NCBI RefSeq assembly: GCF_000712055.1
Contig: NZ_JOOA01000001.1
Location: forward strand, 248,001-312,000
Source: Ruminococcus sp. HUN007
Lineage (GTDB): Bacteria; Bacillota; Clostridia; Oscillospirales; Ruminococcaceae
Direction of reading: 5' to 3'
DNA: 64,000 nt
In this document: one piece after another, positions 1-64,000 of the stretch
Numbering within the stretch: the first letter of the stretch is position 1
Layout of the letters: each line of letters opens with the position of its first letter
Notes under the pieces: generated by a model
Told to the model about the DNA's origin: nothing
Seen by the model: only the letters and a program-made list of their open reading frames with translations
The model's database searches: none
Made by a program: the position numbers and the translations under genes

Positions 1-31
1 ACTATTGCAAACCGACACACGCACGATCGAG

Positions 32-154
32 TTAATACCAATCATGTTTTTCATCACGGTTCAGTGATTCAATCTGCTGCATTTCGTCATCGGTCAGTTC
101 AAAACCGAGATACTGATTTGTGGAAGAAACTCCTCCAGCTCCTCGATATACCAT
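32..154 (-). pseudogene. Aldo/keto reductase C-terminal fragment
   Basis: A 40-codon open frame ends with the residues LTDDEMQQIESLNRDEKHDW followed by Tyr and stop. This is the typical C-terminal tail of bacterial aldo/keto reductases (EEM..I..L...E.H.WY). The rest of the roughly 280-residue enzyme is missing: upstream the DNA runs straight into an unrelated dockerin-like scrap in another frame. The first ATG has no obvious ribosome site. I read it as a deletion remnant, not an expressed gene. The family assignment rests on a short motif only. Confidence 0.55.
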
Positions 155-177
155 ATACCACAAGTGCATTGTTACCG

Positions 178-282
178 CCATTTCCGGTTGTCTGCTTAGA
201 TTGAAGAAGCTGACTTTTCATCAGACACAGGTCCAATACTGTCCACGCACCGTCACCATCGAGATCATAAGGCTTGCGCTAA
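178..282 (-). pseudogene. Dockerin-like EF-hand fragment
   Basis: One reading frame encodes YDLDGDGAWTVLDLCLMKSQ followed by LL. This is one half of a type I dockerin: a Ca-binding loop D-x-D-G-D-G followed by the helix LDLCLMKSQLL. A stop codon lies just upstream and the frame has no start, signal peptide or enzyme domain. It is probably the cut end of a former cellulosomal or cell-wall protein. It supports a Ruminococcus-like source. Bases 283-351 show nothing further. Confidence 0.5.
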
Positions 283-351
283 GTTGCACCGTCCAAACAT
301 AACCCAAATAATCGTTGATAAGGTGTTGCTTACAGCACGCCGAAGAACATA

Positions 352-786
352 TCACTCAAGAATTATAGTAAACGGTCCGTCATTTATCATGTTTACCTTC
401 ATATCTGCCCCGAAAATACCCGTTTTCACTACCGGGACCTTTTTTCTGCACAGGTCGATAAAATATTCATAAAGAGCCTCAGCTTCATCCGGCTTTGCGG
501 CACTTGTGAAATTAGGTCTGTTTCCTTTGCGGCAGTCTGCGTAAAGCGTGAACTGTGAAACTATCAGAAGTTCGCCGCCAACATTTTCAAGTGAAAGATT
601 GATCTTGTCATTTTCATCTGAAAATATCCTTAAGTTTATCATCTTGTTCGCAAGCCGCTCAGCATCTTCCTTCACATCGCCCTCACCAGCTCCGAAAAAT
701 ACAAGATAACCTTTTCCTATACTGCTGACAAGCTCTCCGTCAACAGTAACACCAGCTTCACTGACTCTCTGTATAACAAGTTTCAT
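352..786 (-). CDS. dtd: D-aminoacyl-tRNA deacylase
   Basis: The 144-residue product has the usual length for DTD, a cytosolic homodimer that hydrolyses D-amino acids, and glycine, mischarged on tRNA. It starts [17 protein letters not shown], carries the active-site SQFTLYA near residue 78, and ends with NDGPFTIIL, which contains the cross-subunit Gly-cisPro (NxGPxT) motif. All key residues are present. It stands alone behind a consensus promoter and diverges from the D-lactate dehydrogenase gene. The start follows a GGAG-type ribosome site (AAAGGAGTATACTC). Confidence 0.95.
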
Positions 787-821
787 GAGTATACTCCTTT
801 ACGTTTACAAATTATAATTCC

Positions 822-850
822 ATTATATCATCTGCAGAATAAATTGTCAA
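822..850 (-). promoter_or_regulatory. Promoter of dtd
   Basis: Read on the minus strand there is TTGACA (845-850), a 17-base spacer and TATAAT (822-827), both full consensus. The -10 lies about 36 bases upstream of the dtd ATG. Confidence 0.8.
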
Positions 851-963
851 TTACTGTAAATACGCAATCATTTGCTGTGATCTATAGTCTTAGGCTATTA
901 CGGCTCTTAATTAAAAACAATAACCGTTTTCACCGATAACGGGTAAAAGATAACTTATCGCCC

Positions 964-992
964 TTGAATTGTGTGCAAAAAAATGTTAAAAT
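964..992 (+). promoter_or_regulatory. Promoter of the D-lactate dehydrogenase gene
   Basis: TTGAAT (964-969), 17 bases, TAAAAT (987-992). It lies about 30 bases upstream of the ATG at 1024, so translation cannot begin at the upstream in-frame TTG at 964. Confidence 0.65.
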
Positions 993-1023
993 TAATATTA
1001 TTGATTTTACAGGAGAAAACAAC

Positions 1024-2016
1024 ATGGATAAGATTAAAATGTTCGCTTACAATTACCGCGATTTTGATGAAAAACAGTACTTTGATCAGTTTGCCGATGA
1101 GTTCGGTATAGAACTTAAACACGTTCCTTTCTCACCTACACCTGACAACGTTGAACTCGCAGCAGGCTGTCAGTGTCTTAATATAATCACGACACCTCTG
1201 ACCGCTGAGATGCTCGAAAAATACTACGCGCTTGGCATTCGCTACATTGTAACAAGAACCATCGGCTACGATCACATTGACCTTGAAGCCTGCAGAAGAC
1301 TCGGAATTACAGTAGCAAACACACCTTATGGTCCTGAAGGCGTTGCAGAGTTCACTCTCATGCTCATGCTCATGACTCTCAGAAAAACCAAATCGATAGA
1401 ACACCGTTTCTACGGACAGGACTACACACTCAAAGGTCTTCTCGGAAAACAGCTTTCCGGCCTTACAGTCGGCATAATCGGTGCAGGGAGCATAGGTTCT
1501 TCCCTCATCGGTCTTCTTGAAGGATTCAAGTGCAAAGTTCTTGTTTACAGTCCGAGAAAAAACAAGGAACTTCCTGCATATGCTGAATACACGGAACTTG
1601 ATGACCTTTTAAAGAATTCAGATATCATTTCACTTCACGCCCCTTCAAACGAAAGCACATTCCACATGCTCGGCAAAGATGAATTTGCAAAGATGAAAGA
1701 CGGTGTTGTTATCGTAAACACTGCCCGCGGTGCACTTATCGACACTGAGGCTGCCATCGACGCACTCGAAAGCGGAAAGATCGGTGGAATGGGACTTGAC
1801 GTTATCGAAGACGAATTCGATCTTGTTTACTACGACAGACGCGAGGAGATACTCCACAAGAAGCCGCTCTACCTTCTCAGAAGCTATCCGAACGTTACAA
1901 TGACACACCACATGGCCTTCTACACTGAACAGACCATACTCACAATGGTACGTGACTCCCTCCGCGGTGCAAGATGCCATTTCGACGGTAAGGAAAATCC
2001 GTGGAAGGTTTGCTGA
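1024..2016 (+). CDS. D-lactate dehydrogenase (D-2-hydroxyacid dehydrogenase, LdhA/VanH type)
   Basis: The 330-residue product reduces a 2-keto acid, probably pyruvate to D-lactate, with NADH in the cytoplasm. The Rossmann motif GAGSIG lies near residue 151 (VGIIGAGSIGSSLIG). The catalytic Arg is in VNTARGALID, and the acid/base His in MTHHMAFYTEQ. The DVIEDEFDLVYYDRR segment is typical of the D-LDH/VanH branch. The start at 1024 is chosen because AGGAG lies 9 bases upstream and the promoter -10 overlaps any earlier start. It is a single-gene unit ending in a hairpin terminator. VanH would need vanA/vanX neighbours, which are absent, so a fermentative role is more likely. Confidence 0.88.
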   Translation: MDKIKMFAYNYRDFDEKQYFDQFADEFGIELKHVPFSPTPDNVELAAGCQCLNIITTPLTAEMLEKYYALGIRYIVTRTIGYDHIDLEACRRLGITVANTPYGPEGVAEFTLMLMLMTLRKTKSIEHRFYGQDYTLKGLLGKQLSGLTVGIIGAGSIGSSLIGLLEGFKCKVLVYSPRKNKELPAYAEYTELDDLLKNSDIISLHAPSNESTFHMLGKDEFAKMKDGVVIVNTARGALIDTEAAIDALESGKIGGMGLDVIEDEFDLVYYDRREEILHKKPLYLLRSYPNVTMTHHMAFYTEQTILTMVRDSLRGARCHFDGKENPWKVC

Positions 2017-2092
2017 CAGTGGCTTTTTAATAGGTAAATCGATTTTATCGCTTTTATCGATTTTTTAAAGCGATTCTGAAACGATAATTAAC

Positions 2093-2133
2093 GAAACGGC
2101 AGCGTAACCGCAATAGTTATGCTGCCGTTTTTC
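2093..2133. terminator. Bidirectional hairpin terminator
   Basis: AAACGGCAGCGTAAC pairs with GTTATGCTGCCGTTT and is followed by T residues on the plus strand and preceded by A residues, so it can serve both converging genes. A nearly identical hairpin lies at 4118-4157. Confidence 0.75.
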
Positions 2134-2178
2134 AATTCGCCGAAGATGCACATTCATCGGAGTTGCTTAATTTCAATA

Positions 2179-3420
2179 TCACTCAATGATATTTCCGTCG
2201 CTTCCATACATAGTAAATCCACTGTTTTTAATTTCGTTTATTATATCTGCTGCTGATTTGAATTCTACAGCATCATCGTCAAACCTGTAATTAGTTGTTT
2301 TGTATGAAAAAGTAATGTTTCCTTCTCTGTCACGCTCTTCATAAGAAAGGATCACACCTGTTGCTGCGTCAGCTTCTGCAGTGTAAGTGCGTTCACGATA
2401 AACGCCTTCATAATTGTTATCGCCTTTCTGAACACCGCTTACCAATACTATCTTCCTGCCGTTTTCTATTCTTTCTCCTGTTATTTTCCAGTTTTCCGGA
2501 TTATATACATCTAATTCCCTACCACCAGGTAATAAAAATACCTTATCGGAATTATTATCTTTTACCCAGCAATTTTTTTTCGGAGTTTCAAGGAATATAA
2601 ATCCACCGTTTGAGTAATCTGTTTCTGCCAATTCTTCTTTAGCATCATAGTACAGATTGTCCTTTATTGCTATGAGAGACTTGCTGATGCACTTACCGTT
2701 TACATATTGCTCGGATGTTCTTGAAGCAGAACCACCGACTTCATCAAGATAGAACTTTCCTGTAACAGTCGAAGGCTCTGAATAAAATTCGCCTCCCTCG
2801 TTTATAAGAACAGTATAGTCCGCAGAGAACTTATCAAAATAATTCACACAATTATTATCCTTAGCCTTTTCGATAAGATCCTCTTTGCTAACCTTTTCAG
2901 TTAATTCCTCCGTGGTCACGCTGACCTTATTCTGCTCTTCTGTCACTTGCTGCACGGTAGTAACTTCTGTATCTTCGACAGCCGAAGTCCCTTCTGCAGT
3001 AACGTAAACAACTTCGGTCACGGTGGACTTATCATGTTCTTCTGTCCCCGGTTTTGTGACCTGAACTTCTGTATTTACAGCTGTTACAGTCTCCGGTACC
3101 GTAACAGCTACCTGTGTTTCTGGATACGTTTCCGGCTCTGGAGTCTTCGGCAGCTTATTATTCATATATGCTCCCCCGCCTACAAGTCCTGTCATAAGTG
3201 CCACTGTTGCAGCTATGTTTATAAATCTCGTCATGTTGATTTTCCTCCTGTTATCTTCAGAGCCCCTCACACTATATGTGTATTCGGACTGACTTATATT
3301 TGCTCTGAGCTGTGCCTTTGCAAATATCTCGTTCTTCTTTGCTTCATCTGTCATTAATTTCTCCACAGAAGCCTTATCCGCTTTGCGAAGAGTTTCTATT
3401 ATTTTCTTATTATTATTCAT
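2179..3420 (-). CDS. Membrane-anchored anti-sigma factor-like protein
   Basis: The 413-residue protein has a charged N-terminal cytoplasmic part (about residues 1-65), one transmembrane helix (about 68-87, INIAATVALMTGLVGGGAYM), a long Thr/Val/Glu-rich linker (about 90-185), and an extracytoplasmic domain of about 220 residues. It starts 12 bases after the ECF sigma gene, in the arrangement typical of a sigma factor and its cognate membrane anti-sigma. I infer that the N-terminal part holds the sigma factor until the outer domain senses a signal. I do not recognise the outer domain. An AAGGAGAG ribosome site precedes the ATG. Confidence 0.65.
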   Translation of the reverse strand: MNNNKKIIETLRKADKASVEKLMTDEAKKNEIFAKAQLRANISQSEYTYSVRGSEDNRRKINMTRFINIAATVALMTGLVGGGAYMNNKLPKTPEPETYPETQVAVTVPETVTAVNTEVQVTKPGTEEHDKSTVTEVVYVTAEGTSAVEDTEVTTVQQVTEEQNKVSVTTEELTEKVSKEDLIEKAKDNNCVNYFDKFSADYTVLINEGGEFYSEPSTVTGKFYLDEVGGSASRTSEQYVNGKCISKSLIAIKDNLYYDAKEELAETDYSNGGFIFLETPKKNCWVKDNNSDKVFLLPGGRELDVYNPENWKITGERIENGRKIVLVSGVQKGDNNYEGVYRERTYTAEADAATGVILSYEERDREGNITFSYKTTNYRFDDDAVEFKSAADIINEIKNSGFTMYGSDGNIIE

Positions 3421-3432
3421 ATGTACTCTCCT

Positions 3433-3993
3433 TTACAAAGTTATACCGTCGGCTTCAAGGAGCTTTTTAAGCCTCTTCATTGCTCTTGTGCAGCGCATTC
3501 TGACAGCAACTGCATTAAGTCCTACCATTTCGGCTATATCCTTTGAGCTTTTATCGTAGTAGTATTTCTGAATAATTATTATTGAATCGGGAGGCCCGAG
3601 CTCGGAGACCTTTTTAAGCAGCAGTTCAGATGTTTCTGATCTGTCGTTCTTTTCTTCGATATCCTCATCATCTGCGATCTCTGCCATATTCTCATCATCT
3701 GCAGATACGTTTCTGCCCGTCTTTATCACGAGCGAACGCTGCATGCTTATTGCGGCATTTCGTGCAGTCGTCCCGATGTACGACTTTAATGAGCAGTTTT
3801 CGTCGGGAACAAGTTTCATCATAACCGATGCAAATACATCTATGACACATTCCTCCGCATCATCTGCACTGCCGGATCCGGTTAGTATCCTGTTCACTAT
3901 GGCATATACATAGCTGTAATATTTATTAAAAAGTTCCCGATGTCCCTCCGGCGGATTTTCCCGCATCAGACTCAGTATTTCATTATCAGTCAT
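3433..3993 (-). CDS. ECF-type RNA polymerase sigma factor
   Basis: The 186-residue protein has sigma-70 region 2 (about residues 10-85, with LFNKYYSYVYAIVNRIL and the DDAEECVIDVFA segment) and region 4 (about 125-182, with the helix-turn-helix SSKDIAEMVGLNAVAVRMRCTRA cut here as two helices). The acidic linker between them is long. It directs polymerase to a small regulon, probably including its own operon with the anti-sigma gene. The GGGAGGAAGCGT site sets the start. Confidence 0.85.
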   Translation of the reverse strand: MTDNEILSLMRENPPEGHRELFNKYYSYVYAIVNRILTGSGSADDAEECVIDVFASVMMKLVPDENCSLKSYIGTTARNAAISMQRSLVIKTGRNVSADDENMAEIADDEDIEEKNDRSETSELLLKKVSELGPPDSIIIIQKYYYDKSSKDIAEMVGLNAVAVRMRCTRAMKRLKKLLEADGITL

Positions 3994-4040
3994 ACGCTTC
4001 CTCCCTTTTTTGAAGTTCAGATCTGTCCTTCACTTATATA

Positions 4041-4067
4041 AACGCATAGTAATCTTAATGTGTAACA
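4041..4067 (-). promoter_or_regulatory. Candidate ECF-type autoregulated promoter
   Basis: Read on the minus strand, GTGTTACA is followed about 16 bases later by GCGTT. This resembles the TGTAAC / CGTC pattern of extracytoplasmic-function sigma factors rather than a housekeeping promoter. It lies about 50 bases upstream of the sigma gene. The match is by eye and approximate. Confidence 0.35.
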
Positions 4068-4117
4068 CTTTTTTCGAAAATTTTTAAAAATATTTTTTTT
4101 GAGTGGTACACCAAATT

Positions 4118-4157
4118 AAACGGCAGCATAAACCGCAATGGTTATGCTGCCGTTTTT
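4118..4157 (-). terminator. Hairpin terminator of the mscS-radA-xth operon
   Basis: AAACGGCAGCATAA pairs with GTTATGCTGCCGTTT, with A/T runs on both sides. It follows the xth stop on the minus strand and is the second copy of the hairpin at 2093-2133. Confidence 0.7.
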
Positions 4158-4190
4158 AAGTTCACCTTAGATGCTCCAGGGCATCTTTCA

Positions 4191-4943
4191 TTACAGATCT
4201 ATTTTCAGAACTACCGGACAGTGGTCGCTTCCCAGTACTTCCGAGTGTATTTCAGAAGCTTCGACTTTCTCCATCAGTCTTTCAGAGACGATGAAATAGT
4301 CGATACGCCACCCTGCGTTGTTGGCTCTGGCGTTGAAGCGGTATGACCACCATGAGTAAACTCCTGTAAGATCAGGATTGAGCCTTCTGAATGTGTCGGC
4401 AAAACCTGCACCAAGAAGTTCAGTCATCTTGCCGCGTTCCTCGTCTGAGAATCCGGCGTTGCCGACATTTGCCTTTGCATTTTTAAGATCTATCTCATTA
4501 TGAGCAACGTTTAAGTCACCGCAGTAAACAACAGGCTTTTTACTGTCGAGTTCCTTAAGATACGCTCTCATTGCATCTTCAAATTCCATACGGTAATCTA
4601 TCCTCTTAAGTCCCGGCTGTGCATTCGGAACGTAGCAGCAGACAAAGTAGAAATTCTCGTACTCGCAGGTGATTACTCTTCCCTCGTCAGTGTGCTCACC
4701 GTTTATGCCGTAGGTAACATTCAGCGGTTCCTTTTTAGTAAACACCGCTGTTCCTGAATAACCCTTCTTCTGAGCACTGTGATAGTAGGAATGATATCCT
4801 TCAGGATCAAAATCAGCCTGTCCCGGCTGCATCTTTGTTTCCTGTAAACAGAAAATATCTGCATCTTCCGATTTAAAATAATCTTCAAAGCCTTTTCCAA
4901 GGCAGGCTCTGAAGCCGTTTACGTTCCATGATATAAATTTCAT
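4191..4943 (-). CDS. xth: Exodeoxyribonuclease III
   Basis: The 250-residue Mg-dependent 3'-5' exonuclease and AP endonuclease acts in base-excision repair. The EEP-fold motifs are all visible: ISWNVNGFRA at the start, CLQETKMQ (metal-binding Glu), YCGDLNVAHNEIDL, NAGWRIDYF and GSDHCPVVL at the C-terminus (catalytic Asp-His). Length is normal. Its ATG overlaps the stop of radA by one base (TGATG), with the ribosome site AGAGGAAA inside radA, so the two are translationally coupled. Confidence 0.93.
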   Translation of the reverse strand: MKFISWNVNGFRACLGKGFEDYFKSEDADIFCLQETKMQPGQADFDPEGYHSYYHSAQKKGYSGTAVFTKKEPLNVTYGINGEHTDEGRVITCEYENFYFVCCYVPNAQPGLKRIDYRMEFEDAMRAYLKELDSKKPVVYCGDLNVAHNEIDLKNAKANVGNAGFSDEERGKMTELLGAGFADTFRRLNPDLTGVYSWWSYRFNARANNAGWRIDYFIVSERLMEKVEASEIHSEVLGSDHCPVVLKIDL

Positions 4944-6358
4944 CAGTTTTCCTCTTTTCTGTCTGTTTCCTCACGGGCAATGGCATTTACCGCTGCAAAA
5001 GCCTGTCTTATATTTGAAACTCCGATTATTCTTGTTTTATAAGTTCCGGGATTTATCTCCTTCATTGAGTGCTTCGGAAGGATGACAACGTCAAATCCCA
5101 TTCTTTCTGCTTCGCGGATACGGTTAGGCACGTGCGAGATAGAACGTATCTCGCCGCCAAGACCTATTTCACCGAAAGCAATGACCTTTTCGCTCACCGG
5201 CTTGTCAAACAGGCTCGACTGCAGTGCCAGAGCAACTGACAGATCACCTGCAGGTTCATCCAGCTTGAATCCGCCTACAACGTTTACGTAAATGTCCATT
5301 GTTCCGAAAAACAGTCCCGCTCTTTTTTCCAGTACGGCAACGATCATTGCCATTCTGTTGTAGTCAAATCCGGTGCATACCCTTCGCGGCGAAGCAAAGC
5401 CTGACTTGGTCGCAAGCACCTGTACCTCGGCAAGAATAGGACGCGAGCCTTCCATTATACATGCAACGCAGGTACCCGAAACATCGACCGGTCTGCCTGC
5501 CAGAAGCATTTCAGACGGATTTTCCACCTGTCTCAGACCAATATCCATCATTTCGAAAACACCGATCTCGTTGGTGGAGCCGAAACGGTTCTTAACCGCA
5601 CGGAGAATACGGTAGCTTAAGTTTCGCTCACCCTCAAAGTACAGAACCGCATCAACAATATGCTCCATTACCTTCGGACCTGCTATGGCGCCGTCCTTGT
5701 TTACGTGGCCGACAATGAGTATAGGTATTTCGAGTTTCTTTGCCGTGTTCATGAACATGTTGGTACACTCGCGGACCTGTGTTATGCTTCCCGGACTTGA
5801 ACTTATCTGCTTCAGGTTCATGGTCTGGATCGAGTCGATTATTACTATGTCCGGCTCAGTTTCCTCAATGGTCGTACAAATGGACTCGACATCATTTGAC
5901 GAAAGAAGATAAAGGCTTTCCGTCGTAACGTTCAGTCGTGCCGCACGAAGTTTTATCTGACGGACCGATTCTTCTCCGGAGATATACAGTATGGAGTGTT
6001 CCTCGCCGAAGTACTGACAGATCTGAAGCAGAATCGTACTTTTACCTATACCCGGTTCACCGCCGATAAGAACGATGGAACCCTTGACAAGTCCGCCGCC
6101 GAGTACACGGTTAAGTTCCGAAAGGCCTGTATCGTAACGGACATCAGTATCTGCTCCTATCTCGCCGAGTCTCGAAAGCTTGTCTGCAAGACTCGATGCT
6201 GCAGACTGCTGTCTTGAAAAGGAAGATGTTGTTTTTACATCCACAGCCTCCTTTTCCTCAAACGTATTCCACTCGCCGCAGTTTGTGCAGCGTCCGTTCC
6301 ATTTTGAACTTTCAAATCCGCAGTTACTGCATACGTACAGTAATTTTGAACGTGCCAT
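4943..6358 (-). CDS. radA: DNA repair protein RadA (Sms)
   Basis: The 471-residue protein is a RecA-like branch-migration ATPase used in recombinational repair. It has an N-terminal zinc finger (Cys10, 13, 24, 27), Walker A GGEPGIGKST (about 99-108), the RadA-specific KNRFGS motif near residue 257, and a C-terminal Lon-protease-like domain (about 300-460). The Lon-like part serves DNA binding rather than proteolysis in this family. It sits one base downstream of the mscS stop and overlaps xth, so the three genes form one transcription unit. Confidence 0.95.
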   Translation of the reverse strand: MARSKLLYVCSNCGFESSKWNGRCTNCGEWNTFEEKEAVDVKTTSSFSRQQSAASSLADKLSRLGEIGADTDVRYDTGLSELNRVLGGGLVKGSIVLIGGEPGIGKSTILLQICQYFGEEHSILYISGEESVRQIKLRAARLNVTTESLYLLSSNDVESICTTIEETEPDIVIIDSIQTMNLKQISSSPGSITQVRECTNMFMNTAKKLEIPILIVGHVNKDGAIAGPKVMEHIVDAVLYFEGERNLSYRILRAVKNRFGSTNEIGVFEMMDIGLRQVENPSEMLLAGRPVDVSGTCVACIMEGSRPILAEVQVLATKSGFASPRRVCTGFDYNRMAMIVAVLEKRAGLFFGTMDIYVNVVGGFKLDEPAGDLSVALALQSSLFDKPVSEKVIAFGEIGLGGEIRSISHVPNRIREAERMGFDVVILPKHSMKEINPGTYKTRIIGVSNIRQAFAAVNAIAREETDRKEEN

Positions 6359-6359
6359 T

Positions 6360-7280
6360 TTATTCTCCCTTGTTTTTCATGTTTACGTCTATCTTTGTAT
6401 AAGGTATTTCTATGCCATTTTCATCAAAGGCATCCTTGACCTGTTCCATAAGATCATATTTCAGACTGAAATAGTCACTGCTTTTTACCCATACCTTGCA
6501 GTCGATATCCAGCGAACTCTTCCCGTGAGCCGTAAGTCGTACTATCGGTTCAGGCTTCTTCAGTGCCATCTTATTATTTTCTATGACACCGTTTATAACT
6601 TCGATAGCCTTACGGAAATCACTTTCATAGCTTACCGAGAACACAAGGTCAAGTCTTCTTGTACGGGTAACGGTATAGTTTATGATACGCTCATTTGCAG
6701 CTGAACCGTTCGGTATATATGACAACTTATTGTCCGGAGTAAGAAGTTTGGTATAGAGAATTGAAATACCCTCGACCTCGCCTGTCACGCCGTTTATCTC
6801 GATAAAATCCCCTGCCTTGAACGGCTTTGTAATCAGGATAAGGAATCCTCCTGCCACGTTGGAAAGACACTGCTGAAGTGCAAGGCTGAGTGCAAGACCT
6901 GCCGCACCGATAACAGTGAGTATGGATGCCATAGGTACACCAAGCACATTAAGTGAAATGATTATGACGATAGAATATAAAATAGCGCTTACAAAAGAAT
7001 GCAAAAAACCGTTTGCTGTTTTGTCAAGCTTTGATTTTCCGGACATTCTGCTTATTATTTTCAGCACTATTTTTGTGATTATAAAACCGATAACAAAGCT
7101 TATTACAGCGAATACAATGTTAGGCAGTTTCTCACCGAACATTGCAGAAAGCCTGGTATAGATCGATACCGTTTCCTCCGCCTTTTCAGCGATAACACCA
7201 ACAACATCGATTTCCGTCACCGCCGCTTCCGTAAGCTGATCAGTTATTTCCGTTACTGCTTCTGTATTAATTATTCTCAT
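6360..7280 (-). CDS. Small-conductance mechanosensitive channel (MscS family)
   Basis: The 306-residue protein has three to four predicted membrane helices (about residues 54-75, 95-120, 125-150). The pore helix GAAGLALSLALQQCLSNVAG has the Gly/Ala spacing of MscS TM3. It is followed by the beta domain (KPFKAGDFIEINGVTGEVEG) and the cytosolic cage. It releases solutes during osmotic downshock. The first about 50 residues, rich in Thr/Glu/Ala, are not conserved in the family. GGAAAGG lies directly against the ATG, an unusually short spacing, so the true start is uncertain. Confidence 0.85.
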   Translation of the reverse strand: MRIINTEAVTEITDQLTEAAVTEIDVVGVIAEKAEETVSIYTRLSAMFGEKLPNIVFAVISFVIGFIITKIVLKIISRMSGKSKLDKTANGFLHSFVSAILYSIVIIISLNVLGVPMASILTVIGAAGLALSLALQQCLSNVAGGFLILITKPFKAGDFIEINGVTGEVEGISILYTKLLTPDNKLSYIPNGSAANERIINYTVTRTRRLDLVFSVSYESDFRKAIEVINGVIENNKMALKKPEPIVRLTAHGKSSLDIDCKVWVKSSDYFSLKYDLMEQVKDAFDENGIEIPYTKIDVNMKNKGE

Positions 7281-7310
7281 CCTTTCCGTTGGTTTGATGA
7301 TACCTGCATT

Positions 7311-7544
7311 TTATTTTTCAATAATTGAAGGCATAATATCTGCAATAGCATTCCGTTCACGTTCATTAAGATAAGCATCATTTAATTTTGATTTTTCGTA
7401 CTTAAGATAAGTGTCCTTGGTCGATTCAATAAGCAAATCCGTGAAAAATCTCTCCCAGCTAAAGTAATCTCTGCTTTCGATGTATTCATGAGGATTTCGC
7501 ATAGCATCTGAAACAGAATTATTCTTTATCAAACCGGATTTCAA
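7311..7544 (-). CDS. Small helical protein of the DUF4869 module
   Basis: The 77-residue acidic, helical protein (SRDYFSWERFFTDLLIEST near the N-terminus, charged C-terminus) is not recognised. It starts with TTG inside the last 26 bases of the P-loop ATPase gene, so it is translationally coupled to it. GAGTGG about 8 bases upstream may be its ribosome site. It has no signal peptide or membrane helix. As the last gene of a three-gene module, it could be a regulatory or effector partner of the ATPase. This is inference from position only. Confidence 0.5.
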   Translation of the reverse strand: MKSGLIKNNSVSDAMRNPHEYIESRDYFSWERFFTDLLIESTKDTYLKYEKSKLNDAYLNERERNAIADIMPSIIEK

Positions 7545-8277
7545 AAACTATCCACTCGAACGATTCAGGTAAATACAATATTATATCTCTGGCTTTTTTT
7601 AAAGACAACACTCTTTCGATCTCCGGGCCAAAAGCCGCTCCGTCTGCAATTACCAGTGCTACGGAATAATCATTGTTCATTAATTCTCCGTAAATATTAC
7701 TCTTACCACCCGCAGAAATACATTTTGTATTGTATCTTGAAAAATAATCATTAAAAAACTGATATCCTGAATTAGAATCTTCTACAACAACAAGATCCGG
7801 CATTCTGAATTCTGATTCACCAACTCTGCACAAAGGATAAAATTCAGCATACAACCTTTTTGTTCCCTGATATTTGTTACCTGCGACATTCCTTATTCCG
7901 TATATCTCATTAATACTGTACGGCAAGTTAAACAAGGACGATCTTGTAGCAATTACATAGTAATTATCTGTATCTTTAATTGCAGATGCAAACTCTTCAG
8001 ATAAAGTGAATCTGTCACCTTCATCAATAAATACTATGCTGTCATGAATAGATGCAAGATTCTCTTTCCATCTTAAGCCGGTAAGTACTGTACATGGTTT
8101 TTGACAGCTCACCGTAATGCCAATACCCGGGCCATTAAGATTATATGCGTTGATCATCTCTATAAGAGTTGTTTTGCCTGTAGCACTGTCACCGCGAAGC
8201 AGAGTAATATTCCTGCATATCGTAAATTTATACTGTAAACGACGGCTGTTTACTATGACTTCATATTTTCCTGTCAT
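7519..8277 (-). CDS. P-loop ATPase of unknown function (DUF4869 module)
   Basis: The 252-residue protein has Walker A GDSATGKTT at residues 29-37 and Walker B IVFIDEGDRF at about 81-90, so it probably binds and hydrolyses ATP. The Asp-Glu pair and the later VIATRSSLFN (sensor-like) recall compact ABC/AAA-like NTPases, but there is no ABC signature LSGGQ and no nuclease motif. The C-terminal half (about 140-250) resembles no domain I know. The gene follows the DUF4869 gene by 12 bases and overlaps the small gene after it. AAGGTGGCAGGAAT precedes the ATG. The three genes read as one operon. Confidence 0.65.
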   Translation of the reverse strand: MTGKYEVIVNSRRLQYKFTICRNITLLRGDSATGKTTLIEMINAYNLNGPGIGITVSCQKPCTVLTGLRWKENLASIHDSIVFIDEGDRFTLSEEFASAIKDTDNYYVIATRSSLFNLPYSINEIYGIRNVAGNKYQGTKRLYAEFYPLCRVGESEFRMPDLVVVEDSNSGYQFFNDYFSRYNTKCISAGGKSNIYGELMNNDYSVALVIADGAAFGPEIERVLSLKKARDIILYLPESFEWIVFEIRFDKE

Positions 8278-8289
8278 ATTCCTGCCACC

Positions 8290-8748
8290 TTAAAGAAACA
8301 ATCCGGCGTTCATAACATACTCTTTTGCATTATGAACCACTACACCGTTGTTAACTATTTTTATTTCATACGGTTTATCACCGAAATCCATAACATGTCT
8401 TAAATTGATCAGCAAATCTTTATCTGATCTTTTGGCAATTTCAAGTACCCATCTTGCGCAGTTGTCTCCGCAGGTTGATACATTAAAAATTTTATCCTTA
8501 TCGTGCTGAAGAAGCAGCAGTGTTTTCAGTCCGCCTGATATTTGTGTTACAGGAATAACGCCCAGTGCCTTACTGTCTACAGCATTAGGACTGAGAACTA
8601 CAGCCTTGTCCACGCTTTTGATCATTCTTTTTGAGAATTCATCTTCTATCCATGAATCAAGATATGTATTATTAAAATACAAACTTGTATTGTAAACATA
8701 ATTCGGATATTCTTTCTCTGTCATATCACCGAAAAAAATATTCAGCAT
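8290..8748 (-). CDS. DUF4869 family protein
   Basis: The 152-residue protein begins MLNIFFGDM and contains YFNNTYLDSW, LSPNAVDSKALGVIPV, FNVSTCGDNCARWVLEIA and INLRHVMDFG. I recall this pattern as DUF4869, a family of unknown function common in gut clostridia. The C-x-x-x-C pair in STCGDNCA is a notable conserved site. No signal peptide or membrane helix is seen. A second, 5'-truncated copy lies at 23324-23716 and is about 90% similar by eye. The GGGGTGAT ribosome site and a clear promoter precede it, so it leads the module. Confidence 0.7.
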   Translation of the reverse strand: MLNIFFGDMTEKEYPNYVYNTSLYFNNTYLDSWIEDEFSKRMIKSVDKAVVLSPNAVDSKALGVIPVTQISGGLKTLLLLQHDKDKIFNVSTCGDNCARWVLEIAKRSDKDLLINLRHVMDFGDKPYEIKIVNNGVVVHNAKEYVMNAGLFL

Positions 8749-8796
8749 ATGATCACCCCGTTCTGTATATGTCTGACTACGTCAATGTTACTTATA

Positions 8797-8825
8797 ATTT
8801 TACCATTGTACTGATGTTTCGTCAA
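8797..8825 (-). promoter_or_regulatory. Promoter of the DUF4869 module, shared block
   Basis: TTGACG (8820-8825 on the minus strand), 17-base spacer, TAAAAT (8797-8802). The block from about 8777 to 8840 is nearly the same as that at 22120-22182 in front of the HipA-like gene. Confidence 0.75.
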
Positions 8826-8872
8826 TGTAAAATTATCCCGATTTGGTATGGTGAATAAAGAAAGCGGCAGTA

Positions 8873-8894
8873 AATCGACTTTACTGCCGCTCTC
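8873..8894 (-). terminator. Hairpin terminator after the Cys-rich miniprotein
   Basis: GCGGCAGTAAA pairs with TTTACTGCCGC. It lies downstream of the small gene at 9000-9173 and upstream of the DUF4869 promoter. A similar GGCAGTAAA hairpin lies at 22192-22216 upstream of the HipA-like promoter. Confidence 0.55.
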
Positions 8895-8999
8895 GGTACG
8901 CCTTCGGAGTGCTACTTATAAATTTTCATCTTTGTAAGATGAAAATTGAATTTTACGGATACTGTCATATGATCATCTTTCTTTAGTACCCCATACTGC

Positions 9000-9173
9000 T
9001 CACTTACCGTCTATGATTATTTTGCTTCCGCATTTGGTGCAGATAATGATTTTATCTTTGTTCTGAAAAGGATGAGTTTTGCGATTATGAAGTTCACATT
9101 CGATGCATGGGGATTTTACGCATTTTATCATGCCGAGATGATACGGACAGGTTTTGCATTTAAGTTTTATCAT
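9000..9173 (-). CDS. Cys-rich zinc-ribbon-like miniprotein
   Basis: A 57-codon frame starts MIKLKCKTCPYHLGMIKC and continues with SPCIECELHN and IIICTKCGSK. It has eight cysteines, mostly in C-x2-C pairs (positions 6/9, 18, 23/26, 45/48) plus His residues, which fits one or two small zinc-binding knuckles. AGAGGTGG lies 6 bases upstream of the ATG, and a hairpin follows the stop. It is probably real despite its size. The role is unknown: such miniproteins occur as regulators or anti-repressors in mobile regions. Confidence 0.65.
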   Translation of the reverse strand: MIKLKCKTCPYHLGMIKCVKSPCIECELHNRKTHPFQNKDKIIICTKCGSKIIIDGK

Positions 9174-9241
9174 TTAAATCCACCTCTTTCTATGCTATTG
9201 GATTTGGTTTCTGATATTATTATAGCATAGCGGAGAGAGAA

Positions 9242-9266
9242 AAAGGTCACCTAGTGGGCGACCTTT
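9242..9266 (-). terminator. Hairpin terminator of the 385-residue gene
   Basis: AAAGGTC pairs with GACCTTT around a GC-rich loop, with T residues after it on the minus strand. The same hairpin type recurs at 20874-20898 and 26517-26546. Confidence 0.7.
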
Positions 9267-9294
9267 GATATTTTTTATTATTTTCATTTTAAGA

Positions 9295-10452
9295 TTAGAA
9301 TCCAAAAAAGTTAGCAATTCTTTGTCCTACTGATTTAACCTTTTCAACTACTTTTCTTCCAGTATCAACAATAGCTCTGCCAGCCGTTTTAACAATATTT
9401 ACGGCTCCGGTCGCTACCTTCTTCACACCTTCTGAAACAGCAGTTGCTATTTTACCACCTGCCATTTTAGATAGCGAACTAGTAACCACCGTACTTACTG
9501 CCGCTCCGACTGGGCCAAAAACTGCTGTTGCAGCAACCTTAACACCAGTTTTGAGTGCATCGGTTGCCATTCCTGCAAGTACTGATACAGCTACATCACC
9601 GGCACGGCTTAGTCCTTCGGAAACTGTCATCTTACCTGTTGCTACCTTAAAGGCAATCTTGATATTCTCGACTGCAGTATATGCGATATTGGTAAGAACC
9701 TTCACCGGCGTACCTTTAGGAAGTATGCGAAGCATTCCTTTTTCAGAAGCAATATAGAGCGATCCAGCAACTGCCGCCTTTGCTCCTGTATCAAGACCTG
9801 AAGTAACTGCTCTTTCAACTACCTCACCAACATCAACACTTTCGCCAGTAACTATTGACTCAACTATCTCACTTCCGACAGACGCCGCTGCTTTAAGAAC
9901 AGCATTGTTTGCAGCCTGCTTTCCAACACCCATAGCGAGCTCGGAAAGTTTATATTCGTTCCAGCTTTTTTCATCCCAGTTCTGTCCGGAAGGCTGATTA
10001 TCATCGTGAACCTCATAGGCCTCAATATCAATAACCATATCTTTCTGACTGGAAGTATCTTTTCCGGTAAGCGTATCGTAAATGAATTCATTTACCTGCT
10101 GAAGTGATTCAGAACAATCTTCATAGAACTTAACTGCAGCCTCTCGACTTTCATTTTCAAGGACACTCTTTGTTTTTTCAGCAAACCATGCATCGCGGTT
10201 TACCCCACGTTCTTTTGCTGCATCCAAATCTCGAAGATTTTCATTGTTCTGGCGTATCGTTGACATTATCGTGTCAATACTATGGTTCAGCTCATCCTTG
10301 CTTTTCTCTGGAAGGTACTCACCGAATTTTCTTTCAAGATAAGGACGAACACCATCTTCACTGACATTATTTACGCCACCGACCATGTCACGTAAAAGAG
10401 CATTAAAATTTTCTGTTTCTTTATTGATAATACTTTCAAAAATTCCTGACAT
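9295..10452 (-). CDS. Gly/Ala-rich protein of unknown function with amphipathic C-terminal half
   Basis: The 385-residue protein has a charged helical N-terminal half (residues 1-150) and a C-terminal half (about 165-385) made of repeated Ala/Gly/Val helices, for example VKVAATAVFGPVGAAVSTVV, ending in a basic tail VEKVKSVGQRIANFFGF. There is no signal peptide. Glycine-zipper helices of this sort occur in pore-forming or membrane-inserting proteins and in secreted effectors, so a toxin-like role is possible but not shown. Its ribosome site CAGGAGG is intact, but an IS1182-type element starts about 40 bases upstream and has probably removed its promoter. Confidence 0.55.
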   Translation of the reverse strand: MSGIFESIINKETENFNALLRDMVGGVNNVSEDGVRPYLERKFGEYLPEKSKDELNHSIDTIMSTIRQNNENLRDLDAAKERGVNRDAWFAEKTKSVLENESREAAVKFYEDCSESLQQVNEFIYDTLTGKDTSSQKDMVIDIEAYEVHDDNQPSGQNWDEKSWNEYKLSELAMGVGKQAANNAVLKAAASVGSEIVESIVTGESVDVGEVVERAVTSGLDTGAKAAVAGSLYIASEKGMLRILPKGTPVKVLTNIAYTAVENIKIAFKVATGKMTVSEGLSRAGDVAVSVLAGMATDALKTGVKVAATAVFGPVGAAVSTVVTSSLSKMAGGKIATAVSEGVKKVATGAVNIVKTAGRAIVDTGRKVVEKVKSVGQRIANFFGF

Positions 10453-10492
10453 ATTATATTCCTCCTGTTATATTATATAAATGATTAGATTA

Positions 10493-12351
10493 GAGCGTCA
10501 AAACAGCGATTTTGACTTTTCAAAATTCCAATAGAATCTTGAAAATTTAATATTATTACAAATTATGGATATATCGAAACGTAAATCTCAATATTTAGTA
10601 GCTTTCCTTACTCATTTTTCAGGCTATTACCGCATTTTGGGCGCGGCATGCCGAGCCTTGCATGAATTTGCAAAACTTCTGGATGTTCATAGCAGTTACT
10701 TTAGCTCCAAAGAATAGTTTCTTTCGAATCATACCTCTTGCCGGTATTTTGTCAACATGATATTTTCTTCGAAGAATGGATGGAAGTGATTCAACACCAT
10801 TTCGGAATTTAGTTAAGTCACTAAATTCTTTTGTAGAACGTTTTCTCTGTTGCTGAGCTCTGTTTTTACTTTTTAATGAGACTGTTTTCTTACAAACCTT
10901 TACTCTCAAGTTAGGTTTACATTCATTAAAGTGTGGACAGTTTTCGCACTTTTCTTTATCGAAGGATGCTACACACTGCCCTGTCTTTTTATTGTAGCTG
11001 CAGCTTATTGGTTCATGTCCTCCGGGACACTTTAAGATCTGTGTTCCGTCTTCACTGAATTCAAAATCAGCATTGATATCTGGTGTTTCTTTACCAGTAA
11101 GATTAGTGTTTACAATTTCAATGTTTTTTGATTTTGCTAATGCTTCATCAGCTGTATATGCACCGTCAGCTACTATTACTGTGCGGTCGTCTTCCGGCTG
11201 AGAATTCATTCTTTCCATTGCATCATTGATGAATTTCTTATCACTGTAATTGTTTGCTTCAAACTGAAAATCAGTTACAAGCGTATCACCGTTTTCATTT
11301 GATGATTCTACTAAATTTGCAGCGTATCCTATATGATTTTTACCTGCTTTATGGCGAAATGTTGCTTCCGGATCCGCAGGATTCTGAAGTATTGAAGAAT
11401 CCATACTTGAATCGTCTGCATCTTTAAGCTGACGGATTCCGTTAGGATATATGTTAGTCTGCTCATTGAGAAAGCGTACCAGCAATTTATATGCACTGCT
11501 GTCTTCAATATCTTCATCACACAGGTTCATCAGAATTTTTGCATCTTCAAGAATAGTTACAATCTTGCTATCAACAGATTCACTACGATTATGATATACT
11601 ACTTTATTTCTGTCATCTACATCAGCATAATGCATGTATTCCAAAGGCACTTCTGCATTACTGCGTTTCATCTCTTTTACAAGGTTTGAAACACATGTAT
11701 AAAGCAGTTCGAGACGCGACATTTTCTTCACATTTGCAGATATCATCATGCTATCCATACGTTTAAGATGATGATCTATTCCCATAACAAGCGCCATAAC
11801 ATCTGTTATTTCTTTTTCCGTATTTTGTATGAGATCTATTCCTGTTTCAATTTCATACATTGCTAATCTTTCACGAAATCTTCCAAGACTTCTGTCACTA
11901 AGGGGCTGTTCATCAAATGATGTTGTGTGAAGTGCATACTGATATCTTATGTCAAACAGCAATGATTCAAGAAATTCATCATCGGACTGTCCTGTTAGCT
12001 GCTGAATGAATATTGCGCCTACGAGAACGTTTACCGGAGTATTTGGACGCGATAATTTTTCGCTGTAAAGAACCGCATACGGTGTTTCATCTATTGCAGG
12101 AAATACTTTTTCAGCAAATACTTTTGCCCATGATTTTTCTAAAAATCTGCGTTCTCTTTCTGTTAAATTCAGCGTGGAATCGAACATTGATATTTGTTCA
12201 TTCCTTAAATCGTTTGCTACGAATGACATTTCTTTTTCCTCCGAAATTTGATACTTCTATTGTACCATATTTCGCGTTTTCATTTGTTGTAATAATATTA
12301 AATTTTCAAGATGCTTTTGTTGGCTCAGATTGGTCTTACCCTTTTGACGCC
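10493..12351. mobile_element. IS1182-family insertion sequence
   Basis: The element carries one transposase gene and ends in short inverted repeats. The left end begins GAGCGTCAAAA at 10493 and the right end reads GGGCGTCAAAA on the complementary strand, ending near 12351. No clean target duplication is visible. It lies just upstream of the 385-residue gene. A 105-bp element with related ends lies at 12928-13032. Confidence 0.7.
10619..12229 (-). CDS. IS1182-family transposase
   Basis: The 536-residue DDE transposase looks intact. It has the N-terminal DUF772-type domain (SRPNTPVNVLVGAIFIQQLT, FDIRYQYALHT, SDRSLGRFRERL) and a catalytic core with the Asp of MDSSILQNPADPEATFRHKA and of VIVADGAYTADEAL. 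A Cys-rich segment (CENCPHFNEC) and a basic C-terminus (RRKYHVDKIPARGMIRKKLF) complete it. No frameshift is visible, so the element may be active. A GGAGGAAAAAG site precedes the ATG. Confidence 0.88.
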   Translation of the reverse strand: MSFVANDLRNEQISMFDSTLNLTERERRFLEKSWAKVFAEKVFPAIDETPYAVLYSEKLSRPNTPVNVLVGAIFIQQLTGQSDDEFLESLLFDIRYQYALHTTSFDEQPLSDRSLGRFRERLAMYEIETGIDLIQNTEKEITDVMALVMGIDHHLKRMDSMMISANVKKMSRLELLYTCVSNLVKEMKRSNAEVPLEYMHYADVDDRNKVVYHNRSESVDSKIVTILEDAKILMNLCDEDIEDSSAYKLLVRFLNEQTNIYPNGIRQLKDADDSSMDSSILQNPADPEATFRHKAGKNHIGYAANLVESSNENGDTLVTDFQFEANNYSDKKFINDAMERMNSQPEDDRTVIVADGAYTADEALAKSKNIEIVNTNLTGKETPDINADFEFSEDGTQILKCPGGHEPISCSYNKKTGQCVASFDKEKCENCPHFNECKPNLRVKVCKKTVSLKSKNRAQQQRKRSTKEFSDLTKFRNGVESLPSILRRKYHVDKIPARGMIRKKLFFGAKVTAMNIQKFCKFMQGSACRAQNAVIA

Positions 12352-12575
12352 CGAATCATGATTAATATTTCGAAAGATATATTTTGATTATAAGTAATGT
12401 GAATCTTTACAATCAATTTGAAATATTTCAACTTTTAATTCTTTTATTCAAATAATAAGGCAGATAATCCTACACATTTGTTGCACTTTATTTTTTACAT
12501 ATTCTCATGTTTTTCATCACCGATATTGATACATATTCCCATAACATCACTTACATTTTTGATGATAGGTTATAG
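12352..12575. other. Intergenic stretch without a gene
   Basis: Between the end of the insertion sequence and the promoter at 12576 the DNA is very A/T-rich. No open frame with a ribosome site and no strong hairpin was seen on either strand. Confidence 0.5.
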
Positions 12576-12604
12576 TTGACATTTGAACATCAGAAATATA
12601 TAAT
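12576..12604 (+). promoter_or_regulatory. Perfect consensus promoter of the 80-residue gene
   Basis: TTGACA (12576-12581), 17-base spacer, TATAAT (12599-12604). It is one of very few plus-strand promoters in the island. Confidence 0.85.
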
Positions 12605-12633
12605 ATAAATGAAACCCAAGGAGGTGAACTTCA

Positions 12634-12876
12634 ATGTTAAATAATGATAAATTGATTCGATACGCTCTTGATTTGGCTTATATTATCAAGTATACTAATA
12701 AAATCATCGACAAGCTATTGGATTTCCAAATGCGTCCTGATTACGCTGGAATGAACAGAAAACAGAGATTTGATATGGCATCCGATTTTAAAAACTCAAA
12801 TAAAAACAAAATAAAGGAATTGTCAATCATATTAGATAAGATTCAGGAAGATTATGAATTTTCTTATCTTAAATAA
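12634..12876 (+). CDS. Small hypothetical helical protein
   Basis: The 80-residue protein (MLNNDKLIRYALDLAYIIKY at the start, then a charged helical tail with KNKIKELSIILDKIQEDYEF) has no recognised domain. It appears real because a full-consensus promoter and an AAGGAGGTGA ribosome site precede it. It is the only plus-strand gene between 2 and 25 kb and lies between the insertion sequence and the MITE. It could be a small regulator or antitoxin, but nothing in the sequence proves that. Confidence 0.6.
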   Translation: MLNNDKLIRYALDLAYIIKYTNKIIDKLLDFQMRPDYAGMNRKQRFDMASDFKNSNKNKIKELSIILDKIQEDYEFSYLK

Positions 12877-12927
12877 TATTGATAAAATATTTTTAGTCTC
12901 TATATTTATTTTAATTAATATAATGAC

Positions 12928-13032
12928 TCAAGCGTCAAAAGTTGTTTTTCAAGAAAAGCATTCATACTGAATTAGGTAATTAAGGAATTCAGTATCAATG
13001 GAAGTCTAAAAACAAATCTTTTGGCGCTCATA
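12928..13032. mobile_element. MITE-like element with IS1182-like ends
   Basis: The left end AAGCGTCAAAAG-TTGTTTTT mirrors the right end (complement GAGCGCCAAAAGATTTGTTTTT split here as GAGCGCCAAAAG and ATTTGTTTTT). Inside, ATACTGAATT pairs with AATTCAGTAT, so the whole 105 bp folds into a nested hairpin. It has no coding capacity. The ends share GCGTCAAAA with the insertion sequence 0.6 kb to the left, which could mobilise it. Confidence 0.55.
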
Positions 13033-13104
13033 TTATATATTATTTTAAACTATTTATTATCCTATTTTTAGTCTCATATATAAACACCATTTTTTCAATA
13101 TCGA

Positions 13105-13190
13105 TTTAAAATCTTCAAAACTTCTTACCTGAACAACATTTTTCATTTTAAAGGGGAACTTTATTGCTTAATGTGAACTCAAAAATTCAC
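13105..13190 (-). pseudogene. Decayed fifth copy of the lectin-like paralogue (5' end only)
   Basis: The minus strand still shows the ribosome site GTGAGGTGAA, a TTG start region and codons for AIKFPFKMKNVVQVRSFEDF, matching the N-terminus of the four complete paralogues (AIKFPLKMKNGAQVRSLEEL). An early stop (TAA in place of a Lys codon) precedes it, and homology ends near 13105. The spacer before it equals the spacer between the third and fourth copies. It is the downstream end of the tandem array. Confidence 0.75.
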
Positions 13191-13207
13191 CTCACTTATA
13201 CTTTGCT

Positions 13208-14290
13208 TCATATCTTAAAATTTAAAGCAGGACGAACACCTTCCTCATAGCTGACAATAACGTAATTGATGTTTCTGGTTATGTTGTTGTATACATAACA
13301 GGTAGGTGGACTGAAATTAGGGGAAGCCGAACGTAGCCACCAACACGAATCGTTTTTTCTTTCCTTTTGTATCATTAATTGCTCTGTTTCTTCTTTTGAA
13401 AGAAGTGTCACGTTATCATTATTCACTGTAATTATCTTTTCTTTCTCATCTGCTGTAAAAGATGAGTTGTAGAAATCACCGTTTAACCATTTTCTGATTT
13501 CACTGTTCGACCAGTTGTTTGAATTACGGTCAAATTTCCTGTTACAAAGGCTCTCTGTTGTAATAGCATAAAGTGATGCATTGTCCTTGCGAAGAACTTT
13601 CCACTTTATCCTCTTTCCTTCGAAAAAGCCGAAATCAAAAATATCCCCAACTTTAAGAGAACCGATTGTTTCGTTCTTTGTAAGGTTAAACTTGAATGCC
13701 TCTTCTAAGGATTCAAGTGCATATTTTAATTTTCTATACAAATCTTGCTCAAACAGTTCATGAGTATATTGCTTCTCAAGCTCGTATGAAACTGAAAATC
13801 TGCTGTACTGATCATTTTTCTCATTGTTTATACATACACGATATTTCTGTATCTTACCTTTATCGTCTTTTATTGGAGCTACTTCTATCAAATAATCATT
13901 TAAGTTTATACTGTCATCAACCATCGATAACAGCTTTTCTTTTATTGATTTATCATCCGCCATAACGACTTCTTCTACGTCCGAAACTATATCAGGAACT
14001 GTATTGTTACCGAATTTTTCTGTCACATAACGTTCAATATCACTTTGATTAACCCCTTCAGTAATATTAAACATTGACATTACCGAGTAAACAAACTTTA
14101 TATTATTTTGATTAATACATTCTGGTAATTCATTAATTCCAAATGCCTTGCACCATCTTACTAACTGTCCACTGAAATAATAATTCATAATGCTTTCTAC
14201 ATCAGCGTTCGTTCTCAGTTCTTCAAGACTTCTTACCTGTGCTCCGTTTTTCATTTTTAACGGAAACTTTATTGCTTTATGTGAAATCAA
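13208..14290 (-). CDS. Lectin-like (DUF6273-type) recognition protein, paralogue 4
   Basis: The 360-residue protein has three parts. Residues about 1-60 are a conserved N-terminal domain (AIKFPLKMKNGAQVRSLEEL, YYFSGQLVRWCKAFG). Residues about 110-200 are a middle domain (YLIEVAPIKDDKGKIQKYRV, YELEKQYTHELFEQDL). Residues about 215-360 are a DUF6273-type domain (FDFGFFEGKRIKWKVLRKD, NWSNSEIRKWLNGDFYNSSF, WWLRS, GVRPAL). There is no signal peptide. A TTG start follows GTGAGGTGAA. It is the last complete gene of the operon led by the Ycf46-like ATPase. The stretch between WWLRS and GVRPAL differs strongly from its paralogues. Confidence 0.7.
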   Translation of the reverse strand: MISHKAIKFPLKMKNGAQVRSLEELRTNADVESIMNYYFSGQLVRWCKAFGINELPECINQNNIKFVYSVMSMFNITEGVNQSDIERYVTEKFGNNTVPDIVSDVEEVVMADDKSIKEKLLSMVDDSINLNDYLIEVAPIKDDKGKIQKYRVCINNEKNDQYSRFSVSYELEKQYTHELFEQDLYRKLKYALESLEEAFKFNLTKNETIGSLKVGDIFDFGFFEGKRIKWKVLRKDNASLYAITTESLCNRKFDRNSNNWSNSEIRKWLNGDFYNSSFTADEKEKIITVNNDNVTLLSKEETEQLMIQKERKNDSCWWLRSASPNFSPPTCYVYNNITRNINYVIVSYEEGVRPALNFKI

Positions 14291-14317
14291 AATAATTCAC
14301 CTCACTTATACTTTGCT

Positions 14318-15397
14318 TCATATCTTAAGACTTATAGCGGGACGAACACCACATTCAGCAGCACTAACATGAGTGCCATGAAAATCACCGTTTTCATAGA
14401 CTTCCCATTCACCATAACTTGCCCCAGGAAAAGGTGTTCGTAACCACCACCAAAAACCTATACTTCTTTCTTGCTGTGTCATTAATTGTTCTGCTTCTTC
14501 TTTTGAAAGAAGTGTCACTTTATCAGAATTCACAGTTAGAATCTTCTCTTTCTCATCAGCAGTAAAAGATGAATTATAAAAATCACTATTTAACCATTTT
14601 CTGATTTCACTATTCATCCAGTTATTTGAACTAATATCAAATCTACTTATTTTCAGGTTCTCAATTGTAATTGCATAAAGAGAAACGCTGTCCTTTCTAA
14701 GTACCTTCCACTTTATTTTCTTATCATTAAATCTTCCAAAATCAAAAGTATCTCCGACTTTCAGCAAACTGAATGTTCCAATCTTTGTACAGTTGAACTT
14801 CAATGTATTTTCAGAAACTTCAAGAGCATTCATTATTTTTCTGTACAAATCTTTCTCAAACAGTTCATGAGTATAATTATCATCAAGTTCATAAACAACA
14901 GAAAATCTACTATACTGATCATTTTTCTCATTGCTTATACATACACGATATTTCTGTATATTACCTTTATCGTCCTTTATCGGAACTACTTCAATCGAAT
15001 AGTCATCTAAGTTTATGTTATTATCAAGCATCGATGATAGCTTTTCTTTTATTGTTTTATCATCTGATAAACTGAATTCTTCAACATCCGTGACTTTATC
15101 ATAAGATGTATTGTCACCGAAATTTTCATTAACATATCTTATGATATCGCTTTCCTGTATGTTACCGTTAAGGCCAAGTGTCATCAATACTGATTCCACA
15201 AATTTTCTATTATCGCATTCAAACTGTTCAGGCAAATCAGTCATACCAAACGCTTTACACCATCTTGTAAGCTGACCGCTGAAATAATACTGCATAATGC
15301 TTTCAAGATCAGCGTTTTCTCTTAGCTCTTCAAGACTTCTTACCTCTACTCCGTTTTTCATTTTTAACGGAAACTTTATTGCTTTCTTTGGTTTCAT
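14318..15397 (-). CDS. Lectin-like (DUF6273-type) recognition protein, paralogue 3
   Basis: The 359-residue protein has the same three-part layout as its neighbours: N-terminal AIKFPLKMKNGVEVRSLEEL with YYFSGQLTRWCKAFG, a middle domain (YSIEVVPIKDDKGNIQKYRV), and a DUF6273-type C-terminus (FDFGRFNDKKIKWKVLRKD, WWWLRTPFPGAS, GVRPAISLKI). Its ATG overlaps the stop of paralogue 2 (ATGA), and its GAGGAA ribosome site lies inside that gene, so translation is coupled. The loop after WWLR has its own sequence (GEWEVYENGDFHGTHV). The function is not known. Confidence 0.7.
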   Translation of the reverse strand: MKPKKAIKFPLKMKNGVEVRSLEELRENADLESIMQYYFSGQLTRWCKAFGMTDLPEQFECDNRKFVESVLMTLGLNGNIQESDIIRYVNENFGDNTSYDKVTDVEEFSLSDDKTIKEKLSSMLDNNINLDDYSIEVVPIKDDKGNIQKYRVCISNEKNDQYSRFSVVYELDDNYTHELFEKDLYRKIMNALEVSENTLKFNCTKIGTFSLLKVGDTFDFGRFNDKKIKWKVLRKDSVSLYAITIENLKISRFDISSNNWMNSEIRKWLNSDFYNSSFTADEKEKILTVNSDKVTLLSKEEAEQLMTQQERSIGFWWWLRTPFPGASYGEWEVYENGDFHGTHVSAAECGVRPAISLKI

Positions 15398-16482
15398 AGC
15401 ATTTCCTCATACATATACTTAAAGAATGCTTCATTGTTAAGAATTAAAACAGGACGAACCCCCTCTTCAGAATGGATACTATGATCGCTCAAGGTTCCAT
15501 CAATATTGACTGCCCAAGTAAGTGTACCTGAACGAGGGTAAGACGAACGTAGCCACCACGAATAGAAATTTCTTTCCTGTTTTGGCATCAATTGTTCTAC
15601 CTCATCTTTTGAAAGAAGACTAACATTATCCGAATCTACAGTAAGTATCATTTTCTTTTCATCTGCTGTAAATGAAGAATTGTAAAAATTACAGTTGAGC
15701 CATTTTCTTATTTCACTATTCCACCAATTATTTGAATGTCTATCAAAAGTTCTATTACACAAACACTCTGTTGTTATCGCATAAAGAAAATTGTTTTCAT
15801 TTTTTAGTATCCTCCATTTTATTCTATCATCACCTATATGGCCAAAATAAAAAGTCTCTCCGACTTCTATTTTTTTTCGATTGAACTTCAGAGTTTTTTC
15901 TAGAGAATCAAGTGCTATTTTTATTTCTCTAATCATATCATTTTCAAATAATTCAAAAGTGTATTGCTTATCAATTTTATAAGGAACAGAAAAACTACTA
16001 TACTGGTCATTTTTCTCATTGCTTATACATACACGGTATTTCTGTATATTACCGTTCTCCGCCTTTATTGGAACTACTTCTATCAAATAATCGTCTAAGT
16101 TTATGCTGTCACCAACCATCAATAACAATTTTCCCTTTATTGTTTTGTCATCTGTAATACTATGTTCGTCAACATCAGAAACTATATCAAAAACAGTATT
16201 CGCACCGAAATTCTCATAAACATACCTCAAGATATCGCTTTCTGATATTCTATCGTTAATATGTAAAGATGATAATATAGATTTCACAAATTTCACATTA
16301 GTACTTTCAAACTGTTCTGATAATTCTGCCATATCCAAAGCCATACACCATCTGTTAAGATGGCCGCTAAAATAATATTTCATAACGCTTTCAATATCTG
16401 CATGGTTTCTTAGTTCTTCAACGCTCCTTACTTGTACTCCGTTTTTCATTATTAACGGAAATTTAATGTGTTCATTAGTCAA
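15394..16482 (-). CDS. Lectin-like (DUF6273-type) recognition protein, paralogue 2
   Basis: The 362-residue protein starts with TTG after GGGGGAATG. N-terminal domain: HIKFPLIMKNGVQVRSVEEL and YYFSGHLNRWCMALD. Middle domain: YLIEVVPIKAENGNIQKYRV. C-terminal DUF6273-type domain: FYFGHIGDDRIKWRILKNE, WWNSEIRKWLNCNFYNSSF, WWLRSSYPRSG, GVRPVLIL. Unlike the others it carries an extra 12-residue tail (NEAFFKYMYEEML), which contains the ribosome site of the next gene. This suggests the gene was joined to its neighbour by recombination. It is the most divergent of the four. Confidence 0.7.
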   Translation of the reverse strand: MTNEHIKFPLIMKNGVQVRSVEELRNHADIESVMKYYFSGHLNRWCMALDMAELSEQFESTNVKFVKSILSSLHINDRISESDILRYVYENFGANTVFDIVSDVDEHSITDDKTIKGKLLLMVGDSINLDDYLIEVVPIKAENGNIQKYRVCISNEKNDQYSSFSVPYKIDKQYTFELFENDMIREIKIALDSLEKTLKFNRKKIEVGETFYFGHIGDDRIKWRILKNENNFLYAITTECLCNRTFDRHSNNWWNSEIRKWLNCNFYNSSFTADEKKMILTVDSDNVSLLSKDEVEQLMPKQERNFYSWWLRSSYPRSGTLTWAVNIDGTLSDHSIHSEEGVRPVLILNNEAFFKYMYEEML

Positions 16483-16515
16483 TAAATCATTCCCCCTAAT
16501 ATTATTTATAAAAAA

Positions 16516-17583
16516 TCATTTTTTAAGATATAAAGCTGGACGGATTGCTCCTCCACGATGAATGTCATTTTTATCAAAAGTTCCATCAACACGAACATTC
16601 CAAGCAGATTGATTATCATAATAAAATTGATTTTCTGTACGTAGCCACCAACATGAAACCGAACATCTATCATGTCGAGGTAGTAGTTCCTCTGCTTCTT
16701 CTTTTGAAAGAAGTGTCACATTATCATCATTCACCTCAATAATACTTTCTTTTTCGTCTGATGTAAATGATAAATTATAAAATTCTCCATTAAGCCAATT
16801 TCTTATTTCTGCGTTTGTCCAGTCATTTGATCTAGTTGCATACTTTCTGTTACACAAACTATCTGTTGTTACTACATAAATTGACGCATCGTCTTTTTTT
16901 ATTATTTTCCATCTTATCTTTTTCTTTCCCAAGTGACCAAAGTCAAAAGTATCCCCAACTTCTAACAATGCAAAAGTAGCTTTAGTTCGACTGAATTTCT
17001 GTGATTGTTCTAAATAAATAAGTGCATATTTTATTTTTCTGCACAAATCTTTTTCAAACAATTCGTGAGTGTATTCATTGTCAAGTTCATAAGGAACAGA
17101 AAACCTACTGTATTGGTCACTTTTATCATTGATTATTACTACACGATATTTCTGAATTACACCTCTATCATCCTTTATCGGAACCACTTCAATCGAATAG
17201 TTATTTAAGTTTATACTACTATCAACAATCGATGACAATTTTTCCTTTATTATTTTATCATCCGTAATATAGATTTCTAATATATCAGTATCTTTTTTAT
17301 CCCCGAAACTCTCATTTACATATCTTACAATTTCACTTTTGGGTATGATATCATTAAGATTAAAAGCAACCAAAACTGATTCCACAAATTTTTCATTATT
17401 ACACTCAAACTGTTCTGGCAGGTCAGTTATCCCAAACGCTTTACACCATCTTGTAAGCTGACCACTAAAATAGTATTGCATAATACTTTCTAAATCAGCA
17501 TTTTCTCTCAACTCTTCTAGACTTCTTACCAGTGCTCCATTTTTCATTTTCAACGGAAATTTTATTATTTTCTTTGGTATCAT
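16516..17583 (-). CDS. Lectin-like (DUF6273-type) recognition protein, paralogue 1
   Basis: The 355-residue protein is the first of four tandem copies and starts 12 bases after the ATPase stop, behind AAGGGGC. N-terminal domain: IIKFPLKMKNGALVRSLEEL, YYFSGQLTRWCKAFG. Middle: YSIEVVPIKDDRGVIQKYRV. C-terminal DUF6273-type domain: FDFGHLGKKKIRWKIIKKD, WTNAEIRNWLNGEFYNLSF, CWWLRTENQFYYDN, AIRPALYLKK. The WLR...(V/I)RPAL frame resembles the C-type-lectin-like variable domains of DUF1566/Fib_succ_major proteins. It has no export signal, so it probably acts in the cytoplasm with the ATPase. Confidence 0.7.
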   Translation of the reverse strand: MIPKKIIKFPLKMKNGALVRSLEELRENADLESIMQYYFSGQLTRWCKAFGITDLPEQFECNNEKFVESVLVAFNLNDIIPKSEIVRYVNESFGDKKDTDILEIYITDDKIIKEKLSSIVDSSINLNNYSIEVVPIKDDRGVIQKYRVVIINDKSDQYSRFSVPYELDNEYTHELFEKDLCRKIKYALIYLEQSQKFSRTKATFALLEVGDTFDFGHLGKKKIRWKIIKKDDASIYVVTTDSLCNRKYATRSNDWTNAEIRNWLNGEFYNLSFTSDEKESIIEVNDDNVTLLSKEEAEELLPRHDRCSVSCWWLRTENQFYYDNQSAWNVRVDGTFDKNDIHRGGAIRPALYLKK

Positions 17584-17595
17584 ATCTTATGCCCC

Positions 17596-19086
17596 TTACG
17601 TTGCATTCTTGAAATTTCCACTCTCGGAATAGAACTTTCTCAGATTCTTTATCTTCTCACCCATAATATCTGAAAGTGATTTCGTTGAGTTTATTATCTT
17701 CAGAACATTATCTGTTTTCAGGCCATCCTGCTTATTAGCAAATGCATCTTCTACTGCTTCGACAACTACACTTTCTATATCAGCACCACTGTATCCACTC
17801 GATTTACCAACAAGCGCACTAACATCTATTCCGCTTAGATCAGCAGGTCTTCTCTTTCTTATATGAATCTCAAATATTCTCTTTCGTTCATTATCGTTCG
17901 GCAGATCAACATAGAAAATATCATCAAACCTTCCTTTACGCAAAAGTTCAGGAGGCATCTTTGAAATATCATTTGCCGTTGCAACAACAAAAACCGGTGA
18001 AGTTTTCTCCTGAAGCCAGGTCAGAAACGTAGCAAACAGTCTCATTGTAACCTCATGACCGGAACCGTCCGTTCCGGCAAAAGCTTTTTCAAGTTCATCG
18101 ACCCACAATACACACGGAGAAATAGTTTCTGCAAGTTCTATCGCCTTACGCATATTGGTCTCTGATTCACCGAGATACTTTCCCATTATCTTACCCATAT
18201 CGAGTTTAAGAAGAGGCACTTCAAACAAAGCAGATGTCGCCTTCGCCGCAAGAGATTTTCCGCATCCAGGAATGCCAGCGATGAGAACGCCTTTTGGCAT
18301 ATCCACTCCGAATTGTACAGCACTGTCGATATCTCTGAATATTGCTGCTTTTCTTTCAAGCCACTTTTTCAGGTTGTCAAGCCCACCGATATCTGTAATT
18401 TTCTCTTTAACATTAATCATTTCAAGAGTATTAGACTTCATAATGATCTGACGCTTTTGTTCGAAAATAAGCTTAAGATCCTTTTGAGTTATCTCACCAT
18501 TTTCTGCAAGTGAAAGATTAAGCAGAGTATCTATCTCATACATCGTCAAGCCCTTAAAAGCAATGGCTATCTCATTAAGCAACTTTTCACCCACCGATAT
18601 ATCATAGGCATTCAGATATTCCCGTACATGATCACAAATATCATCCTGTAGCATAGGATCCATTTCAAAAACCGTTACATACTTTTCTATCTCTTTCGGA
18701 ATAGAAATAACAGGAGAAACAATGATTATCGTCGAATCTATCTGCCCGTTAATTATCCTCTGACAGATACGCTTTATTATCGCAACCGTATCAGTATCAT
18801 CGCTGCTTAAAAACGTGTGTGCATCTTTTAGAACCACCAGATGATTATCAATATCTCCACTTGAATTCAAAAATGCAAGTGCTTCGCATAAACTCATTTT
18901 GGTTTCCATAAGTGGAGTCTTGTTTTTAAAATTCACCAGTCCATCCGCTGCATTCCATTCAATAAGTCCCTTTTCAAGATTAAGTGAACTTATTATTTCA
19001 TCAGTCTTTATCTCTTCATAAGCATCGATATACAGTATTGGATACCCTGCATCAATATACTGACGAAGATTATTTTTTAGCGTCAT
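17596..19086 (-). CDS. Ycf46-like AAA+ ATPase
   Basis: The 496-residue protein matches the Ycf46 layout. A degenerate N-terminal P-loop-fold domain (about 1-215, [30 protein letters not shown]) lacks Walker A. An active AAA+ module (about 228-440) follows, with [14 protein letters not shown], Walker A GIPGCGKS (271-278), Walker [15 protein letters not shown] (Asp330, Glu331), sensor [14 protein letters not shown] and arginine finger [11 protein letters not shown] helical lid follows. Such proteins form hexameric remodelling machines. No protease or nuclease domain is attached. It leads an operon with four lectin-like proteins, which are probably its substrates, adaptors or sensors. Confidence 0.85.
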
Positions 19087-19124
19087 ATTCCTGTCACCCC
19101 ATATTTTCTTATAATCCTATTATA

Positions 19125-19163
19125 AATACAAAAACACCACAAGCATATACTTATACCTGCGGT
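19125..19163 (-). terminator. Hairpin terminator after the HAD phosphatase gene
   Basis: On the minus strand ACACCGCAGG pairs with CTTGTGGTGT and is followed by a T-rich run. It separates the HAD/metallophosphoesterase operon from the ATPase operon. Confidence 0.5.
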
Positions 19164-19454
19164 GTACAAATCAATCATATTACCCCATAACAGCCAGATG
19201 ACCAATCCCCACAAGTCCCTATAGCTTTGCGATACATGTTTTCATGCATTCGAAATAAATAAGTATCATAAAACTTATTTCTATATCTAAGTATACTAAA
19301 CAAAATAAAAAAACACAAGTATTTCACAATGTTTTTGTTAATATTAACAATCCGTTCATATTCAATTTGGAAATCTTCAAGAATTGAATTTTACTAATCC
19401 TACACATACTCATTTTCAAATACAAAGCAACCTCGAAAATTACAAACTGAGATA
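19164..19454. other. Intergenic stretch without a gene
   Basis: A/T-rich DNA with many stops in all frames. No ribosome site with an open frame and no known RNA motif was seen. The ATPase promoter should lie between here and 19087; TATAAT-like words occur near 19110 but no good -35 was found. Confidence 0.45.
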
Positions 19455-20099
19455 TTACCAGTTAATAAACCCATCTGTACTATGAACTTTTACAAATCGC
19501 TTCTCCCCCATCTGATAATACTGATCCCCATCAGAATCAATATGATGCTTTCTCCAGAGATTGTTCTTTTCCAGTATCTTTCCAACATCATGCTCCTGCG
19601 ACTCATACACCTTACCCCATTTTCCTTTTCGGCGAACAAGGCAGGTCGTTATTCCCGCTCTGTTTCCTCCATAGATATCATTAACAATACTGTTCCCCAC
19701 ATGAGCCATCTTATCAGGCGTGATCTTATAACGCTTCAGTGTCTCCTCAAAACATAACGGATCCGGTTTACGGGCTTCGTAGATCATCCAGTCTGTATGC
19801 AGCTTCTTGTGATACATCTTCGCAATCTTTTTATTGGAATTCGTTATCAGTACAATCTTGAAGCCCATCTGTCTCAGTTCTGCAAATTTCGCCTTCGATT
19901 TCTTCAGACCGAATGCACCGACAAAATATCTCAGATAATTCTTTTCAACTGCCCCAATTGTGTCATCAATATCAAATGAAATAACTTCAATACCCTTTTC
20001 TTTCAGGCGCGAATAATCGATATCCAGAATCGATTTCTGATACACATCCGGTACAAATAACGGTAACGATTCCGGAGACAGATCAATATGCTTACTCAC
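19455..20099 (-). CDS. HAD-superfamily phosphatase, YqeG-like
   Basis: The 214-residue protein has HAD motif I as FDIDDTIGAV (near residue 42), motif II LITNSNKK, a Lys in EARKPDP and motif III VGNSIVNDIYGGNRAG. The N-terminal PDVYQKSILDIDYSRLKEKG is typical of the YqeG (HAD-IIIA) family, cytosolic phosphatases of poorly known substrate. The C-terminal 45 residues extend beyond the usual 170. A GTG start follows AAAGGAGG. It lies 14 bases after the metallophosphoesterase gene, probably in the same operon. Confidence 0.8.
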   Translation of the reverse strand: MSKHIDLSPESLPLFVPDVYQKSILDIDYSRLKEKGIEVISFDIDDTIGAVEKNYLRYFVGAFGLKKSKAKFAELRQMGFKIVLITNSNKKIAKMYHKKLHTDWMIYEARKPDPLCFEETLKRYKITPDKMAHVGNSIVNDIYGGNRAGITTCLVRRKGKWGKVYESQEHDVGKILEKNNLWRKHHIDSDGDQYYQMGEKRFVKVHSTDGFINW

Positions 20100-20113
20100 T
20101 GGCGTTTCCTCCT

Positions 20114-20794
20114 TTACACATAGTATTCCTTAAAATTATCAAGGCACAGACAACCGAGCCTGCCGCCGAAAACCGCTGCGCAGTCGATGAAGATATTGTT
20201 TCTGCATCGATAGATACGATTATTGGCTCCCAAAATGCATGTCGGCGTATGTCCGCAGACCAGATATGAATTCTTCTCTTTTATGTACCTGATATGCGGA
20301 TTCGGACGTGACCAGATAAGATCATGTTTTCTGACAATTCTTCTTTTTCTGCTTCCAAGCCCGGCATGAACAAGAGTAAACGTCCTGCCGTTTACCTCTA
20401 CATCCTGGATCAGTGCAAAGAAGTAATTCATATAATCAAGGATATCTCTGCAGGTTTCGATCGGTAACTCACGGAAAGATTCGATTGTCGCCCATCCGCC
20501 TTCATCTATCCAGTCTCTCATTGCATCCATTGTATCTTTATCGATCTTATTAAAATCGAACTCCTTATCCGCAAGTTTTTCAAGTACCGGATAAGCCATT
20601 GCTTCATGATTTCCGAGCATTGGAACAACGTTTGGACGTTTCATCATATCGAGAAGGATCTTTGCTGGTTCCGGACCGCGGTCAACTACATCACCGAGGA
20701 TGTACATAATATCATCATCGCTGAATCTGATTTTTTCAAGCATTCTGCGGTACTTGTTGTACTCGCCGTGGATATCGCTCATTACATAAACCAT
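20114..20794 (-). CDS. Metallophosphoesterase, PPP-type serine/threonine phosphatase-like
   Basis: The 226-residue protein has all the metal-site motifs of the PPP family: SDIHGEYNKY, GDVVDRGPEP, LGNHEAM, LVHAGLG and VCGHTPT. Relatives dephosphorylate proteins or nucleotides in the cytoplasm. The start MVYVMSDIHG at 20794 is chosen because AGGGGG lies 8 bases upstream; MQM at 20800 is possible but too close to it. It precedes the HAD phosphatase gene, giving a two-phosphatase operon. Confidence 0.85.
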   Translation of the reverse strand: MVYVMSDIHGEYNKYRRMLEKIRFSDDDIMYILGDVVDRGPEPAKILLDMMKRPNVVPMLGNHEAMAYPVLEKLADKEFDFNKIDKDTMDAMRDWIDEGGWATIESFRELPIETCRDILDYMNYFFALIQDVEVNGRTFTLVHAGLGSRKRRIVRKHDLIWSRPNPHIRYIKEKNSYLVCGHTPTCILGANNRIYRCRNNIFIDCAAVFGGRLGCLCLDNFKEYYV

Positions 20795-20873
20795 TTGCAT
20801 TCCCCCTGTGGTATTGCTGGCGTTGTCGGGTGGATTTGTTTCTGTAACTATTATATCACGATGGGAAAAAAAT

Positions 20874-20898
20874 AAGGTCACCTGGCAGGCGACCTTTT
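20874..20898 (-). terminator. Hairpin terminator
   Basis: AAGGTCACC pairs with GGCGACCTT, with a T run on the minus-strand side. It is the same type as at 9242 and 26517. Confidence 0.6.
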
Positions 20899-20913
20899 AG
20901 TGTGTGTTATTTT

Positions 20914-20983
20914 TTACAGGCTGCAGAGCAGACTGTTTATAGGTAGCAGTTTTCTGCTCGCAAGAGCGGGAAACTACCTTTTA
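20914..20983. repeat. 70-bp accessory-gene 3' hairpin repeat, copy 1
   Basis: It begins TTACAGGCTGC and ends GGGAAACTACCTTTTA. GGTAG pairs with CTACC around an inner GCTC/GAGC stem, and GAGCAGA pairs with TCTGCTC. It lies just after the stop of the HipA-like gene. Copies 2 and 3 are at 22258 and 24529, and a partial copy at 23282. Confidence 0.75.
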
Positions 20984-21003
20984 TGCTGTGGTTTTGATCT
21001 GTT

Positions 21004-22092
21004 TTATTTGATTTTCAAAGACTTTGCAAGAAAATCATAAGTCCTGATTATATAATCATTTATAAGTCCGTAATTCGGGGTGATATAATCAAAAACTGCT
21101 GAAGTTTCCGCTTCTGCTGCTTCTGTACTTTGTATGATAAAATCTCTGTCCGGAAGTTCACGTTTGAGGATATCACAGCATACGTTATTGGATAAAATAC
21201 TATCGGTAAAAAGATTACCGCGGACATCATCTATTCTCGGAACACCTGTTGATATCAGGCCGAGATTGTAGTCAAAATACGGCGCAAGACCGGTTATTTT
21301 TCCTGTTTCAGAATCACGGAGAACACCGGCGTTCTGATTATGCCTGTCATCGTTGTGAAGAAGTGCATCGTAAAACACCATCATGACATACGGCTTTACC
21401 AGCTCCTTATCGAGACGTGGAATGATATATTCCGGCTCATCGTGATCGTGAAAATAATTGCAGAACGGTTCGAAATCAGCATCTGCATTTCCAGTAAAGT
21501 CCTTCGTTACGATATATGATGATCTGATTCCTGTTTCTTCAGAGATTTTGTTATACATCTCATATTCGGCTACATTTGCATTCATATGTTTAAGGAACTG
21601 ATAGGAATAATACTCGCTTAAAAGTTCCTGCGTACTTCCCTGCTTGAACATATACCAGCTGCCATCGATAAAACGCCATGCTTTTTCATAGCTGCCGACT
21701 GTACCGAATTCAAGATAGCCTTTTCTGTTACCGGAATCTGATTCCGAAGAACCGTAAAATGCTATATCTGCTATTTCTTCGTTATATTCCTTAAGAGAAC
21801 GGTAATCAAGGTTTTCGTCAGTTTTTCGTATCCACCAGTTATCTGTTATTGAAATGCCGTGTCCGATATCAATAACTTCGCTCAGATCATCCGGATTCCT
21901 CAGGCGAAGGGCTTTGAAAAGCTTTCTCGAATGAGAACGGTGAACGTCTATGCAGCGGTTATCAAGCCATATATGTAACGGCATCCCCGGAGCAAAACAG
22001 GCAGGACAGAGTTCCGGAATGATTATTTCTGATATACCATTTTCATCAGCAAAGGCTATTGCCTTGTCTCTGTGCATTATAGTATAGTTCAT
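21004..22092 (-). CDS. HipA-like kinase
   Basis: The 362-residue protein has the C-terminal kinase signature of the HipA/CtkA group: LLHNDDRHNQNAGVLRD (catalytic loop) and LAPYFDYNLGL (metal-binding Asp). The middle part (FKQGSTQELLSEYYSYQFLK, YIVTKDFTG) fits the ATP-binding lobe. HipA kinases phosphorylate and inhibit aminoacyl-tRNA synthetases and act as toxins with a HipB-type DNA-binding partner. No HipB gene lies next to it, so this is an orphan or belongs to a single-protein class. The start at 22092 follows ACAGGAGGGAAACG. It has its own shared-type promoter and the 70-bp hairpin repeat after the stop. Confidence 0.7.
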   Translation of the reverse strand: MNYTIMHRDKAIAFADENGISEIIIPELCPACFAPGMPLHIWLDNRCIDVHRSHSRKLFKALRLRNPDDLSEVIDIGHGISITDNWWIRKTDENLDYRSLKEYNEEIADIAFYGSSESDSGNRKGYLEFGTVGSYEKAWRFIDGSWYMFKQGSTQELLSEYYSYQFLKHMNANVAEYEMYNKISEETGIRSSYIVTKDFTGNADADFEPFCNYFHDHDEPEYIIPRLDKELVKPYVMMVFYDALLHNDDRHNQNAGVLRDSETGKITGLAPYFDYNLGLISTGVPRIDDVRGNLFTDSILSNNVCCDILKRELPDRDFIIQSTEAAEAETSAVFDYITPNYGLINDYIIRTYDFLAKSLKIK

Positions 22093-22138
22093 CGTTTCCC
22101 TCCTGTTCTGTTTGATCGGTACGTTAATATTACTTATA

Positions 22139-22167
22139 ATTTTACCATCGTACTGATGTTTCGTCAA
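22139..22167 (-). promoter_or_regulatory. Promoter of the HipA-like gene, shared block
   Basis: TTGACG (22162-22167), 17-base spacer, TAAAAT (22139-22144), minus strand. The surrounding 60 bases almost match the DUF4869 promoter block at 8777-8840. Confidence 0.75.
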
Positions 22168-22191
22168 TGTAAAAATATCCAAAACTCAAAA

Positions 22192-22216
22192 TCGGCAGTA
22201 AAACTGATTTACTGCC
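22192..22216 (-). terminator. Hairpin upstream of the HipA-like promoter
   Basis: TCGGCAGTAAA pairs with TTTACTGCCGA. It is the counterpart of the hairpin at 8873-8894 and insulates the promoter from the GNAT pair upstream. Confidence 0.5.
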
Positions 22217-22257
22217 GATTTCGTGTTAAGAATCTGAATGTTTTGAGTTTTCGTTTA

Positions 22258-22327
22258 TTACAGGCTGCGGAGCAGACTGTTTATCAATAGCAGTTTTCTG
22301 CTCGCAGAGCGGGAAACTACCTTTTCT
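22258..22327. repeat. 70-bp accessory-gene 3' hairpin repeat, copy 2
   Basis: Same arms as copy 1 (TTACAGGCTGC to GGGAAACTACCTTTT). It lies directly after the stop of the GNAT gene. Confidence 0.75.
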
Positions 22328-22332
22328 ATTCC

Positions 22333-22938
22333 TTATATAAATTTCATATACTGCAAATATCTTTTTCCATCATTCAAGCTTATTCTTTCTCCGAATAATT
22401 TAAAGCCTTCAAATTCATAAAAATCTATTAATCGTGCATCAGCTTCACAATCAAGATAAACAATTCCTCCACCAACACGATGCTGTATCTCGATCAATTC
22501 ATTATACGCTAGTCTCATTAACTCCGCTCCAGAAAGAAGTGTACCATCTTCTACAGAATAATTTTTTCCTATTTGAGCAATTAAAAAACCTGATACAGTA
22601 AAAGAATTTGTTTCATCATTCAAAACAGAATATCTACTCATTCTTTTGATCATAGTTTTACTTAATCCGTCAGCTGGAATAGAAATTGCTTTGTGAGCAA
22701 TTGTAAAATATCCAAGTATATCTCCATACTCTTCATTGCCTACAAGATATGTTACAGACTTCTTTTCTTTGGCGAACTGAACAGCATTTTCTTTAAGAAA
22801 TCGTTCAATGTCAGGATTAAGATTTTTTCTGTTTCCTTCACTACTTTTTACACAAGAAAAAGTTTCTGTTATTATTTTAAGAGAATCCTCACCGATTTCA
22901 GAAATTAAATCAAGAATGTTCCATGAAGTCAATATCAT
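22333..22938 (-). CDS. GNAT-fold protein, possible toxin
   Basis: The 201-residue protein has GNAT features: a beta strand with the bulge region FTVSGFLIAQIGKNYSVEDG, the helix-start region GAELMRLAYNELIEI and the C-terminal ARLIDFYEFEGFKLFGER (the Y-F-x-x-x-G-F motif). Its start overlaps the stop of a 65-residue gene by four bases (ATGA). Such pairs resemble acetyltransferase toxins of the TacT type with a small antitoxin, although the partner here is not an obvious RHH protein. It could instead be an ordinary acetyltransferase with a helper. Confidence 0.6.
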   Translation of the reverse strand: MILTSWNILDLISEIGEDSLKIITETFSCVKSSEGNRKNLNPDIERFLKENAVQFAKEKKSVTYLVGNEEYGDILGYFTIAHKAISIPADGLSKTMIKRMSRYSVLNDETNSFTVSGFLIAQIGKNYSVEDGTLLSGAELMRLAYNELIEIQHRVGGGIVYLDCEADARLIDFYEFEGFKLFGERISLNDGKRYLQYMKFI

Positions 22939-23132
22939 TTATCAATGCCCCTCTTTTCAAGGCATTTCTGCATAAAATTTCTTATTCTCTCAGGATCAGT
23001 TACTAAAGTAGATCGTTCAGCTTCTGTTCTGGTATTATAATTGTCGGCTGATGACTCCATGGCTTCAACAAACGCTTCGATAGCTTTAGGATTATTCACA
23101 CGAATATCTTCAATAATACTTGAAGTTGCCAT
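22935..23132 (-). CDS. Small partner of the GNAT protein, possible antitoxin
   Basis: The 65-residue protein (SSIIEDIRVNNPKAIEAFVE, then TDPERIRNFMQKCLEKRGID) is helical and charged, with no recognised DNA-binding motif. It lies upstream of and overlaps the GNAT gene, the usual place for an antitoxin. AGGAGGAATGAAT sets its start, and a TTGATT-N17-TATAAT promoter precedes it. The antitoxin role is inferred from layout. Confidence 0.55.
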   Translation of the reverse strand: MATSSIIEDIRVNNPKAIEAFVEAMESSADNYNTRTEAERSTLVTDPERIRNFMQKCLEKRGIDK

Positions 23133-23186
23133 TATTCATTCCTCCTGTTCCATTAATTTTGAAAATAACGACCTTTATTCACTTAT

Positions 23187-23215
23187 ATTATAACTTATTT
23201 TTCCATATAAATCAA
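23187..23215 (-). promoter_or_regulatory. Promoter of the GNAT pair
   Basis: TTGATT (23210-23215), 17-base spacer, TATAAT (23187-23192), minus strand, about 55 bases upstream of the 65-residue gene. Confidence 0.65.
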
Positions 23216-23323
23216 GTGCTAATTTTAAGCAAAATCTACATATATCTTTGTTATTTAATCTTTATATTAAGATATCTTTTATGAGAAACTACCTTTTCCT
23301 CGGTACGCCTTCGGCGTGCTATT

Positions 23324-23722
23324 TTAAAGAAATAATCCAGCGTTCATGACATACTCTTTGGCATTATGAACTACCATATCATTATTCACTATCTTTATCT
23401 CATACGGTTTATCGCCGAAATCCATAATATGTCTTAAATTGATCAGCAAATCTTTATCTGATCTTTTAGCAATTTCCAGTACCCATCTTGCACAATTATC
23501 TCCGCATGCTGATACATTAAAAATTCTTGTACTATCATGCTGTAAAAGTATAAGCGTTTTCAAGCCTCTCGATATCATTGTTACAGGAATAATACCCATT
23601 GCTTTTGTATCAACTGCATTTGGACTGATGACAATACCTTTATCTACACTTTTGATCATCCTTTTAGAGAAATCATCTGTGATCCATGAGTCAAGATAGG
23701 TATTATTAAAATACAATCCAGG
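23324..23722 (-). pseudogene. 5'-truncated DUF4869 gene
   Basis: From YFNNTYLDSW to the C-terminal AKEYVMNAGLFL the sequence matches the complete DUF4869 protein at 8290-8748, with a few substitutions (TDDFSKRM, MISRGLKTL, SACGDNCAR). The first about 22 residues are missing. Upstream of the join near 23722 the DNA belongs to the partner of the AbiEi-like gene. Only a TTG could serve as start, and no ribosome site precedes it. I read it as a deletion product that is probably not functional. Confidence 0.75.
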
Positions 23723-23817
23723 CTCATAAAGAAAGGCACAATATCATGAACAAGTCTATATAGATCCGCTGTCTTGTCTTCATACCCGCCGTTATTATCG
23801 TTATTCGTGGTAATCAT
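23723..23817 (-). pseudogene. Remnant of the AbiEi-like partner gene (5' end only)
   Basis: An ATG overlaps the stop of the AbiEi-like gene (ATGA at 23814-23817) and opens the frame MITTNNDNNGGYEDKTADLY followed by RLVHDIVPFF. After about 31 codons it runs into the truncated DUF4869 gene in another frame. The overlap is the normal arrangement of an AbiEi antitoxin with its toxin. The N-terminus does not look like standard AbiEii, so the lost partner is unidentified. Confidence 0.55.
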
Positions 23818-24407
23818 AAAAGGACCTCCATATAACGCTGTACCTTCGGCTTAACCCTTAAAATCTCTGCGTACTGCATCAATTTATGAATGTTTTTCTC
23901 TTTTGAAGCAGCGTATTTTTTCATAGCTGCATTCACGATTTGAATATCACTTCCGCTTCCACGAAGAATATCACAAAGGGTTCTTTCAAGATCATAAACA
24001 TTTATTGAATGACCGCAGTATGACTGCATTTCTATAATTCCAAACGAATAGTTTTCCGGAATAACTCTCTTTACAATTATGCTTTCCTGTTTTAAAGACG
24101 GCGCGTTATAACCTTTTGGAAATGTCATGGTGTACTTTGCCGGAGTACGATCAGAATATCCGAGAAGATAAAGTGCTGTATCATGAGAAAATATACCTCG
24201 TCCGTATTTTTTCTGCAGTAAGTAAAAATCATCTTCCCATGCATCTTTGCTCAGATACAGTCCCCGTGCATAACGATACAGTTCACCTATGTCTACCATT
24301 TCTTTTAATGCACTTCGATGTATTCCTGATTCAGTTACCTGTTTCGTAGTAACGATTCCATCAGTTGTTTTTGTCATCAGATCTTTTATCTTTTCATTTT
24401 CAGACAT
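23814..24407 (-). CDS. AbiEi-like type IV antitoxin / transcriptional repressor
   Basis: The 197-residue protein has an N-terminal winged helix (GIVTTKQVTESGIHRSALKE, IGELYRYARGLYL) and the AbiEi central fold (YGRGIFSHDTALYLLGYSD, TMTFPKGYNAPSL, VYDLERTLCDILRGSGSDI). This family represses its own promoter and neutralises an AbiEii nucleotidyltransferase. The start at 24407 follows GAGGTGACCGT; the longer upstream frame would run through the promoter. The partner gene is cut after about 31 codons, so only the antitoxin survives. Confidence 0.8.
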   Translation of the reverse strand: MSENEKIKDLMTKTTDGIVTTKQVTESGIHRSALKEMVDIGELYRYARGLYLSKDAWEDDFYLLQKKYGRGIFSHDTALYLLGYSDRTPAKYTMTFPKGYNAPSLKQESIIVKRVIPENYSFGIIEMQSYCGHSINVYDLERTLCDILRGSGSDIQIVNAAMKKYAASKEKNIHKLMQYAEILRVKPKVQRYMEVLL

Positions 24408-24432
24408 TACGGTCACCTCACTTTCTACTTCT

Positions 24433-24470
24433 ACACATTTAATTATAACAAAGTAATGTGTGTTTGTCAA
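24433..24470 (-). promoter_or_regulatory. AbiEi-like promoter with operator inverted repeat
   Basis: Minus strand: TTGACA (24465-24470), 17 bases, TATAAT (24442-24447). Inverted half-sites ACACATT/AATGTGT (24433-24439 and 24455-24461) straddle the -10, which fits negative autoregulation by an AbiEi-type repressor. Confidence 0.65.
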
Positions 24471-24478
24471 TAAAAAAT

Positions 24479-24526
24479 AATACAACCACACATTGTTTTC
24501 GCAAATATTATTGTGTGGTTGTATTT
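24479..24526. terminator. Strong bidirectional hairpin
   Basis: AATACAACCACACA pairs perfectly with TGTGTGGTTGTATT, loop of about 20 bases. It separates the AbiEi-like promoter from the 70-bp repeat copy 3. It repeats the CACACA word of the operator and may also bind the repressor. Confidence 0.6.
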
Positions 24527-24528
24527 TA

Positions 24529-24598
24529 TTACAGGCTGCGGAAGCAGACTGTTTATAGATAGCAGTTTTCTGCTCGCAAGAGCGGGAAACTACCTTTG
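24529..24598. repeat. 70-bp accessory-gene 3' hairpin repeat, copy 3
   Basis: Same arms as copies 1 and 2, with one extra base in GGAAGCAGA. It lies directly after the stop of the 173-residue membrane protein gene. Confidence 0.75.
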
Positions 24599-24603
24599 AT
24601 GCG

Positions 24604-25125
24604 TTACTCCTTCCAATTATCGATATACAACTGGTAAAGATCAATCGTTTCTTCCTTATTCCTGTAATGAATAGTCAGCGTATCGCCTTCACTGACGTCA
24701 AATCCTATCTCAAATGAATTGGAATCGTCGTCAAAAGGAAGCCTTAACTTTGGATAAATATACAGATGTTCATGCATTCCGTTTCTTCCGCTATAGTCCT
24801 CTATAATGGTGTTGAAACGGCAGCTGTTTGATTCGGTTGTGAAATCAAGTCGCAAACTTTTTACAGTACTTTTTTTCTCATAGGTCTCAGATTCATCTTC
24901 GTTACTTTGATAACTTGTCCTTACTTCTTCATGAGCATCTATTGTATAATGGGCTTTTTCAGATTTTATCGGTATTATCCCCCAGAAAACAAACATAAAT
25001 ACTCCGAACCAGAATGCTAATGCGGCTAAAGCGACGCCAATTATTTTGAATCTGTTTTGTTTATTAACTTTTTTAAGCGGACGAATGTCCTTATCCGGAA
25101 CAGTTATATTTATATCTTTCGTCAA
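24604..25125 (-). CDS. Single-pass membrane protein, unknown function, 5' end altered
   Basis: The 173-residue protein has a basic cytoplasmic N-terminus (about 1-27), one membrane helix (about 28-50, IIGVALAALAFWFGVFMFVF) and an extracytoplasmic beta-rich domain. No family is recognised. Its only possible start is a TTG that is at the same time the -35 hexamer of the promoter block shared with the DUF4869 and HipA-like genes. No good ribosome site and no promoter of its own are visible. The 5' end was probably replaced by recombination, so expression is doubtful. Confidence 0.5.
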   Translation of the reverse strand: MTKDINITVPDKDIRPLKKVNKQNRFKIIGVALAALAFWFGVFMFVFWGIIPIKSEKAHYTIDAHEEVRTSYQSNEDESETYEKKSTVKSLRLDFTTESNSCRFNTIIEDYSGRNGMHEHLYIYPKLRLPFDDDSNSFEIGFDVSEGDTLTIHYRNKEETIDLYQLYIDNWKE

Positions 25126-25153
25126 TGTAAAATTATCCCGACTGGATTTTTAT

Positions 25154-25182
25154 TGACTTTTCCCATCTAAAGTGGTATAATG
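25154..25182 (+). promoter_or_regulatory. Promoter of the malic enzyme gene
   Basis: TTGACT, 17-base spacer TTTCCCATCTAAAGTGG, TATAAT. About 130 bases of 5' leader follow before the ATG at 25314; I see no known riboswitch in it. Confidence 0.75.
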
Positions 25183-25313
25183 TTATCGTTTTGTGTGTAC
25201 AGAAAACTTACCCATATTACATGAAAAAGAAGATGGTTTATGCTTGATACCGGCGTATAATAAGCATAACACTCTACTATATTTATCAATAATCTCCGAA
25301 AGGAATCATAATC

Positions 25314-26489
25314 ATGAATTACGCAGAAGAATCACTGAAAAAACATTATGAATGGGAAGGCAAGATCGAAGTTATCTGCCGTGCTCCTCTTGAAACAAGA
25401 GACGATCTTTCACTGGCTTACACTCCTGGTGTTGCTGAGCCTTGTCTTGAAATACAGAAGGATGTAAACAAGAGCTATGAACTCACAAGACGTTCTAACC
25501 TCGTTGCTGTTGTTACAGACGGTACTGCTGTTCTCGGTCTCGGCGATATCGGTCCTGAAGCTGGTATGCCTGTTATGGAAGGCAAATGTGCTCTGTTCAA
25601 GGCATTTGGCGACGTTGACGCAATTCCGCTTTGTGTACGTTCAAAGGAAGTAAGCGACATTGTAAACACAGTAAAACTCCTCGCCGGATCATTCGGCGGT
25701 GTAAATCTCGAAGATATTTCCGCTCCGAGATGTTTTGAAATCGAAAAGCAGCTCAAGGCATGCTGTGATATCCCGATATTCCACGATGACCAGCACGGTA
25801 CAGCCGTTGTTACTCTCGCTGCTATGCTCAACGCTCTCAAAGTCGTAGGCAAGAAAATCGACGAGATCAGAGTTGTAACAAGCGGTGCAGGTGCTGCTGG
25901 TATCGCTATTATCAAGCTCCTTATTTCAATGGGTCTTAAGGACGTTGTCCTCTGCGACAGACACGGTGCTATCTACAAGGGCAGACCTGAAGGTATGAAT
26001 CCTGTAAAGGACGAAATGGCTGAGATCACAAACCAGCAGATGAGAAAGGGCAGCCTTGAAGATGTTATCAAGGGCGCTGACGTATTCATCGGTGTATCTG
26101 CTCCGGGATGTGTAACTCCTGAAATGGTAAAGTCAATGGCTAAGGATCCTATCATCTTCCCTATGGCTAACCCAACTCCGGAAATCATGCCTGATGAAGC
26201 TAAGGCTGCAGGTGCTGCTGTTGTTGGTACAGGAAGAAGTGACTTCCCGAACCAGATCAACAATGTTCTCGCATTCCCTGGTATCTTCAGAGGTGCTCTT
26301 GATGTTCGCGCAAGTGATATCAACGATGCAATGAAGATCGCAGCTGCAAAGGCTATCGCTTCATTCGTAACTGACGACAAGCTCAGCGCTGATTACATCA
26401 TCCCAAGTGCACTCGACAAGACTGTTGCTCAGGCAGTAGCAAAGGCTGTTGCTCAGGCAGCAAGAGATACAGGCGTTGCACGTTTATAA
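25314..26489 (+). CDS. Malic enzyme (malate dehydrogenase, oxaloacetate-decarboxylating)
   Basis: The 391-residue cytosolic enzyme converts malate to pyruvate, CO2 and NAD(P)H. The short bacterial form is complete: the N-terminal catalytic domain with LSLAYTPGVAEPCLEI and VTDGTAVLGLGDIGPEAG, the metal and catalytic site IPIFHDDQHGTAVV, and the Rossmann domain VVTSGAGAAGIAI, ending FPMANPTPEI and AVVGTGRSDFPNQINN. The coding sequence uses C-rich codons and looks highly expressed. AAAGGAAT precedes the ATG. Confidence 0.93.
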   Translation: MNYAEESLKKHYEWEGKIEVICRAPLETRDDLSLAYTPGVAEPCLEIQKDVNKSYELTRRSNLVAVVTDGTAVLGLGDIGPEAGMPVMEGKCALFKAFGDVDAIPLCVRSKEVSDIVNTVKLLAGSFGGVNLEDISAPRCFEIEKQLKACCDIPIFHDDQHGTAVVTLAAMLNALKVVGKKIDEIRVVTSGAGAAGIAIIKLLISMGLKDVVLCDRHGAIYKGRPEGMNPVKDEMAEITNQQMRKGSLEDVIKGADVFIGVSAPGCVTPEMVKSMAKDPIIFPMANPTPEIMPDEAKAAGAAVVGTGRSDFPNQINNVLAFPGIFRGALDVRASDINDAMKIAAAKAIASFVTDDKLSADYIIPSALDKTVAQAVAKAVAQAARDTGVARL

Positions 26490-26516
26490 TAATCATCACA
26501 CCACTATATTAAAATA

Positions 26517-26546
26517 AAGGTCACCTGCTGGCGGGTGACCTTTTTG
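26517..26546 (+). terminator. Terminator of the malic enzyme gene
   Basis: AAAGGTCACC pairs with GGTGACCTTTTT; strong stem followed by T5. Confidence 0.8.
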
Positions 26547-26582
26547 TATTATGTATATTAGCAATATGCTTTACAGCACCGC

Positions 26583-27529
26583 CTATTGCATCGAGAAGTG
26601 CTGTACATCCTCTTCGTAATACTGCTCTTCCGTCATCGGCTCGATCTTGCTTACCGGTACTCTGTCGTATTTAATGAATCAAAATCGAAATGAACTGAAC
26701 TCCAGTCGAAGTTCTCGAAGGAATCTGTCTTTCTGTAGTATGCAGAAGTCATTGTACCGTCGGCATCCGGTGACTGGATGAGAATGCGTCCGTCGTCAGT
26801 CATCTGAAGTACCATCTGTTTATGAGGGTAATTATTTACTGCGGCACTACCGGCATTTTTCTCTGTATCCGGATTCTGTTCACCCTTAGGAGGTCCTACA
26901 GGAATGGTTACGGAAGCGTTCAGAACCCCGTTCTCGAAAGTATAGGTCATCTGAAGTTCTGTCTCTGTTGCCTCAGATGTTTTCTGCTGACCTTCAGCAG
27001 CTTCCCCGCCCTGTGAATTCCCGGCAGGAGGACCACCCTGTGCTTTTCCGGCAGGAGAACCGCCCTGCTGTTCATTGCTCTCAACAACAGGAGTTATATT
27101 TATAAACTTACCTGAGCCATCTCCGCCGATTTCCAGATGGCCTGTTGCAGACAACGGAATACCGCAAACTGAATCATATGCAGTATCGTCCTTAGCCATA
27201 ACATCAGCTACCCATAAGCCTTTGAAATCGGACTCACTTACATTAGCATCCGGTTTACACACAGGCATATCTACATAATTCAGATACTTTGACTCGTCAT
27301 ACTTCGCATCAAGATCAAGTTTAATCTCCGGAGGACCACCGTTCTGACCTACTTCTGAAACTTTCTCCGTAACAGCATTCGCAGCTGTTGTATCCGGTAC
27401 GATTTCGGTAACTCCTGCTTCGCATGAGTCAACTTCTTTTGTGACATCTATATTTCTGGAATTCTGACAGCCTGCTGCACAGATGGTTATCATAAATGCT
27501 GCAAGAGCAATGCATATTCTTTTCTTCAT
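26583..27529 (-). pseudogene. Lipoprotein of a CotH operon, frameshifted near the C-terminus
   Basis: The open frame encodes a lipoprotein with signal peptide and lipobox CAAGC (Cys21), Gly/Pro-rich repeats (GGPPAGKAQGGPPAGNSQGG) and a beta-rich domain with VADVMAKDDTAYDS. It stops at 26651. The other frame continues without interruption as YDRVPVSKIEPMTEEQYYEE and ends at 26583, which looks like the natural end. One extra A in the AAA at about 26677 would join them. The start at 27529 (MKKR) sits 9 bases after GGGGAGGGG. It lies 18 bases after the CotH stop. The function is not known; the lost tail may not abolish it. Confidence 0.65.
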
Positions 27530-27547
27530 AATGCTCATCCCCTCCCC

Positions 27548-29491
27548 TTATTCTGCCTTCACAGGTTCACTTGTTTCTGCTTCACTGACTGCTGCGGTTT
27601 CCTCCGGGGCTTTCTGATTCTCTGAAATCTTTTCGCCGCCATTTGAAGCGGCCGGAGGTCCGCCCTGAACTGTAAACAAACCTGCAGTGCCGTACTTCTG
27701 ATGCATAGTTTTTACCGCTTCACTGCGGCATGAAGAAACCTGTACCATTATCGGAACCTTGTCAAACATAGTAAGTGGATTTTTGAAATAATCAAGGATA
27801 AGCTTTGAAAAATGTTCGATGCTTCTGTCCGGATCTTTACCGAGAAAAGCATTTACAACAGGATTTATTACCGATGCCGGAGGGCAGCCGATGATATTTG
27901 TTGCTGATGCCATTTTATAAAGTTCCAGTCCTTCCGGCTCAATCAGAGTTTCAGGCTTTTCCTTCTGTCCTTCCCAGGTAGACGGGATCTCACCGGATGC
28001 CTGACCTCTTACAGACTCAAAACGATATTTCATGTAAAGATCCATATGCTTCATAGCAGCTGAGAACTGCTCGTCTGTATAGAACGTAAGACTTTTCTGA
28101 ACATAAGGTTCGAGCATATCCTTAGTACGAGCTGTCAGTTCCGTATATCGTTTCTCAAGCCCGGTCATTTCCGTGCATATCTCATGATACTGCTCTTTAC
28201 ATTCCTCATTGCTTATCCATTTATGAAGCATCGGCAGCTGTTCAGTACCGCCTACACGATTCGGATTATCGATTGGCATATTGATAAGATCCTTTTCGGC
28301 TGACATAACATTGTCAAGGCCTGTAGTCGTTGTATCAAGGTCCAGATTTCCGAATACATCTCTTATTACAACTCTCGCATCCATTCCGCCGAAGGATTCG
28401 TTGTAATCCCAAGGAATATATGAAAGCACGCCGTTGTTCTCGCATATATAGAAATTCCATGCACGTGCTTTGCTTACAATACTGTCATAGTTGTTCATAA
28501 AGCTGTGAACTGCCCAGTAACGCATAAGCTGATCTGTATCAAGTACGGAAAGTGCCTCTTCCGGTGTACCGTTATTCAGCTTGTTAAGACTGTCTATCAT
28601 GACAGCCTTATCCTCATCGGTGCATTTCAGTTCATCAGAGTCCCAGATGTTCTGATAAGAATCCGCGTTTTCATCAATCCAGCGACAGCATGCTGCGTCT
28701 TTCAGCTCTTCCGGATGCATCTTTGCGGATATTTCACACCATGGTTCCACACGATCCGTCTTGTCAAGATTCGCATAAGCATTTCCTGAGAAAACCTGAA
28801 GCGCCGCCTGCAAATCCGACTGTGTAGCAGCCGCCTCAGATTCCGGCTGATAAAGATCAACCTCTGCATCGCCGTAGTTTCTTACCGCAAAACTCTTGTC
28901 AACATCCTCTACCGCAAGGAACAGAGCGAAATCCTCACCGTTTCTCTGCACAACGGTGTAGCTTGAGAGCGGCGAATGCACTCCCATATCGTTCATCATA
29001 TGATAAGCGATGAAGTCTTTCATGCAGGTAGTATCTGCCGCAAGATTGTTAAGCGACAGCTTGTTCAGTCCGTGATAAGTTGTGTTTTCATCGTTTTTGT
29101 CAAACTTAATACGAAGACCGACGCGTTCATTGGTTTTGTCTTTCCTGCCTCTTGCAAAACTGAAAGAAGCGTGGCCCTTTGCCTTTACAGCTACATTTTT
29201 GAAAACCTCGCCGTCGATCTCGACATCACAGTTTGCATACTCTCTGTTGTCCGAAGTTGCGTCCGCAATTTTCTGCCATTCATCATCAGTGATGATGAGA
29301 TTGACCGTATGCACTTTGGTATCATCAAACAGTGATGCATTAGCATAATCCCCTGAAATGGCTGATTTCTTTATTTCAGCCGCGGCAATCATAGGATTCT
29401 GTCTGTTTAACACCTCGGTTCCATACAGCGCCGTATTCATACCGGCGCAGATAGTCAATGCTGCTGCAAACGCAATAATTTTCTTTCTCAT
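27548..29491 (-). CDS. CotH-type kinase family secreted protein
   Basis: The 647-residue protein has a signal peptide (about 1-25) and the CotH domain (about 50-480). Visible are VAVKAKGHASFSF, LRIKFDKNDENTTYHGLNKL, MKDFIAYHMMNDMGVHSP, LAVEDVDKSFAVRNYG and the metal-binding YIPWDYNESFGG. CotH proteins are atypical protein kinases of spore coats and are also common in cellulosomal and cell-surface gene sets of ruminococci. The C-terminus carries GGPPAAS and Glu/Ala-rich low complexity like its lipoprotein neighbour, so the pair probably works at the cell surface. No dockerin is present. Confidence 0.83.
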   Translation of the reverse strand: MRKKIIAFAAALTICAGMNTALYGTEVLNRQNPMIAAAEIKKSAISGDYANASLFDDTKVHTVNLIITDDEWQKIADATSDNREYANCDVEIDGEVFKNVAVKAKGHASFSFARGRKDKTNERVGLRIKFDKNDENTTYHGLNKLSLNNLAADTTCMKDFIAYHMMNDMGVHSPLSSYTVVQRNGEDFALFLAVEDVDKSFAVRNYGDAEVDLYQPESEAAATQSDLQAALQVFSGNAYANLDKTDRVEPWCEISAKMHPEELKDAACCRWIDENADSYQNIWDSDELKCTDEDKAVMIDSLNKLNNGTPEEALSVLDTDQLMRYWAVHSFMNNYDSIVSKARAWNFYICENNGVLSYIPWDYNESFGGMDARVVIRDVFGNLDLDTTTTGLDNVMSAEKDLINMPIDNPNRVGGTEQLPMLHKWISNEECKEQYHEICTEMTGLEKRYTELTARTKDMLEPYVQKSLTFYTDEQFSAAMKHMDLYMKYRFESVRGQASGEIPSTWEGQKEKPETLIEPEGLELYKMASATNIIGCPPASVINPVVNAFLGKDPDRSIEHFSKLILDYFKNPLTMFDKVPIMVQVSSCRSEAVKTMHQKYGTAGLFTVQGGPPAASNGGEKISENQKAPEETAAVSEAETSEPVKAE

Positions 29492-29534
29492 TTTTCTCTG
29501 CCTTTCTGAGTTTTTTATGTGTATAATTTATAGT

Positions 29535-29557
29535 GAATGTTAAAGCAAGTTTAACAT
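29535..29557 (-). other. Perfect hairpin in the long CotH leader
   Basis: AATGTTAAA pairs with TTTAACATT around a 5-base loop. The leader from the promoter at 29670 to the ATG is about 170 bases, with another GTGCAATGCAC palindrome near 29640. I do not recognise a known riboswitch. Confidence 0.4.
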
Positions 29558-29669
29558 TTACTTGTCTTTGTTTATGCTGTGATCTTTAATCAAATCCAGA
29601 AAATATCCACAGAACTAAACCAGTGATCTGTTTTTTCGTGCATTGCACTGAAAAAAGACGATTAATATT

Positions 29670-29698
29670 ATTTTACCATCGTCGTGATTACCAGTCAA
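29670..29698 (-). promoter_or_regulatory. Promoter of the CotH operon
   Basis: TTGACT (29693-29698), 17-base spacer, TAAAAT (29670-29675), minus strand. The spacer end GATGGTAAAAT resembles that of the shared promoter blocks. Confidence 0.65.
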
Positions 29699-29763
29699 GG
29701 GAATAGTCAAATTACAGATTATATCTTTTCATGTAATATTCTTTTATCGAGTAATATGAAAAT

Positions 29764-29802
29764 AAGGTCTTATCCATATTTTTACGGATAAGACCTTTTT
29801 AT
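29764..29802. terminator. Bidirectional terminator
   Basis: AAGGTCTTATCC pairs with GGATAAGACCTT, followed by T residues on the plus strand and A residues on the other side. Confidence 0.75.
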
Positions 29803-29844
29803 CGTCTGTAACAATCGGTGTGTTTTTCTTCGAAAAACATATTG

Positions 29845-29915
29845 AATTTTTCCAGTCGGAGACAGGAAAAAGTATGATTCATTTTTCGCAGAAAAATGCT
29901 CCTTTTCGACGAAGC
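29845..29915. repeat. Double-hairpin intergenic repeat, copy A
   Basis: TTTTTCCAGTCGGAGACAGGAAAAA followed by ATTTTTCGCAGAAAAAT in spaced form: two adjacent hairpins (TTTTCC/GGAAAA and ATTTTTC/GAAAAAT). It lies 3' of the GGDEF gene. Related copies are at 34827 and 36606. Confidence 0.6.
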
Positions 29916-29923
29916 GTATGTTA

Positions 29924-31441
29924 TTATTGGTTCACTTCATCTTTACGATAAAATCCATACTTCTTTCTGAACTTCTGCTTGGAAATGTACATCTCATTAT
30001 CTGCTCGCTTAAGAATATCGTCAAGGGTTTTATCTCCATCGGTATAATCAGATATGCCGACTGAAACTGAATATCTCTCCCACGGATCTTTATCTGTCTG
30101 ATTATATGATACATCAAGATCGGATTCAAGAGTTTCAACCAGTGCAGCACGATTATCATAATCAGTATTTCTCAGAACGGCTACAAATTCATCGCCTCCA
30201 ATTCTGAAAACCGGAGAATGCGTGAATGTATCACTGATCATCTTACAGCAGCCGCAGATATAGTCATCTCCCTTATCATGACCACAGGTGTCATTAATAA
30301 ATTTCAGATTATTGATATCCATCATCAAAACTGCTATTGATTTGTTTCCGTTTTTAATATCATTTCTGATCTCATCAGCCATCTCGTCAAGCGCTGCATG
30401 ACTGCCTACACCGGTAAGCGCATCACGGAAAGCAACTTTGCTGATCTCACCGATTCTGTTTTCCTTTTCAATTATATCACTTTCGAGCTGACGCATATGT
30501 TTCGTTTCCATATTGGAATAGAAAGCTATCAGGAACAGCATGCAAATTACCAATAACATTGCTATCATCACAAGAAAAAGATTTTTTCTCATATGACCAA
30601 AAACTGATGTCGCATTATATATGGAAATACTCTCCCAGTCTTCAGCCGTAGTTGCTCTGTACACAATATATTCTTCATCTTTATATTTTAATGAAAATGA
30701 ATCAGCATCTGTCTTTCTGAGCTTTTCGACAAGTTCCTTGCCCAAAGTTCCTGTTTCTGCAAAATAATTTTCGCCTATCTGTGTACGGTCAGAATGAGCG
30801 ATAACGTTGTATCTCCTGTCTATTATTAACTCAATATCCGATTCACTGTACGACGCTACATCTTCAGTTATTTTCTGAAGATAATCAAGTGAAAGATCCA
30901 TGGCGATTACGCTTTTTGCATCACAGAGAGTCTTGGAAAGAGAGATCATAACATTACCGGTATTGGCATCGATGTAAGGATCAACGACTGCAACACGTCC
31001 TATATTGGCACGTGCATCAATATACCACGGACGTTCTTCAGGAATAAAATCCGGACCCGGAGTCCAGCCGGTAGTTGTAATGTAGTCTTCCCTGATTTTT
31101 CCATACAGTCCTTTTGTATTTCCGGATGTAATATTTACGACTGCGGCTGACTGATTGAAAATATAATTGCTTATTTCCTCCTGTGAGAGTCCTTCACGGA
31201 TCATATTATCAATTGAATAGCACGCAAGGCGAATCGCATCGGTACCGCTTGAAAGATACTTGTCGATCTGTCGAGCCTGTCTGACCGTGTTCAGTTCACC
31301 GGTTTTTATAATTCTCTGACGCGTTTCATTGCGAAGTGCAGAATAAAACAAAGTGATCATGCTGACAAAAAGAATTGTAATAAAGAGCATGGTCAAAGCG
31401 TATCGCCTTCTGCTGACGCTGGAATTCAGTTTATAATTCAT
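29924..31441 (-). CDS. Cache-domain diguanylate cyclase (GGDEF)
   Basis: The 505-residue membrane protein has a membrane helix at about 13-36, an extracytoplasmic dCache-type sensor (about 40-280, PEERPWYIDARANIGRVAVV, YIDANTGNVMISLSKTL), a second helix (about 285-310) and a GGDEF domain with FRIGGDEFVAVL (about 412-424) and FRDALTGVGSH. The active site is complete, so it should make cyclic di-GMP in response to an outside ligand, often an amino acid in this sensor class. No I-site RxxD is obvious. The start at 31441 follows AAGGGAT. It lies 66 bases after a solute-binding-protein gene. Confidence 0.87.
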   Translation of the reverse strand: MNYKLNSSVSRRRYALTMLFITILFVSMITLFYSALRNETRQRIIKTGELNTVRQARQIDKYLSSGTDAIRLACYSIDNMIREGLSQEEISNYIFNQSAAVVNITSGNTKGLYGKIREDYITTTGWTPGPDFIPEERPWYIDARANIGRVAVVDPYIDANTGNVMISLSKTLCDAKSVIAMDLSLDYLQKITEDVASYSESDIELIIDRRYNVIAHSDRTQIGENYFAETGTLGKELVEKLRKTDADSFSLKYKDEEYIVYRATTAEDWESISIYNATSVFGHMRKNLFLVMIAMLLVICMLFLIAFYSNMETKHMRQLESDIIEKENRIGEISKVAFRDALTGVGSHAALDEMADEIRNDIKNGNKSIAVLMMDINNLKFINDTCGHDKGDDYICGCCKMISDTFTHSPVFRIGGDEFVAVLRNTDYDNRAALVETLESDLDVSYNQTDKDPWERYSVSVGISDYTDGDKTLDDILKRADNEMYISKQKFRKKYGFYRKDEVNQ

Positions 31442-31507
31442 ATGATCATCCCTTATCATAAACCAAACAAAAATCTTGTTTGCTGTAATTATCTTACTAT
31501 TGTTATA

Positions 31508-32320
31508 TCACAGCCGAACCATTTTTTTTGATATCTCTGCAAGTGTTCCGTCTGACTTCATTTCATAGAGTATCTCCTGAACTTTGTTCCTGAGTGAATA
31601 ATCATCATTTCTGAACGCAACAGCGATTTCTTCTTCACCGAGGCTGTCCGGAAGAACATAATACTGCTCATTGTCTGATAAAAGAAAATAGTACGCCATA
31701 ATAGAATCAAAAAACGCTGCATCAATACCGTTATTCTTAAGTTCATTAGTCATTTCAAGATTGTCATCAAAAAATCTTATATTGATATCCGAAGCCAGAT
31801 ACGATTCTTCCAGCGCTTCTTTAGCCGATGAACCGGACTGTACCCCGACAGTTTTTCCTTTTAAGTCACTCATATTCTTTATGGTGCTTTGTTCCGTAAC
31901 AACGAAAATAAGGGTATTTTTCAAATACGGATCAGAAAGATTCATTTCCGCTGCTCGTTCCGGTGTAACGGAAAATCCGTTCCATATGCAGTCAATCGCT
32001 CCGGTGTAAAGATATTCTTCCTTATAATCCCAGTCAATAGGCTGCTTTACAAGTTCAACGCCAAGCCGGTCACATACTTCTTGAGCAAGATCAATATCAA
32101 ACCCGACTATTTCACCTGATTCATTGACAAATCCCATAGGAGGAAATTCGGTATCAAGACCAATAATAAGCTCATTAGATTCCAGAACCAGGTCGAGCGA
32201 TCTGTCATCCTGTGTATCTTTCTTATTTTCAGTATTTCTGTATACAAATACACCTGCAAATACCAAAACCGCGGCAGTACAAAATCCTGCCGCGAGTTTA
32301 AACGCTCTCCGTCCGCTCAT
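31508..32320 (-). CDS. Family 3 solute-binding protein (amino acid-type)
   Basis: The 270-residue protein has an N-terminal membrane anchor or signal (about 5-28) and the family 3 fold: LIIGLDTEFPPMGFVNESGE, IVGFDIDLAQEVCDRLGVEL, DCIWNGFSVTPERAAEMNLS, LKGKTVGVQSGSSAKEAL. It should bind a polar amino acid or similar small ligand outside the membrane. No permease or ATPase gene is nearby. Directly downstream is a Cache-GGDEF gene, so a sensing role is plausible. GAGGGGATTTT precedes the ATG. Confidence 0.82.
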   Translation of the reverse strand: MSGRRAFKLAAGFCTAAVLVFAGVFVYRNTENKKDTQDDRSLDLVLESNELIIGLDTEFPPMGFVNESGEIVGFDIDLAQEVCDRLGVELVKQPIDWDYKEEYLYTGAIDCIWNGFSVTPERAAEMNLSDPYLKNTLIFVVTEQSTIKNMSDLKGKTVGVQSGSSAKEALEESYLASDINIRFFDDNLEMTNELKNNGIDAAFFDSIMAYYFLLSDNEQYYVLPDSLGEEEIAVAFRNDDYSLRNKVQEILYEMKSDGTLAEISKKMVRL

Positions 32321-32512
32321 AAAATCCCCTCTTTCACGAACTGTGCATGATTCCCCTGAACTATATCATAATATATTCGGAAAAGTCTAATTCAAGACTT
32401 TTATCGTTTACTATAATTATAATCAAAAATCATATAGTTTGTCAATATCATTTCGGCTTTTTTCACATATATTTAAATTTACTGACACTAAGATTCTTAA
32501 ACTCTCTGCGCT

Positions 32513-33844
32513 TTATTGAGTTTCAATCCCAAGTTTCTCGCACAGCTTTTCTATTCCGGTAAAATATCCGGACCCGATTGTTTTCATTTTTATGCGATCA
32601 TTGTGGCGATAGAATTCTACAACTTCAACCGTCTTTTCCGAACTCAGTTCAAGTTTAAATTCTCCTGACCCTCCGAATCCGAACAAATCTATAACCGCCG
32701 CAGGATTTTTGATCTTGCTGAAATTCATCTTTTCATCATCCCCGTATACCGAGAAACATACAAGGACATGATAAATATCTAGCGACAACAGCGCCGGTTT
32801 AAATGACACGGTATGACCGCTATTCTCAGAAAGATCTTCGACCGCTCCGTCCGGTGACAGTTTGCTGCCGAAAAATACAAGATCCTCATCACGTTCGGCT
32901 TTCCCGTTTTCACGCAGCATAAATGCATATACATCCGGATCTGCTCCAGCTTCGGCACTGTCATATTTAAGGCTTATTCTCACCTCATCACAGTCGGTGA
33001 TATCTGTCCGCTCACCTTTCAGGTAATGCTTAGCGCCTTCCGGCTTTATTCTCTGAACAGTATCCAACCTTAATGAAGAATGATCATCTTTACTCTTATC
33101 CTGTTCAGTTGAAGACACTGTTTTCTGTTCAGGTTTTTCTTCAGGAGATGTTTCAGATTTTGTTACCGGAGTACTCACAGAAGAAGATACTGATGTTATA
33201 TCAGGAACCGTTCTTTCAGCCGGAATGTTCAGCAATACGGATTTTCTTTTATAATCGGTAATATCGCTTCCGAGTTTTGAATAGATTTTTTTCACTGAAT
33301 CACGAGTCGAAAGAGAAAGCAGTTCATCTTCCGTCATGCCGACCATTTCAATAAATGCAACTTTTCCGTTTGGTGTATCGATTGTATTAACGGAAGGATC
33401 TGAAATACAGATAAATCCTCTGATATCTGACTCTCCCTTTGAATCTATGCCGACCGTCTGACCGGTGCGGATAAATTCATTCGGTCCGAAAACTACACCT
33501 TTCTGAAATGTAATACGTGCTAAAGTCTGAAGAATCTGACAGACACATCTTATTTCCTTGTTAAGATCATCGTAGTTATCCTTCTTAAGCTTGAATGTCA
33601 TTTCATAGCCGTATCCGCTTAATTCATGATTATCGGATACTTTTTCATACAGTTCCGAAAGGCCAAACGTTACGAAGTGCCAGTAGTCTTTTCCTTCATA
33701 AATGCTTATTCCGTCAAGCGGATCATTTCCGCCGAAACGCCATTTTATCATAGCCGCAAAATGCAGCGGATCATTCTGACCGGGATAAATTCTGAGAAAT
33801 TCCCGCTCGATAAGATCCCATCCTGTGGATGCTATGTTGTTCAT
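32513..33844 (-). CDS. SUFU-domain and TerD-domain fusion protein
   Basis: The 443-residue protein has an N-terminal suppressor-of-fused domain (about 1-200: LHFAAMIKWRFGGNDPLDGI, YWHFVTFGLSELYEK, GYGYEMTFKLKKD), a Ser/Thr/Glu/Lys linker (about 205-260) and a C-terminal TerD-like domain (about 265-440: VRISLKYDSAEAGADPDVYA, FGSKLSPDGAVEDLSEN, FELKLSS-type ending as GEFKLELSSEKTVEVVEFYR). TerD domains bind Ca2+ and occur in tellurite/stress systems. SUFU domains in bacteria occur in contact-toxin immunity and stress proteins. No signal peptide, so it is cytosolic. The role is not known. Confidence 0.75.
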   Translation of the reverse strand: MNNIASTGWDLIEREFLRIYPGQNDPLHFAAMIKWRFGGNDPLDGISIYEGKDYWHFVTFGLSELYEKVSDNHELSGYGYEMTFKLKKDNYDDLNKEIRCVCQILQTLARITFQKGVVFGPNEFIRTGQTVGIDSKGESDIRGFICISDPSVNTIDTPNGKVAFIEMVGMTEDELLSLSTRDSVKKIYSKLGSDITDYKRKSVLLNIPAERTVPDITSVSSSVSTPVTKSETSPEEKPEQKTVSSTEQDKSKDDHSSLRLDTVQRIKPEGAKHYLKGERTDITDCDEVRISLKYDSAEAGADPDVYAFMLRENGKAERDEDLVFFGSKLSPDGAVEDLSENSGHTVSFKPALLSLDIYHVLVCFSVYGDDEKMNFSKIKNPAAVIDLFGFGGSGEFKLELSSEKTVEVVEFYRHNDRIKMKTIGSGYFTGIEKLCEKLGIETQ

Positions 33845-33904
33845 ATTTTTCCTATCCCCTTTATCCTTTCTTCTCGTTTCTCCTTTTATGCGTCGCTGAG
33901 CGCG

Positions 33905-34294
33905 TTATTTCAATCCAAGTATCTCGCCATATACAAGTACAGCGTTTCTGACACATTCCTCACATGAACAAAGCGGTTTTCCGTAAGTGATCGTCTTCAG
34001 ATCCCTGCACTTTATTGCTCCGCATCTTTCTCTGAAAGTTTCCTGTATCATACGTGCCGGCTTTATCGTTCCTTTACCTTTTGTTTTCATACCTGCTATC
34101 ATAACTGCACCTACAAGTGCTCCGCATGTAGCTTCGAGATTTCCCATACCGGCACCGAAGCCAGCTGCGATCTGTCTTAACTGTTCTTCTGCAAGATTCG
34201 TCTGATCAGCAAGTGCTATTGAAACTGCCTGTGCGCAGGTGTATCCTGTTGCTTTAAGTTCAACTGCTTTTTCTGCTCTTTCTTTTAAATCCAT
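33905..34294 (-). CDS. C_GCAxxG_C_C family redox-type protein
   Basis: The 129-residue protein carries the family signature: GYTCAQAVSIAL, GFGAGMGNLEATCGALVGAV, ERCGAIKCRDL and PLCSCEECVRNAV. The conserved cysteines suggest a metal or redox centre, but no member is well characterised. The start MDLKERAEKA at 34294 is chosen because GAGGTT lies 9 bases upstream; the ATG at 34309 would include that site in the coding region. Confidence 0.82.
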   Translation of the reverse strand: MDLKERAEKAVELKATGYTCAQAVSIALADQTNLAEEQLRQIAAGFGAGMGNLEATCGALVGAVMIAGMKTKGKGTIKPARMIQETFRERCGAIKCRDLKTITYGKPLCSCEECVRNAVLVYGEILGLK

Positions 34295-34344
34295 TTGTAA
34301 TAACCTCATTTCATAATTTATGTGTTTTTTCTTCGAAAAACAAA

Positions 34345-34800
34345 TTATAATTCAAGTTTCATGAATACATCTGCGTACTGATTATCATTATATCTTTCCG
34401 TATTCACAAAACCGGCCTTTTCATATAATCTCTGCGCGGCTTTATACTTTGAAATGGAATCCAGAACAATTGATCTGTACCCAAGTTCCCCGGCTTTTGA
34501 AATCACTGTTTCAAGCATTCTTTTTCCAAGGCCTTTCCCTCTTAAATCTTTGTGAAGATAAAAGGCTTTCAGTTCCACAGTGTCGTTATTTATCTCTTTT
34601 AAGCCAACCGTTCCAAGTACTTTATTGTCGTTATTCTCTTCATTAACAACACAGTAAAACACTTCAAATGACTTCTCAATATCATTATAGAAACTGTGTC
34701 TTCCAGCCGGTTCGAATGTTTTATCCAGTTCTTCGAAACAGATATCAGTGAATTCAAATACACTTTGTTTGTATATTTCTCTGTACGGAACGATTATCAT
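34345..34800 (-). CDS. GNAT acetyltransferase
   Basis: The 151-residue protein has the full GNAT motif A: LKAFYLHKDLRGKGLGKRML, with the acetyl-CoA loop R-G-K-G-L-G-K, and the C-terminal YKAAQRLYEKAGFVNTERYN. The substrate is unknown. GGAGGCACGAGCAA precedes the ATG. It is one of three acetyltransferase genes within 2.5 kb; these share repeats but are not close paralogues. Confidence 0.85.
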   Translation of the reverse strand: MIIVPYREIYKQSVFEFTDICFEELDKTFEPAGRHSFYNDIEKSFEVFYCVVNEENNDNKVLGTVGLKEINNDTVELKAFYLHKDLRGKGLGKRMLETVISKAGELGYRSIVLDSISKYKAAQRLYEKAGFVNTERYNDNQYADVFMKLEL

Positions 34801-34826
34801 TTGCTCGTGCCTCCATAAATCCCGCG

Positions 34827-34889
34827 GTGATTTTCCAGTCTCCGACTGGAAAATTTCAATTCATTTTTCTTCGAAAAATGCTCCTTTAT
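34827..34889. repeat. Double-hairpin intergenic repeat, copy B
   Basis: GTGATTTTCCAGTC/GACTGGAAAA hairpin, then CATTTTTC/GAAAAATG hairpin. It lies 3' of the acetyltransferase-deaminase gene and may act as terminator. Confidence 0.65.
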
Positions 34890-34891
34890 TA

Positions 34892-35806
34892 TCACTTTAT
34901 CCACCACTCAGGTGTCAGTTCACCAAGCGTGATCACTTTCTCCTGCTTATAATCCATCATTATTTCGATATCCTTATATCTTCCCGGCATAAGCTGAACC
35001 ATCAGTTCACGGCATGCTCCACATGGAGCACCGCTTGTGCCGTCAGGCAGAACAGCAATCACCTTTATGATCTCCTGTTCACCATTGGTTATCATATTGA
35101 AAATAGCATTTCGTTCTGCACATATTCCGAGAGTGGAACATGTATCGATACATACACCAGTATATATTTTTCCAGATGACGACATAACAGCTGCAGATAC
35201 TTCCCCGCATGTTACGTAATCTGAAATGCGTCGTTCATTACGTACCGAAACTGCAGCGTTATACATCATATCCCACTGCCACTGATCCTTTGTGATGCTG
35301 CTTGCGTGGCCGGTCCTCTTTTCATTGAGAAGCGGCACATCAAGATTTTCTGATGTAAACTGATAACGGAAGCCGCACTTTTCCTGCGCGCGTTTTGATT
35401 TGATATTTCCGTCGTAGTATCCGCACCAGACCTTTGTCATACCAAGGTCTTCGAAAGCACGACGAAGCAGTTCCATTCCTGCCTCCGGTACAATTCCACG
35501 ACCCCAGAAAGGCTTACCGAGCCAGTAGCCAAGCTCGCATTCATCATCACGGTCGGTCATGTCGCTGTGGCCGTTCAGTTTCAGTTCGATAGCACCTATA
35601 GCTTTGTTATCTTCCTTAAGGCAGATGGCATATGCTTCTTTACCGTTTAAAACTTCTCTTATAACGTAACGGCTTTCATCGACATCCTTATGTGCTGGCC
35701 ACCCGGCTATCGGACCGACATCCAGATCTTTTGCATATTCGTACATATCATCTGCATCGCTGTCCTCCCAGCGGCGCAGTATAAGTCGTTCTGTTTCAAT
35801 TATCAT
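34892..35806 (-). CDS. Fusion of RimJ/RimL-type acetyltransferase and cytidine deaminase
   Basis: The 304-residue protein has an N-terminal GNAT domain of the RimJ/RimL class (about 1-175: IIETERLILRRWEDSDADDM, YWLGKPFWGRGIVPEAGMEL, KRAQEKCGFRYQF). A C-terminal zinc-dependent deaminase follows (about 180-304) with TCSTLGICAERNAIFNM (Zn ligand Cys and proton-shuttle Glu) and GAPCGACRELM (two Zn Cys). Both active sites look intact and the frame is continuous. The deaminase resembles cytidine or blasticidin-S type enzymes. CGGAGGTAGAAC precedes the ATG. A nucleoside-analogue resistance role is possible but unproven. Confidence 0.82.
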   Translation of the reverse strand: MIIETERLILRRWEDSDADDMYEYAKDLDVGPIAGWPAHKDVDESRYVIREVLNGKEAYAICLKEDNKAIGAIELKLNGHSDMTDRDDECELGYWLGKPFWGRGIVPEAGMELLRRAFEDLGMTKVWCGYYDGNIKSKRAQEKCGFRYQFTSENLDVPLLNEKRTGHASSITKDQWQWDMMYNAAVSVRNERRISDYVTCGEVSAAVMSSSGKIYTGVCIDTCSTLGICAERNAIFNMITNGEQEIIKVIAVLPDGTSGAPCGACRELMVQLMPGRYKDIEIMMDYKQEKVITLGELTPEWWIK

Positions 35807-35827
35807 TTGTTCTACCTCCGTATATCT

Positions 35828-36058
35828 CTATGCGTTTTTCTCAGATATTTCAGTACATCCTTTATGACCGCAGTGAGGACATTTGATCTCATACTCATTC
35901 TCATAATGCTGAGAAAAAAGGATTGTTCTCCAGTTTACAGTGAATTCTTTTGAACACTCTTTGCATCTGAAATTATGCTTTGCTATCTGTTTAACATATA
36001 ATGCACATAAAATAAAAGCCGCAGCAATAACAACTGCCGTTACAATGATCCATCCCAT
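35828..36058 (-). CDS. Small membrane protein with zinc ribbon
   Basis: The 76-residue protein starts with one membrane helix (MGWIIVTAVVIAAAFILCAL), then a zinc ribbon with FRCKECSKEF and IKCPHCGHKGC. GGGAGGAGACAATT sets the start at 36058. It is probably an inner-membrane protein with a cytosolic zinc knuckle; the role is unknown. Confidence 0.7.
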   Translation of the reverse strand: MGWIIVTAVVIAAAFILCALYVKQIAKHNFRCKECSKEFTVNWRTILFSQHYENEYEIKCPHCGHKGCTEISEKNA

Positions 36059-36111
36059 AATTGTCTCCTCCCGAAATGATTTACCAGTCACTGACTTGAA
36101 AATGCACCTTT

Positions 36112-36582
36112 TTAGAATTTATATCTCATATCCGTATAACGGTGTTCCTTATCCTCGAATCCAACCTTCTTATAGATAGGATATCCTTCCTTCGTTGCAC
36201 TCAGATCAATTCTTCCCAGGCCACGGTTTCTGCCGTATTCCACAAGGTTTCTGATCAGCTGAGTGCATATACCTTTTCCGCGGTATTCCGGTTCAGTAAA
36301 GACACTCAGCACTTCACCATACAAGCCGTTAAGAAGGATCGAATTTGCAGGCATCTCAATGATATGAAGATATGCTACGGCTACCATTCTTCCATCATCT
36401 TTCGCCGTAAATGCAACAAGTTCATCTCCGAGTTTTCTGTTAAAATAATCCGGAAGCTGTTTTCTCATACATTCACTTTCATGTTCACTGACACTTCCGA
36501 AATCATCAATCATATACGCGATCCTTAAACGGATCAGTTCATCAATATCATCTTTTGAAGCTTGACAATAAACTATGCTCAT
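36112..36582 (-). CDS. GNAT acetyltransferase
   Basis: The 156-residue protein shows VAYLHIIEMPANSILLNGLY, LSVFTEPEYRGKGICTQLIR (acetyl-CoA loop R-G-K-G-I-C-T) and the C-terminal YPIYKKVGFEDKEHRYTDMR. It starts MSIVYCQASKDD at 36582 after AAGGGAGAAC; the longer upstream frame passes through a hairpin repeat. The substrate is unknown. Confidence 0.83.
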   Translation of the reverse strand: MSIVYCQASKDDIDELIRLRIAYMIDDFGSVSEHESECMRKQLPDYFNRKLGDELVAFTAKDDGRMVAVAYLHIIEMPANSILLNGLYGEVLSVFTEPEYRGKGICTQLIRNLVEYGRNRGLGRIDLSATKEGYPIYKKVGFEDKEHRYTDMRYKF

Positions 36583-36605
36583 TTTGTTCTCCCTTCGTGT
36601 ATCGT

Positions 36606-36667
36606 GGTGATTTTCCAGTCGGAGACTGGAAAATTTCAATTCATTTTTCGTAGAAAAATGCACCTTT
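36606..36667. repeat. Double-hairpin intergenic repeat, copy C
   Basis: GTGATTTTCCAGTC/GACTGGAAAA and CATTTTTC/GAAAAATG hairpins, nearly the same as copy B. A partial copy follows the GNAT gene at 36076-36114. It lies 3' of the LRR gene. Confidence 0.65.
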
Positions 36668-36677
36668 GACAAGGTCA

Positions 36678-38935
36678 TCAGATCTTGAACTTTGACAAGT
36701 CAGCTTCTTTACCACCTATAACTATTCTGCTTAATCTCCTGCAACCATGATATGCATAATCAGAAACATCTATTGCACCTGCAGGAAGAATGATCTCTGT
36801 TAAATTGTAATTATCCCCAAATGCATACATTTCAATAGTTACAATACTATCCGGAAAAGTAACCTTCTGAAGTTTTCCGCTATTAAATGCATCCCAACAT
36901 ATCGTAGTTACGCCTTCAGGAATAACAACTTCGGTTATTTCCTTGCTGCGCTTCCTTCAACCAGAATATTATTGATCACGGCTATTCCGTTTTTACTTAT
37001 AATATCTTCGAGCCATTTGGTTTTATTAAAGCAGCCCTTATATATGCTTGTAACGCTCTCCGGAACAACTATTTTTTCCAAAGCAGTACATTCACCAAAC
37101 ACAGCATAACCAAGAAACTCAGCACCTTCAGGTATTATAATTTCTGTAAGACTACTGCACTTTCTGAAGGCATAATGATCGATTTTTTTTAATCCGTCAT
37201 TAAGAACTACTTTTTTCAGACCTATATCTCCTTCAAAAGCATTCTGACCTATCTTGGTAACTCCATTCGGTAACGTTATTTCTTCTATAAGAGGACAATC
37301 GCGCAGAACGGCATATTCTATAGAAGTGAGACTTTCCGGGAAAACCATCTTTTCAAGAGTAGAACAGCCACTGAATGCTCCCCAGCCAATTTGAGACACA
37401 CTATCAGGCATATCAATATTCTTAAGAGAAGTACATCCATCAAAAGCAAATTGACCGATTTCCTTTATATTCTTTCCAAGCGAAACAGAAGAAATATTTC
37501 TGAAACGTTCTTTTTCTTCTTTTTTCGTTCCCTTTTTCTCTGGGGAAAAAGCATATTCTCCAATAACTGTTACAGGATTCTTGCCAATCATGTCCGGTAC
37601 GACAACATCTGTGTCTTCACCCTTGTATCTTCTGATCGTTACACATCCGTCAGTAACTTTGAAACTGAAAATCTCTTTCCATTCTTTTTCTGTACGCTCG
37701 ACGATCCCATTTGCTTTTTCGTATTTTTCTGTTTTTATCTGTTCAATCGCATCATCTGAAAAATATTTATCTCTGTATTCAAGTATCTTTGCAGTAACTT
37801 CCGGATCTCCGGCTGCTTTTTTAAGAAACTTTTCTATCTCATCATATTTGAATCCACTTAGTTTTTCTTTGTTTTCTAACAGCAGCAGAACAATACCAAA
37901 GGCTTTTTTATCGAGTGCTGCTTCAATAATCTTATTGATATTTCTCGCAGTGAGGAATTTACCTTTGCCTATAAGCTGCTCAAGTCTTCTGAAATAACCA
38001 GCTTTAATAAAGGCACCCGCAATTTTGATAAACTCTTTTCCGATCAGCTTTTCAGCTTCTGCGTTATTTCCGGCAAGATAATAGTCCACAATATACGTAA
38101 ACTTCACTGTAAAGTCAAAATCTATAGTGAAATCATCGTTAATAAGCATATTCAGAATATTGTCAAGATCCTGTTCAGGGTCTTTCAATTCATTAAGTTC
38201 GATCTCAGTCCCTTTGAAGCATATCGTTTCCATGTTTCTGCAATAGAAAAACATGCCTCCGTAAACTTTCTTAAGTGTATCAGGAAGTGTGACCTTCATA
38301 AGCATACTGCATCCGCCGAATGCGTTAAACTTTATAGTATGAACATCCTGAGGTATAACTGCTTCTTCCACGTATTTTCCAACACGGGTCAGAACGCCGT
38401 TTTCAATCGTATAATCTTCTTTATCATCATCTCCGGCAACCTGATCAAATGCTTTCAGATCAATATATATCGCCGGTCTGACTCCGCCCAAAGAATTACA
38501 GTAATCATAACCAATATTTCCTTCTTTATAAACCGAACAAACAAATGTATTGGACAGTGTAGAATATGGAGTGCGAAGCCACCAGTCACGATTGCTTTTT
38601 CTGTCATTGAACGATACTAGAGTTTCAGCTTGTTTTTTTGTTAGCAGAGTGACGTTGTCTTTTTTGACAGTCAAAATGCACTTTTTCTCTTCATCATTAA
38701 AAGCATTATCGTAAAACTGGCTGTTCAGAGAGTTTCTGACTCTGCTTATCTCCCAGTTCCTGTCCTGCTTGTTATTATATGTATCAAAATCAACAATGTA
38801 ATATGATAAAGCAAATAATTTATCATCATCTTTTTCGATGACTCTCCAGACCAGTCTTCTTTTCTGATTATTTGTATCTGTTAAAGTTCCGAATCCAAAC
38901 AAATTTCCAATTTCAAGATTTCTCATATTTATCAT
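36678..38935 (-). pseudogene. DUF6273-type plus leucine-rich-repeat protein, frameshifted near the end
   Basis: The main frame (stop at 36935) encodes an N-terminal DUF6273-type domain (about 1-140: LFGFGTLTDTNNQKRRLVWR, WWLRTPYSTLSN, GVRPAIYIDL). A first repeat block, a helical stretch with ankyrin-like spacing (LEQLIGKGKFLTARNINKII) and BspA-type LRR_5 repeats follow (AFDGCTSLKNIDMPDSVSQI and similar). After VINNILVEGSAA the other frame continues EITEVVIPEGVTTICWDAFN and ends at 36678 with ADLSKFKI. Adding one base near 36945 restores it. No signal peptide. The start at 38935 follows AAGGGGA. It shares its DUF6273 domain type with the tandem array at 13-17 kb. Confidence 0.75.
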
Positions 38936-39024
38936 TGTATTTTCCCCTTTTTTCCTTATTATTGATCGTGCTACTGCACTATTACAGATATAAATATTAT
39001 ACACTATTCAACAGATAAATACAA

Positions 39025-39063
39025 GAAAAAAACAGGCACAAAGCACTCTGTCTCTGTACCTGT
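39025..39063 (-). terminator. Terminator after the Tad-like gene
   Basis: On the minus strand ACAGGTACA pairs with TGCCTGT and is followed by seven T residues. Confidence 0.7.
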
Positions 39064-39085
39064 TCAGGTCAAATATACTGTAGGA

Positions 39086-41848
39086 TCAGTAACTGAGAAC
39101 TGTTCTTACAGATATATTTTTTGTTCTGTCTGTAATACCGTTATTTGATGTGCTGCTGTTTCCTGATACTGAATTCGGAATGATAATACCAGGAAGGATC
39201 GTGTTTACTGATACATCAGCATCTACTGTCACCATTGAAGCTGCCTTGCTGATGTCAAAGCTGCCTGACGGTGTAAGGGTATATCCCTTTGCAGATGCGT
39301 TCTTTAAGCCATTGTTCATATTAACATCGATCAGGATAGCTGTTCTGGAAAGCATTGCGCGTTCCTTTTCCTGTGACATTGTTCCGAGCATAAGGAAAAT
39401 CCTTAAGTATTCCTTGTAGGTAAGTGTTATTGCACTTGCTGCTGAAGGAGCCTTCTTTGATGCATTTATGTTTACATTACCGAACTTGTCTGTGAGTGCT
39501 GTTGTAGCGCCTGTTGCCAGATTTCCAACAAGATCCTTCGCATAATCTCCTGCACATTCGCCTGCTGCTCCGATACCGTTCTTTGCGATTTCCTTTACAG
39601 ACTTTCCGACACTGTCAACAGTATTCTTCACAGGTGCCTTAAGGGATTCTACAGATGCTTTGATCTTTTCAGCTGTTTCAGCTTTTATCTGTTCGACTTT
39701 TTCTTTTGCAGCACCGACAGATGATGCTGATGCACTGCAGATCATTCCGGCAAATTCGTCAGCCTTCGCTTCTGCAAGTTTCTTTAATTCTGAAACAGCA
39801 GCCGAACCGAGATCATTTCCTGAAGAATCGATAGATTCGAGATTCTTAAGAAGCAGTTTCTTTACATTTTCCTGGCTCATACCCTGTCCTGCTTCGTCAA
39901 TAACAGAAAGAGCTGTGGCAAACACTACATTGTTCACGGCATTGACTGCGGAATCAATTGTTTCTTCGGCAAACTCGTCAACATAGGAATTAACTGTTTT
40001 AGTAAGTTCATCAACACCGTTTTCAGCAGCACCTTCTATCTTACCGAAAATATCCTCCACCTGTTTTCCTGCCTTCGCTGATGCCACCTTAACGATTTCA
40101 CCGGAATTATTCTTAAGTGCATTTACAATGCCTGACGGCTTCATATTCCATGTAGATGAATTCTTGTATACCGGTACCTCACCGCCTGCGAGAAGTGTGT
40201 TGAGATCAATCACAGACTCTGAGAGAGCAAGGGAAAGAATGAGTACAGTCTTAACTACCGGAATACCGAATCCTGTCCATCCTGCTATGGCTGTCGCTGC
40301 AGTGGTTGTAACCGTGCGTATCTCGGAATCGGTAAATGCATAAACGCTGTTGAGTGAGAATCTTGTACCGAAAATGAGTGCTCTTGTATAGGCGAGATTC
40401 TTTTCCATGTCCTCATTTCCCCACAGAATATACTCGGCTTCTGAACGATAGAAAACGTTGTTCTGTTCGTTCATCTGAACACCTGACATCATCTGCGGTG
40501 TTATTGTGTTCACTTTGCCTCCGCTGCATTCAGTCTCTGATGTATAACAGCTGAACATCTGCATGATATATTCGCTTAAAAGAAGATCTTCCACGCTTTC
40601 ACCGGCCAGATCACCTATCCTGCTTAAGAATGCTCCTGTGTTTTCCTGAAGAGTCTCACTGTTTTCCAGAGCCTGTTCTGCATCAGTGTCACCGCCTGCA
40701 GCTGTAAAGCTTTCACCCGCATCAGGAACTGCAAGATAAGCGCTGATCGCATTAAGCTTTTCATCAGAAATTTTCGAGCGGAGATCAGTCTTAGCAGAAG
40801 AAGGCATGTTCTGGGTGATCTTTGAAGGATCTCCGAGATCCTTCATTGTCTTTAAAAGTTCCTTTGCTGACTTTCTGTTTGTCTGAGCGACTGCTGTGTT
40901 TCCGTAATTATCGTTAAGATATTTATAAAACTTATAGCTGCTTCCCTGTTCTGAATAGCTTTCATTTCCAAGTTTCACAGTTGAAACAAGTTCAGAAGAC
41001 ACTTCCTCATCAGCTGCGCCTGGTGTATCATTCTGGCTGTAAACTGCACGGTCACAGAGCACAGGGGCAAATACAGAAGTATAATCGATGTACTGGCAGA
41101 CTGTCTCACCATGGAATTTAAGTCCTTCAGCAAAACTTCTTAAGTTTCTGAAAGCGTCAAGATTCTTTTCAGTAACTGCAAGGTAATCGCTTATATCGGA
41201 TTTGTTAAGTGCCTTTACATCATTGTTGTACTCGTTCTGCATTGATGTTTTCACATCGCCTTCTGACAGGGCTGAGATAGCTGTCTTCCAGTTCTGACCT
41301 GCCTTTTCCGCAGAATCGATTGCACGTACAATATCTTCAAGACCGTTCTTGGTGTCTTCGAGGTATGCTATTGCTTCATCAGCTGAAGTGCAGAAATCTG
41401 AAAGAACATCAGCTGCATTACCGCAGTATGCATTGGCATGGGTTTTCCATGCATCACGGATGAAACGGGCATCAGAAGCAGTCTTGTCCATAAGACTACT
41501 CAGACTGCAAACGCGGTCATAAAATGACTTGTCTGATTTTTTTTCAGCGTCAGAAAGCTTGTCGTACTGCTTATTATATATATCGCAGTATGTTTTGACC
41601 TTATCAAGTTCAGCAGATTTGCCATGGATCCCTCTTACGTGGTCAAAATCAGATGAAGCAGCAATGTTTCTGATCTCGCTCATGAAGCCGGAATCAGTAC
41701 CATCGTCTGCTGCGATATAACCGCTAAGCTTTTCACGTACGACATCATAAACGGATTTCTTTTCAGCCGAAGCAGTATCCTTTATATCCTTTTCAGCATG
41801 TTTGTCAGTATTAATGTGGGTATCTTCAGAATATCTGAACATATACAT
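39086..41848 (-). pseudogene. C-terminal part of a split Tad/TadG-like (DUF5702-type) protein
   Basis: This 920-codon frame lacks its own ribosome site and begins in the middle of a long helical region. It contains a membrane helix (about 520-545, GWTGFGIPVVKTVLILSLAL), a long Ala/Ser/Lys helical part, and a C-terminal segment (EYLRIFLMLGTMSQEKERAM) typical of large TadG-like proteins of clostridial Tad pili. Removing one A from the A6 run at 41862-41867 (minus strand) joins it to the upstream frame as DIYKNAVSIMYMFRYSEDTH. No other tad genes lie in the window. The domain name is from memory of the family pattern. Confidence 0.65.
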
Positions 41849-42593
41849 GATCGATACTGCATTTTTTATAAATATCTCTTACACGCTTTTCGTTTTCAGA
41901 AGCATTTACTGAACCGGAAAATGTGCCGGACGTGATAAAGCTGTTGTATTCAGATGCACTCTTCCATACAGAAGCACAGTTTTTATTGATCTTTTCAAGG
42001 CTCTTGTCATATTCGATCTTTGCTGTGATCGCTTTGTTCTGCTTGTTGAAATCCTTAAAAACACCGATCTTGTTAAGAATACCGCTGCTCATTTTAAGCG
42101 GTCCTGAGTATTTCATATACTCTGCTATCTGGCTCTTCATTACTTCAGGGTTAGCCAGTACAGCACCTTCTGTGTACTCAGCTTTGAATGATTCAGTATT
42201 AAGTGATATCAGATTTTTAAAATCAGCTTTTGAAGGGTCTGAGAAAATGTCAGCAAGTGATGAAATATACTTTCTGCTCTGTGCGTCTTCTTCAGTCAGT
42301 GCTGTGTTGTTGATCGTTCTGTAAAAGTAATCACTCAGATTTGTCTGAAGTTCCTGTTCAGTTGACGACATGGCAAACAAACCGTAAACATCTTTCAGCA
42401 CTCCGTTAAAATCTGAAAGACCTGCATCTGAAGCAAGGTCAGCAGCACCGGCTGCCATTGTTCTGGCTGATGATATTCTGACTGCATCAGTTACCGCTGC
42501 ACCGAAAGTATAAATCGGAAGCATTGCAAATGAAAGAAGAATGGATACTGAAGCACGTGAAGCTTTTTTAATGTCAATTTTAGAATTTTTCAT
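41826..42593 (-). pseudogene. N-terminal part of the split Tad/TadG-like protein
   Basis: The 255-codon frame starts with a basic leader and the membrane anchor ASVSILLSFAMLPIYTFGAA, then VRISSARTMAAGAADLASDA and DVYGLFAMSS, the typical start of TadE/TadG-like pseudopilins (DUF5702 type). GAGGAGAACACT and a consensus promoter precede it. It ends in the A6 run region as KKCSIDHVYVQIF, overlapping the next frame by 23 bases. The intact protein would be about 1170 residues, anchored by its N-terminus, mostly outside the membrane. Confidence 0.68.
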
Positions 42594-42636
42594 AGTGTTC
42601 TCCTCAAATAACATGAATTACCTTGGGCATATTTGT

Positions 42637-42665
42637 ATTATAACATATACTTCCACATACGTCAA
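42637..42665 (-). promoter_or_regulatory. Promoter of the Tad-like gene
   Basis: TTGACG (42660-42665), 17-base spacer, TATAAT (42637-42642), minus strand. Confidence 0.75.
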
Positions 42666-42723
42666 TAGTTTTCTAAGAAAATTTTAGGAAAACAAAATAA
42701 AAATTATGAAATCTCAGTAAAAA

Positions 42724-42755
42724 AATGCTGTGATGACTATAATCACCACAGCATT
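42724..42755. terminator. Terminator after the C39-like gene
   Basis: AATGCTGTG pairs with CACAGCATT; A-run on one side and T-run on the other. Confidence 0.7.
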
Positions 42756-42776
42756 TTCTGTTATTTATGAAAAGTA

Positions 42777-44264
42777 TTACTTAAAGTCTATAGGAACCCA
42801 GCCTGCTGTACCAAGTCTGATTCTGTAAGGTTTTGTATCGTCTTCGAGTATCTCGGTTATCTCGTAAGTGCCATCAACCTCAACTGACTTGCCTCCGTTA
42901 GCTGAATAATATACCAGTCCGGAATATTCAACTTCATCGCCGACTTTATATTTACAGCCAGAAACTTCTGACGGCTGAGAAACAGCCGGAGGCGGAGTAA
43001 CTTCCTTTATATCGCCGCCTGAAAGAACTGCAGCATATTTGCCCATCTGATTATAACGGAATCTGAATACACTCAGGCTGTAGGTAACCTTACCCTTCTG
43101 AGGATCATTTACATAAACCCTGTTTGCAGCTTTGTCATATCCTGTGAGAACGAAGCAGTGTTCATTATCGTTCCACTGAACATGTCTGCCGTCAGGGGTT
43201 ATCCATGATTTTGAATATTCAGGTTCGATCATATCGTAAGTTGCCCAGACCATAACAGGTCTTCCTGAATCAATATACGTAAGAAGTGTTTCAAAATCAG
43301 TACCGGTCAGATCTGTCAGTCTGAAGTTTTCATTACCTATCTGCTTGAAATAATTATCGGCTGTTTTAACCATGCAAGGAGCGTAGCATCCGCATCCTGA
43401 AACAGCACTTGCAGGATTGCCCGGATAGGTATTTATAAAGTCACCGCCGTAAAGCACATCTTCGATAATATAGAAATTAAACTTCGGCATAAGATCAGCA
43501 AGCAGCATTTTATCTGCACTGAAACCGTAATGATTAAGAAGCATGGAAAGCGCAGTTACCTCACTTCCCTTAGGAAGTTCAGGAAGCTGGAGAATGCTGT
43601 CAACTTCAACCCTGACCGGCTCGCCGGAAGACGGGAGTTCCTCTGTAGTTACCGGAGTTTCCGCTGCAGTTGTGACAGTTGTAGTAACAGGAGCCTCTGT
43701 AGTAGTCACAGTTGTAGTTGTTGCTTCAGTTGTAGTAGTCGCTTCAGTTGTAGTTGTTGCTTCAGTTGTAGTTGTTGCTTCAGTTGTAGTTGTTGCTTCA
43801 GTTGTGGTAGTTGCCTCAGTGGTAGTTACAGTAGTAACTCCGGCAGCAACTGTGACCGGTTTTTCCGGTTCAATAACAGTCGCGAAAGGTATTTCCTGAG
43901 CAGGTCCTTCGTATCGTGCAGTTGTTACCGGCATAGTAATTTCCGGAAGTTCCGTAACAGTTTCAGTTGTCGTTACCGCCGGCAGTGTGATCTCCTGTTT
44001 CAGAAGAACAGACGCTAAACTCATGTCCTGAAGATTGATAACTCCATCATGATTAAAGTCAAATTTTTCGAACTCAGACGGTTCAAGCCTGAGCGATCCC
44101 ATAAAGCATTGTCTTAATCTGATAAGATCAACCGTAGTGTACGTGTATACTGTATCAGCATAAACACTTTCATCTTTAGTTTCATCAGATGATGATACTG
44201 AAACCAGTGCTGCAGAAAAAACAGCAGCTGCAATCAGCATTTTTCCAAATGTTTTATAATTCAT
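42777..44264 (-). CDS. Secreted dockerin-like, Thr-linker, C39-like protein without the catalytic Cys
   Basis: The 495-residue protein has a signal peptide (about 1-35), a dockerin-like EF-hand unit (about 45-100, with FDFNHDGVINLQDMSLASVL), a Thr/Glu/Ala-repeat linker (about 145-205), a C39-type papain-like domain (about 220-420) and a C-terminal SH3-like domain (about 430-495, YKVGDEVEYSGLVYYSANGG). In the peptidase motif the nucleophile is replaced: PKGSEVTAL here against PTGCEITAL in the neighbour. The His (NDNEHCFVLTGYD) remains. It is probably a binding pseudoenzyme. AAGGTGC sets the start. Confidence 0.8.
   Translation of the reverse strand: MNYKTFGKMLIAAAVFSAALVSVSSSDETKDESVYADTVYTYTTVDLIRLRQCFMGSLRLEPSEFEKFDFNHDGVINLQDMSLASVLLKQEITLPAVTTTETVTELPEITMPVTTARYEGPAQEIPFATVIEPEKPVTVAAGVTTVTTTEATTTTEATTTTEATTTTEATTTTEATTTTEATTTTVTTTEAPVTTTVTTAAETPVTTEELPSSGEPVRVEVDSILQLPELPKGSEVTALSMLLNHYGFSADKMLLADLMPKFNFYIIEDVLYGGDFINTYPGNPASAVSGCGCYAPCMVKTADNYFKQIGNENFRLTDLTGTDFETLLTYIDSGRPVMVWATYDMIEPEYSKSWITPDGRHVQWNDNEHCFVLTGYDKAANRVYVNDPQKGKVTYSLSVFRFRYNQMGKYAAVLSGGDIKEVTPPPAVSQPSEVSGCKYKVGDEVEYSGLVYYSANGGKSVEVDGTYEITEILEDDTKPYRIRLGTAGWVPIDFK
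43695..43835. repeat. 18-bp tandem repeats coding for the Thr/Glu/Ala linker
   Basis: About six to seven units of an 18-bp word (plus strand GTTGTAGTTGTTGCTTCA and variants) encode TTTEAT in a row within the C39-like gene. The number of units can change by slippage, which would change linker length without breaking the frame. Confidence 0.8.
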
Positions 44265-44342
44265 AATGCACCTTTTCCCCGTTTCATAATTATGGGTCAT
44301 CAGATTATCAAATGCTGATCAGTTGATCAGCACACAAGTATT

Positions 44343-44371
44343 AGTATAGCACATAAAACAGGAAATGTCCA
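44343..44371 (-). promoter_or_regulatory. Promoter of the dockerin/C39-like gene
   Basis: TGGACA (44366-44371), 17-base spacer, TATACT (44343-44348), minus strand. Confidence 0.6.
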
Positions 44372-44556
44372 GCAAATATTTTATTTAAAATGCTTTACTC
44401 CTGTATTTTCGGCACATAATGGTTTTTCCGGTCATTCTGTACAAGCCTTATCAGATCAGTGTAACCATATGTTCGAAGAACTGTATACACTGTAAAAAGA
44501 ATATATCTGCGGTTATTCATACAATATCAGGCAAAAATTTTTATCAATCTTGTATA

Positions 44557-44584
44557 TTGACAAAATCTTAATTTTTATTATAAT
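44557..44584 (+). promoter_or_regulatory. Promoter of the C39-like lipoprotein gene
   Basis: TTGACA (44557-44562), 16-base spacer, TATAAT (44579-44584). It diverges from the promoter at 44343. Confidence 0.75.
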
Positions 44585-44619
44585 AGAAATATAAATTTGA
44601 ATTAGAGGAAGTAAATTAC

Positions 44620-45417
44620 TTGAAATACAGAATAACACCATTCATCGTGGCTGGTTCGCTTCTGCTGGGACTAACTTCGTGTTCAGCGGGAAAAAACGAA
44701 AACCTTTTTGACGATGAATTCACAAATACAATTGTTCCGGTCGAACTGGCGGAATGCTATGACAGTCCGGAAGCATCAATCCAAAAACTGGATTATAATT
44801 ACAAAACAGAAAAAGCAGTTGAATCCAGCGATAAAACAGGACACAGGATCAGTCTGAACTGTGTTATGCAGAATCCGGAACTGCCAACCGGATGTGAAAT
44901 AACTGCTCTTACAACCGTTCTGAATTACATGGGATATAACGTTTCAAAAACGGAGCTTGCAAAAAACTATCTGACAACCGCATCTCTCGGAAGCACCGGA
45001 TTTGACAAGGCATTCATCGGTAATCCTGCTTCTGAAGACGGCTACGGTTGTTACGCTCCTGTTATTGTTGAAGCAGCGCAGAAATATCTCATACAAAGAA
45101 CCATGGAAATCACAGCCTGGGACATAAGCGGAACTGATTTCAATGATTTGTTTGAATACATAGACAAGGACATTCCGGTTATCGTCTGGTCAAGTATGAA
45201 TCTGATGGACGTGCAGCTCACCGACGCATACTACGATAACAACGGTTCTTCAGTTCAGTGGTACAACAATGAACACTGCATGGTCATCTGCGGATACGAC
45301 AAATCAGACAACACTGTAATCGCTGCAGATCCTTTAAAAGGCATGATGAAATATAACAGAGACCGTTTTGAAATGATATATAATCAGCTTGAAAAGCAGG
45401 CTGTAATAATTGAATGA
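44620..45417 (+). CDS. C39-like cysteine peptidase lipoprotein
   Basis: The 265-residue protein has a lipoprotein signal with lipobox LTSC (Cys21) and a C39_2-type domain (about 78-262). The nucleophile is Cys92 in ELPTGCEITALTTVLNYMGY, the His lies in WYNNEHCMVICGYD and the Asp in AADPLKG, so the catalytic triad is complete. It starts with TTG after GAGGA. It is anchored on the outer face of the membrane and diverges from the secreted paralogue that lacks the Cys. The substrate is unknown; surface proteins or peptides are likely. Confidence 0.8.
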   Translation: MKYRITPFIVAGSLLLGLTSCSAGKNENLFDDEFTNTIVPVELAECYDSPEASIQKLDYNYKTEKAVESSDKTGHRISLNCVMQNPELPTGCEITALTTVLNYMGYNVSKTELAKNYLTTASLGSTGFDKAFIGNPASEDGYGCYAPVIVEAAQKYLIQRTMEITAWDISGTDFNDLFEYIDKDIPVIVWSSMNLMDVQLTDAYYDNNGSSVQWYNNEHCMVICGYDKSDNTVIAADPLKGMMKYNRDRFEMIYNQLEKQAVIIE

Positions 45418-45493
45418 TCAAACGGAACGGTTTAAACGTGTAAAGTTACATACAGTTTTCGACGGTCAGTCGCTGAAACGAATAATGAAATTG

Positions 45494-45520
45494 AAACAGG
45501 CCTCTGGTCTGTTTTTTTAT
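45494..45520 (+). terminator. Terminator of the C39-like lipoprotein gene
   Basis: AACAGGCC pairs with GGTCTGTT, followed by seven T residues. Confidence 0.75.
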
Positions 45521-45611
45521 TGCCGGATGGTTAACCTTCGTCGCTTAACCTTCCGGTACTTTTTTCTGCATAAAAACAGGAGTTCATACTATTCCTTAAT
45601 ACTATAAAAAA

Positions 45612-45655
45612 AATCATCACAGCCGGTTATTTTGAAACCGACTGTGATGATCTGT
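45612..45655. terminator. Bidirectional terminator
   Basis: ATCATCACAG pairs with CTGTGATGAT and inside it CGGTT pairs with AACCG. It serves the minus-strand ligase gene at 45698. Confidence 0.75.
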
Positions 45656-45697
45656 TTTACGGAATGTTTTTTAAACATCCATTGATTTCTTATAAAA

Positions 45698-48226
45698 TTA
45701 CGCTGTTACGATGCTGTTATCTTCCTGCAGTTTAAGCTTTTCGACTGCATTTTCTCTCATCTTGTACTTGAGGATCTTGCCGGCAGCATTCATTGGGAAT
45801 GAATCAACAAAGTCAACGTACTTCGGAACCTTGTGCTTAGCCATATTTGCAAGAACATAATCCTTGATTTCATCCTGTGTGGAAGTTTCGCCTTCCTTAA
45901 GAATGATACAAGCCATGATCTCTTCACCGTAAGCCTTGTCAGGAACACCGATTACCTGAACATCCTTTACCTTCGGATGAGTGTAGATAAAGTCTTCTAT
46001 TTCCTTAGGGTAAATGTTTTCACCGCCGCGGATGATCATATCCTTGATTCGGCCAGTGATCTTGTAATATCCTTCAGGTGTTCTTCTTGCAAGGTCGCCT
46101 GTGTGGAGCCAGCCGTCTGCGTCGATAGCAGCTGCAGTTGCTTCAGGCATTTTGTAGTAACCCTTCATGATGTTGTAGCCTCTTGCAACGAATTCGCCGT
46201 CAGTGTTGTCCGGAAGATCTTCACCTGTTTCAGGATCAACGATCTTACACTCAACGCCGAACATTGCGCGTCCTACTGTATTTACACGAACTTCAAGTGA
46301 GTCATCAGTCTGGCTCATAGTACATCCAGGGCTTGCTTCTGTCTGACCGTATGTGATACAGATATCGGTCATGTGCATTTTTTCAACGACTTCCTGCATA
46401 ACCTTGATAGGGCAAGGGCTTCCTGCCATGATACCTGTTCTCATGTATGAGAAGTCAGTCTTTTCAAAGTCATTGTGACCAAGCATTGCAATAAACATTG
46501 TCGGAACGCCGTGGAATGCAGTGATCTTTTCCTGATTGATACAAGCAAGAGACTTTCTTGGTGAGAAAGCAGTTATTGGTGACATGGTAGAACCATGTGT
46601 CATACACGCTGTCATTGCAAGAACCATGCCGAAGCAGTGGAACATAGGAACCTGGATCATCATTCTGTCAGCAGTTGAAAGATCCATGCAGTCGCCGATT
46701 GCCTTACCGTTGTTTACTACATTGTAGTGAGTAAGCATAACGCCCTTAGGAAATCCTGTAGTACCGGATGTGTACTGCATGTTGCAGACATCATCATATT
46801 CGATCTTGCTTCTCATCTTTTCAACTTCGGAAAGCGGAACTGTATCAGCAAGTTCAATTGCTTCTTCCCATGTAAATGCACCGTCGATCTTTGCGCCAAC
46901 AGTAATGATATTTTTAAGACGAGGAAGCTTCTTGGATTCAAGTTTTCCCGGTTCACATGTTTTGAGTTCAGGACAGAGTCCGTTGATGATTTCTGTATAG
47001 CTTGTATCCTTAAAGCCGTCGATCATAACAAGTGTATGGGTATCGGACTGCTTGAGAAGATATTCAGCTTCATATATTTTATATGCGGTGTTAACAGTAA
47101 CAAGAACTGCACCGATCTTTGTTGTAGCCCAGAATGTGATGTACCACTGCGGAACGTTTGTAGCCCAGATAGCAACATGGTCGCCTCTCTTTACACCGAG
47201 AGCGATAAGTGTTCTTGCGAACTGGTCTACATCATCGCGGAACTGCGGATATGTTCTGATGTAGTCAAGTTCTGTATATCTGAAAGCGTACTGATCAGGG
47301 AATTCTTCGCAGACTCTGTCAAGAACATCAGGGAACGTCTTGGCAATAAGTTTGTTCTTTCTCCAGAGGTACTTGCCTGTACCAGCCTTGTTGACCGGAA
47401 GTTCCTTGCTTTCGTTCTCAGCAAATCTCTTGCAGTATTCTGCAAAATGAGGAAATACGATGCCGGCTTCCGAAATGCTGCTTGCGCCCCATTTAGTTAC
47501 CCATTCAAATGAGATATAGCCGTCATAGCCGATCCCTTCGAGTTCTTCCCAGAAGCTGTCAAGCGGAAGATCACCTTCGCCCATAAGGCAGAACTGAATC
47601 TTGCCGTCCTTCATGACACTGTCCTTGGCATGTACGTGTCTGATGAACTTACCAACGTTTTCGATGGTCTTTTCCGGAGCTTCGTTAAAATATCTGTAAG
47701 GATGGTGAATATCCCAGAGTACTGCAACATTCGGAGAATCAGCCTTGTCTATAAGAGTCTTGAGTCTTGCTGTATCTGCATAAACGCCGTTTGTCTCTAC
47801 GAGAAGAGTTACGCTCTTTTCAGCTGCATAAGCTGCAAGTTTCTTAAGTATTTCAGCAACGTAATCGTCATCTGACTCACCGTCTACCGGGCCGGCAGCT
47901 TTGTCTGCAAGAACTCTTACATATGGTGAGGAAACCTTTTCTGCAAGATCGATAAATCCCTTTACTTCTGCAATGTTTGCCTCTTCATTTTCCCTGTATT
48001 TAAGGCAGCAACCTGATGAAACACATGGAATCTCAAGATTTACTCCGCGCAGCACAGACAGAGTCTTGTCAACATTTTTTTCGGAAAACTGTTTTGAGAA
48101 CATCATGTCAGCAACCTGGCCGTGGCTTCTTAGTTCCATTCCGTCATAACCGAAGTCCTTGGCCATAGAGTAAACATCAGGCCAGCTGAAACCAGAGCAG
48201 GCACCTGTAGAAAAAGAAATTTTCAT
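45698..48226 (-). CDS. Fusion of sugar-isomerase/epimerase-type TIM barrel and AMP-forming acyl-CoA ligase
   Basis: The 842-residue cytosolic protein has two domains. Residues about 1-280 are an AP-endonuclease-2/xylose-isomerase-like TIM barrel (MKISFSTGACSGFSWPDVYS, LLVETNGVY, LWDIHHPYRYF, HVHAKDS, GYDGYISFEW) with metal-ligand Glu, His and Asp in place. Residues about 295-842 are an AMP-forming acyl-CoA synthetase with YTSGTTGFPKGVMLTH, ITYGQTEASPG, WLHTGDLARR and GRIKDMIIRGGENIYP, ending in NAAGKILKYKMRE (catalytic Lys). The two parts are joined in one open frame. The substrate is unknown. CGGAGGAATTAAG sets the start. Confidence 0.85.
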   Translation of the reverse strand: MKISFSTGACSGFSWPDVYSMAKDFGYDGMELRSHGQVADMMFSKQFSEKNVDKTLSVLRGVNLEIPCVSSGCCLKYRENEEANIAEVKGFIDLAEKVSSPYVRVLADKAAGPVDGESDDDYVAEILKKLAAYAAEKSVTLLVETNGVYADTARLKTLIDKADSPNVAVLWDIHHPYRYFNEAPEKTIENVGKFIRHVHAKDSVMKDGKIQFCLMGEGDLPLDSFWEELEGIGYDGYISFEWVTKWGASSISEAGIVFPHFAEYCKRFAENESKELPVNKAGTGKYLWRKNKLIAKTFPDVLDRVCEEFPDQYAFRYTELDYIRTYPQFRDDVDQFARTLIALGVKRGDHVAIWATNVPQWYITFWATTKIGAVLVTVNTAYKIYEAEYLLKQSDTHTLVMIDGFKDTSYTEIINGLCPELKTCEPGKLESKKLPRLKNIITVGAKIDGAFTWEEAIELADTVPLSEVEKMRSKIEYDDVCNMQYTSGTTGFPKGVMLTHYNVVNNGKAIGDCMDLSTADRMMIQVPMFHCFGMVLAMTACMTHGSTMSPITAFSPRKSLACINQEKITAFHGVPTMFIAMLGHNDFEKTDFSYMRTGIMAGSPCPIKVMQEVVEKMHMTDICITYGQTEASPGCTMSQTDDSLEVRVNTVGRAMFGVECKIVDPETGEDLPDNTDGEFVARGYNIMKGYYKMPEATAAAIDADGWLHTGDLARRTPEGYYKITGRIKDMIIRGGENIYPKEIEDFIYTHPKVKDVQVIGVPDKAYGEEIMACIILKEGETSTQDEIKDYVLANMAKHKVPKYVDFVDSFPMNAAGKILKYKMRENAVEKLKLQEDNSIVTA

Positions 48227-48284
48227 CTTAATTCCTCCGTTTTAATATATAGTGAAGTTATTCTGTCAAATTCACACAAATTAA

Positions 48285-48313
48285 ATTATAGCACATTATT
48301 ACGAAAAAATCAA
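48285..48313 (-). promoter_or_regulatory. Promoter of the TIM-barrel/ligase gene
   Basis: TTGATT (48308-48313), 17-base spacer, TATAAT (48285-48290), minus strand. Confidence 0.65.
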
Positions 48314-48391
48314 CAAATTCCTCCGATTTTTTTTGTAACTGTTTCCGTCGTAAATTCACGAAACCTCTGCCTTTTTATATGTCAGTCTGAA

Positions 48392-48419
48392 ATAAAAATA
48401 TCCCCGGACTAATCCGGGG
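48392..48419 (-). terminator. Terminator of the GH5 gene
   Basis: CCCCGGA pairs with TCCGGGG, then a T-rich run on the minus strand. Confidence 0.75.
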
Positions 48420-48427
48420 CATCAAAA

Positions 48428-50014
48428 TTACTTGTTTTTTCTGCACAGAACCTCATAAAGAAGTTCGTTTCTGTTTGCTGCAGGTTCAAGGGAGCTGTTC
48501 ATATAAAGTCCGAAAGACTCCTCGTGATATGTATGATAGTTATAGCTTATCCGGTACTTATTGAAAATATCAATAACGTCTGCAACCCAGCGGTCTCCTC
48601 CCTTGTCATCGGTAAAGCTCACCGTTCCGGTACCGAATTCGCCGCAGTATACAGGAACGTTGTATTTTTCAGAAAACTCCGCATAAGCCTTTATATTTTT
48701 TTCAAGAAAATCCTTGTTAAGAAACGAAATGGATTCTGCTTTCCAGATATCAACTCTTGGTCTTATAGTAGCTTCTCCGCTGGACGAACGAATACGGAAA
48801 TAGCCGCTTGCCTGATAGCTGTAGTTCTTGACCGGTCTGAAAAATCCGACTGAGCCGCTCGCATCATCCGTAGTACCTGAAACCAGATAGCTTCCGCCGC
48901 GTTTTCTTCCCTTGGTACTTACAAATTTTCCGTTTCCTATATTATTGCTTGCCCAGAAATACATCGAACATGTTTTATCAAAATTACTTGCATAGACTAC
49001 ACGGGTACGGTTGCCTTCACTGTCAAATTCGGTAATAGCAATATCATCAACATACACAGCGCCGTTTTCACCGATCTCTCTCGCCTGAAAAACATAGCTC
49101 AGTATCTGGTCATCATCCGTTACCGTAACACGGTCACTTTCAATGTACTGCCAGTCCCTGCTTTCAAGATCACACTGCTCGCCGTTGAAAGTTCCTGCAT
49201 GCCAGCTTACTCCGTCAGCGAAAATATCTTCCTCGTTAGGATATACTTTATTGAATTCACTTGTGTTTGACCAGGATAATCCCTGATGAGTAAATGTATA
49301 CGGATTATAGAAATGGAATTCATAAACCGCATTGTAATTGTCATCGGAAAGAGCAAAATTATGCTCATCATTTGATCTGCTCCATTCCAGTTCAAAGGTT
49401 TCTTCGTTCTGGAACGTCAGTATCTTTTCGATAAAGATAATATGATTACGGTCGGCTTCACGTACAGCTCTGATCATTCTGTTAAGAAGTTCAGCCCATT
49501 TTCTGCTTCCCGCCCAGACATCATCTGCAGGAATTACCGGCTCATTAAGAAGTCCGTAACCGACTATGCAAGGTTCATTGCAGTACCTTTCGGCGATTGC
49601 TTTCCACAGAGCCACCAGTCTGTTCTGGTTTTCCTTATCACTCCATAAAGCCGTTCCGCCGCCCTGTGACTGATAACCACCCTGAGGATAGTGCATATTG
49701 AGAACGATTCGCATACCGTTTTCCTTCGCCCATTCCACATTTCTGTCGATCCACTCAAAACCGGTTTCCTTATATTTATATGGATTAGCGTCATCTTCGA
49801 ATAATCCGTAGTTAAGATAAAACCTCACAGAGTTAAATCCCATTTCTGCAAGCTCTCTGTAGCTGTCTCTCGTATGATGGGTATCATACGGCGGAAGCGA
49901 CGGATTATCCCAGACATTATTTCCGAAAGCCATACCTTTCAGCAGATACTCTCTGTCGTTTTCGTCTCTGAGCAGCCTGCCGTCTGTATGTATGAAACCT
50001 GTAAAAAGATCCAT
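48428..50014 (-). CDS. GH5-type glycoside hydrolase with inserted beta-sandwich domain, no signal peptide
   Basis: The 528-residue protein has a GH5-type TIM barrel: GFNSVRFYLNYGLF, NGMRIVLNMHYPQGG, acid/base Glu158 in YGLLNEPV, a His in YEFHFYNPYTFTHQG, and nucleophile Glu459 in VPVYCGEFGTG. Between about residues 270 and 425 an additional domain (YVFQAREIGENGAVYVDDIA, GSVGFFRPVKNYSYQASGYF) looks like a carbohydrate-binding-type beta sandwich inserted in the barrel. There is no signal peptide or dockerin, so it probably acts on imported oligosaccharides. GGGGGAAAT precedes the ATG. Confidence 0.82.
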   Translation of the reverse strand: MDLFTGFIHTDGRLLRDENDREYLLKGMAFGNNVWDNPSLPPYDTHHTRDSYRELAEMGFNSVRFYLNYGLFEDDANPYKYKETGFEWIDRNVEWAKENGMRIVLNMHYPQGGYQSQGGGTALWSDKENQNRLVALWKAIAERYCNEPCIVGYGLLNEPVIPADDVWAGSRKWAELLNRMIRAVREADRNHIIFIEKILTFQNEETFELEWSRSNDEHNFALSDDNYNAVYEFHFYNPYTFTHQGLSWSNTSEFNKVYPNEEDIFADGVSWHAGTFNGEQCDLESRDWQYIESDRVTVTDDDQILSYVFQAREIGENGAVYVDDIAITEFDSEGNRTRVVYASNFDKTCSMYFWASNNIGNGKFVSTKGRKRGGSYLVSGTTDDASGSVGFFRPVKNYSYQASGYFRIRSSSGEATIRPRVDIWKAESISFLNKDFLEKNIKAYAEFSEKYNVPVYCGEFGTGTVSFTDDKGGDRWVADVIDIFNKYRISYNYHTYHEESFGLYMNSSLEPAANRNELLYEVLCRKNK

Positions 50015-50185
50015 ACAGTTTATTTCCCCCTAAAAAATTACTGTGTTTGCTATATAATTATTACACATACAGATTAAATCCGAGATAATTTAATCACATT
50101 AAAAAAAGTAAAGCATTAAAATGTTATATTTGTAGTTTTTGCACAAATAACTGCAGTTCTATCTTATCACAAATTTTCAATTATG

Positions 50186-51430
50186 TCAAGTCAATTTCTG
50201 CAGTGATAAAGCGCAGTTACGGCCTGCCCACATGCCTGAAGACCAGGCCCATTCAAGATTATATCCGCCGCATTTTCCGTCCGTGTCGAGTATCTCACCG
50301 GCAAAATATATTCCTTTATCTTTCTTAAGACAGAGTAAAGAATCGATCTCACTGGCATGAACACCGCCTGAAGTCACCTGTGCGTTCTGCCAGGACGAAC
50401 AGCCGGTGATCTTAAATGAAAGATTTTTTATCGTTTCCGCAATTTTTGACAAATCCTTATCCTTAAGTCCGGAAACTGGATCTGTAAGAGGCATTTTCAT
50501 CGATTTTTTCATAATATAAACAGCAAGATTTCTGACAAAAAGGCCATTAAGGAATTCTTCAAGACTGCAGTCTTTTCGGTCTTCCTTTATTTCTTTAAGA
50601 ATTTCTTCTGTCTGCTTAACGGAGAATTCCGGCATAAGATCAGCATTTACCGAAAGCTTTCCTTCATAAGCTGAAAAAAGATAAGCAAGATCAAAGACAC
50701 AGATACCGGAAATACTGTTTTCAGTAAACTGTATCTCCCCTTCTTCAGTTTTAATTATTCTGTCTCCGGAAACAGCACTCACACGGCCGTGTACACGTAC
50801 TCCCTTAAGACCTTTTACTGAAGCCGGATCCACACGAAGCGGTGCCACAGCCGGACAGATCTTCGCTGTCCTAATACCCATTTCACGAATCATTTTCAGA
50901 GCCGCTCCGTCGGTACCGTTTGCCGGAGATGCATAACCGCCGCAGGCTGCTATAATTCTGCGGGTTTTTATTATTCTTCCGTCTTCAGCCTTTATTACGT
51001 AACCGTTCTTTGTTTTCTCGATACTTTCTGCTTTAAAACCGCAGATTTCCGGAATTTCAAGGCTCTTAAGCCTGAGCCTCAGTGCACTGAGAACGGAAGC
51101 TGCACTTCTGCTGTACGGATAGACTCTTCCCTCGCCGTCAGCTGTGCAGAGAACTCCGAGAGAACGGAAAAAATCTTCCGTATTCTGTGTTTTCTTTATT
51201 ATATCCATCACGTAAGAAATAGAACCGTGATAATCCTCTGCGGAAATGTTACGGTTAGTAAGATTGCATCTGCCACTGCCGGTAACAAGAATCTTTTTTC
51301 CGGTCCTGTCCAGCCTTTCAGCAATTATAATGTTAAGTGAAGGTGCGGTCTTCTTTGCCTCTATAGCTGCAGTTAATCCGGCCGCTCCGCCGCCGATAAC
51401 CGCAATGTCCGTAGTGATCACGTTCTCCAT
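50186..51430 (-). CDS. BaiN/HI0933-type flavoprotein, NAD(P)/FAD-dependent oxidoreductase
   Basis: The 414-residue protein has the FAD-binding dinucleotide motif IAVIGGGAAGLTAAIEAKK, the HI0933 signature GKKILVTGSGRCNLTNRNIS, RIIAACGGYASPANGTDGAA and the C-terminal KGIYFAGEILDTDGKCGGYN with LEWAWSSG. Family members reduce C=C bonds in bile acids or other substrates (BaiN) or remain uncharacterised. The start at 51430 follows AAAGGGT; the ATG at 51445 is preceded by no site. Complete. Confidence 0.87.
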   Translation of the reverse strand: MENVITTDIAVIGGGAAGLTAAIEAKKTAPSLNIIIAERLDRTGKKILVTGSGRCNLTNRNISAEDYHGSISYVMDIIKKTQNTEDFFRSLGVLCTADGEGRVYPYSRSAASVLSALRLRLKSLEIPEICGFKAESIEKTKNGYVIKAEDGRIIKTRRIIAACGGYASPANGTDGAALKMIREMGIRTAKICPAVAPLRVDPASVKGLKGVRVHGRVSAVSGDRIIKTEEGEIQFTENSISGICVFDLAYLFSAYEGKLSVNADLMPEFSVKQTEEILKEIKEDRKDCSLEEFLNGLFVRNLAVYIMKKSMKMPLTDPVSGLKDKDLSKIAETIKNLSFKITGCSSWQNAQVTSGGVHASEIDSLLCLKKDKGIYFAGEILDTDGKCGGYNLEWAWSSGMWAGRNCALSLQKLT

Positions 51431-51449
51431 TTTAAACCCTTTCAAAAAG

Positions 51450-51474
51450 AAAACGCTTATGGAATAAGCGTTTT
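51450..51474 (-). terminator. Terminator after the ABC-F gene
   Basis: AAAACGCTTAT pairs with ATAAGCGTTTT, close to the end of the V-ATPase/ABC-F transcription unit. Confidence 0.7.
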
Positions 51475-51482
51475 GTAATGTT

Positions 51483-53280
51483 TTATTTGTTCTTTTCTGC
51501 TTCTATTCTGTCCGCAAGATCATTAAGATAGATCCAGCGTTCTGTTTTTTCCTCAAGCTCTGCTTCAAGACGCGTCTTTTTTTCCGTTAATTCCTGAAGC
51601 TTTACATAATCGCTTGTCTGTGCCGCCATTTCTGCTTCACATTCTGCAATGCTGTTTTCAATTGCTTCTATGTCAGCATCAATGGTCTCATACTCACGCT
51701 GTTCCTTGAACGAAAACTTAAGTGCGTGTCCGCCTTTTCTGCTGTTTTCCGAAGATGATCCTGCAGACGGTGCAGCTGCCGCTTTTTCTGTCTGCTTTCT
51801 TTCGGCCGCCTTTTCCGCATAGTCGCTGTAGTTTCCGGTATAGCAACTTACTTTTCCGTCGTCACATACTTCAAATATGGACTCCGCTGTCTTGTCAAGA
51901 AAATATCTGTCATGTGATACTGAAATAACAGCACCCGGGAATTCTTCAATGTAGTCTTCAAGAATACGGAGGGTTTCTATATCAAGATCATTGGTCGGCT
52001 CGTCAAGAAGAAGAATATTAGGAGCCTGCATGAGAATACTGAGAAGATAAAGCCTTCTTTTCTCACCGCCGCTCAGCCTGCCGATAAGACTCTGCTGAAG
52101 ATCAGGATAGAAAAGGAAACGTTCAAGCATCTGGGATGCAGAAAATGTTCCTTCCGCTGTCTTTACCGCATCTGAAATGTCATGAATGAAATCAAAAACC
52201 TTAACATTCGGATCAAGTTCGCATGATGTCTGTGTGAAATAACCAATGCTTACTGTTTCTCCGGTCTCCACCTCGCCTTCGTCAGGCTGAAGTCTTCCGG
52301 CTATAATATTAAGCAAAGTTGACTTTCCGGCACCGTTGTGTCCGATTATACCAATACGGTCATTACGGAGTATGATGTATGAAAAGTCATCAATTACCTT
52401 TTTATCGCCGAAGCTCTTTGAGACGTTTTTCAGTTCAATGGTCTTTCTTCCAAGTCTGCTTGACAGAGCTGAAATTTTTACCGTTTCATCATACTCAGGG
52501 CCGGACTGGTTTTTGAGATCATGATAGCGTTCTATTCTGTCCTTGCTCTTCGTTCCTCTCGCCCTTGCAGCTCGCATTATCCACTGGTATTCACGTCTGA
52601 GTATGGACTGACGTTTTCTTTCACTCGCCTCAGCCATTTCCTCACGCTGAGCTTTAAGTTCGAGATATTTTGAATAATTAGCTTCATATGTATAAAGCTT
52701 TCCGCGGGAAAGCTCAACTATTTTTGTTACCACTCTTTCAAGAAAATATCTGTCATGAGTGATCATGATTATTCCGCCGGAAAATCTGTTCAGGACGGTT
52801 TTCGAGCCACGTTACCATTTCACTGTCAAGGTGGTTGGTAGGCTCGTCAAGTACGAGAACATCAGCCGGATGGATAAGAGCAGCGGCAAGAGCAGCTCTT
52901 TTTCTCTGTCCTCCTGAAAGAGTGCCTATCTTTGCGGAAAAATCGCTTATACCAAGCTTGTTAAGCATGGTCTTTGCCTCGTACTCATGTACTTCGCGGT
53001 ATTCTGAAGGCATGTCGGAAAGCACCTGCTCAAGAACGGTGTTTTCATCGTCCATCTCAGGATCCTGCGGAAGATAGGAAATCTGCAGGTCAGGCTTCAT
53101 GGAAATATTGCCGCTGTCAGGATGGGAAGCACCTGCAAGTATCTTTAGCAGTGTACTTTTACCTGTACCGTTGATTCCGATTATTCCTAATCTGTCACCC
53201 TCGTTAAGATAGACTGAAACACCGTCAAGCAGCTGTTTCATGCCGTAGTTTTTTGAAATGTTTTCTGCTGATAATAACAT
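51483..53280 (-). pseudogene. ABC-F ATPase (ribosome-associated), broken by a +1 frameshift
   Basis: The first frame (52753-53280) carries the first ATP-binding cassette: Walker A IIGINGTGKSTLLKI, signature LSGGQRKRAALA and Walker B VLVLDEPTNHLD. It ends out of frame as NRPEQIFRRNNHDHS. The second frame (51483-52766) resumes with MITHDRYFLERVV, the inter-domain linker, the second cassette (GHNGAGKSTLLNIIAG, LSGGEKRRLY, LLLDEPTNDLD) and a C-terminal coiled coil. Deleting one G of the GG at about 52797 (plus strand) restores ENVLNRFSGGIIMITHDRYF. The intact protein would be about 600 residues. It starts within the stop of the V-ATPase D gene (TGATG). Confidence 0.85.
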
Positions 53281-53906
53281 CAGTTTTTCTCCGCCTTTTT
53301 AGCTTTCTGCGCTTTGATGACTTTAAGACGCGAGAATTCCTCACGTTCCTTCTCCTCAAGGCTGTCGCTGATATATTTTGAAATACCGATAAATTTCGGA
53401 ATAAGAATATTTTTAAGAGCATTAGCTCTCTTCTGGGTCTTCTTAATGGCGACTGCAAGTCTGTAAATACCGTTTTCCACTTCTGCAAGTTTCGCCGTCA
53501 TTTCCTTTACCCTTGCAAAGAGGATATAGGCCTCGTCAAGACTTGAATCAGTATCGTAAAATCCGAAAGGAGCTGTATGGATAACAGGTTCGATCTTCAC
53601 TGTCGGAATTTCAACACCCATTACGCTTCGGCTTCCGACCGTAAGTGTATTCTCAACCGGAACAGCCTTTCCGAATATCTCAACAACCCCGAGACTGACA
53701 TTAGCCTGCTGAAGTGCACGGTATGCATCTTCATAGGTCTTTTCTATGTCAAACCTTATCTCATTTGCCGAATCCACCAGCTGCATGAGCTCTCTTATCA
53801 GGATATTTCTCTTCCTGTCCATAAGCTCATATCCGAGTCTTGAAAGAGCAAGGTCCTTACGCGCCTTTATAAGATTACCTTTGGTAGGAAAAATCTGTTC
53901 AGTCAC
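53280..53906 (-). CDS. ntpD: V-type ATP synthase subunit D (central stalk)
   Basis: The 208-residue protein is a long antiparallel coiled coil that forms the rotor shaft. Typical starts and ends are seen: FPTKGNLIKARKDLALSRLG YELMDRKR at the N-terminus split here for length, and TQKRANALKNILIPKFIGIS near residue 160. It begins with GTG after AAGGAGATGATC. The last gene of the V-ATPase set; it overlaps the ABC-F start. Confidence 0.93.
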   Translation of the reverse strand: MTEQIFPTKGNLIKARKDLALSRLGYELMDRKRNILIRELMQLVDSANEIRFDIEKTYEDAYRALQQANVSLGVVEIFGKAVPVENTLTVGSRSVMGVEIPTVKIEPVIHTAPFGFYDTDSSLDEAYILFARVKEMTAKLAEVENGIYRLAVAIKKTQKRANALKNILIPKFIGISKYISDSLEEKEREEFSRLKVIKAQKAKKAEKN

Positions 53907-53924
53907 ACGATCATCTCCTTACTG

Positions 53925-55322
53925 TCAGTCGGCAAATCTTGAAGCTGCGTCTTCAACATATTTTTCGTTTAAGAGTTTTTCGTCAACTCGTTCAAGTTCT
54001 GACTTAGGAAGAAGTGAAAGAAGCTCCCATCCAAGATCAAGAGTCTGCTCGATCGTCCTGTTTTCATCAAAGCCCTGATTGATAAAGTGTTTTTCAAACT
54101 GAATGCCGAATTCCATATATTTGCGGTCGGTATCTGAAAGTTCCTCCTCACCGATTACAGCTGCAAGCGAACGCGCTTCCTGTACTTTTGCGTAGCATGC
54201 AAAAAGCTGATTGGCAACAGCTGAATGGTCAGCTCTTGTATATCCTTCACCGATACCGTCCTTCATAAGACGTGAAAGTGAAGGAAGAACTGATACTGAA
54301 GGATAAATGCCTGTCTGGTCGAGATTTCTGTCAAGAACTATCTGACCCTCGGTGATGTATCCTGTAAGGTCAGGTACCGGATGAGTGATGTCATCGTTCG
54401 GCATTGTAAGGATCGGGATCTGAGTAACGCTTCCCGTTGATCCCTTTACTATTCCGGCACGCTCATAAAGAGACGCAAGGTCTGAGTAAAGATAACCCGG
54501 ATAGCCCTTTCTGCCAGGGATCTCACCCTTGGATGAACTGAATTCACGAAGTGCCTCGGCATATGAAGTCATATCAGTAAGTATTACAAGGATATGCATG
54601 TTCTTTTCATAAGCAAGATATTCAGCTGCAGTAAGAGCACAGCGCGGAGTAAGTATACGTTCTATAATAGGGTCATTTGCAAGATTGATGAACATTGCAA
54701 CGTTCTGGAGAACGCCGCTTTCCTCAAAACTCTTTCTGAAATAATCCGCAACGTCATTCTTAACGCCCATCGCGCCAAAAACTACAGCAAATTCCTGACC
54801 GCTTTCATCGGCTATCTGTGCCTGACGTACAAGCTGAACAGCGAGCTTGTTGTGTGAAAGACCGGAACCGGAGAAAATAGGAAGCTTCTGACCTCTGATA
54901 AGAGTCATAAGACAGTCTATTGATGAGATACCGGTTCTTATATAGTTTCTCGGATAAGTTCTGGAAACCGGATTAAGCGGCTTTCCGTTTATGTCAGCAT
55001 ATTTTTCCGGATAGATATATCCTAAATTGTCGATAGGCTTACCGGCACCGTTGAAAACACGTCCGAGGATATCTTTTGAAAGCGGCATTTCCAGCGGCTT
55101 TCCTGTAAATGAAGTCCTGGTATTCTTAAGTGAAAGGCCCTTTGTTCCCTCAAATACCTGAAGTATAGCCTTGTCACCTGCAAGTTCAACGATTCTGCCT
55201 ATACGCTCTGTTCCGTCTTCAAGTCTGATCGAAGCAACTTCCTCGTAGCCAACGTCCTTGACATTTTCAAGTGCTATAAGCGGACCGGTAACCTGTTCAA
55301 GTCCGATGTACTGTACGCCCAT
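53925..55322 (-). CDS. ntpB: V-type ATP synthase subunit B (non-catalytic)
   Basis: The 465-residue protein has the B-subunit features: [40 protein letters not shown] in place of a true P-loop, [37 protein letters not shown] and [20 protein letters not shown]. It alternates with subunit A in the A3B3 head. Its ATG overlaps the A stop (TAATG), with GGAGGG as ribosome site inside subunit A. Confidence 0.95.
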
Positions 55323-57097
55323 TATTCAGCCCTCCATTCGCCCTCGTCACTCAGACTGTCAAGAGTTTCAGTGATCTCAGTAATATAGTTGTCGAACATT
55401 TCCGGGTGATCGTTAGGAATCTCGTACTTGATCTTGATGACCTTTTCCATAATACCTGATTTTACGATCTGACCAACAGTTCTTCCTTCAGCGATCTTCC
55501 TCTTTGACTCGTTGTAAAGATGAAGTATTGTCCTCATCATGAGAAGCTGTTTGGTAAGCGGAACGAATGTATCATCCTTGTGGTAGGCATTCTGCTGGAG
55601 GAAACCAACACGTACAACTCGCGCGATCTCGATAACAAGCTTCTGGTCATCAGGAAGAACATCCGAACCGATAAGCTTGACGATCTCCATAAGTTTGTTT
55701 TCCTCAACAAGGATGTTCGAGATCTCCTGACGGCATTCCATAAAGTCAGCACCGGCATTCTCAGTATAGAATGCTGCGAGATCCTCAATATATTCACTGT
55801 AGCTTGTTGTCCAGTTGATTGCAGGATAATGTCTTGCATACGCAAGTGATTTGTCAAGAGTCCAGAAACAGCGTACAAAACGCTTGGTGTTCTGAGTTAC
55901 CGGCTCAGAAAAGTCTGAACCCTGAGGAGATACGGCACCGATTACCGTAACCGAGCCTTCCCTGCCTGAAAGGGTTTCCATGTAACCGGCACGTTCATAG
56001 AATTCTGAAAGTCTTGATGGAAGATAAGCCGGGAAGCCTTCTTCCGCAGGCATTTCTTCAAGTCGGCCTGAAATCTCACGGAGAGCTTCTGCCCATCTGG
56101 ATGTAGAGTCTGCCATGATAGCGATATGATAGCCCATGTCACGGTAATATTCCGCAAGAGTAATACCTGTATAGATGGAGGCTTCACGGGCAGCAACCGG
56201 CATGTTGGATGTATTGGCAATGAGAACGGTCCTGTCAGTAAGAGGACGGTCTGTCTTAGGGTCGATAAGTTCCGAGAATTCCTCAAGTACCTGAGTCATC
56301 TCGTTTCCACGTTCGCCGCAGCCTATGTACACAATAATATCAGCATCACACCACTTGGCAAGCTGATGCTGTGTCATAGTCTTTCCGGTACCGAAACCGC
56401 CAGGAATAGCAGCAGTACCGCCCTTGGCGATCGGAAGAATAGTATCGATTACTCTCTGACCTGTGATAAGAGGTCTGGAAATAAGCTTTCTTTCCTTAAC
56501 CGGACGAGGCTGTCTGATAGGCCACTTCTGGCAGAGAGTCAGCGGGATCTCATTTCCCTTTTTGTCCTTAATTACACACACTGTGTCATTTATTCTGTAC
56601 TCTCCGTTTTCGTTTACAGAAATAACATCACCTTCAAGAAGCGGTGAAAGCATGCAGTAGTGCCTTATAACTGCTGTTTCCTGACACTCGGCATATACCT
56701 GACCGCCGGTAAGATGATCGCCTACAGAGACCTTTATCTCAGTATCGTATTTTTTCTCTGTATCAAGTGAATCCACGTTGGCGCCTTCTGAAATAAAGGC
56801 ACCTCCTGAAACTTCCTCTATTCTTTTGAGCGGTCTTTCTATACCGTCAAAAATGTTTGAAATAATACCAGGTCCGAGTGTAGCACACATTGGCGCACCT
56901 GTCTGATAAACAGGTTCCCCGACCTTCAGTCCTGTTGTTGTCTCATATACCTGTATTGTAGTAAACTCGTTTGTTATACCGATAACTTCACCGATAAGAC
57001 GCTTGTTACCCACGTATACCATTTCGAGCATTGAAAAGTCTTTTGTATCTTTAACTTTTACAACCGGTCCGTTGATTGAATATACAACGTTCTGCAT
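55322..57097 (-). CDS. ntpA: V-type ATP synthase subunit A (catalytic)
   Basis: The 591-residue catalytic subunit has Walker [17 protein letters not shown] (about 229-236), [20 protein letters not shown], the A-subunit-specific non-homologous region (about 110-190, [17 protein letters not shown]), and [20 protein letters not shown]. It couples ATP hydrolysis or synthesis to ion movement. GGGGGTGCATT sets the start. Complete. Confidence 0.96.
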
Positions 57098-57188
57098 AAT
57101 GCACCCCCGATAACAAATAATGTAATTCTCCTGTCTTAATTCTGTGTATCAAGACAGTTCATGACGGCAGCTGCTGCCGTTTTACAGA

Positions 57189-57764
57189 TCATGCAAGTCT
57201 GTAATTGGAACCGAAATCCTTCTTCTGTTCATCAAGCATACTGTCAAGTGTCTTGTTGATAAGAACAGATGAATTCCTGTCATAAACCGAAAGTCCGCCG
57301 TAAACTATTTCAGGATCCGGTTCAAACGAACACTCATTTCCTGCTTTTCTGCGAAGAACAGGTTCATATTTCATGTCTTCCTCTCTGAGGAAAATCACAG
57401 TATCCTTAGTGATCTCTTCTCCGTCCAGAAGGCTTTCAAGATAAGCAGAATAGCCCTCTGAATGTGTAAAGTTAATAAGCTTGTCATCAACAGAGTCAAA
57501 TATTCTGCCGACAAGATTCTCCCTGTATGTAAGAACTTTTATACGTGCTTCCTGTTCAGCCTTTGAAACAGTCATCTTATTTAACTGCTTTTCTTCTGAA
57601 ACACAGGATCTGATTTTTTTATATGCTTCATTAAGTGCTTCATTTTCCGCATTTTCAAGAAGTTCACTGCATTTTTCATCTGCTTCTTTTTCTATAAGCT
57701 CTATCTTGCTGTCAACTTCAGAATTAACTGCTTCTATAAACTGTCTGAGATTATTATCATTCAT
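57189..57764 (-). CDS. ntpE: V-type ATP synthase subunit E (peripheral stalk)
   Basis: The 191-residue protein starts with a charged helix (FIEAVNSEVDSKIELIEKEA, then CSELLENAENEALNEAYKKI) and has a globular C-terminus ending DSMLDEQKKDFGSNYRLA. The pattern matches subunit E, which pairs with the G/H subunit to form the outer stalk. AAAAGGGGTAAC precedes the ATG. It lies between subunits F and A. Confidence 0.85.
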   Translation of the reverse strand: MNDNNLRQFIEAVNSEVDSKIELIEKEADEKCSELLENAENEALNEAYKKIRSCVSEEKQLNKMTVSKAEQEARIKVLTYRENLVGRIFDSVDDKLINFTHSEGYSAYLESLLDGEEITKDTVIFLREEDMKYEPVLRRKAGNECSFEPDPEIVYGGLSVYDRNSSVLINKTLDSMLDEQKKDFGSNYRLA

Positions 57765-57849
57765 TTTCTGTTACCCCTTTTATCTGTACTGATTACTGTC
57801 CTCTGATCAGTCCGGTCAGATTCAAGTACAAAAAGCAGACATCCATCTG

Positions 57850-58158
57850 CTATATTCTGATGCCTATTGCTTCACGAACATATTGCGAGATGGATGTCGA
57901 AATATGAGATGAACCATGTCTGTCCGGAATCTCGACGATAAGTGGGTATTTCCTGTTAAGCTTAAGGTCGTATACAAGCTCCGAGGATTCAGTAATAAGC
58001 TTCTGTGTAATAAGGATCACTGCGATCTCACTGTCTTTAAGTGCATTGTTCAGTGCTTCCTTTACCTCATGCTTTTCGTGTACAACCACACCCTCAATAC
58101 CGCTGAGTCTCATTCCCATAAGAGTATCAATATTATCACTGATAAGATAAAATTTCAT
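57850..58158 (-). CDS. V-type ATP synthase subunit F
   Basis: The 102-residue protein has the subunit F pattern: MKFYLISDNIDTLMGMRLSG and VAVILITQKLI-like as EIAVILITQKLITESSELVY, ending ISTSISQYVREAIGIRI. It is part of the rotating stalk. Its ATG lies 6 bases from the subunit K stop; the ribosome site is weak, so translation is probably coupled to K. Confidence 0.87.
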   Translation of the reverse strand: MKFYLISDNIDTLMGMRLSGIEGVVVHEKHEVKEALNNALKDSEIAVILITQKLITESSELVYDLKLNRKYPLIVEIPDRHGSSHISTSISQYVREAIGIRI

Positions 58159-58164
58159 AGAAGA

Positions 58165-58602
58165 TCAGACCTTACCGATAATCATGAATGCGATAATAAA
58201 TCCGTAAAGAGCAACACCTTCGCCAAGTGCAACGAAGATAAGTGACTTTGCAAATGACTTTGGTTCTTCTGCAACAGCACCGATAGCAGCAGGAGCACCT
58301 GAAGCAACTGCGATACCGCATCCGATAGAACCAAGACCAACAGCAAGAGCTGCTGCTATGTAAGCAAGACCTGCATTATTGTTTACTGCCTGTGAAGCAG
58401 CTTCAGCAGTTTCAGCACTTATGAATCCGCCGATCGGGAAAATAACTGCAAGAGCCATTACCGCGAAGAATGAACAAAGGTTAAGGATCACTGCGTTTCT
58501 CGCCTTCTTAGGTGAGCTTTTTCTTCTGAAAGCAGCGATAAACGGTAATGAAATAATGCAAAGAATTAAAAGCGGCATTAATGCAAGTTCTAAAATGTTC
58601 AT
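58165..58602 (-). CDS. ntpK: V-type ATP synthase subunit K (membrane ring proteolipid)
   Basis: The 145-residue protein has four membrane helices. The second hairpin is the conserved one: LAVGLGSIGCGIAVASGAPA and ALGEGVALYGFIIAFMI, with the ion-carrying Glu. The first hairpin (LELALMPLLILCIISLPFIA, then VILNLCSFFAVMALAVIFPI) has a basic loop and no carboxylate. The start MNILELALMP at 58602 follows GGAGTAATTTTT. The ion specificity (H+ or Na+) cannot be told from this alone. It is separated from subunit I by a MITE. Confidence 0.88.
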   Translation of the reverse strand: MNILELALMPLLILCIISLPFIAAFRRKSSPKKARNAVILNLCSFFAVMALAVIFPIGGFISAETAEAASQAVNNNAGLAYIAAALAVGLGSIGCGIAVASGAPAAIGAVAEEPKSFAKSLIFVALGEGVALYGFIIAFMIIGKV

Positions 58603-58660
58603 GATAAAAATTACTCCAATCTTATAAATTACTCTGAACACAGATCCTTCTGTGTTTTCA

Positions 58661-58779
58661 TTTAAGGAAACGCTGATTTATTCATAAATCAGCGTGGAGA
58701 TCCGGGGCGAAACCCCTCATATCCCACCACCGGAAATCCGGAGAAGCCGGATTTCCGATTTAATCAGTGTTTCCTTAAA
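58661..58779. mobile_element. MITE-like element, copy 1, inside the V-ATPase operon
   Basis: A 119-bp stretch with ends TTTAAGGAAACGCTGATTTA and, inverted, TTTAAGGAAACACTGATTAA. Inside are hairpins ACGCTGATTTA/TAAATCAGCGT and CGGAAATCCGG/CCGGATTTCCG. It has no open frame. It lies between the genes for subunits I and K and is about 80% identical by eye to copy 2 at 60795-60911. Confidence 0.75.
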
Positions 58780-58793
58780 TAATGTTTTTCGTA

Positions 58794-60728
58794 TTAGTCG
58801 AGTTCCGGGCTGTAGTTTACTGATACAGGTTCGAAAGCTTTTCCGTCGCCGTCGTAGCAGCGTGAGAAGATCTCATAGAACTCAAGTCTGAGGACCTGTA
58901 TTCCTGAAAGCATGCCCTCCATGCCAATTACAAATATATTTCCTAAAATGATGATAACCGGTGAAGCTCCCTTGTACATTTCTGAAAGAAGCATTACAAC
59001 GGACATCATTGCAGCGTGTGAAAGTACGAAACCACCGATTCTTACGAATGAAAGAGTGTTGGTCACGTAGCCTAAAAGGAATTCAAACACTTCGAAGAAG
59101 TTGGAAGCGATGAAGTCTCCGACTCCTTCCGACTTAAACTTCTTTCCGCTTACCATACATCCGAGAGGCTCTCTGAAAAGCATTATAACAAGCGGAAGAA
59201 CTATCAGAAATACTGTAAACAGCGGGTTAAAAACGTTCTTTGAGAACATCATGAAGTTTACCACCGCATAAAGTATTGCAGAATAGAAGACAAGTCCGGT
59301 GACACCGTTGTTTCCGAACAGCGCATTGTCAAATTCCTTTTTCTTAAGTGTCGTTACTATATTGATAAGTATTGAGATAATGATCAGCACAACACCGATC
59401 GCAATAGCAGCACCAAGTACAATATTTACGTTATCGATAGCCTCGAAAGGTTTTTCCTCGAATCCGAGAGTCCTGTACATAGGGTCAAGAGCATGTTCAA
59501 ATCCGAACACCGAACCGAATACCAGTCCGAAGAATGCACTTGAAAGACCTATTCTCGAAATTATCGCACAGAGTTTGTTCTTTGTTTTTTTATAGAGTAC
59601 AGCGCCTGCAATGGATATTACAAGTCCCTGTCCGAGATCACCGAACATTATGCCGAACAGCAGTGTGTAGGTGATGGCCACCAGCGTGGTCGGGTTGAAT
59701 CCGTCGTATGAAGGAAGTCCGTACATTTCGACAAACAGTGAAAACGGATTGGTAAATTTGTTTGTCTTAAGCTTTACCGGTACTTCAAGTGAAACGTCGG
59801 AATCAGGCGGCTTTATTACAACAGACACACCTGGTATCTTACTTAAAGGCTTTTCAAACTCATCTGCCTGTTTTTCAGGAACAAAGCCCACAAGCAGGAA
59901 ATTATCTTTAATTACACTAGCCTTTGAGCGAAGTTCAAAACAGTCATAAAGAGCTTTAAACCTGCAGAATACCTTGTTAAGTCTTTCTTTTTCCGTTTCT
60001 ATAAGATCGTGACGTCTCTTTTCCAGTTCTGAGGCTTTCGCCTGAGCGTCAGAATATTTTTTATTTACGTCTTCGATCTCCTTTTCCGGTTTGCCTTTTA
60101 CGTAGTCAGGCAGCCAGATCCTTTCAAAATACAGATCTGAAAAGATCTTATCCGCTTTTTTCAGACATTCAACCGGAGCAAAATACATACCCCAGTAGTA
60201 ATCGTCGTCCACATCATAGTGAACAAATGCAAAAGCGTCTTTCTCATAGTATGCAAGCTTGCTGTAGCTGTCACACGGAAGCCTGCCGAAACGAACATGG
60301 ATGTGTTTACAGCCTGAAAGCTTTGCCATGTCAATGTCAAGCCCCTGAAGATGCTTAAGCTGTGCAATTATCTGTTCATACTGAAGAATACTGTTTTTAT
60401 TCTCAGATATCTCCTCACTGAGAATCTTCAGTTTCTCACTTGTACCGGAAACATATTCCGAAAGCGATTCAAGCGATTCGTTTTCAATATCGGAATAATC
60501 GGTCTTCCGGAACCTGAAATCACTGCCGAAATCAACGGCAACGATCCTGTCAAGTGTTTCTCTGTACGGGTTCTGCTCATGGAGAACAGAAAAACCGCTT
60601 TCTTCCGTGTCGGAAGACGATGCAGATTCAATGTGGAAGCAGCCGCTGTCAACACATTTCTGTATTACCCTGTCAAGGCTGTCCATCTTGCCTGCAATGT
60701 TCACAAGCCGCATTTTCTCAATAGACAT
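58794..60728 (-). CDS. ntpI: V-type ATP synthase subunit I (membrane stator)
   Basis: The 644-residue protein has a cytosolic N-terminal half with coiled coils (residues 1-330; MRLVNIAGKMDSLDRVIQKC) and a C-terminal half with seven to eight membrane helices. Characteristic are YTLLFGIMFGDLGQGLV, FGLVFGSVFGFE and the arginine in NTLSFVRIGGFVLSHAAM that faces the K ring. GAGGGATTTTT precedes the ATG. MITE copies flank the gene on both sides. Confidence 0.95.
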   Translation of the reverse strand: MSIEKMRLVNIAGKMDSLDRVIQKCVDSGCFHIESASSSDTEESGFSVLHEQNPYRETLDRIVAVDFGSDFRFRKTDYSDIENESLESLSEYVSGTSEKLKILSEEISENKNSILQYEQIIAQLKHLQGLDIDMAKLSGCKHIHVRFGRLPCDSYSKLAYYEKDAFAFVHYDVDDDYYWGMYFAPVECLKKADKIFSDLYFERIWLPDYVKGKPEKEIEDVNKKYSDAQAKASELEKRRHDLIETEKERLNKVFCRFKALYDCFELRSKASVIKDNFLLVGFVPEKQADEFEKPLSKIPGVSVVIKPPDSDVSLEVPVKLKTNKFTNPFSLFVEMYGLPSYDGFNPTTLVAITYTLLFGIMFGDLGQGLVISIAGAVLYKKTKNKLCAIISRIGLSSAFFGLVFGSVFGFEHALDPMYRTLGFEEKPFEAIDNVNIVLGAAIAIGVVLIIISILINIVTTLKKKEFDNALFGNNGVTGLVFYSAILYAVVNFMMFSKNVFNPLFTVFLIVLPLVIMLFREPLGCMVSGKKFKSEGVGDFIASNFFEVFEFLLGYVTNTLSFVRIGGFVLSHAAMMSVVMLLSEMYKGASPVIIILGNIFVIGMEGMLSGIQVLRLEFYEIFSRCYDGDGKAFEPVSVNYSPELD

Positions 60729-60794
60729 AAAAATCCCTCCTTTTCCGGTCGTCGGTACACAAGGTTACCGGCCTTTGATCAAATAGTGAATTTC

Positions 60795-60911
60795 TTTAAG
60801 AAAACGCTGATTTACTTATAAATCAGCGCGGGGCTCCGGGGCGAAGCACCGAAATCCCACCTTCGGAAATCCGGCTTTGCCGGATTTCCGATTTAACCAG
60901 TGTTTCCTTAA
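60795..60911. mobile_element. MITE-like element, copy 2, inside the V-ATPase operon
   Basis: A 117-bp stretch with ends TTTAAGAAAACGCTGATTTA and, inverted, TTAAGGAAACACTGGTTAAA. It has the same internal hairpins as copy 1. It lies between the genes for subunits C and I, in the same orientation as copy 1. Confidence 0.75.
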
Positions 60912-60940
60912 GTATCTGTTTTTTCTCACTGTTTTATATT

Positions 60941-61990
60941 TTATGTCGGTATGACCATAGACAGAATATTATCGGCACTTCTGCCGTATCTGATTCCTTC
61001 AATGACAGTAATAATATTGTCAACCTCGAGCTCATCAAGAAGCACAAGCGAGTAGACACTTACAGCGGCACTCTGTGAAAAAGCAAGCGCACGTCTGGCC
61101 ATTTTGCTTCGCAGCTTACGAACTTCGGTTTCAAAGTTTTCCGAATTATCAAAGTCAATTTCCCTGCCGTATCTGGTTTTCGAAAATGCCCTGAGAAATT
61201 CCTCGCCGTTCTCATTTTCAAAAAGCTCTGTTTTTGTTTTTTTATTCAGCTTCCTGTAAAAAGGAAGAAGCTTTTTGTCAATTTCCGCACTGGAAAGGCC
61301 ATAAAACTTCTTCATTCGGTAAGCGTTAATTATGTTTATAAGGTCTATCTGTGTTTTGATCTGTGTCAGAAGCTCCTCAGCCGTTTTTTTCGGAAGCTCC
61401 TTTTTTATTGTATCCATGAGCCACTGATAGTAGAAGGTTCTGAGCTTTATCTCACAGTTAAGATAATCTACATGACCGTTTTCATCGACTGCGATGGTTT
61501 TTAAAACCGGATAGTATCTGGTGTGTCTGAGTACAGCAAGCATTTCCTTTATATTCTTTGACTTTGCAAGTTCAATAAGGTTAATACCGGTCTTTCCTAT
61601 AAGGTAAGCCGGCATTGCTGTGATATAATCATCGCTCGAGTCAGCGTTTATATGAAGAATTACACTGAGTATCTCGCGTATCTCTGAAAGAACGATCAGG
61701 TAATTGTAAAACTGTTCTTTTCGAAGCTGCTGAAAATCGCAGATGTTTATATACCTGTCGAATGAATACCTGCGTATTACCGATTCAAGATACCCTCGGT
61801 GTACCGTTGCGGTATTTACACTGGAAAGAGCTGCAGAGTAGCTTGTGCTTTTCTTAAGATACTCTGCTGCTTCTGACACGCTTTTGCGTCCTGCCAGTTC
61901 CCTGTAATCCGCTTCAGTAAGTCTTTTACCGTGTAAAGCTCTTGCGCGTGCTACCGTGGCATTAGTTGAAAACTTAACCAACGTTCTCAC
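60941..61990 (-). CDS. ntpC: V-type ATP synthase subunit C
   Basis: The 349-residue helical protein links the rotor ring to the stalk (the d/C subunit of bacterial V-ATPases). It shows VARARALHGKRLTEADYREL and NIINAYRMKKFYGLSSAEID, typical of the vATP-synt_AC39 family, and ends EGIRYGRSADNILSMVIPT. It starts with GTG inside the last codons of the upstream subunit gene, so the two are translationally coupled. Confidence 0.9.
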   Translation of the reverse strand: MRTLVKFSTNATVARARALHGKRLTEADYRELAGRKSVSEAAEYLKKSTSYSAALSSVNTATVHRGYLESVIRRYSFDRYINICDFQQLRKEQFYNYLIVLSEIREILSVILHINADSSDDYITAMPAYLIGKTGINLIELAKSKNIKEMLAVLRHTRYYPVLKTIAVDENGHVDYLNCEIKLRTFYYQWLMDTIKKELPKKTAEELLTQIKTQIDLINIINAYRMKKFYGLSSAEIDKKLLPFYRKLNKKTKTELFENENGEEFLRAFSKTRYGREIDFDNSENFETEVRKLRSKMARRALAFSQSAAVSVYSLVLLDELEVDNIITVIEGIRYGRSADNILSMVIPT

Positions 61991-62294
61991 CCACTATCGC
62001 ATGGAAGATCTTTTCTTCAATGACTGAATGGCTGTTTTCAAAAGCTTCATCAAGCTGCTTAAGTTTCTGAGAACATTCGTCGTTTATACGGTTTACGTCT
62101 GTCTCAGTTTCTCCGCGGTAGAAGCTTCGGACTTTATCCATTCTGCTTTCTGCTCTGGCCATAAGGTTTTCCTTAAGTTCCAGGGCTTCCTTTTCAGAAT
62201 CCTCGACACGCTTTCTTCCCGCTTCTTCAGCTTCTGTAAGCCTTTTGTCAGCTTCATTGTCGATCTCAACGATCTTTGTAACTATATTTTCCAT
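61974..62294 (-). CDS. V-type ATP synthase subunit G/H (peripheral stalk coiled coil)
   Basis: The 106-residue protein is a continuous charged coiled coil (EADKRLTEAEEAGRKRVEDS, then KEALELKENLMARAESRMDK). It is the first V-ATPase gene and pairs with subunit E in the outer stalk. The start at 62294 (ATG) is preferred over the GTG just before it because GGGGTGAT lies upstream. It overlaps the subunit C gene by 17 bases. Confidence 0.8.
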   Translation of the reverse strand: MENIVTKIVEIDNEADKRLTEAEEAGRKRVEDSEKEALELKENLMARAESRMDKVRSFYRGETETDVNRINDECSQKLKQLDEAFENSHSVIEEKIFHAIVGENVG

Positions 62295-62329
62295 CACATC
62301 ACCCCATTAACAGATCCGAACTGCAATGC

Positions 62330-63688
62330 TTAGTTCTTTACGCTGTGCATTGGTGCCGGAAGTCTGCCGCCTCGTGAAATAAATTTTTCTGCTGATCCGC
62401 TGTGGAGCTTCATAATAGGAGCATGACCAAGAAGTCCGCCGAATTCGAGAGTATCTCCTTCCTTCTTGCCGATAGCAGGAATTACTCTTACAGCAGTTGT
62501 TTTATTGTTAACCATACCGATACAAGCTTCGTCAGCAATGATAGCTGAAATTGTTGAAGCAGGAGTATCGCCAGGAATAACGATCATATCAAGACCAACT
62601 GAACATACAGCAGTCATGGCTTCGAGTTTGTCAAGCTGAAGAACACCGGCTTCTGCTGAAGCGATCATACCTGCGTCTTCAGAAACAGGAATGAATGCAC
62701 CTGAAAGTCCGCCAATGTGTGAGGAAGCCATTACGCCGCCCTTCTTAACTGCGTCGTTAAGGAGTGCAAGAGCTGCAGTTGTTCCGTGAATACCGCATGT
62801 TTCAAGACCAAGTTCCTCAAGAATGTGAGCAACACTGTCGCCTACTGCCGGAGTCGGAGCAAGTGAAAGATCAACTATACCGAACGGAACGCCGAGCATC
62901 TTGGAAGCTCTTGAACCGACGAGCTGTCCCATACGTGTGATCTTGAATGCTGTCTTCTTGATCACGTCTGCGATCTGCGAAATATCTGCATCAGGATACT
63001 TTGCTACTGCCGCACGCACAACACCAGGACCTGAAACGCCGACATTGATTACACAGTCAGGCTCGCCGACGCCGTGGAATGCACCTGCCATGAACGGATT
63101 GTCCTCAACTGCGTTGCAGAATACAACGAGCTTTGCAGGTCCGATACAGTCACGGTCTGCTGTAATTTCAGCGCTTTCCCTTACTATCTTACCCATGAGT
63201 GCAACAGCATCCATGTTGATACCTGTACGTGTTGAACCAACGTTTACTGATGAACAGATGTTTGAAGTTCTTGAAAGTGCTTCAGGAATCGAATTGATAA
63301 GTTCGAGGTCACCGGCACTGAATCCCTTCTGAACAAGAGCTGAATAACCGCCGATGAAGTTTACTCCGCACTGGTCAGCGGCCTTCTGGAGTGCAAGAGC
63401 AAATCTTACAGGATCTTTCTTATCGCACGCAGCGCTGATCATTGCGATCGGTGTTACGGAAATTCTCTTGTTGATTATCGGAATGCCGTATTCCTTTTCG
63501 ATCTGTTCGCCTGTCTTTACAAGATCCTTTGCCTTTGTAACGATCTTGTTGTAGACTTTATCGCATGCCTTGTCAATATCGCTGTCGATACAGTCAAGAA
63601 GCGAAATACCCATTGTTATCGTTCTGATGTCAAGACACTCGTCCTGGATCATGCGGATAGTTTCAAGTATGTCATATGCATTTAACAT
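62330..63688 (-). CDS. PFL family protein (UPF0210/DUF711)
   Basis: The 452-residue cytosolic protein belongs to UPF0210, related to the glycyl-radical enzyme fold but without a known reaction. Motifs: [73 protein letters not shown] and the C-terminal [13 protein letters not shown]. It follows the ACT-domain gene by 24 bases and is normally found next to it. AAAAGGAGAAG sets the start. It may be cotranscribed with the V-ATPase genes, which begin 35 bases later. Confidence 0.92.
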
Positions 63689-63712
63689 TAATAACTTCTC
63701 CTTTTAAGAAAA

Positions 63713-63982
63713 TCAGATCTCGTGCATGGAATTAAAAATGTCCTCATGCATAGTGTGTATTGATAATTTAAGTTCATCACCCAGTGCTGCCATCTCATCA
63801 GCAAGCTTTGCAAAATCAGTGTTGAGTTTTGATATGTCAACGAGCATGATCATTGCGAAGAGCTCCTGAAGTACAGACTGTGTCACTTCAGTAACGTTTG
63901 CATTGTACTTTGCGCAAACTGAGCTGACTTTAGCAAGAATTCCAACATTATCTTTACCTATTACAGTAATAACTGCTCTCAT
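63713..63982 (-). CDS. ACT domain-containing protein (UPF0237)
   Basis: The 89-residue protein is a single ACT domain (RAVITVIGKDNVGILAKVSS, then FAMIMLVDIS). ACT domains bind amino acids and regulate partners. Members of this family are encoded next to UPF0210 genes, as here, so it probably regulates that protein. CGGAGGTTTTTTACT precedes the ATG. The promoter lies to the right of the window. Confidence 0.92.
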   Translation of the reverse strand: MRAVITVIGKDNVGILAKVSSVCAKYNANVTEVTQSVLQELFAMIMLVDISKLNTDFAKLADEMAALGDELKLSIHTMHEDIFNSMHEI

Positions 63983-64000
63983 AGTAAAAAACCTCCGGAT

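Follow-up and report, generated by a model that had tools for sequence, protein, structure and literature searches.

A candidate three-part conflict cassette with a Cdc48/Ycf46-like ATPase and tandem lectin-like paralogues in Ruminococcus sp. HUN007

The operon described here may well be a three-part intracellular conflict cassette, probably anti-phage, made of an ATPase, an effector and a set of sensors, a reading to which we give a probability of roughly one half on the basis of gene content and sequence. It builds on a gene set conserved across loci, an ATPase clade of its own, a split between constant and variable domains, the variability of certain loops and the presence of some defense genes among the neighbors. 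All the genes concerned, i.e., the ATPase, four paralogues, the remnant of a fifth, an IS transposase and a third gene, lie on the minus strand of the window (the whole stretch of 64,000 nucleotides that was analyzed).

The ATPase and the paralogue array

The original prediction of an intact AAA+ ATPase was confirmed. The protein (496 aa, 17596–19086) gave 104.6 bits with PF00004 and 28.8 with AAA_lid_3 (cut-off 27.2). Its AAA domain bears the lid, the arginine finger and both Walker motifs, the features by which Cdc48/Ycf46-like AAA+ proteins are recognized. In an alignment of 14 rows the Walker A motif GIPGCGKS (residues 271–278; 18253–18276), invariant except at I272, was accompanied by near-invariant CVLWVDE (Walker B), RKGRFD and the pore-loop-like GKYLGESE; the pore-loop Tyr was present in 14/14 rows, with Phe instead in a Klebsiella homologue. 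Having a single AAA domain and 130.5 bits against the NCBIfam CDC48 family cut-off of 802.65, the protein can only be called CDC48-like; the name Ycf46 comes from the original prediction and is presumptive. In the tree the cassette ATPases formed one well-supported group (100/99), and the window ATPase is a member of this distinct Cdc48/Ycf46-like clade, which is linked to the third protein.

The first paralogue follows the ATPase at a distance of 12 bases. The ORFs, Pfam and the paralogue alignment bore out the four predicted genes of 355–362 codons, namely paralogue 1 (355 aa, 16516–17583), with an N-terminal domain, a middle domain and DUF6273, paralogue 2 (362 aa, TTG start, 15394–16482), paralogue 3 (359 aa, 14318–15397) and paralogue 4 (360 aa, TTG start, 13208–14290). 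Paralogues 2 and 3 share the expected four bases (15394–15397), and the identity to paralogue 1 was 53, 62, and 59% for the remaining three. PF19789 (DUF6273) was found in all four (48.3, 55.1, 58.4, and 53.5 bits; cut-off 23.5). The decayed fifth copy also exists, as a remnant of the N-terminal domain only (about 13084–13182), where one frame, interrupted by a stop and an internal gap, can be read as LSSH*AIKFPFKMKNVVQVRSFEDFKSILKKWC. Outside the tip loop described below, dN/dS among the window paralogues was 0.06–0.39, indicating that the four intact copies are maintained by selection and ruling out a pseudogene array. An array of adhesins was discarded as well, since no export signal was detected by crude hydropathy, in agreement with what had been predicted.

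The C-type-lectin-like assignment held in part. The fold is attributed to DUF6273 in the portion of PMC10743442 consulted, but across loci the label fits only some members of the sensor-gene family, in which the N-terminal domain is the constant part and the C-termini are DUF6273, Sel1, LRR, SH3, or CobW. An AlphaFold2 model of paralogue 3 from a seven-row alignment had low confidence (pLDDT 64.5, below 50 at residues 309–349) and no PDB match at E ≤ 0.001. The comparison of a paralogue with 50,697 phage records gave no match.

Hypervariable tip loops

Each paralogue of the window has a hypervariable tip loop in DUF6273 (minus strand; 16546–16638, 15460–15546, 14348–14437, and 13238–13330 for paralogues 1 to 4) in which identity falls to 20%, compared to 62–70% in the rest of the protein, and dN rises to 0.64–1.00, compared to 0.06–0.34 elsewhere. 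One explanation, which we consider improbable, is that the array is the target set of a diversity-generating retroelement and is being, or has recently been, diversified by a reverse transcriptase. In the parts of PMC10743442 and PMC11792537 consulted, DUF6273 is a known hypermutated target whose variable region is C-terminal, and the host genome carries a working-looking retroelement (C1:196 kb). The two copies of locus L048 differ in the loop at 23/58 first and second codon positions vs. 3/29 third positions, the corresponding figures outside the loop being 40/652 and 38/326. However, the pattern is less clean among the three copies of L059 (5, 5, and 2 third-position changes of 29), third positions also differ between the loops of the window array, and strong selection alone could produce the same codon pattern. 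Besides, no template repeat was detected near the reverse transcriptases of four genomes: in the 14 loci scanned, which came from the host, G297, G298, and G300, the best candidates had 12–15 non-adenine mismatches per 60, the same as shuffled DNA (12–15). The positive control, the host element, gave its own template at once, with 0 non-adenine mismatches. A first adenine-tolerant scan had covered 11 loci without a shuffled control, leaving aside L074–L076 and the split reverse-transcriptase loci L024–L029, and L068 and L071–L073, which are reverse transcriptases from G299 and G302, lay outside the template scans. Whole-genome BLAST with the loops in G297, G298, and the host (with a host loop as query, an earlier one being insensitive for this genome) returned array members and chance-level matches only. 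In the loci and genomes scanned, the combination that identifies a retroelement target, i.e., an adenine-only template repeat with a reverse transcriptase, was not found for the array.

The third component

The original prediction described a two-part system of ATPase and paralogues, and both parts stood, but a conserved third gene had been missed. The operon extends past the array to this usual third gene (9295–10452, minus strand), located on the far side of the IS transposase (10619–12229; Pfam DDE_Tnp_1_6 and DUF772). Its product (385 aa) is predicted to be all-helical, with a hydrophobic C-terminal half and a basic tail. The C-terminal half of the third proteins is hydrophobic and often glycine-zipper-like. 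The window copy has no central insert, and full-length rumen copies have 337–385 aa, compared to about 500 aa in the CoCoNuT-type form; the insert is found in six relatives and has been read by others as a restriction-endonuclease fold. An excess of GxxxG (p < 0.05) was detected in 12/19 third proteins, the window copy (1 vs. a shuffled mean of 2.55) and its nearest relative, that of L048, not being among them, and Pfam Gly-zipper was above the cut-off, just, in one (L109) of the eight scanned. The best 19-residue hydropathy ranged between 1.22 and 2.10 over the 19 proteins, none of which had a strong single transmembrane segment by this measure; for the window copy, the lack of GxxxG excess and a value of only 1.67 lend membrane insertion little weight. 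A model of this protein (12-row alignment, pLDDT 67) had no PDB match at E ≤ 0.001. In the search for phage carriage, a long-form third protein matched one unannotated record of 4.5 kb (MT839117.1), too short for interpretation.

Co-occurrence and genomic context

The association was followed over 23 loci: the window, 15 from one search, four from a class search and three plasmid loci. A relative of the ATPase is present in 662 plasmid records, four of which were examined. Always on the ATPase strand, a third-protein homologue was found near the ATPase in 21/23 loci including the window (20/22 others) and a gene with the N-terminal domain of the paralogues in 19/23, counts in which L050 and L051 are near-copies and L108–L111 and L197 were first reached via the third protein, four class loci being found again later by ATPase search. 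Among 297 genomes of the family the ATPase (E ≤ 1e-30) occurred in four and the N-terminal query in five, and in all four genomes sharing both the two genes adjoin. This is the co-occurrence that the original prediction had set as its test, and the variable copy number that it expected was also observed (one to four paralogues per locus). The clade was present in 5/391 genomes of the class, and the cassette extends from rumen bacteria to distant relatives in Bacillota, Cyanobacteriota, and Pseudomonadota. Neither partner was found near viral ATPase relatives (0/80 loci), in class genomes with a lower-scoring ATPase (0/5) or near a Treponema plasmid ATPase (L200). A point missing from the original prediction is that the ATPase belongs to a distinct clade, the Ycf46-like ATPases examined outside it being devoid of both partners.

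The distribution bears on a non-immune explanation that we regard as unlikely, a protein quality-control or remodelling machine in which the ATPase would extract or unfold clients, the N-terminal-domain proteins would be adaptors binding clients through their Sel1, LRR, or lectin modules, and the third protein would act as membrane anchor or scaffold. Quality-control machines contain Cdc48/p97-like AAA domains, pore loops and Sel1/TPR adaptors; the cassette has such a domain, a conserved pore loop and such adaptors, and the absence of a strong single transmembrane segment in the 19 third proteins is a further point in favor. However, the patchy occurrence (4/297 and 5/391 genomes) indicates that the genes are not housekeeping, and the mobile and defense neighbors, the hypervariable loops and the CoCoNuT-embedded form treated below suit conflict better.

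These neighbors, chosen by eye and without a background rate, include BREX and a CoCoNuT-like operon around the ATPase/third-protein pair of E. coli ZF34, HEC-01 near the cassette of L050, a Type I methyltransferase near L052, and CARF and Mokosh-like genes at the Photobacterium locus, where the TerY match in PADLOC was weak (0.0017). A gene annotated as McrC-family neighbors the Exiguobacterium locus, its product giving no match in PADLOC, and an AbiEi-like gene is located 4.7 kb upstream of the cassette in the window. PADLOC gave no match for the third protein or for a paralogue. The context supports the conflict system originally suggested, but falls short of proof.

An integrase or resolvase lies beside six loci, and the cassette is carried on plasmids in enterobacteria, Exiguobacterium, and Microcystis. 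Both observations would also suit a self/non-self or element-maintenance device that serves its carrier island or plasmid by killing cells from which it is lost or incoming rival elements, the lectin loops recognizing rival proteins. We find this quite unlikely: the gene maps contain no constant small antitoxin-like partner, and such carriage does not separate element maintenance from defense, because defense genes ride the same islands.

A possible mechanism

The likeliest arrangement is a defense cassette whose sensors would allow the ATPase to bring the third protein into action. The AAA+ ATPase of the distinct clade would form a ring, the third protein would be a helical effector with its hydrophobic, often glycine-zipper-like C-terminal half, and the recognition proteins would combine a shared small N-terminal docking domain with exchangeable C-terminal sensor modules, which in the window are C-type-lectin domains (DUF6273), four in number, whose tip loops have diverged. 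The docking domain may tether each sensor to the ATPase or to the effector; ligand binding by the sensor module would license the ring, which would grip its substrate via the pore loop and unfold or release the effector, and this would damage the membrane (or nucleic acid, for the long form), halting the infected cell. All physical contacts are inferred, as are the direction of action, the damage to the membrane and the role of phage as trigger.

More tentatively, the genes could be a stand-alone, sequence-diversified immune cassette whose docking domain shows lectin or repeat modules to the AAA+ ring, ligand binding arming a helical effector that attacks membranes or nucleic acids. The tip loops of rumen copies would then be a small tandem intracellular repertoire, and the ATPase-effector core would have entered CoCoNuT operons by a sensor swap. 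If the defense reading is true, a function is gained for a single clade among the Ycf46-like ATPases, which are obscure otherwise.

Comparison with known systems

The ATPase is similar to that of IetAS (PADLOC IetA, 1.3e-25), and IetA works with a protease. Membership was nevertheless ruled out, since NCBIfam IteA_antiphage gave 89.4 bits, far under its cut-off of 510, and the Pfam scan of window proteins revealed no protease. The portion of PMC7159879 consulted describes NTP-dependent diversifying conflict systems, the vWA-MoxR ternary ones among them, that also join an NTPase chaperone to variable modules, some of C-type-lectin fold; their ATPase family is different, and no MoxR or vWA was recognized near the window cassette. 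The DUF6273 proteins described for tentaclins and Faecalibacterium prophages, targets of diversity-generating retroelements in the sections of PMC10743442 and PMC11792537 consulted, share the Pfam domain and the C-terminal variable loop. However, these are phage receptor-binding or related proteins within retroelement cassettes, whereas those of the window stand next to an ATPase gene, and the loci scanned yielded no template. If our reading is true, it suggests that the lectin fold hypermutated by phages for host recognition is presented within the bacterial cell by a docking domain linked to an ATPase, where it could form a repertoire for recognition.

The system had been put forward as possibly undescribed, which does not hold for the ATPase/third-protein pair, already in print within extended CoCoNuT systems (PMC11090510, the only description found in the portion of the open-licence PubMed Central literature searched). 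As given in the part of that source consulted, the 5′ extension of Type III-A CoCoNuT consists of a SpoVK/CDC48-like ATPase and an adjoining protein with a C-terminal glycine zipper. The window has a homologous pair, its own third protein showing no zipper. After the homologous pair, both E. coli ZF34 and a Klebsiella plasmid have CARF, vWA, phosphatase, kinase, and helicase-type genes, and the pair of ZF34 reads as part of an extended Type III-A CoCoNuT beside BREX. The vWA gene of the Klebsiella plasmid is annotated as a hypothetical protein. Near the window cassette, in contrast, no McrBC, helicase, CARF, or TerY-P genes were recognized: the CoCoNuT core (McrBC-type, CnuH helicase, CnuE and usually TerY-P) was detected neither by Pfam among the window proteins at 9295–22182 nor by PADLOC in ten flanking proteins (4943–25125). 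The window differs as well by the array of N-terminal-domain sensors, not found in L062 or L197, and by a third protein without central insert. No description of a stand-alone cassette with N-terminal-domain genes was found in the consulted portion of the open-licence PubMed Central literature, and the cassette looks like a stand-alone defense system akin to one portion of a predicted antiviral one. If this is true, the CDC48-like ATPase of the CoCoNuT extension and its glycine-zipper partner also exist independently, equipped with dedicated sensors, making the pair testable outside the long operon.

Organization of the cassette

In the host genome (4.2 Mb, four contigs) four paralogues of 355-362 codons and then the remnant of a fifth copy lie downstream of an intact AAA+ ATPase gene (17596-19086, minus strand), with a gap of 12 bases between the ATPase and the first of them. 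This arrangement was already read from the sequence in the original prediction and is borne out by ORF calls and Pfam. In each of the four paralogues an N-terminal domain of ~60 residues (the head) and a middle domain precede DUF6273, which occupies the C-terminus and scores above the Pfam cut-off. DUF6273 has been modelled as a C-type-lectin fold (PMC10743442); the predicted structure of one of our paralogues was of too low quality to confirm it. Three more DUF6273 genes were found in the host, at 36935-39004 of the window (minus strand, fused to BspA-type leucine-rich repeats), at 357 kb of contig C1 and at 1938 kb of contig C2.

As to operon content, the ATPase and array part of the prediction stood, but a third gene had been overlooked (9295-10452, minus strand). 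It was recognized by homology to a protein recurrent in the neighbourhoods of related ATPases (337-385 residues in full-length rumen copies) and lies 7.1 kb from the ATPase, beyond an IS transposase (10619-12229, minus strand, Pfam). A search with the single window sequence had already found homologues in 13 of 15 named loci, so the recurrence of the third protein is independent of the model trained on those loci. The window copy is predicted to be all-helical (pLDDT 67), and fold comparison of this model found no solved relative. A long form of ~500 residues with a central insert occurs in loci L062, L108-L111 and L197. The insert contains a D...QxK pattern, which may be an endonuclease-like signature. 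A long-form protein, 41.6% identical, is also encoded by MT839117.1, an unannotated 4.5-kb record labelled 'Bacteriophage sp.' that may be a bacterial fragment.

Conservation and specificity of the association

We compared 23 loci of the ATPase clade, i.e., the window, 15 from a scan of named genomes, four from a class-wide search and three from plasmids. L044, L045 and L046 were removed as duplicates of L055, L058 and L059, while the near-copies L050 and L051 were both kept in the count. The third gene was near the ATPase in 21 of the 23, missing from L049 (cut just past the ATPase) and L059 (cut within it); the L054 copy runs off its contig. This count is favoured by L108-L111 and L197, first found via the third protein, although the class ATPase search later recovered the same four class loci. 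An N-terminal-domain gene was near the ATPase in 19/23, being missing in L049, L062, L111 (whose sequence begins just upstream of the ATPase) and L197. All these third genes and N-terminal-domain genes are on the strand of the ATPase. Some of the 23 loci served to build the search models A4 and A5; L197-L199 are in neither. The count leaves out another 14 plasmid records of enterobacteria that encode the third protein, as well as three of 5426 E. coli genomes.

Among 297 genomes of the family, the ATPase (E<=1e-30) was found in four and the N-terminal query in five; the four shared genomes carry both as neighbours, as the predicted co-occurrence demands, and the fifth gave a weak match and has no ATPase. 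In 391 genomes of the class the ATPase profile (E<=1e-60) had ten matches. The five above 600 bits all had the third gene, and the five lower-scoring ones (314-442 bits) had neither partner. The third-protein profile matched 6/391 class genomes, the sixth by a broken fragment (G616), and the N-terminal profile 8/391, four with the full set and four weakly, lacking the ATPase. Neither a third nor an N-terminal gene was found in flanks of up to 8 kb at 80 viral ATPase relatives (of 140 found). Plasmids yielded 662 records with an ATPase relative (E<=1e-40); of four examined, three belong to the clade, and the fourth (L200, a Treponema plasmid) has neither partner, its ATPase being within an injection-system cluster by annotation.

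A maximum-likelihood tree of 44 ATPases, including 16 of the 80 viral ones taken at even steps and omitting the incomplete L059, sets apart the 21 partner-linked ATPases and the cut L049 on a 100/99 branch. The array is absent beside the examined Ycf46-like ATPases outside the clade, and members of the clade nearly always have the partners. Among named relatives, both the tree and the scan of named genomes place an Oscillospiraceae MAG and Ruminococcus species nearest to the window ATPase. The ATPases of L052 and L049, on contigs labelled as Alistipes and Spirochaetales MAGs, are nested among Ruminococcus ones, either by recent transfer or through misbinned contigs.

Constant heads and variable tails

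The N-terminal domain could be aligned over 23 sequences, whereas the remainder of the protein differs. Near the ATPases we counted 31 such genes, window included; Pfam scans of ten of their tails found no domain in five; two have Sel1, and SH3, LRR_5 and DUF6273 occur once each. The Microcystis protein has a CobW GTPase tail, and no tail domain was found in the Exiguobacterium one. Mean identity among the four window paralogues is 0.70 for the head and 0.63 for the middle domain; DUF6273 reaches 0.62 as far as the WWLR motif, and the loop after this motif (27 columns) drops to 0.20, with dN of 0.64-1.00 and dS of 0.60-1.68, one pair not computable. This loop is the variable site of DUF6273 retroelement targets (PMC11792537).

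The two copies in L048 differ in the loop at 23/58 first and second codon positions and 3/29 third positions, against 40/652 and 38/326 outside it, a pattern to be expected from adenine-directed mutagenesis of AAY codons or from strong selection. It is less clean among the three L059 copies (5, 5 and 2 of 29 third positions changed in the loop), and the window loops also differ at third positions. No template repeat for these loops was found by template scans of reverse-transcriptase loci or by BLAST in the host, G297 and G298 genomes. The host does have a retroelement at 196 kb of C1 (L063, 188000-205000), which comprises a reverse transcriptase, a target gene and a template repeat; over 100 bases the repeat departs from its own target at 11 positions, all of them adenines. 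Its target is a different gene, not the DUF6273 array. Given the less clean patterns, the lack of a template and the unrelated host target, we make no claim that a retroelement acts on the array.

Genomic context

The following defence and mobile neighbours of the relatives were chosen by eye, with no background rate behind them. The E. coli ZF34 relative adjoins BREX and an operon reading as a CoCoNuT by gene order; the Exiguobacterium relative has an annotated McrC-family gene nearby, for which PADLOC gave no McrC match; HEC-01 is beside L050, a Type I methyltransferase beside L052, and CARF and Mokosh-like genes near the Photobacterium relative. Integrases or a resolvase are beside six loci, two being near-copies. 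In the window, a distance of 4.7 kb separates the ATPase from an upstream gene for an AbiEi-like protein (23814-24644, minus strand; PADLOC 1.1e-70); no partner ORF of at least 150 aa is listed between that gene and 22938, and nine other flanking proteins scanned gave no strong PADLOC match. A HipA-C-like protein (21004-22182, minus strand) is below the Pfam cut-off, with a weak PADLOC match to PDC-M03A.

Other neighbours were observed as well. A DUF4869 gene and an ATP-binding-like neighbour (7519-8748, minus strand) adjoin the third gene; another DUF4869 gene, 52% identical, is near the R. albus KH2T6 cassette (L055, 15104-15541). The gene is possibly a recurrent neighbour. Proteins of 90-104 residues with a diverged N-terminal domain are encoded upstream of the ATPase in L050 and L051 (both 9194-9824) and L052 (3258-3843), convergent with an HTH_3-type regulator (identified for L050). 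L115 (G378:C146, 8476-10585) has a comparable small N-terminal-like gene together with a regulator-like one, both adjacent to the gene of an IIGP/AIG1-like GTPase with a weak match to the third-protein profile (2.3e-5). This may be a parallel system in which the GTPase replaces the ATPase.

Proposed mechanism and relation to known systems

From the sequence features observed we infer the contacts and actions of a possible mechanism. The pore-loop tyrosine and Cdc48-like domain suggest that the ATPase would act as a threading ring. The N-terminal-domain proteins would dock by their shared head and sense with their variable tails. The third protein may be a membrane effector, to judge by its hydrophobic half, which is often of glycine-zipper type; this reading is weakened for the window copy, which shows no GxxxG excess.

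PMC11090510 places a SpoVK/CDC48-like ATPase and a glycine-zipper protein side by side in a 5' extension of Type III-A CoCoNuTs, gives the CoCoNuT homologue of the third protein an inactivated restriction-endonuclease fold, and raises the possibility that elaborations of this kind are cassettes able to stand alone. The window cassette matches this last suggestion. The pair of ATPase and glycine-zipper protein was thus already known from that work, and what is added here, in comparison with the Type III-A extension, is the sensor genes of the stand-alone cassette.
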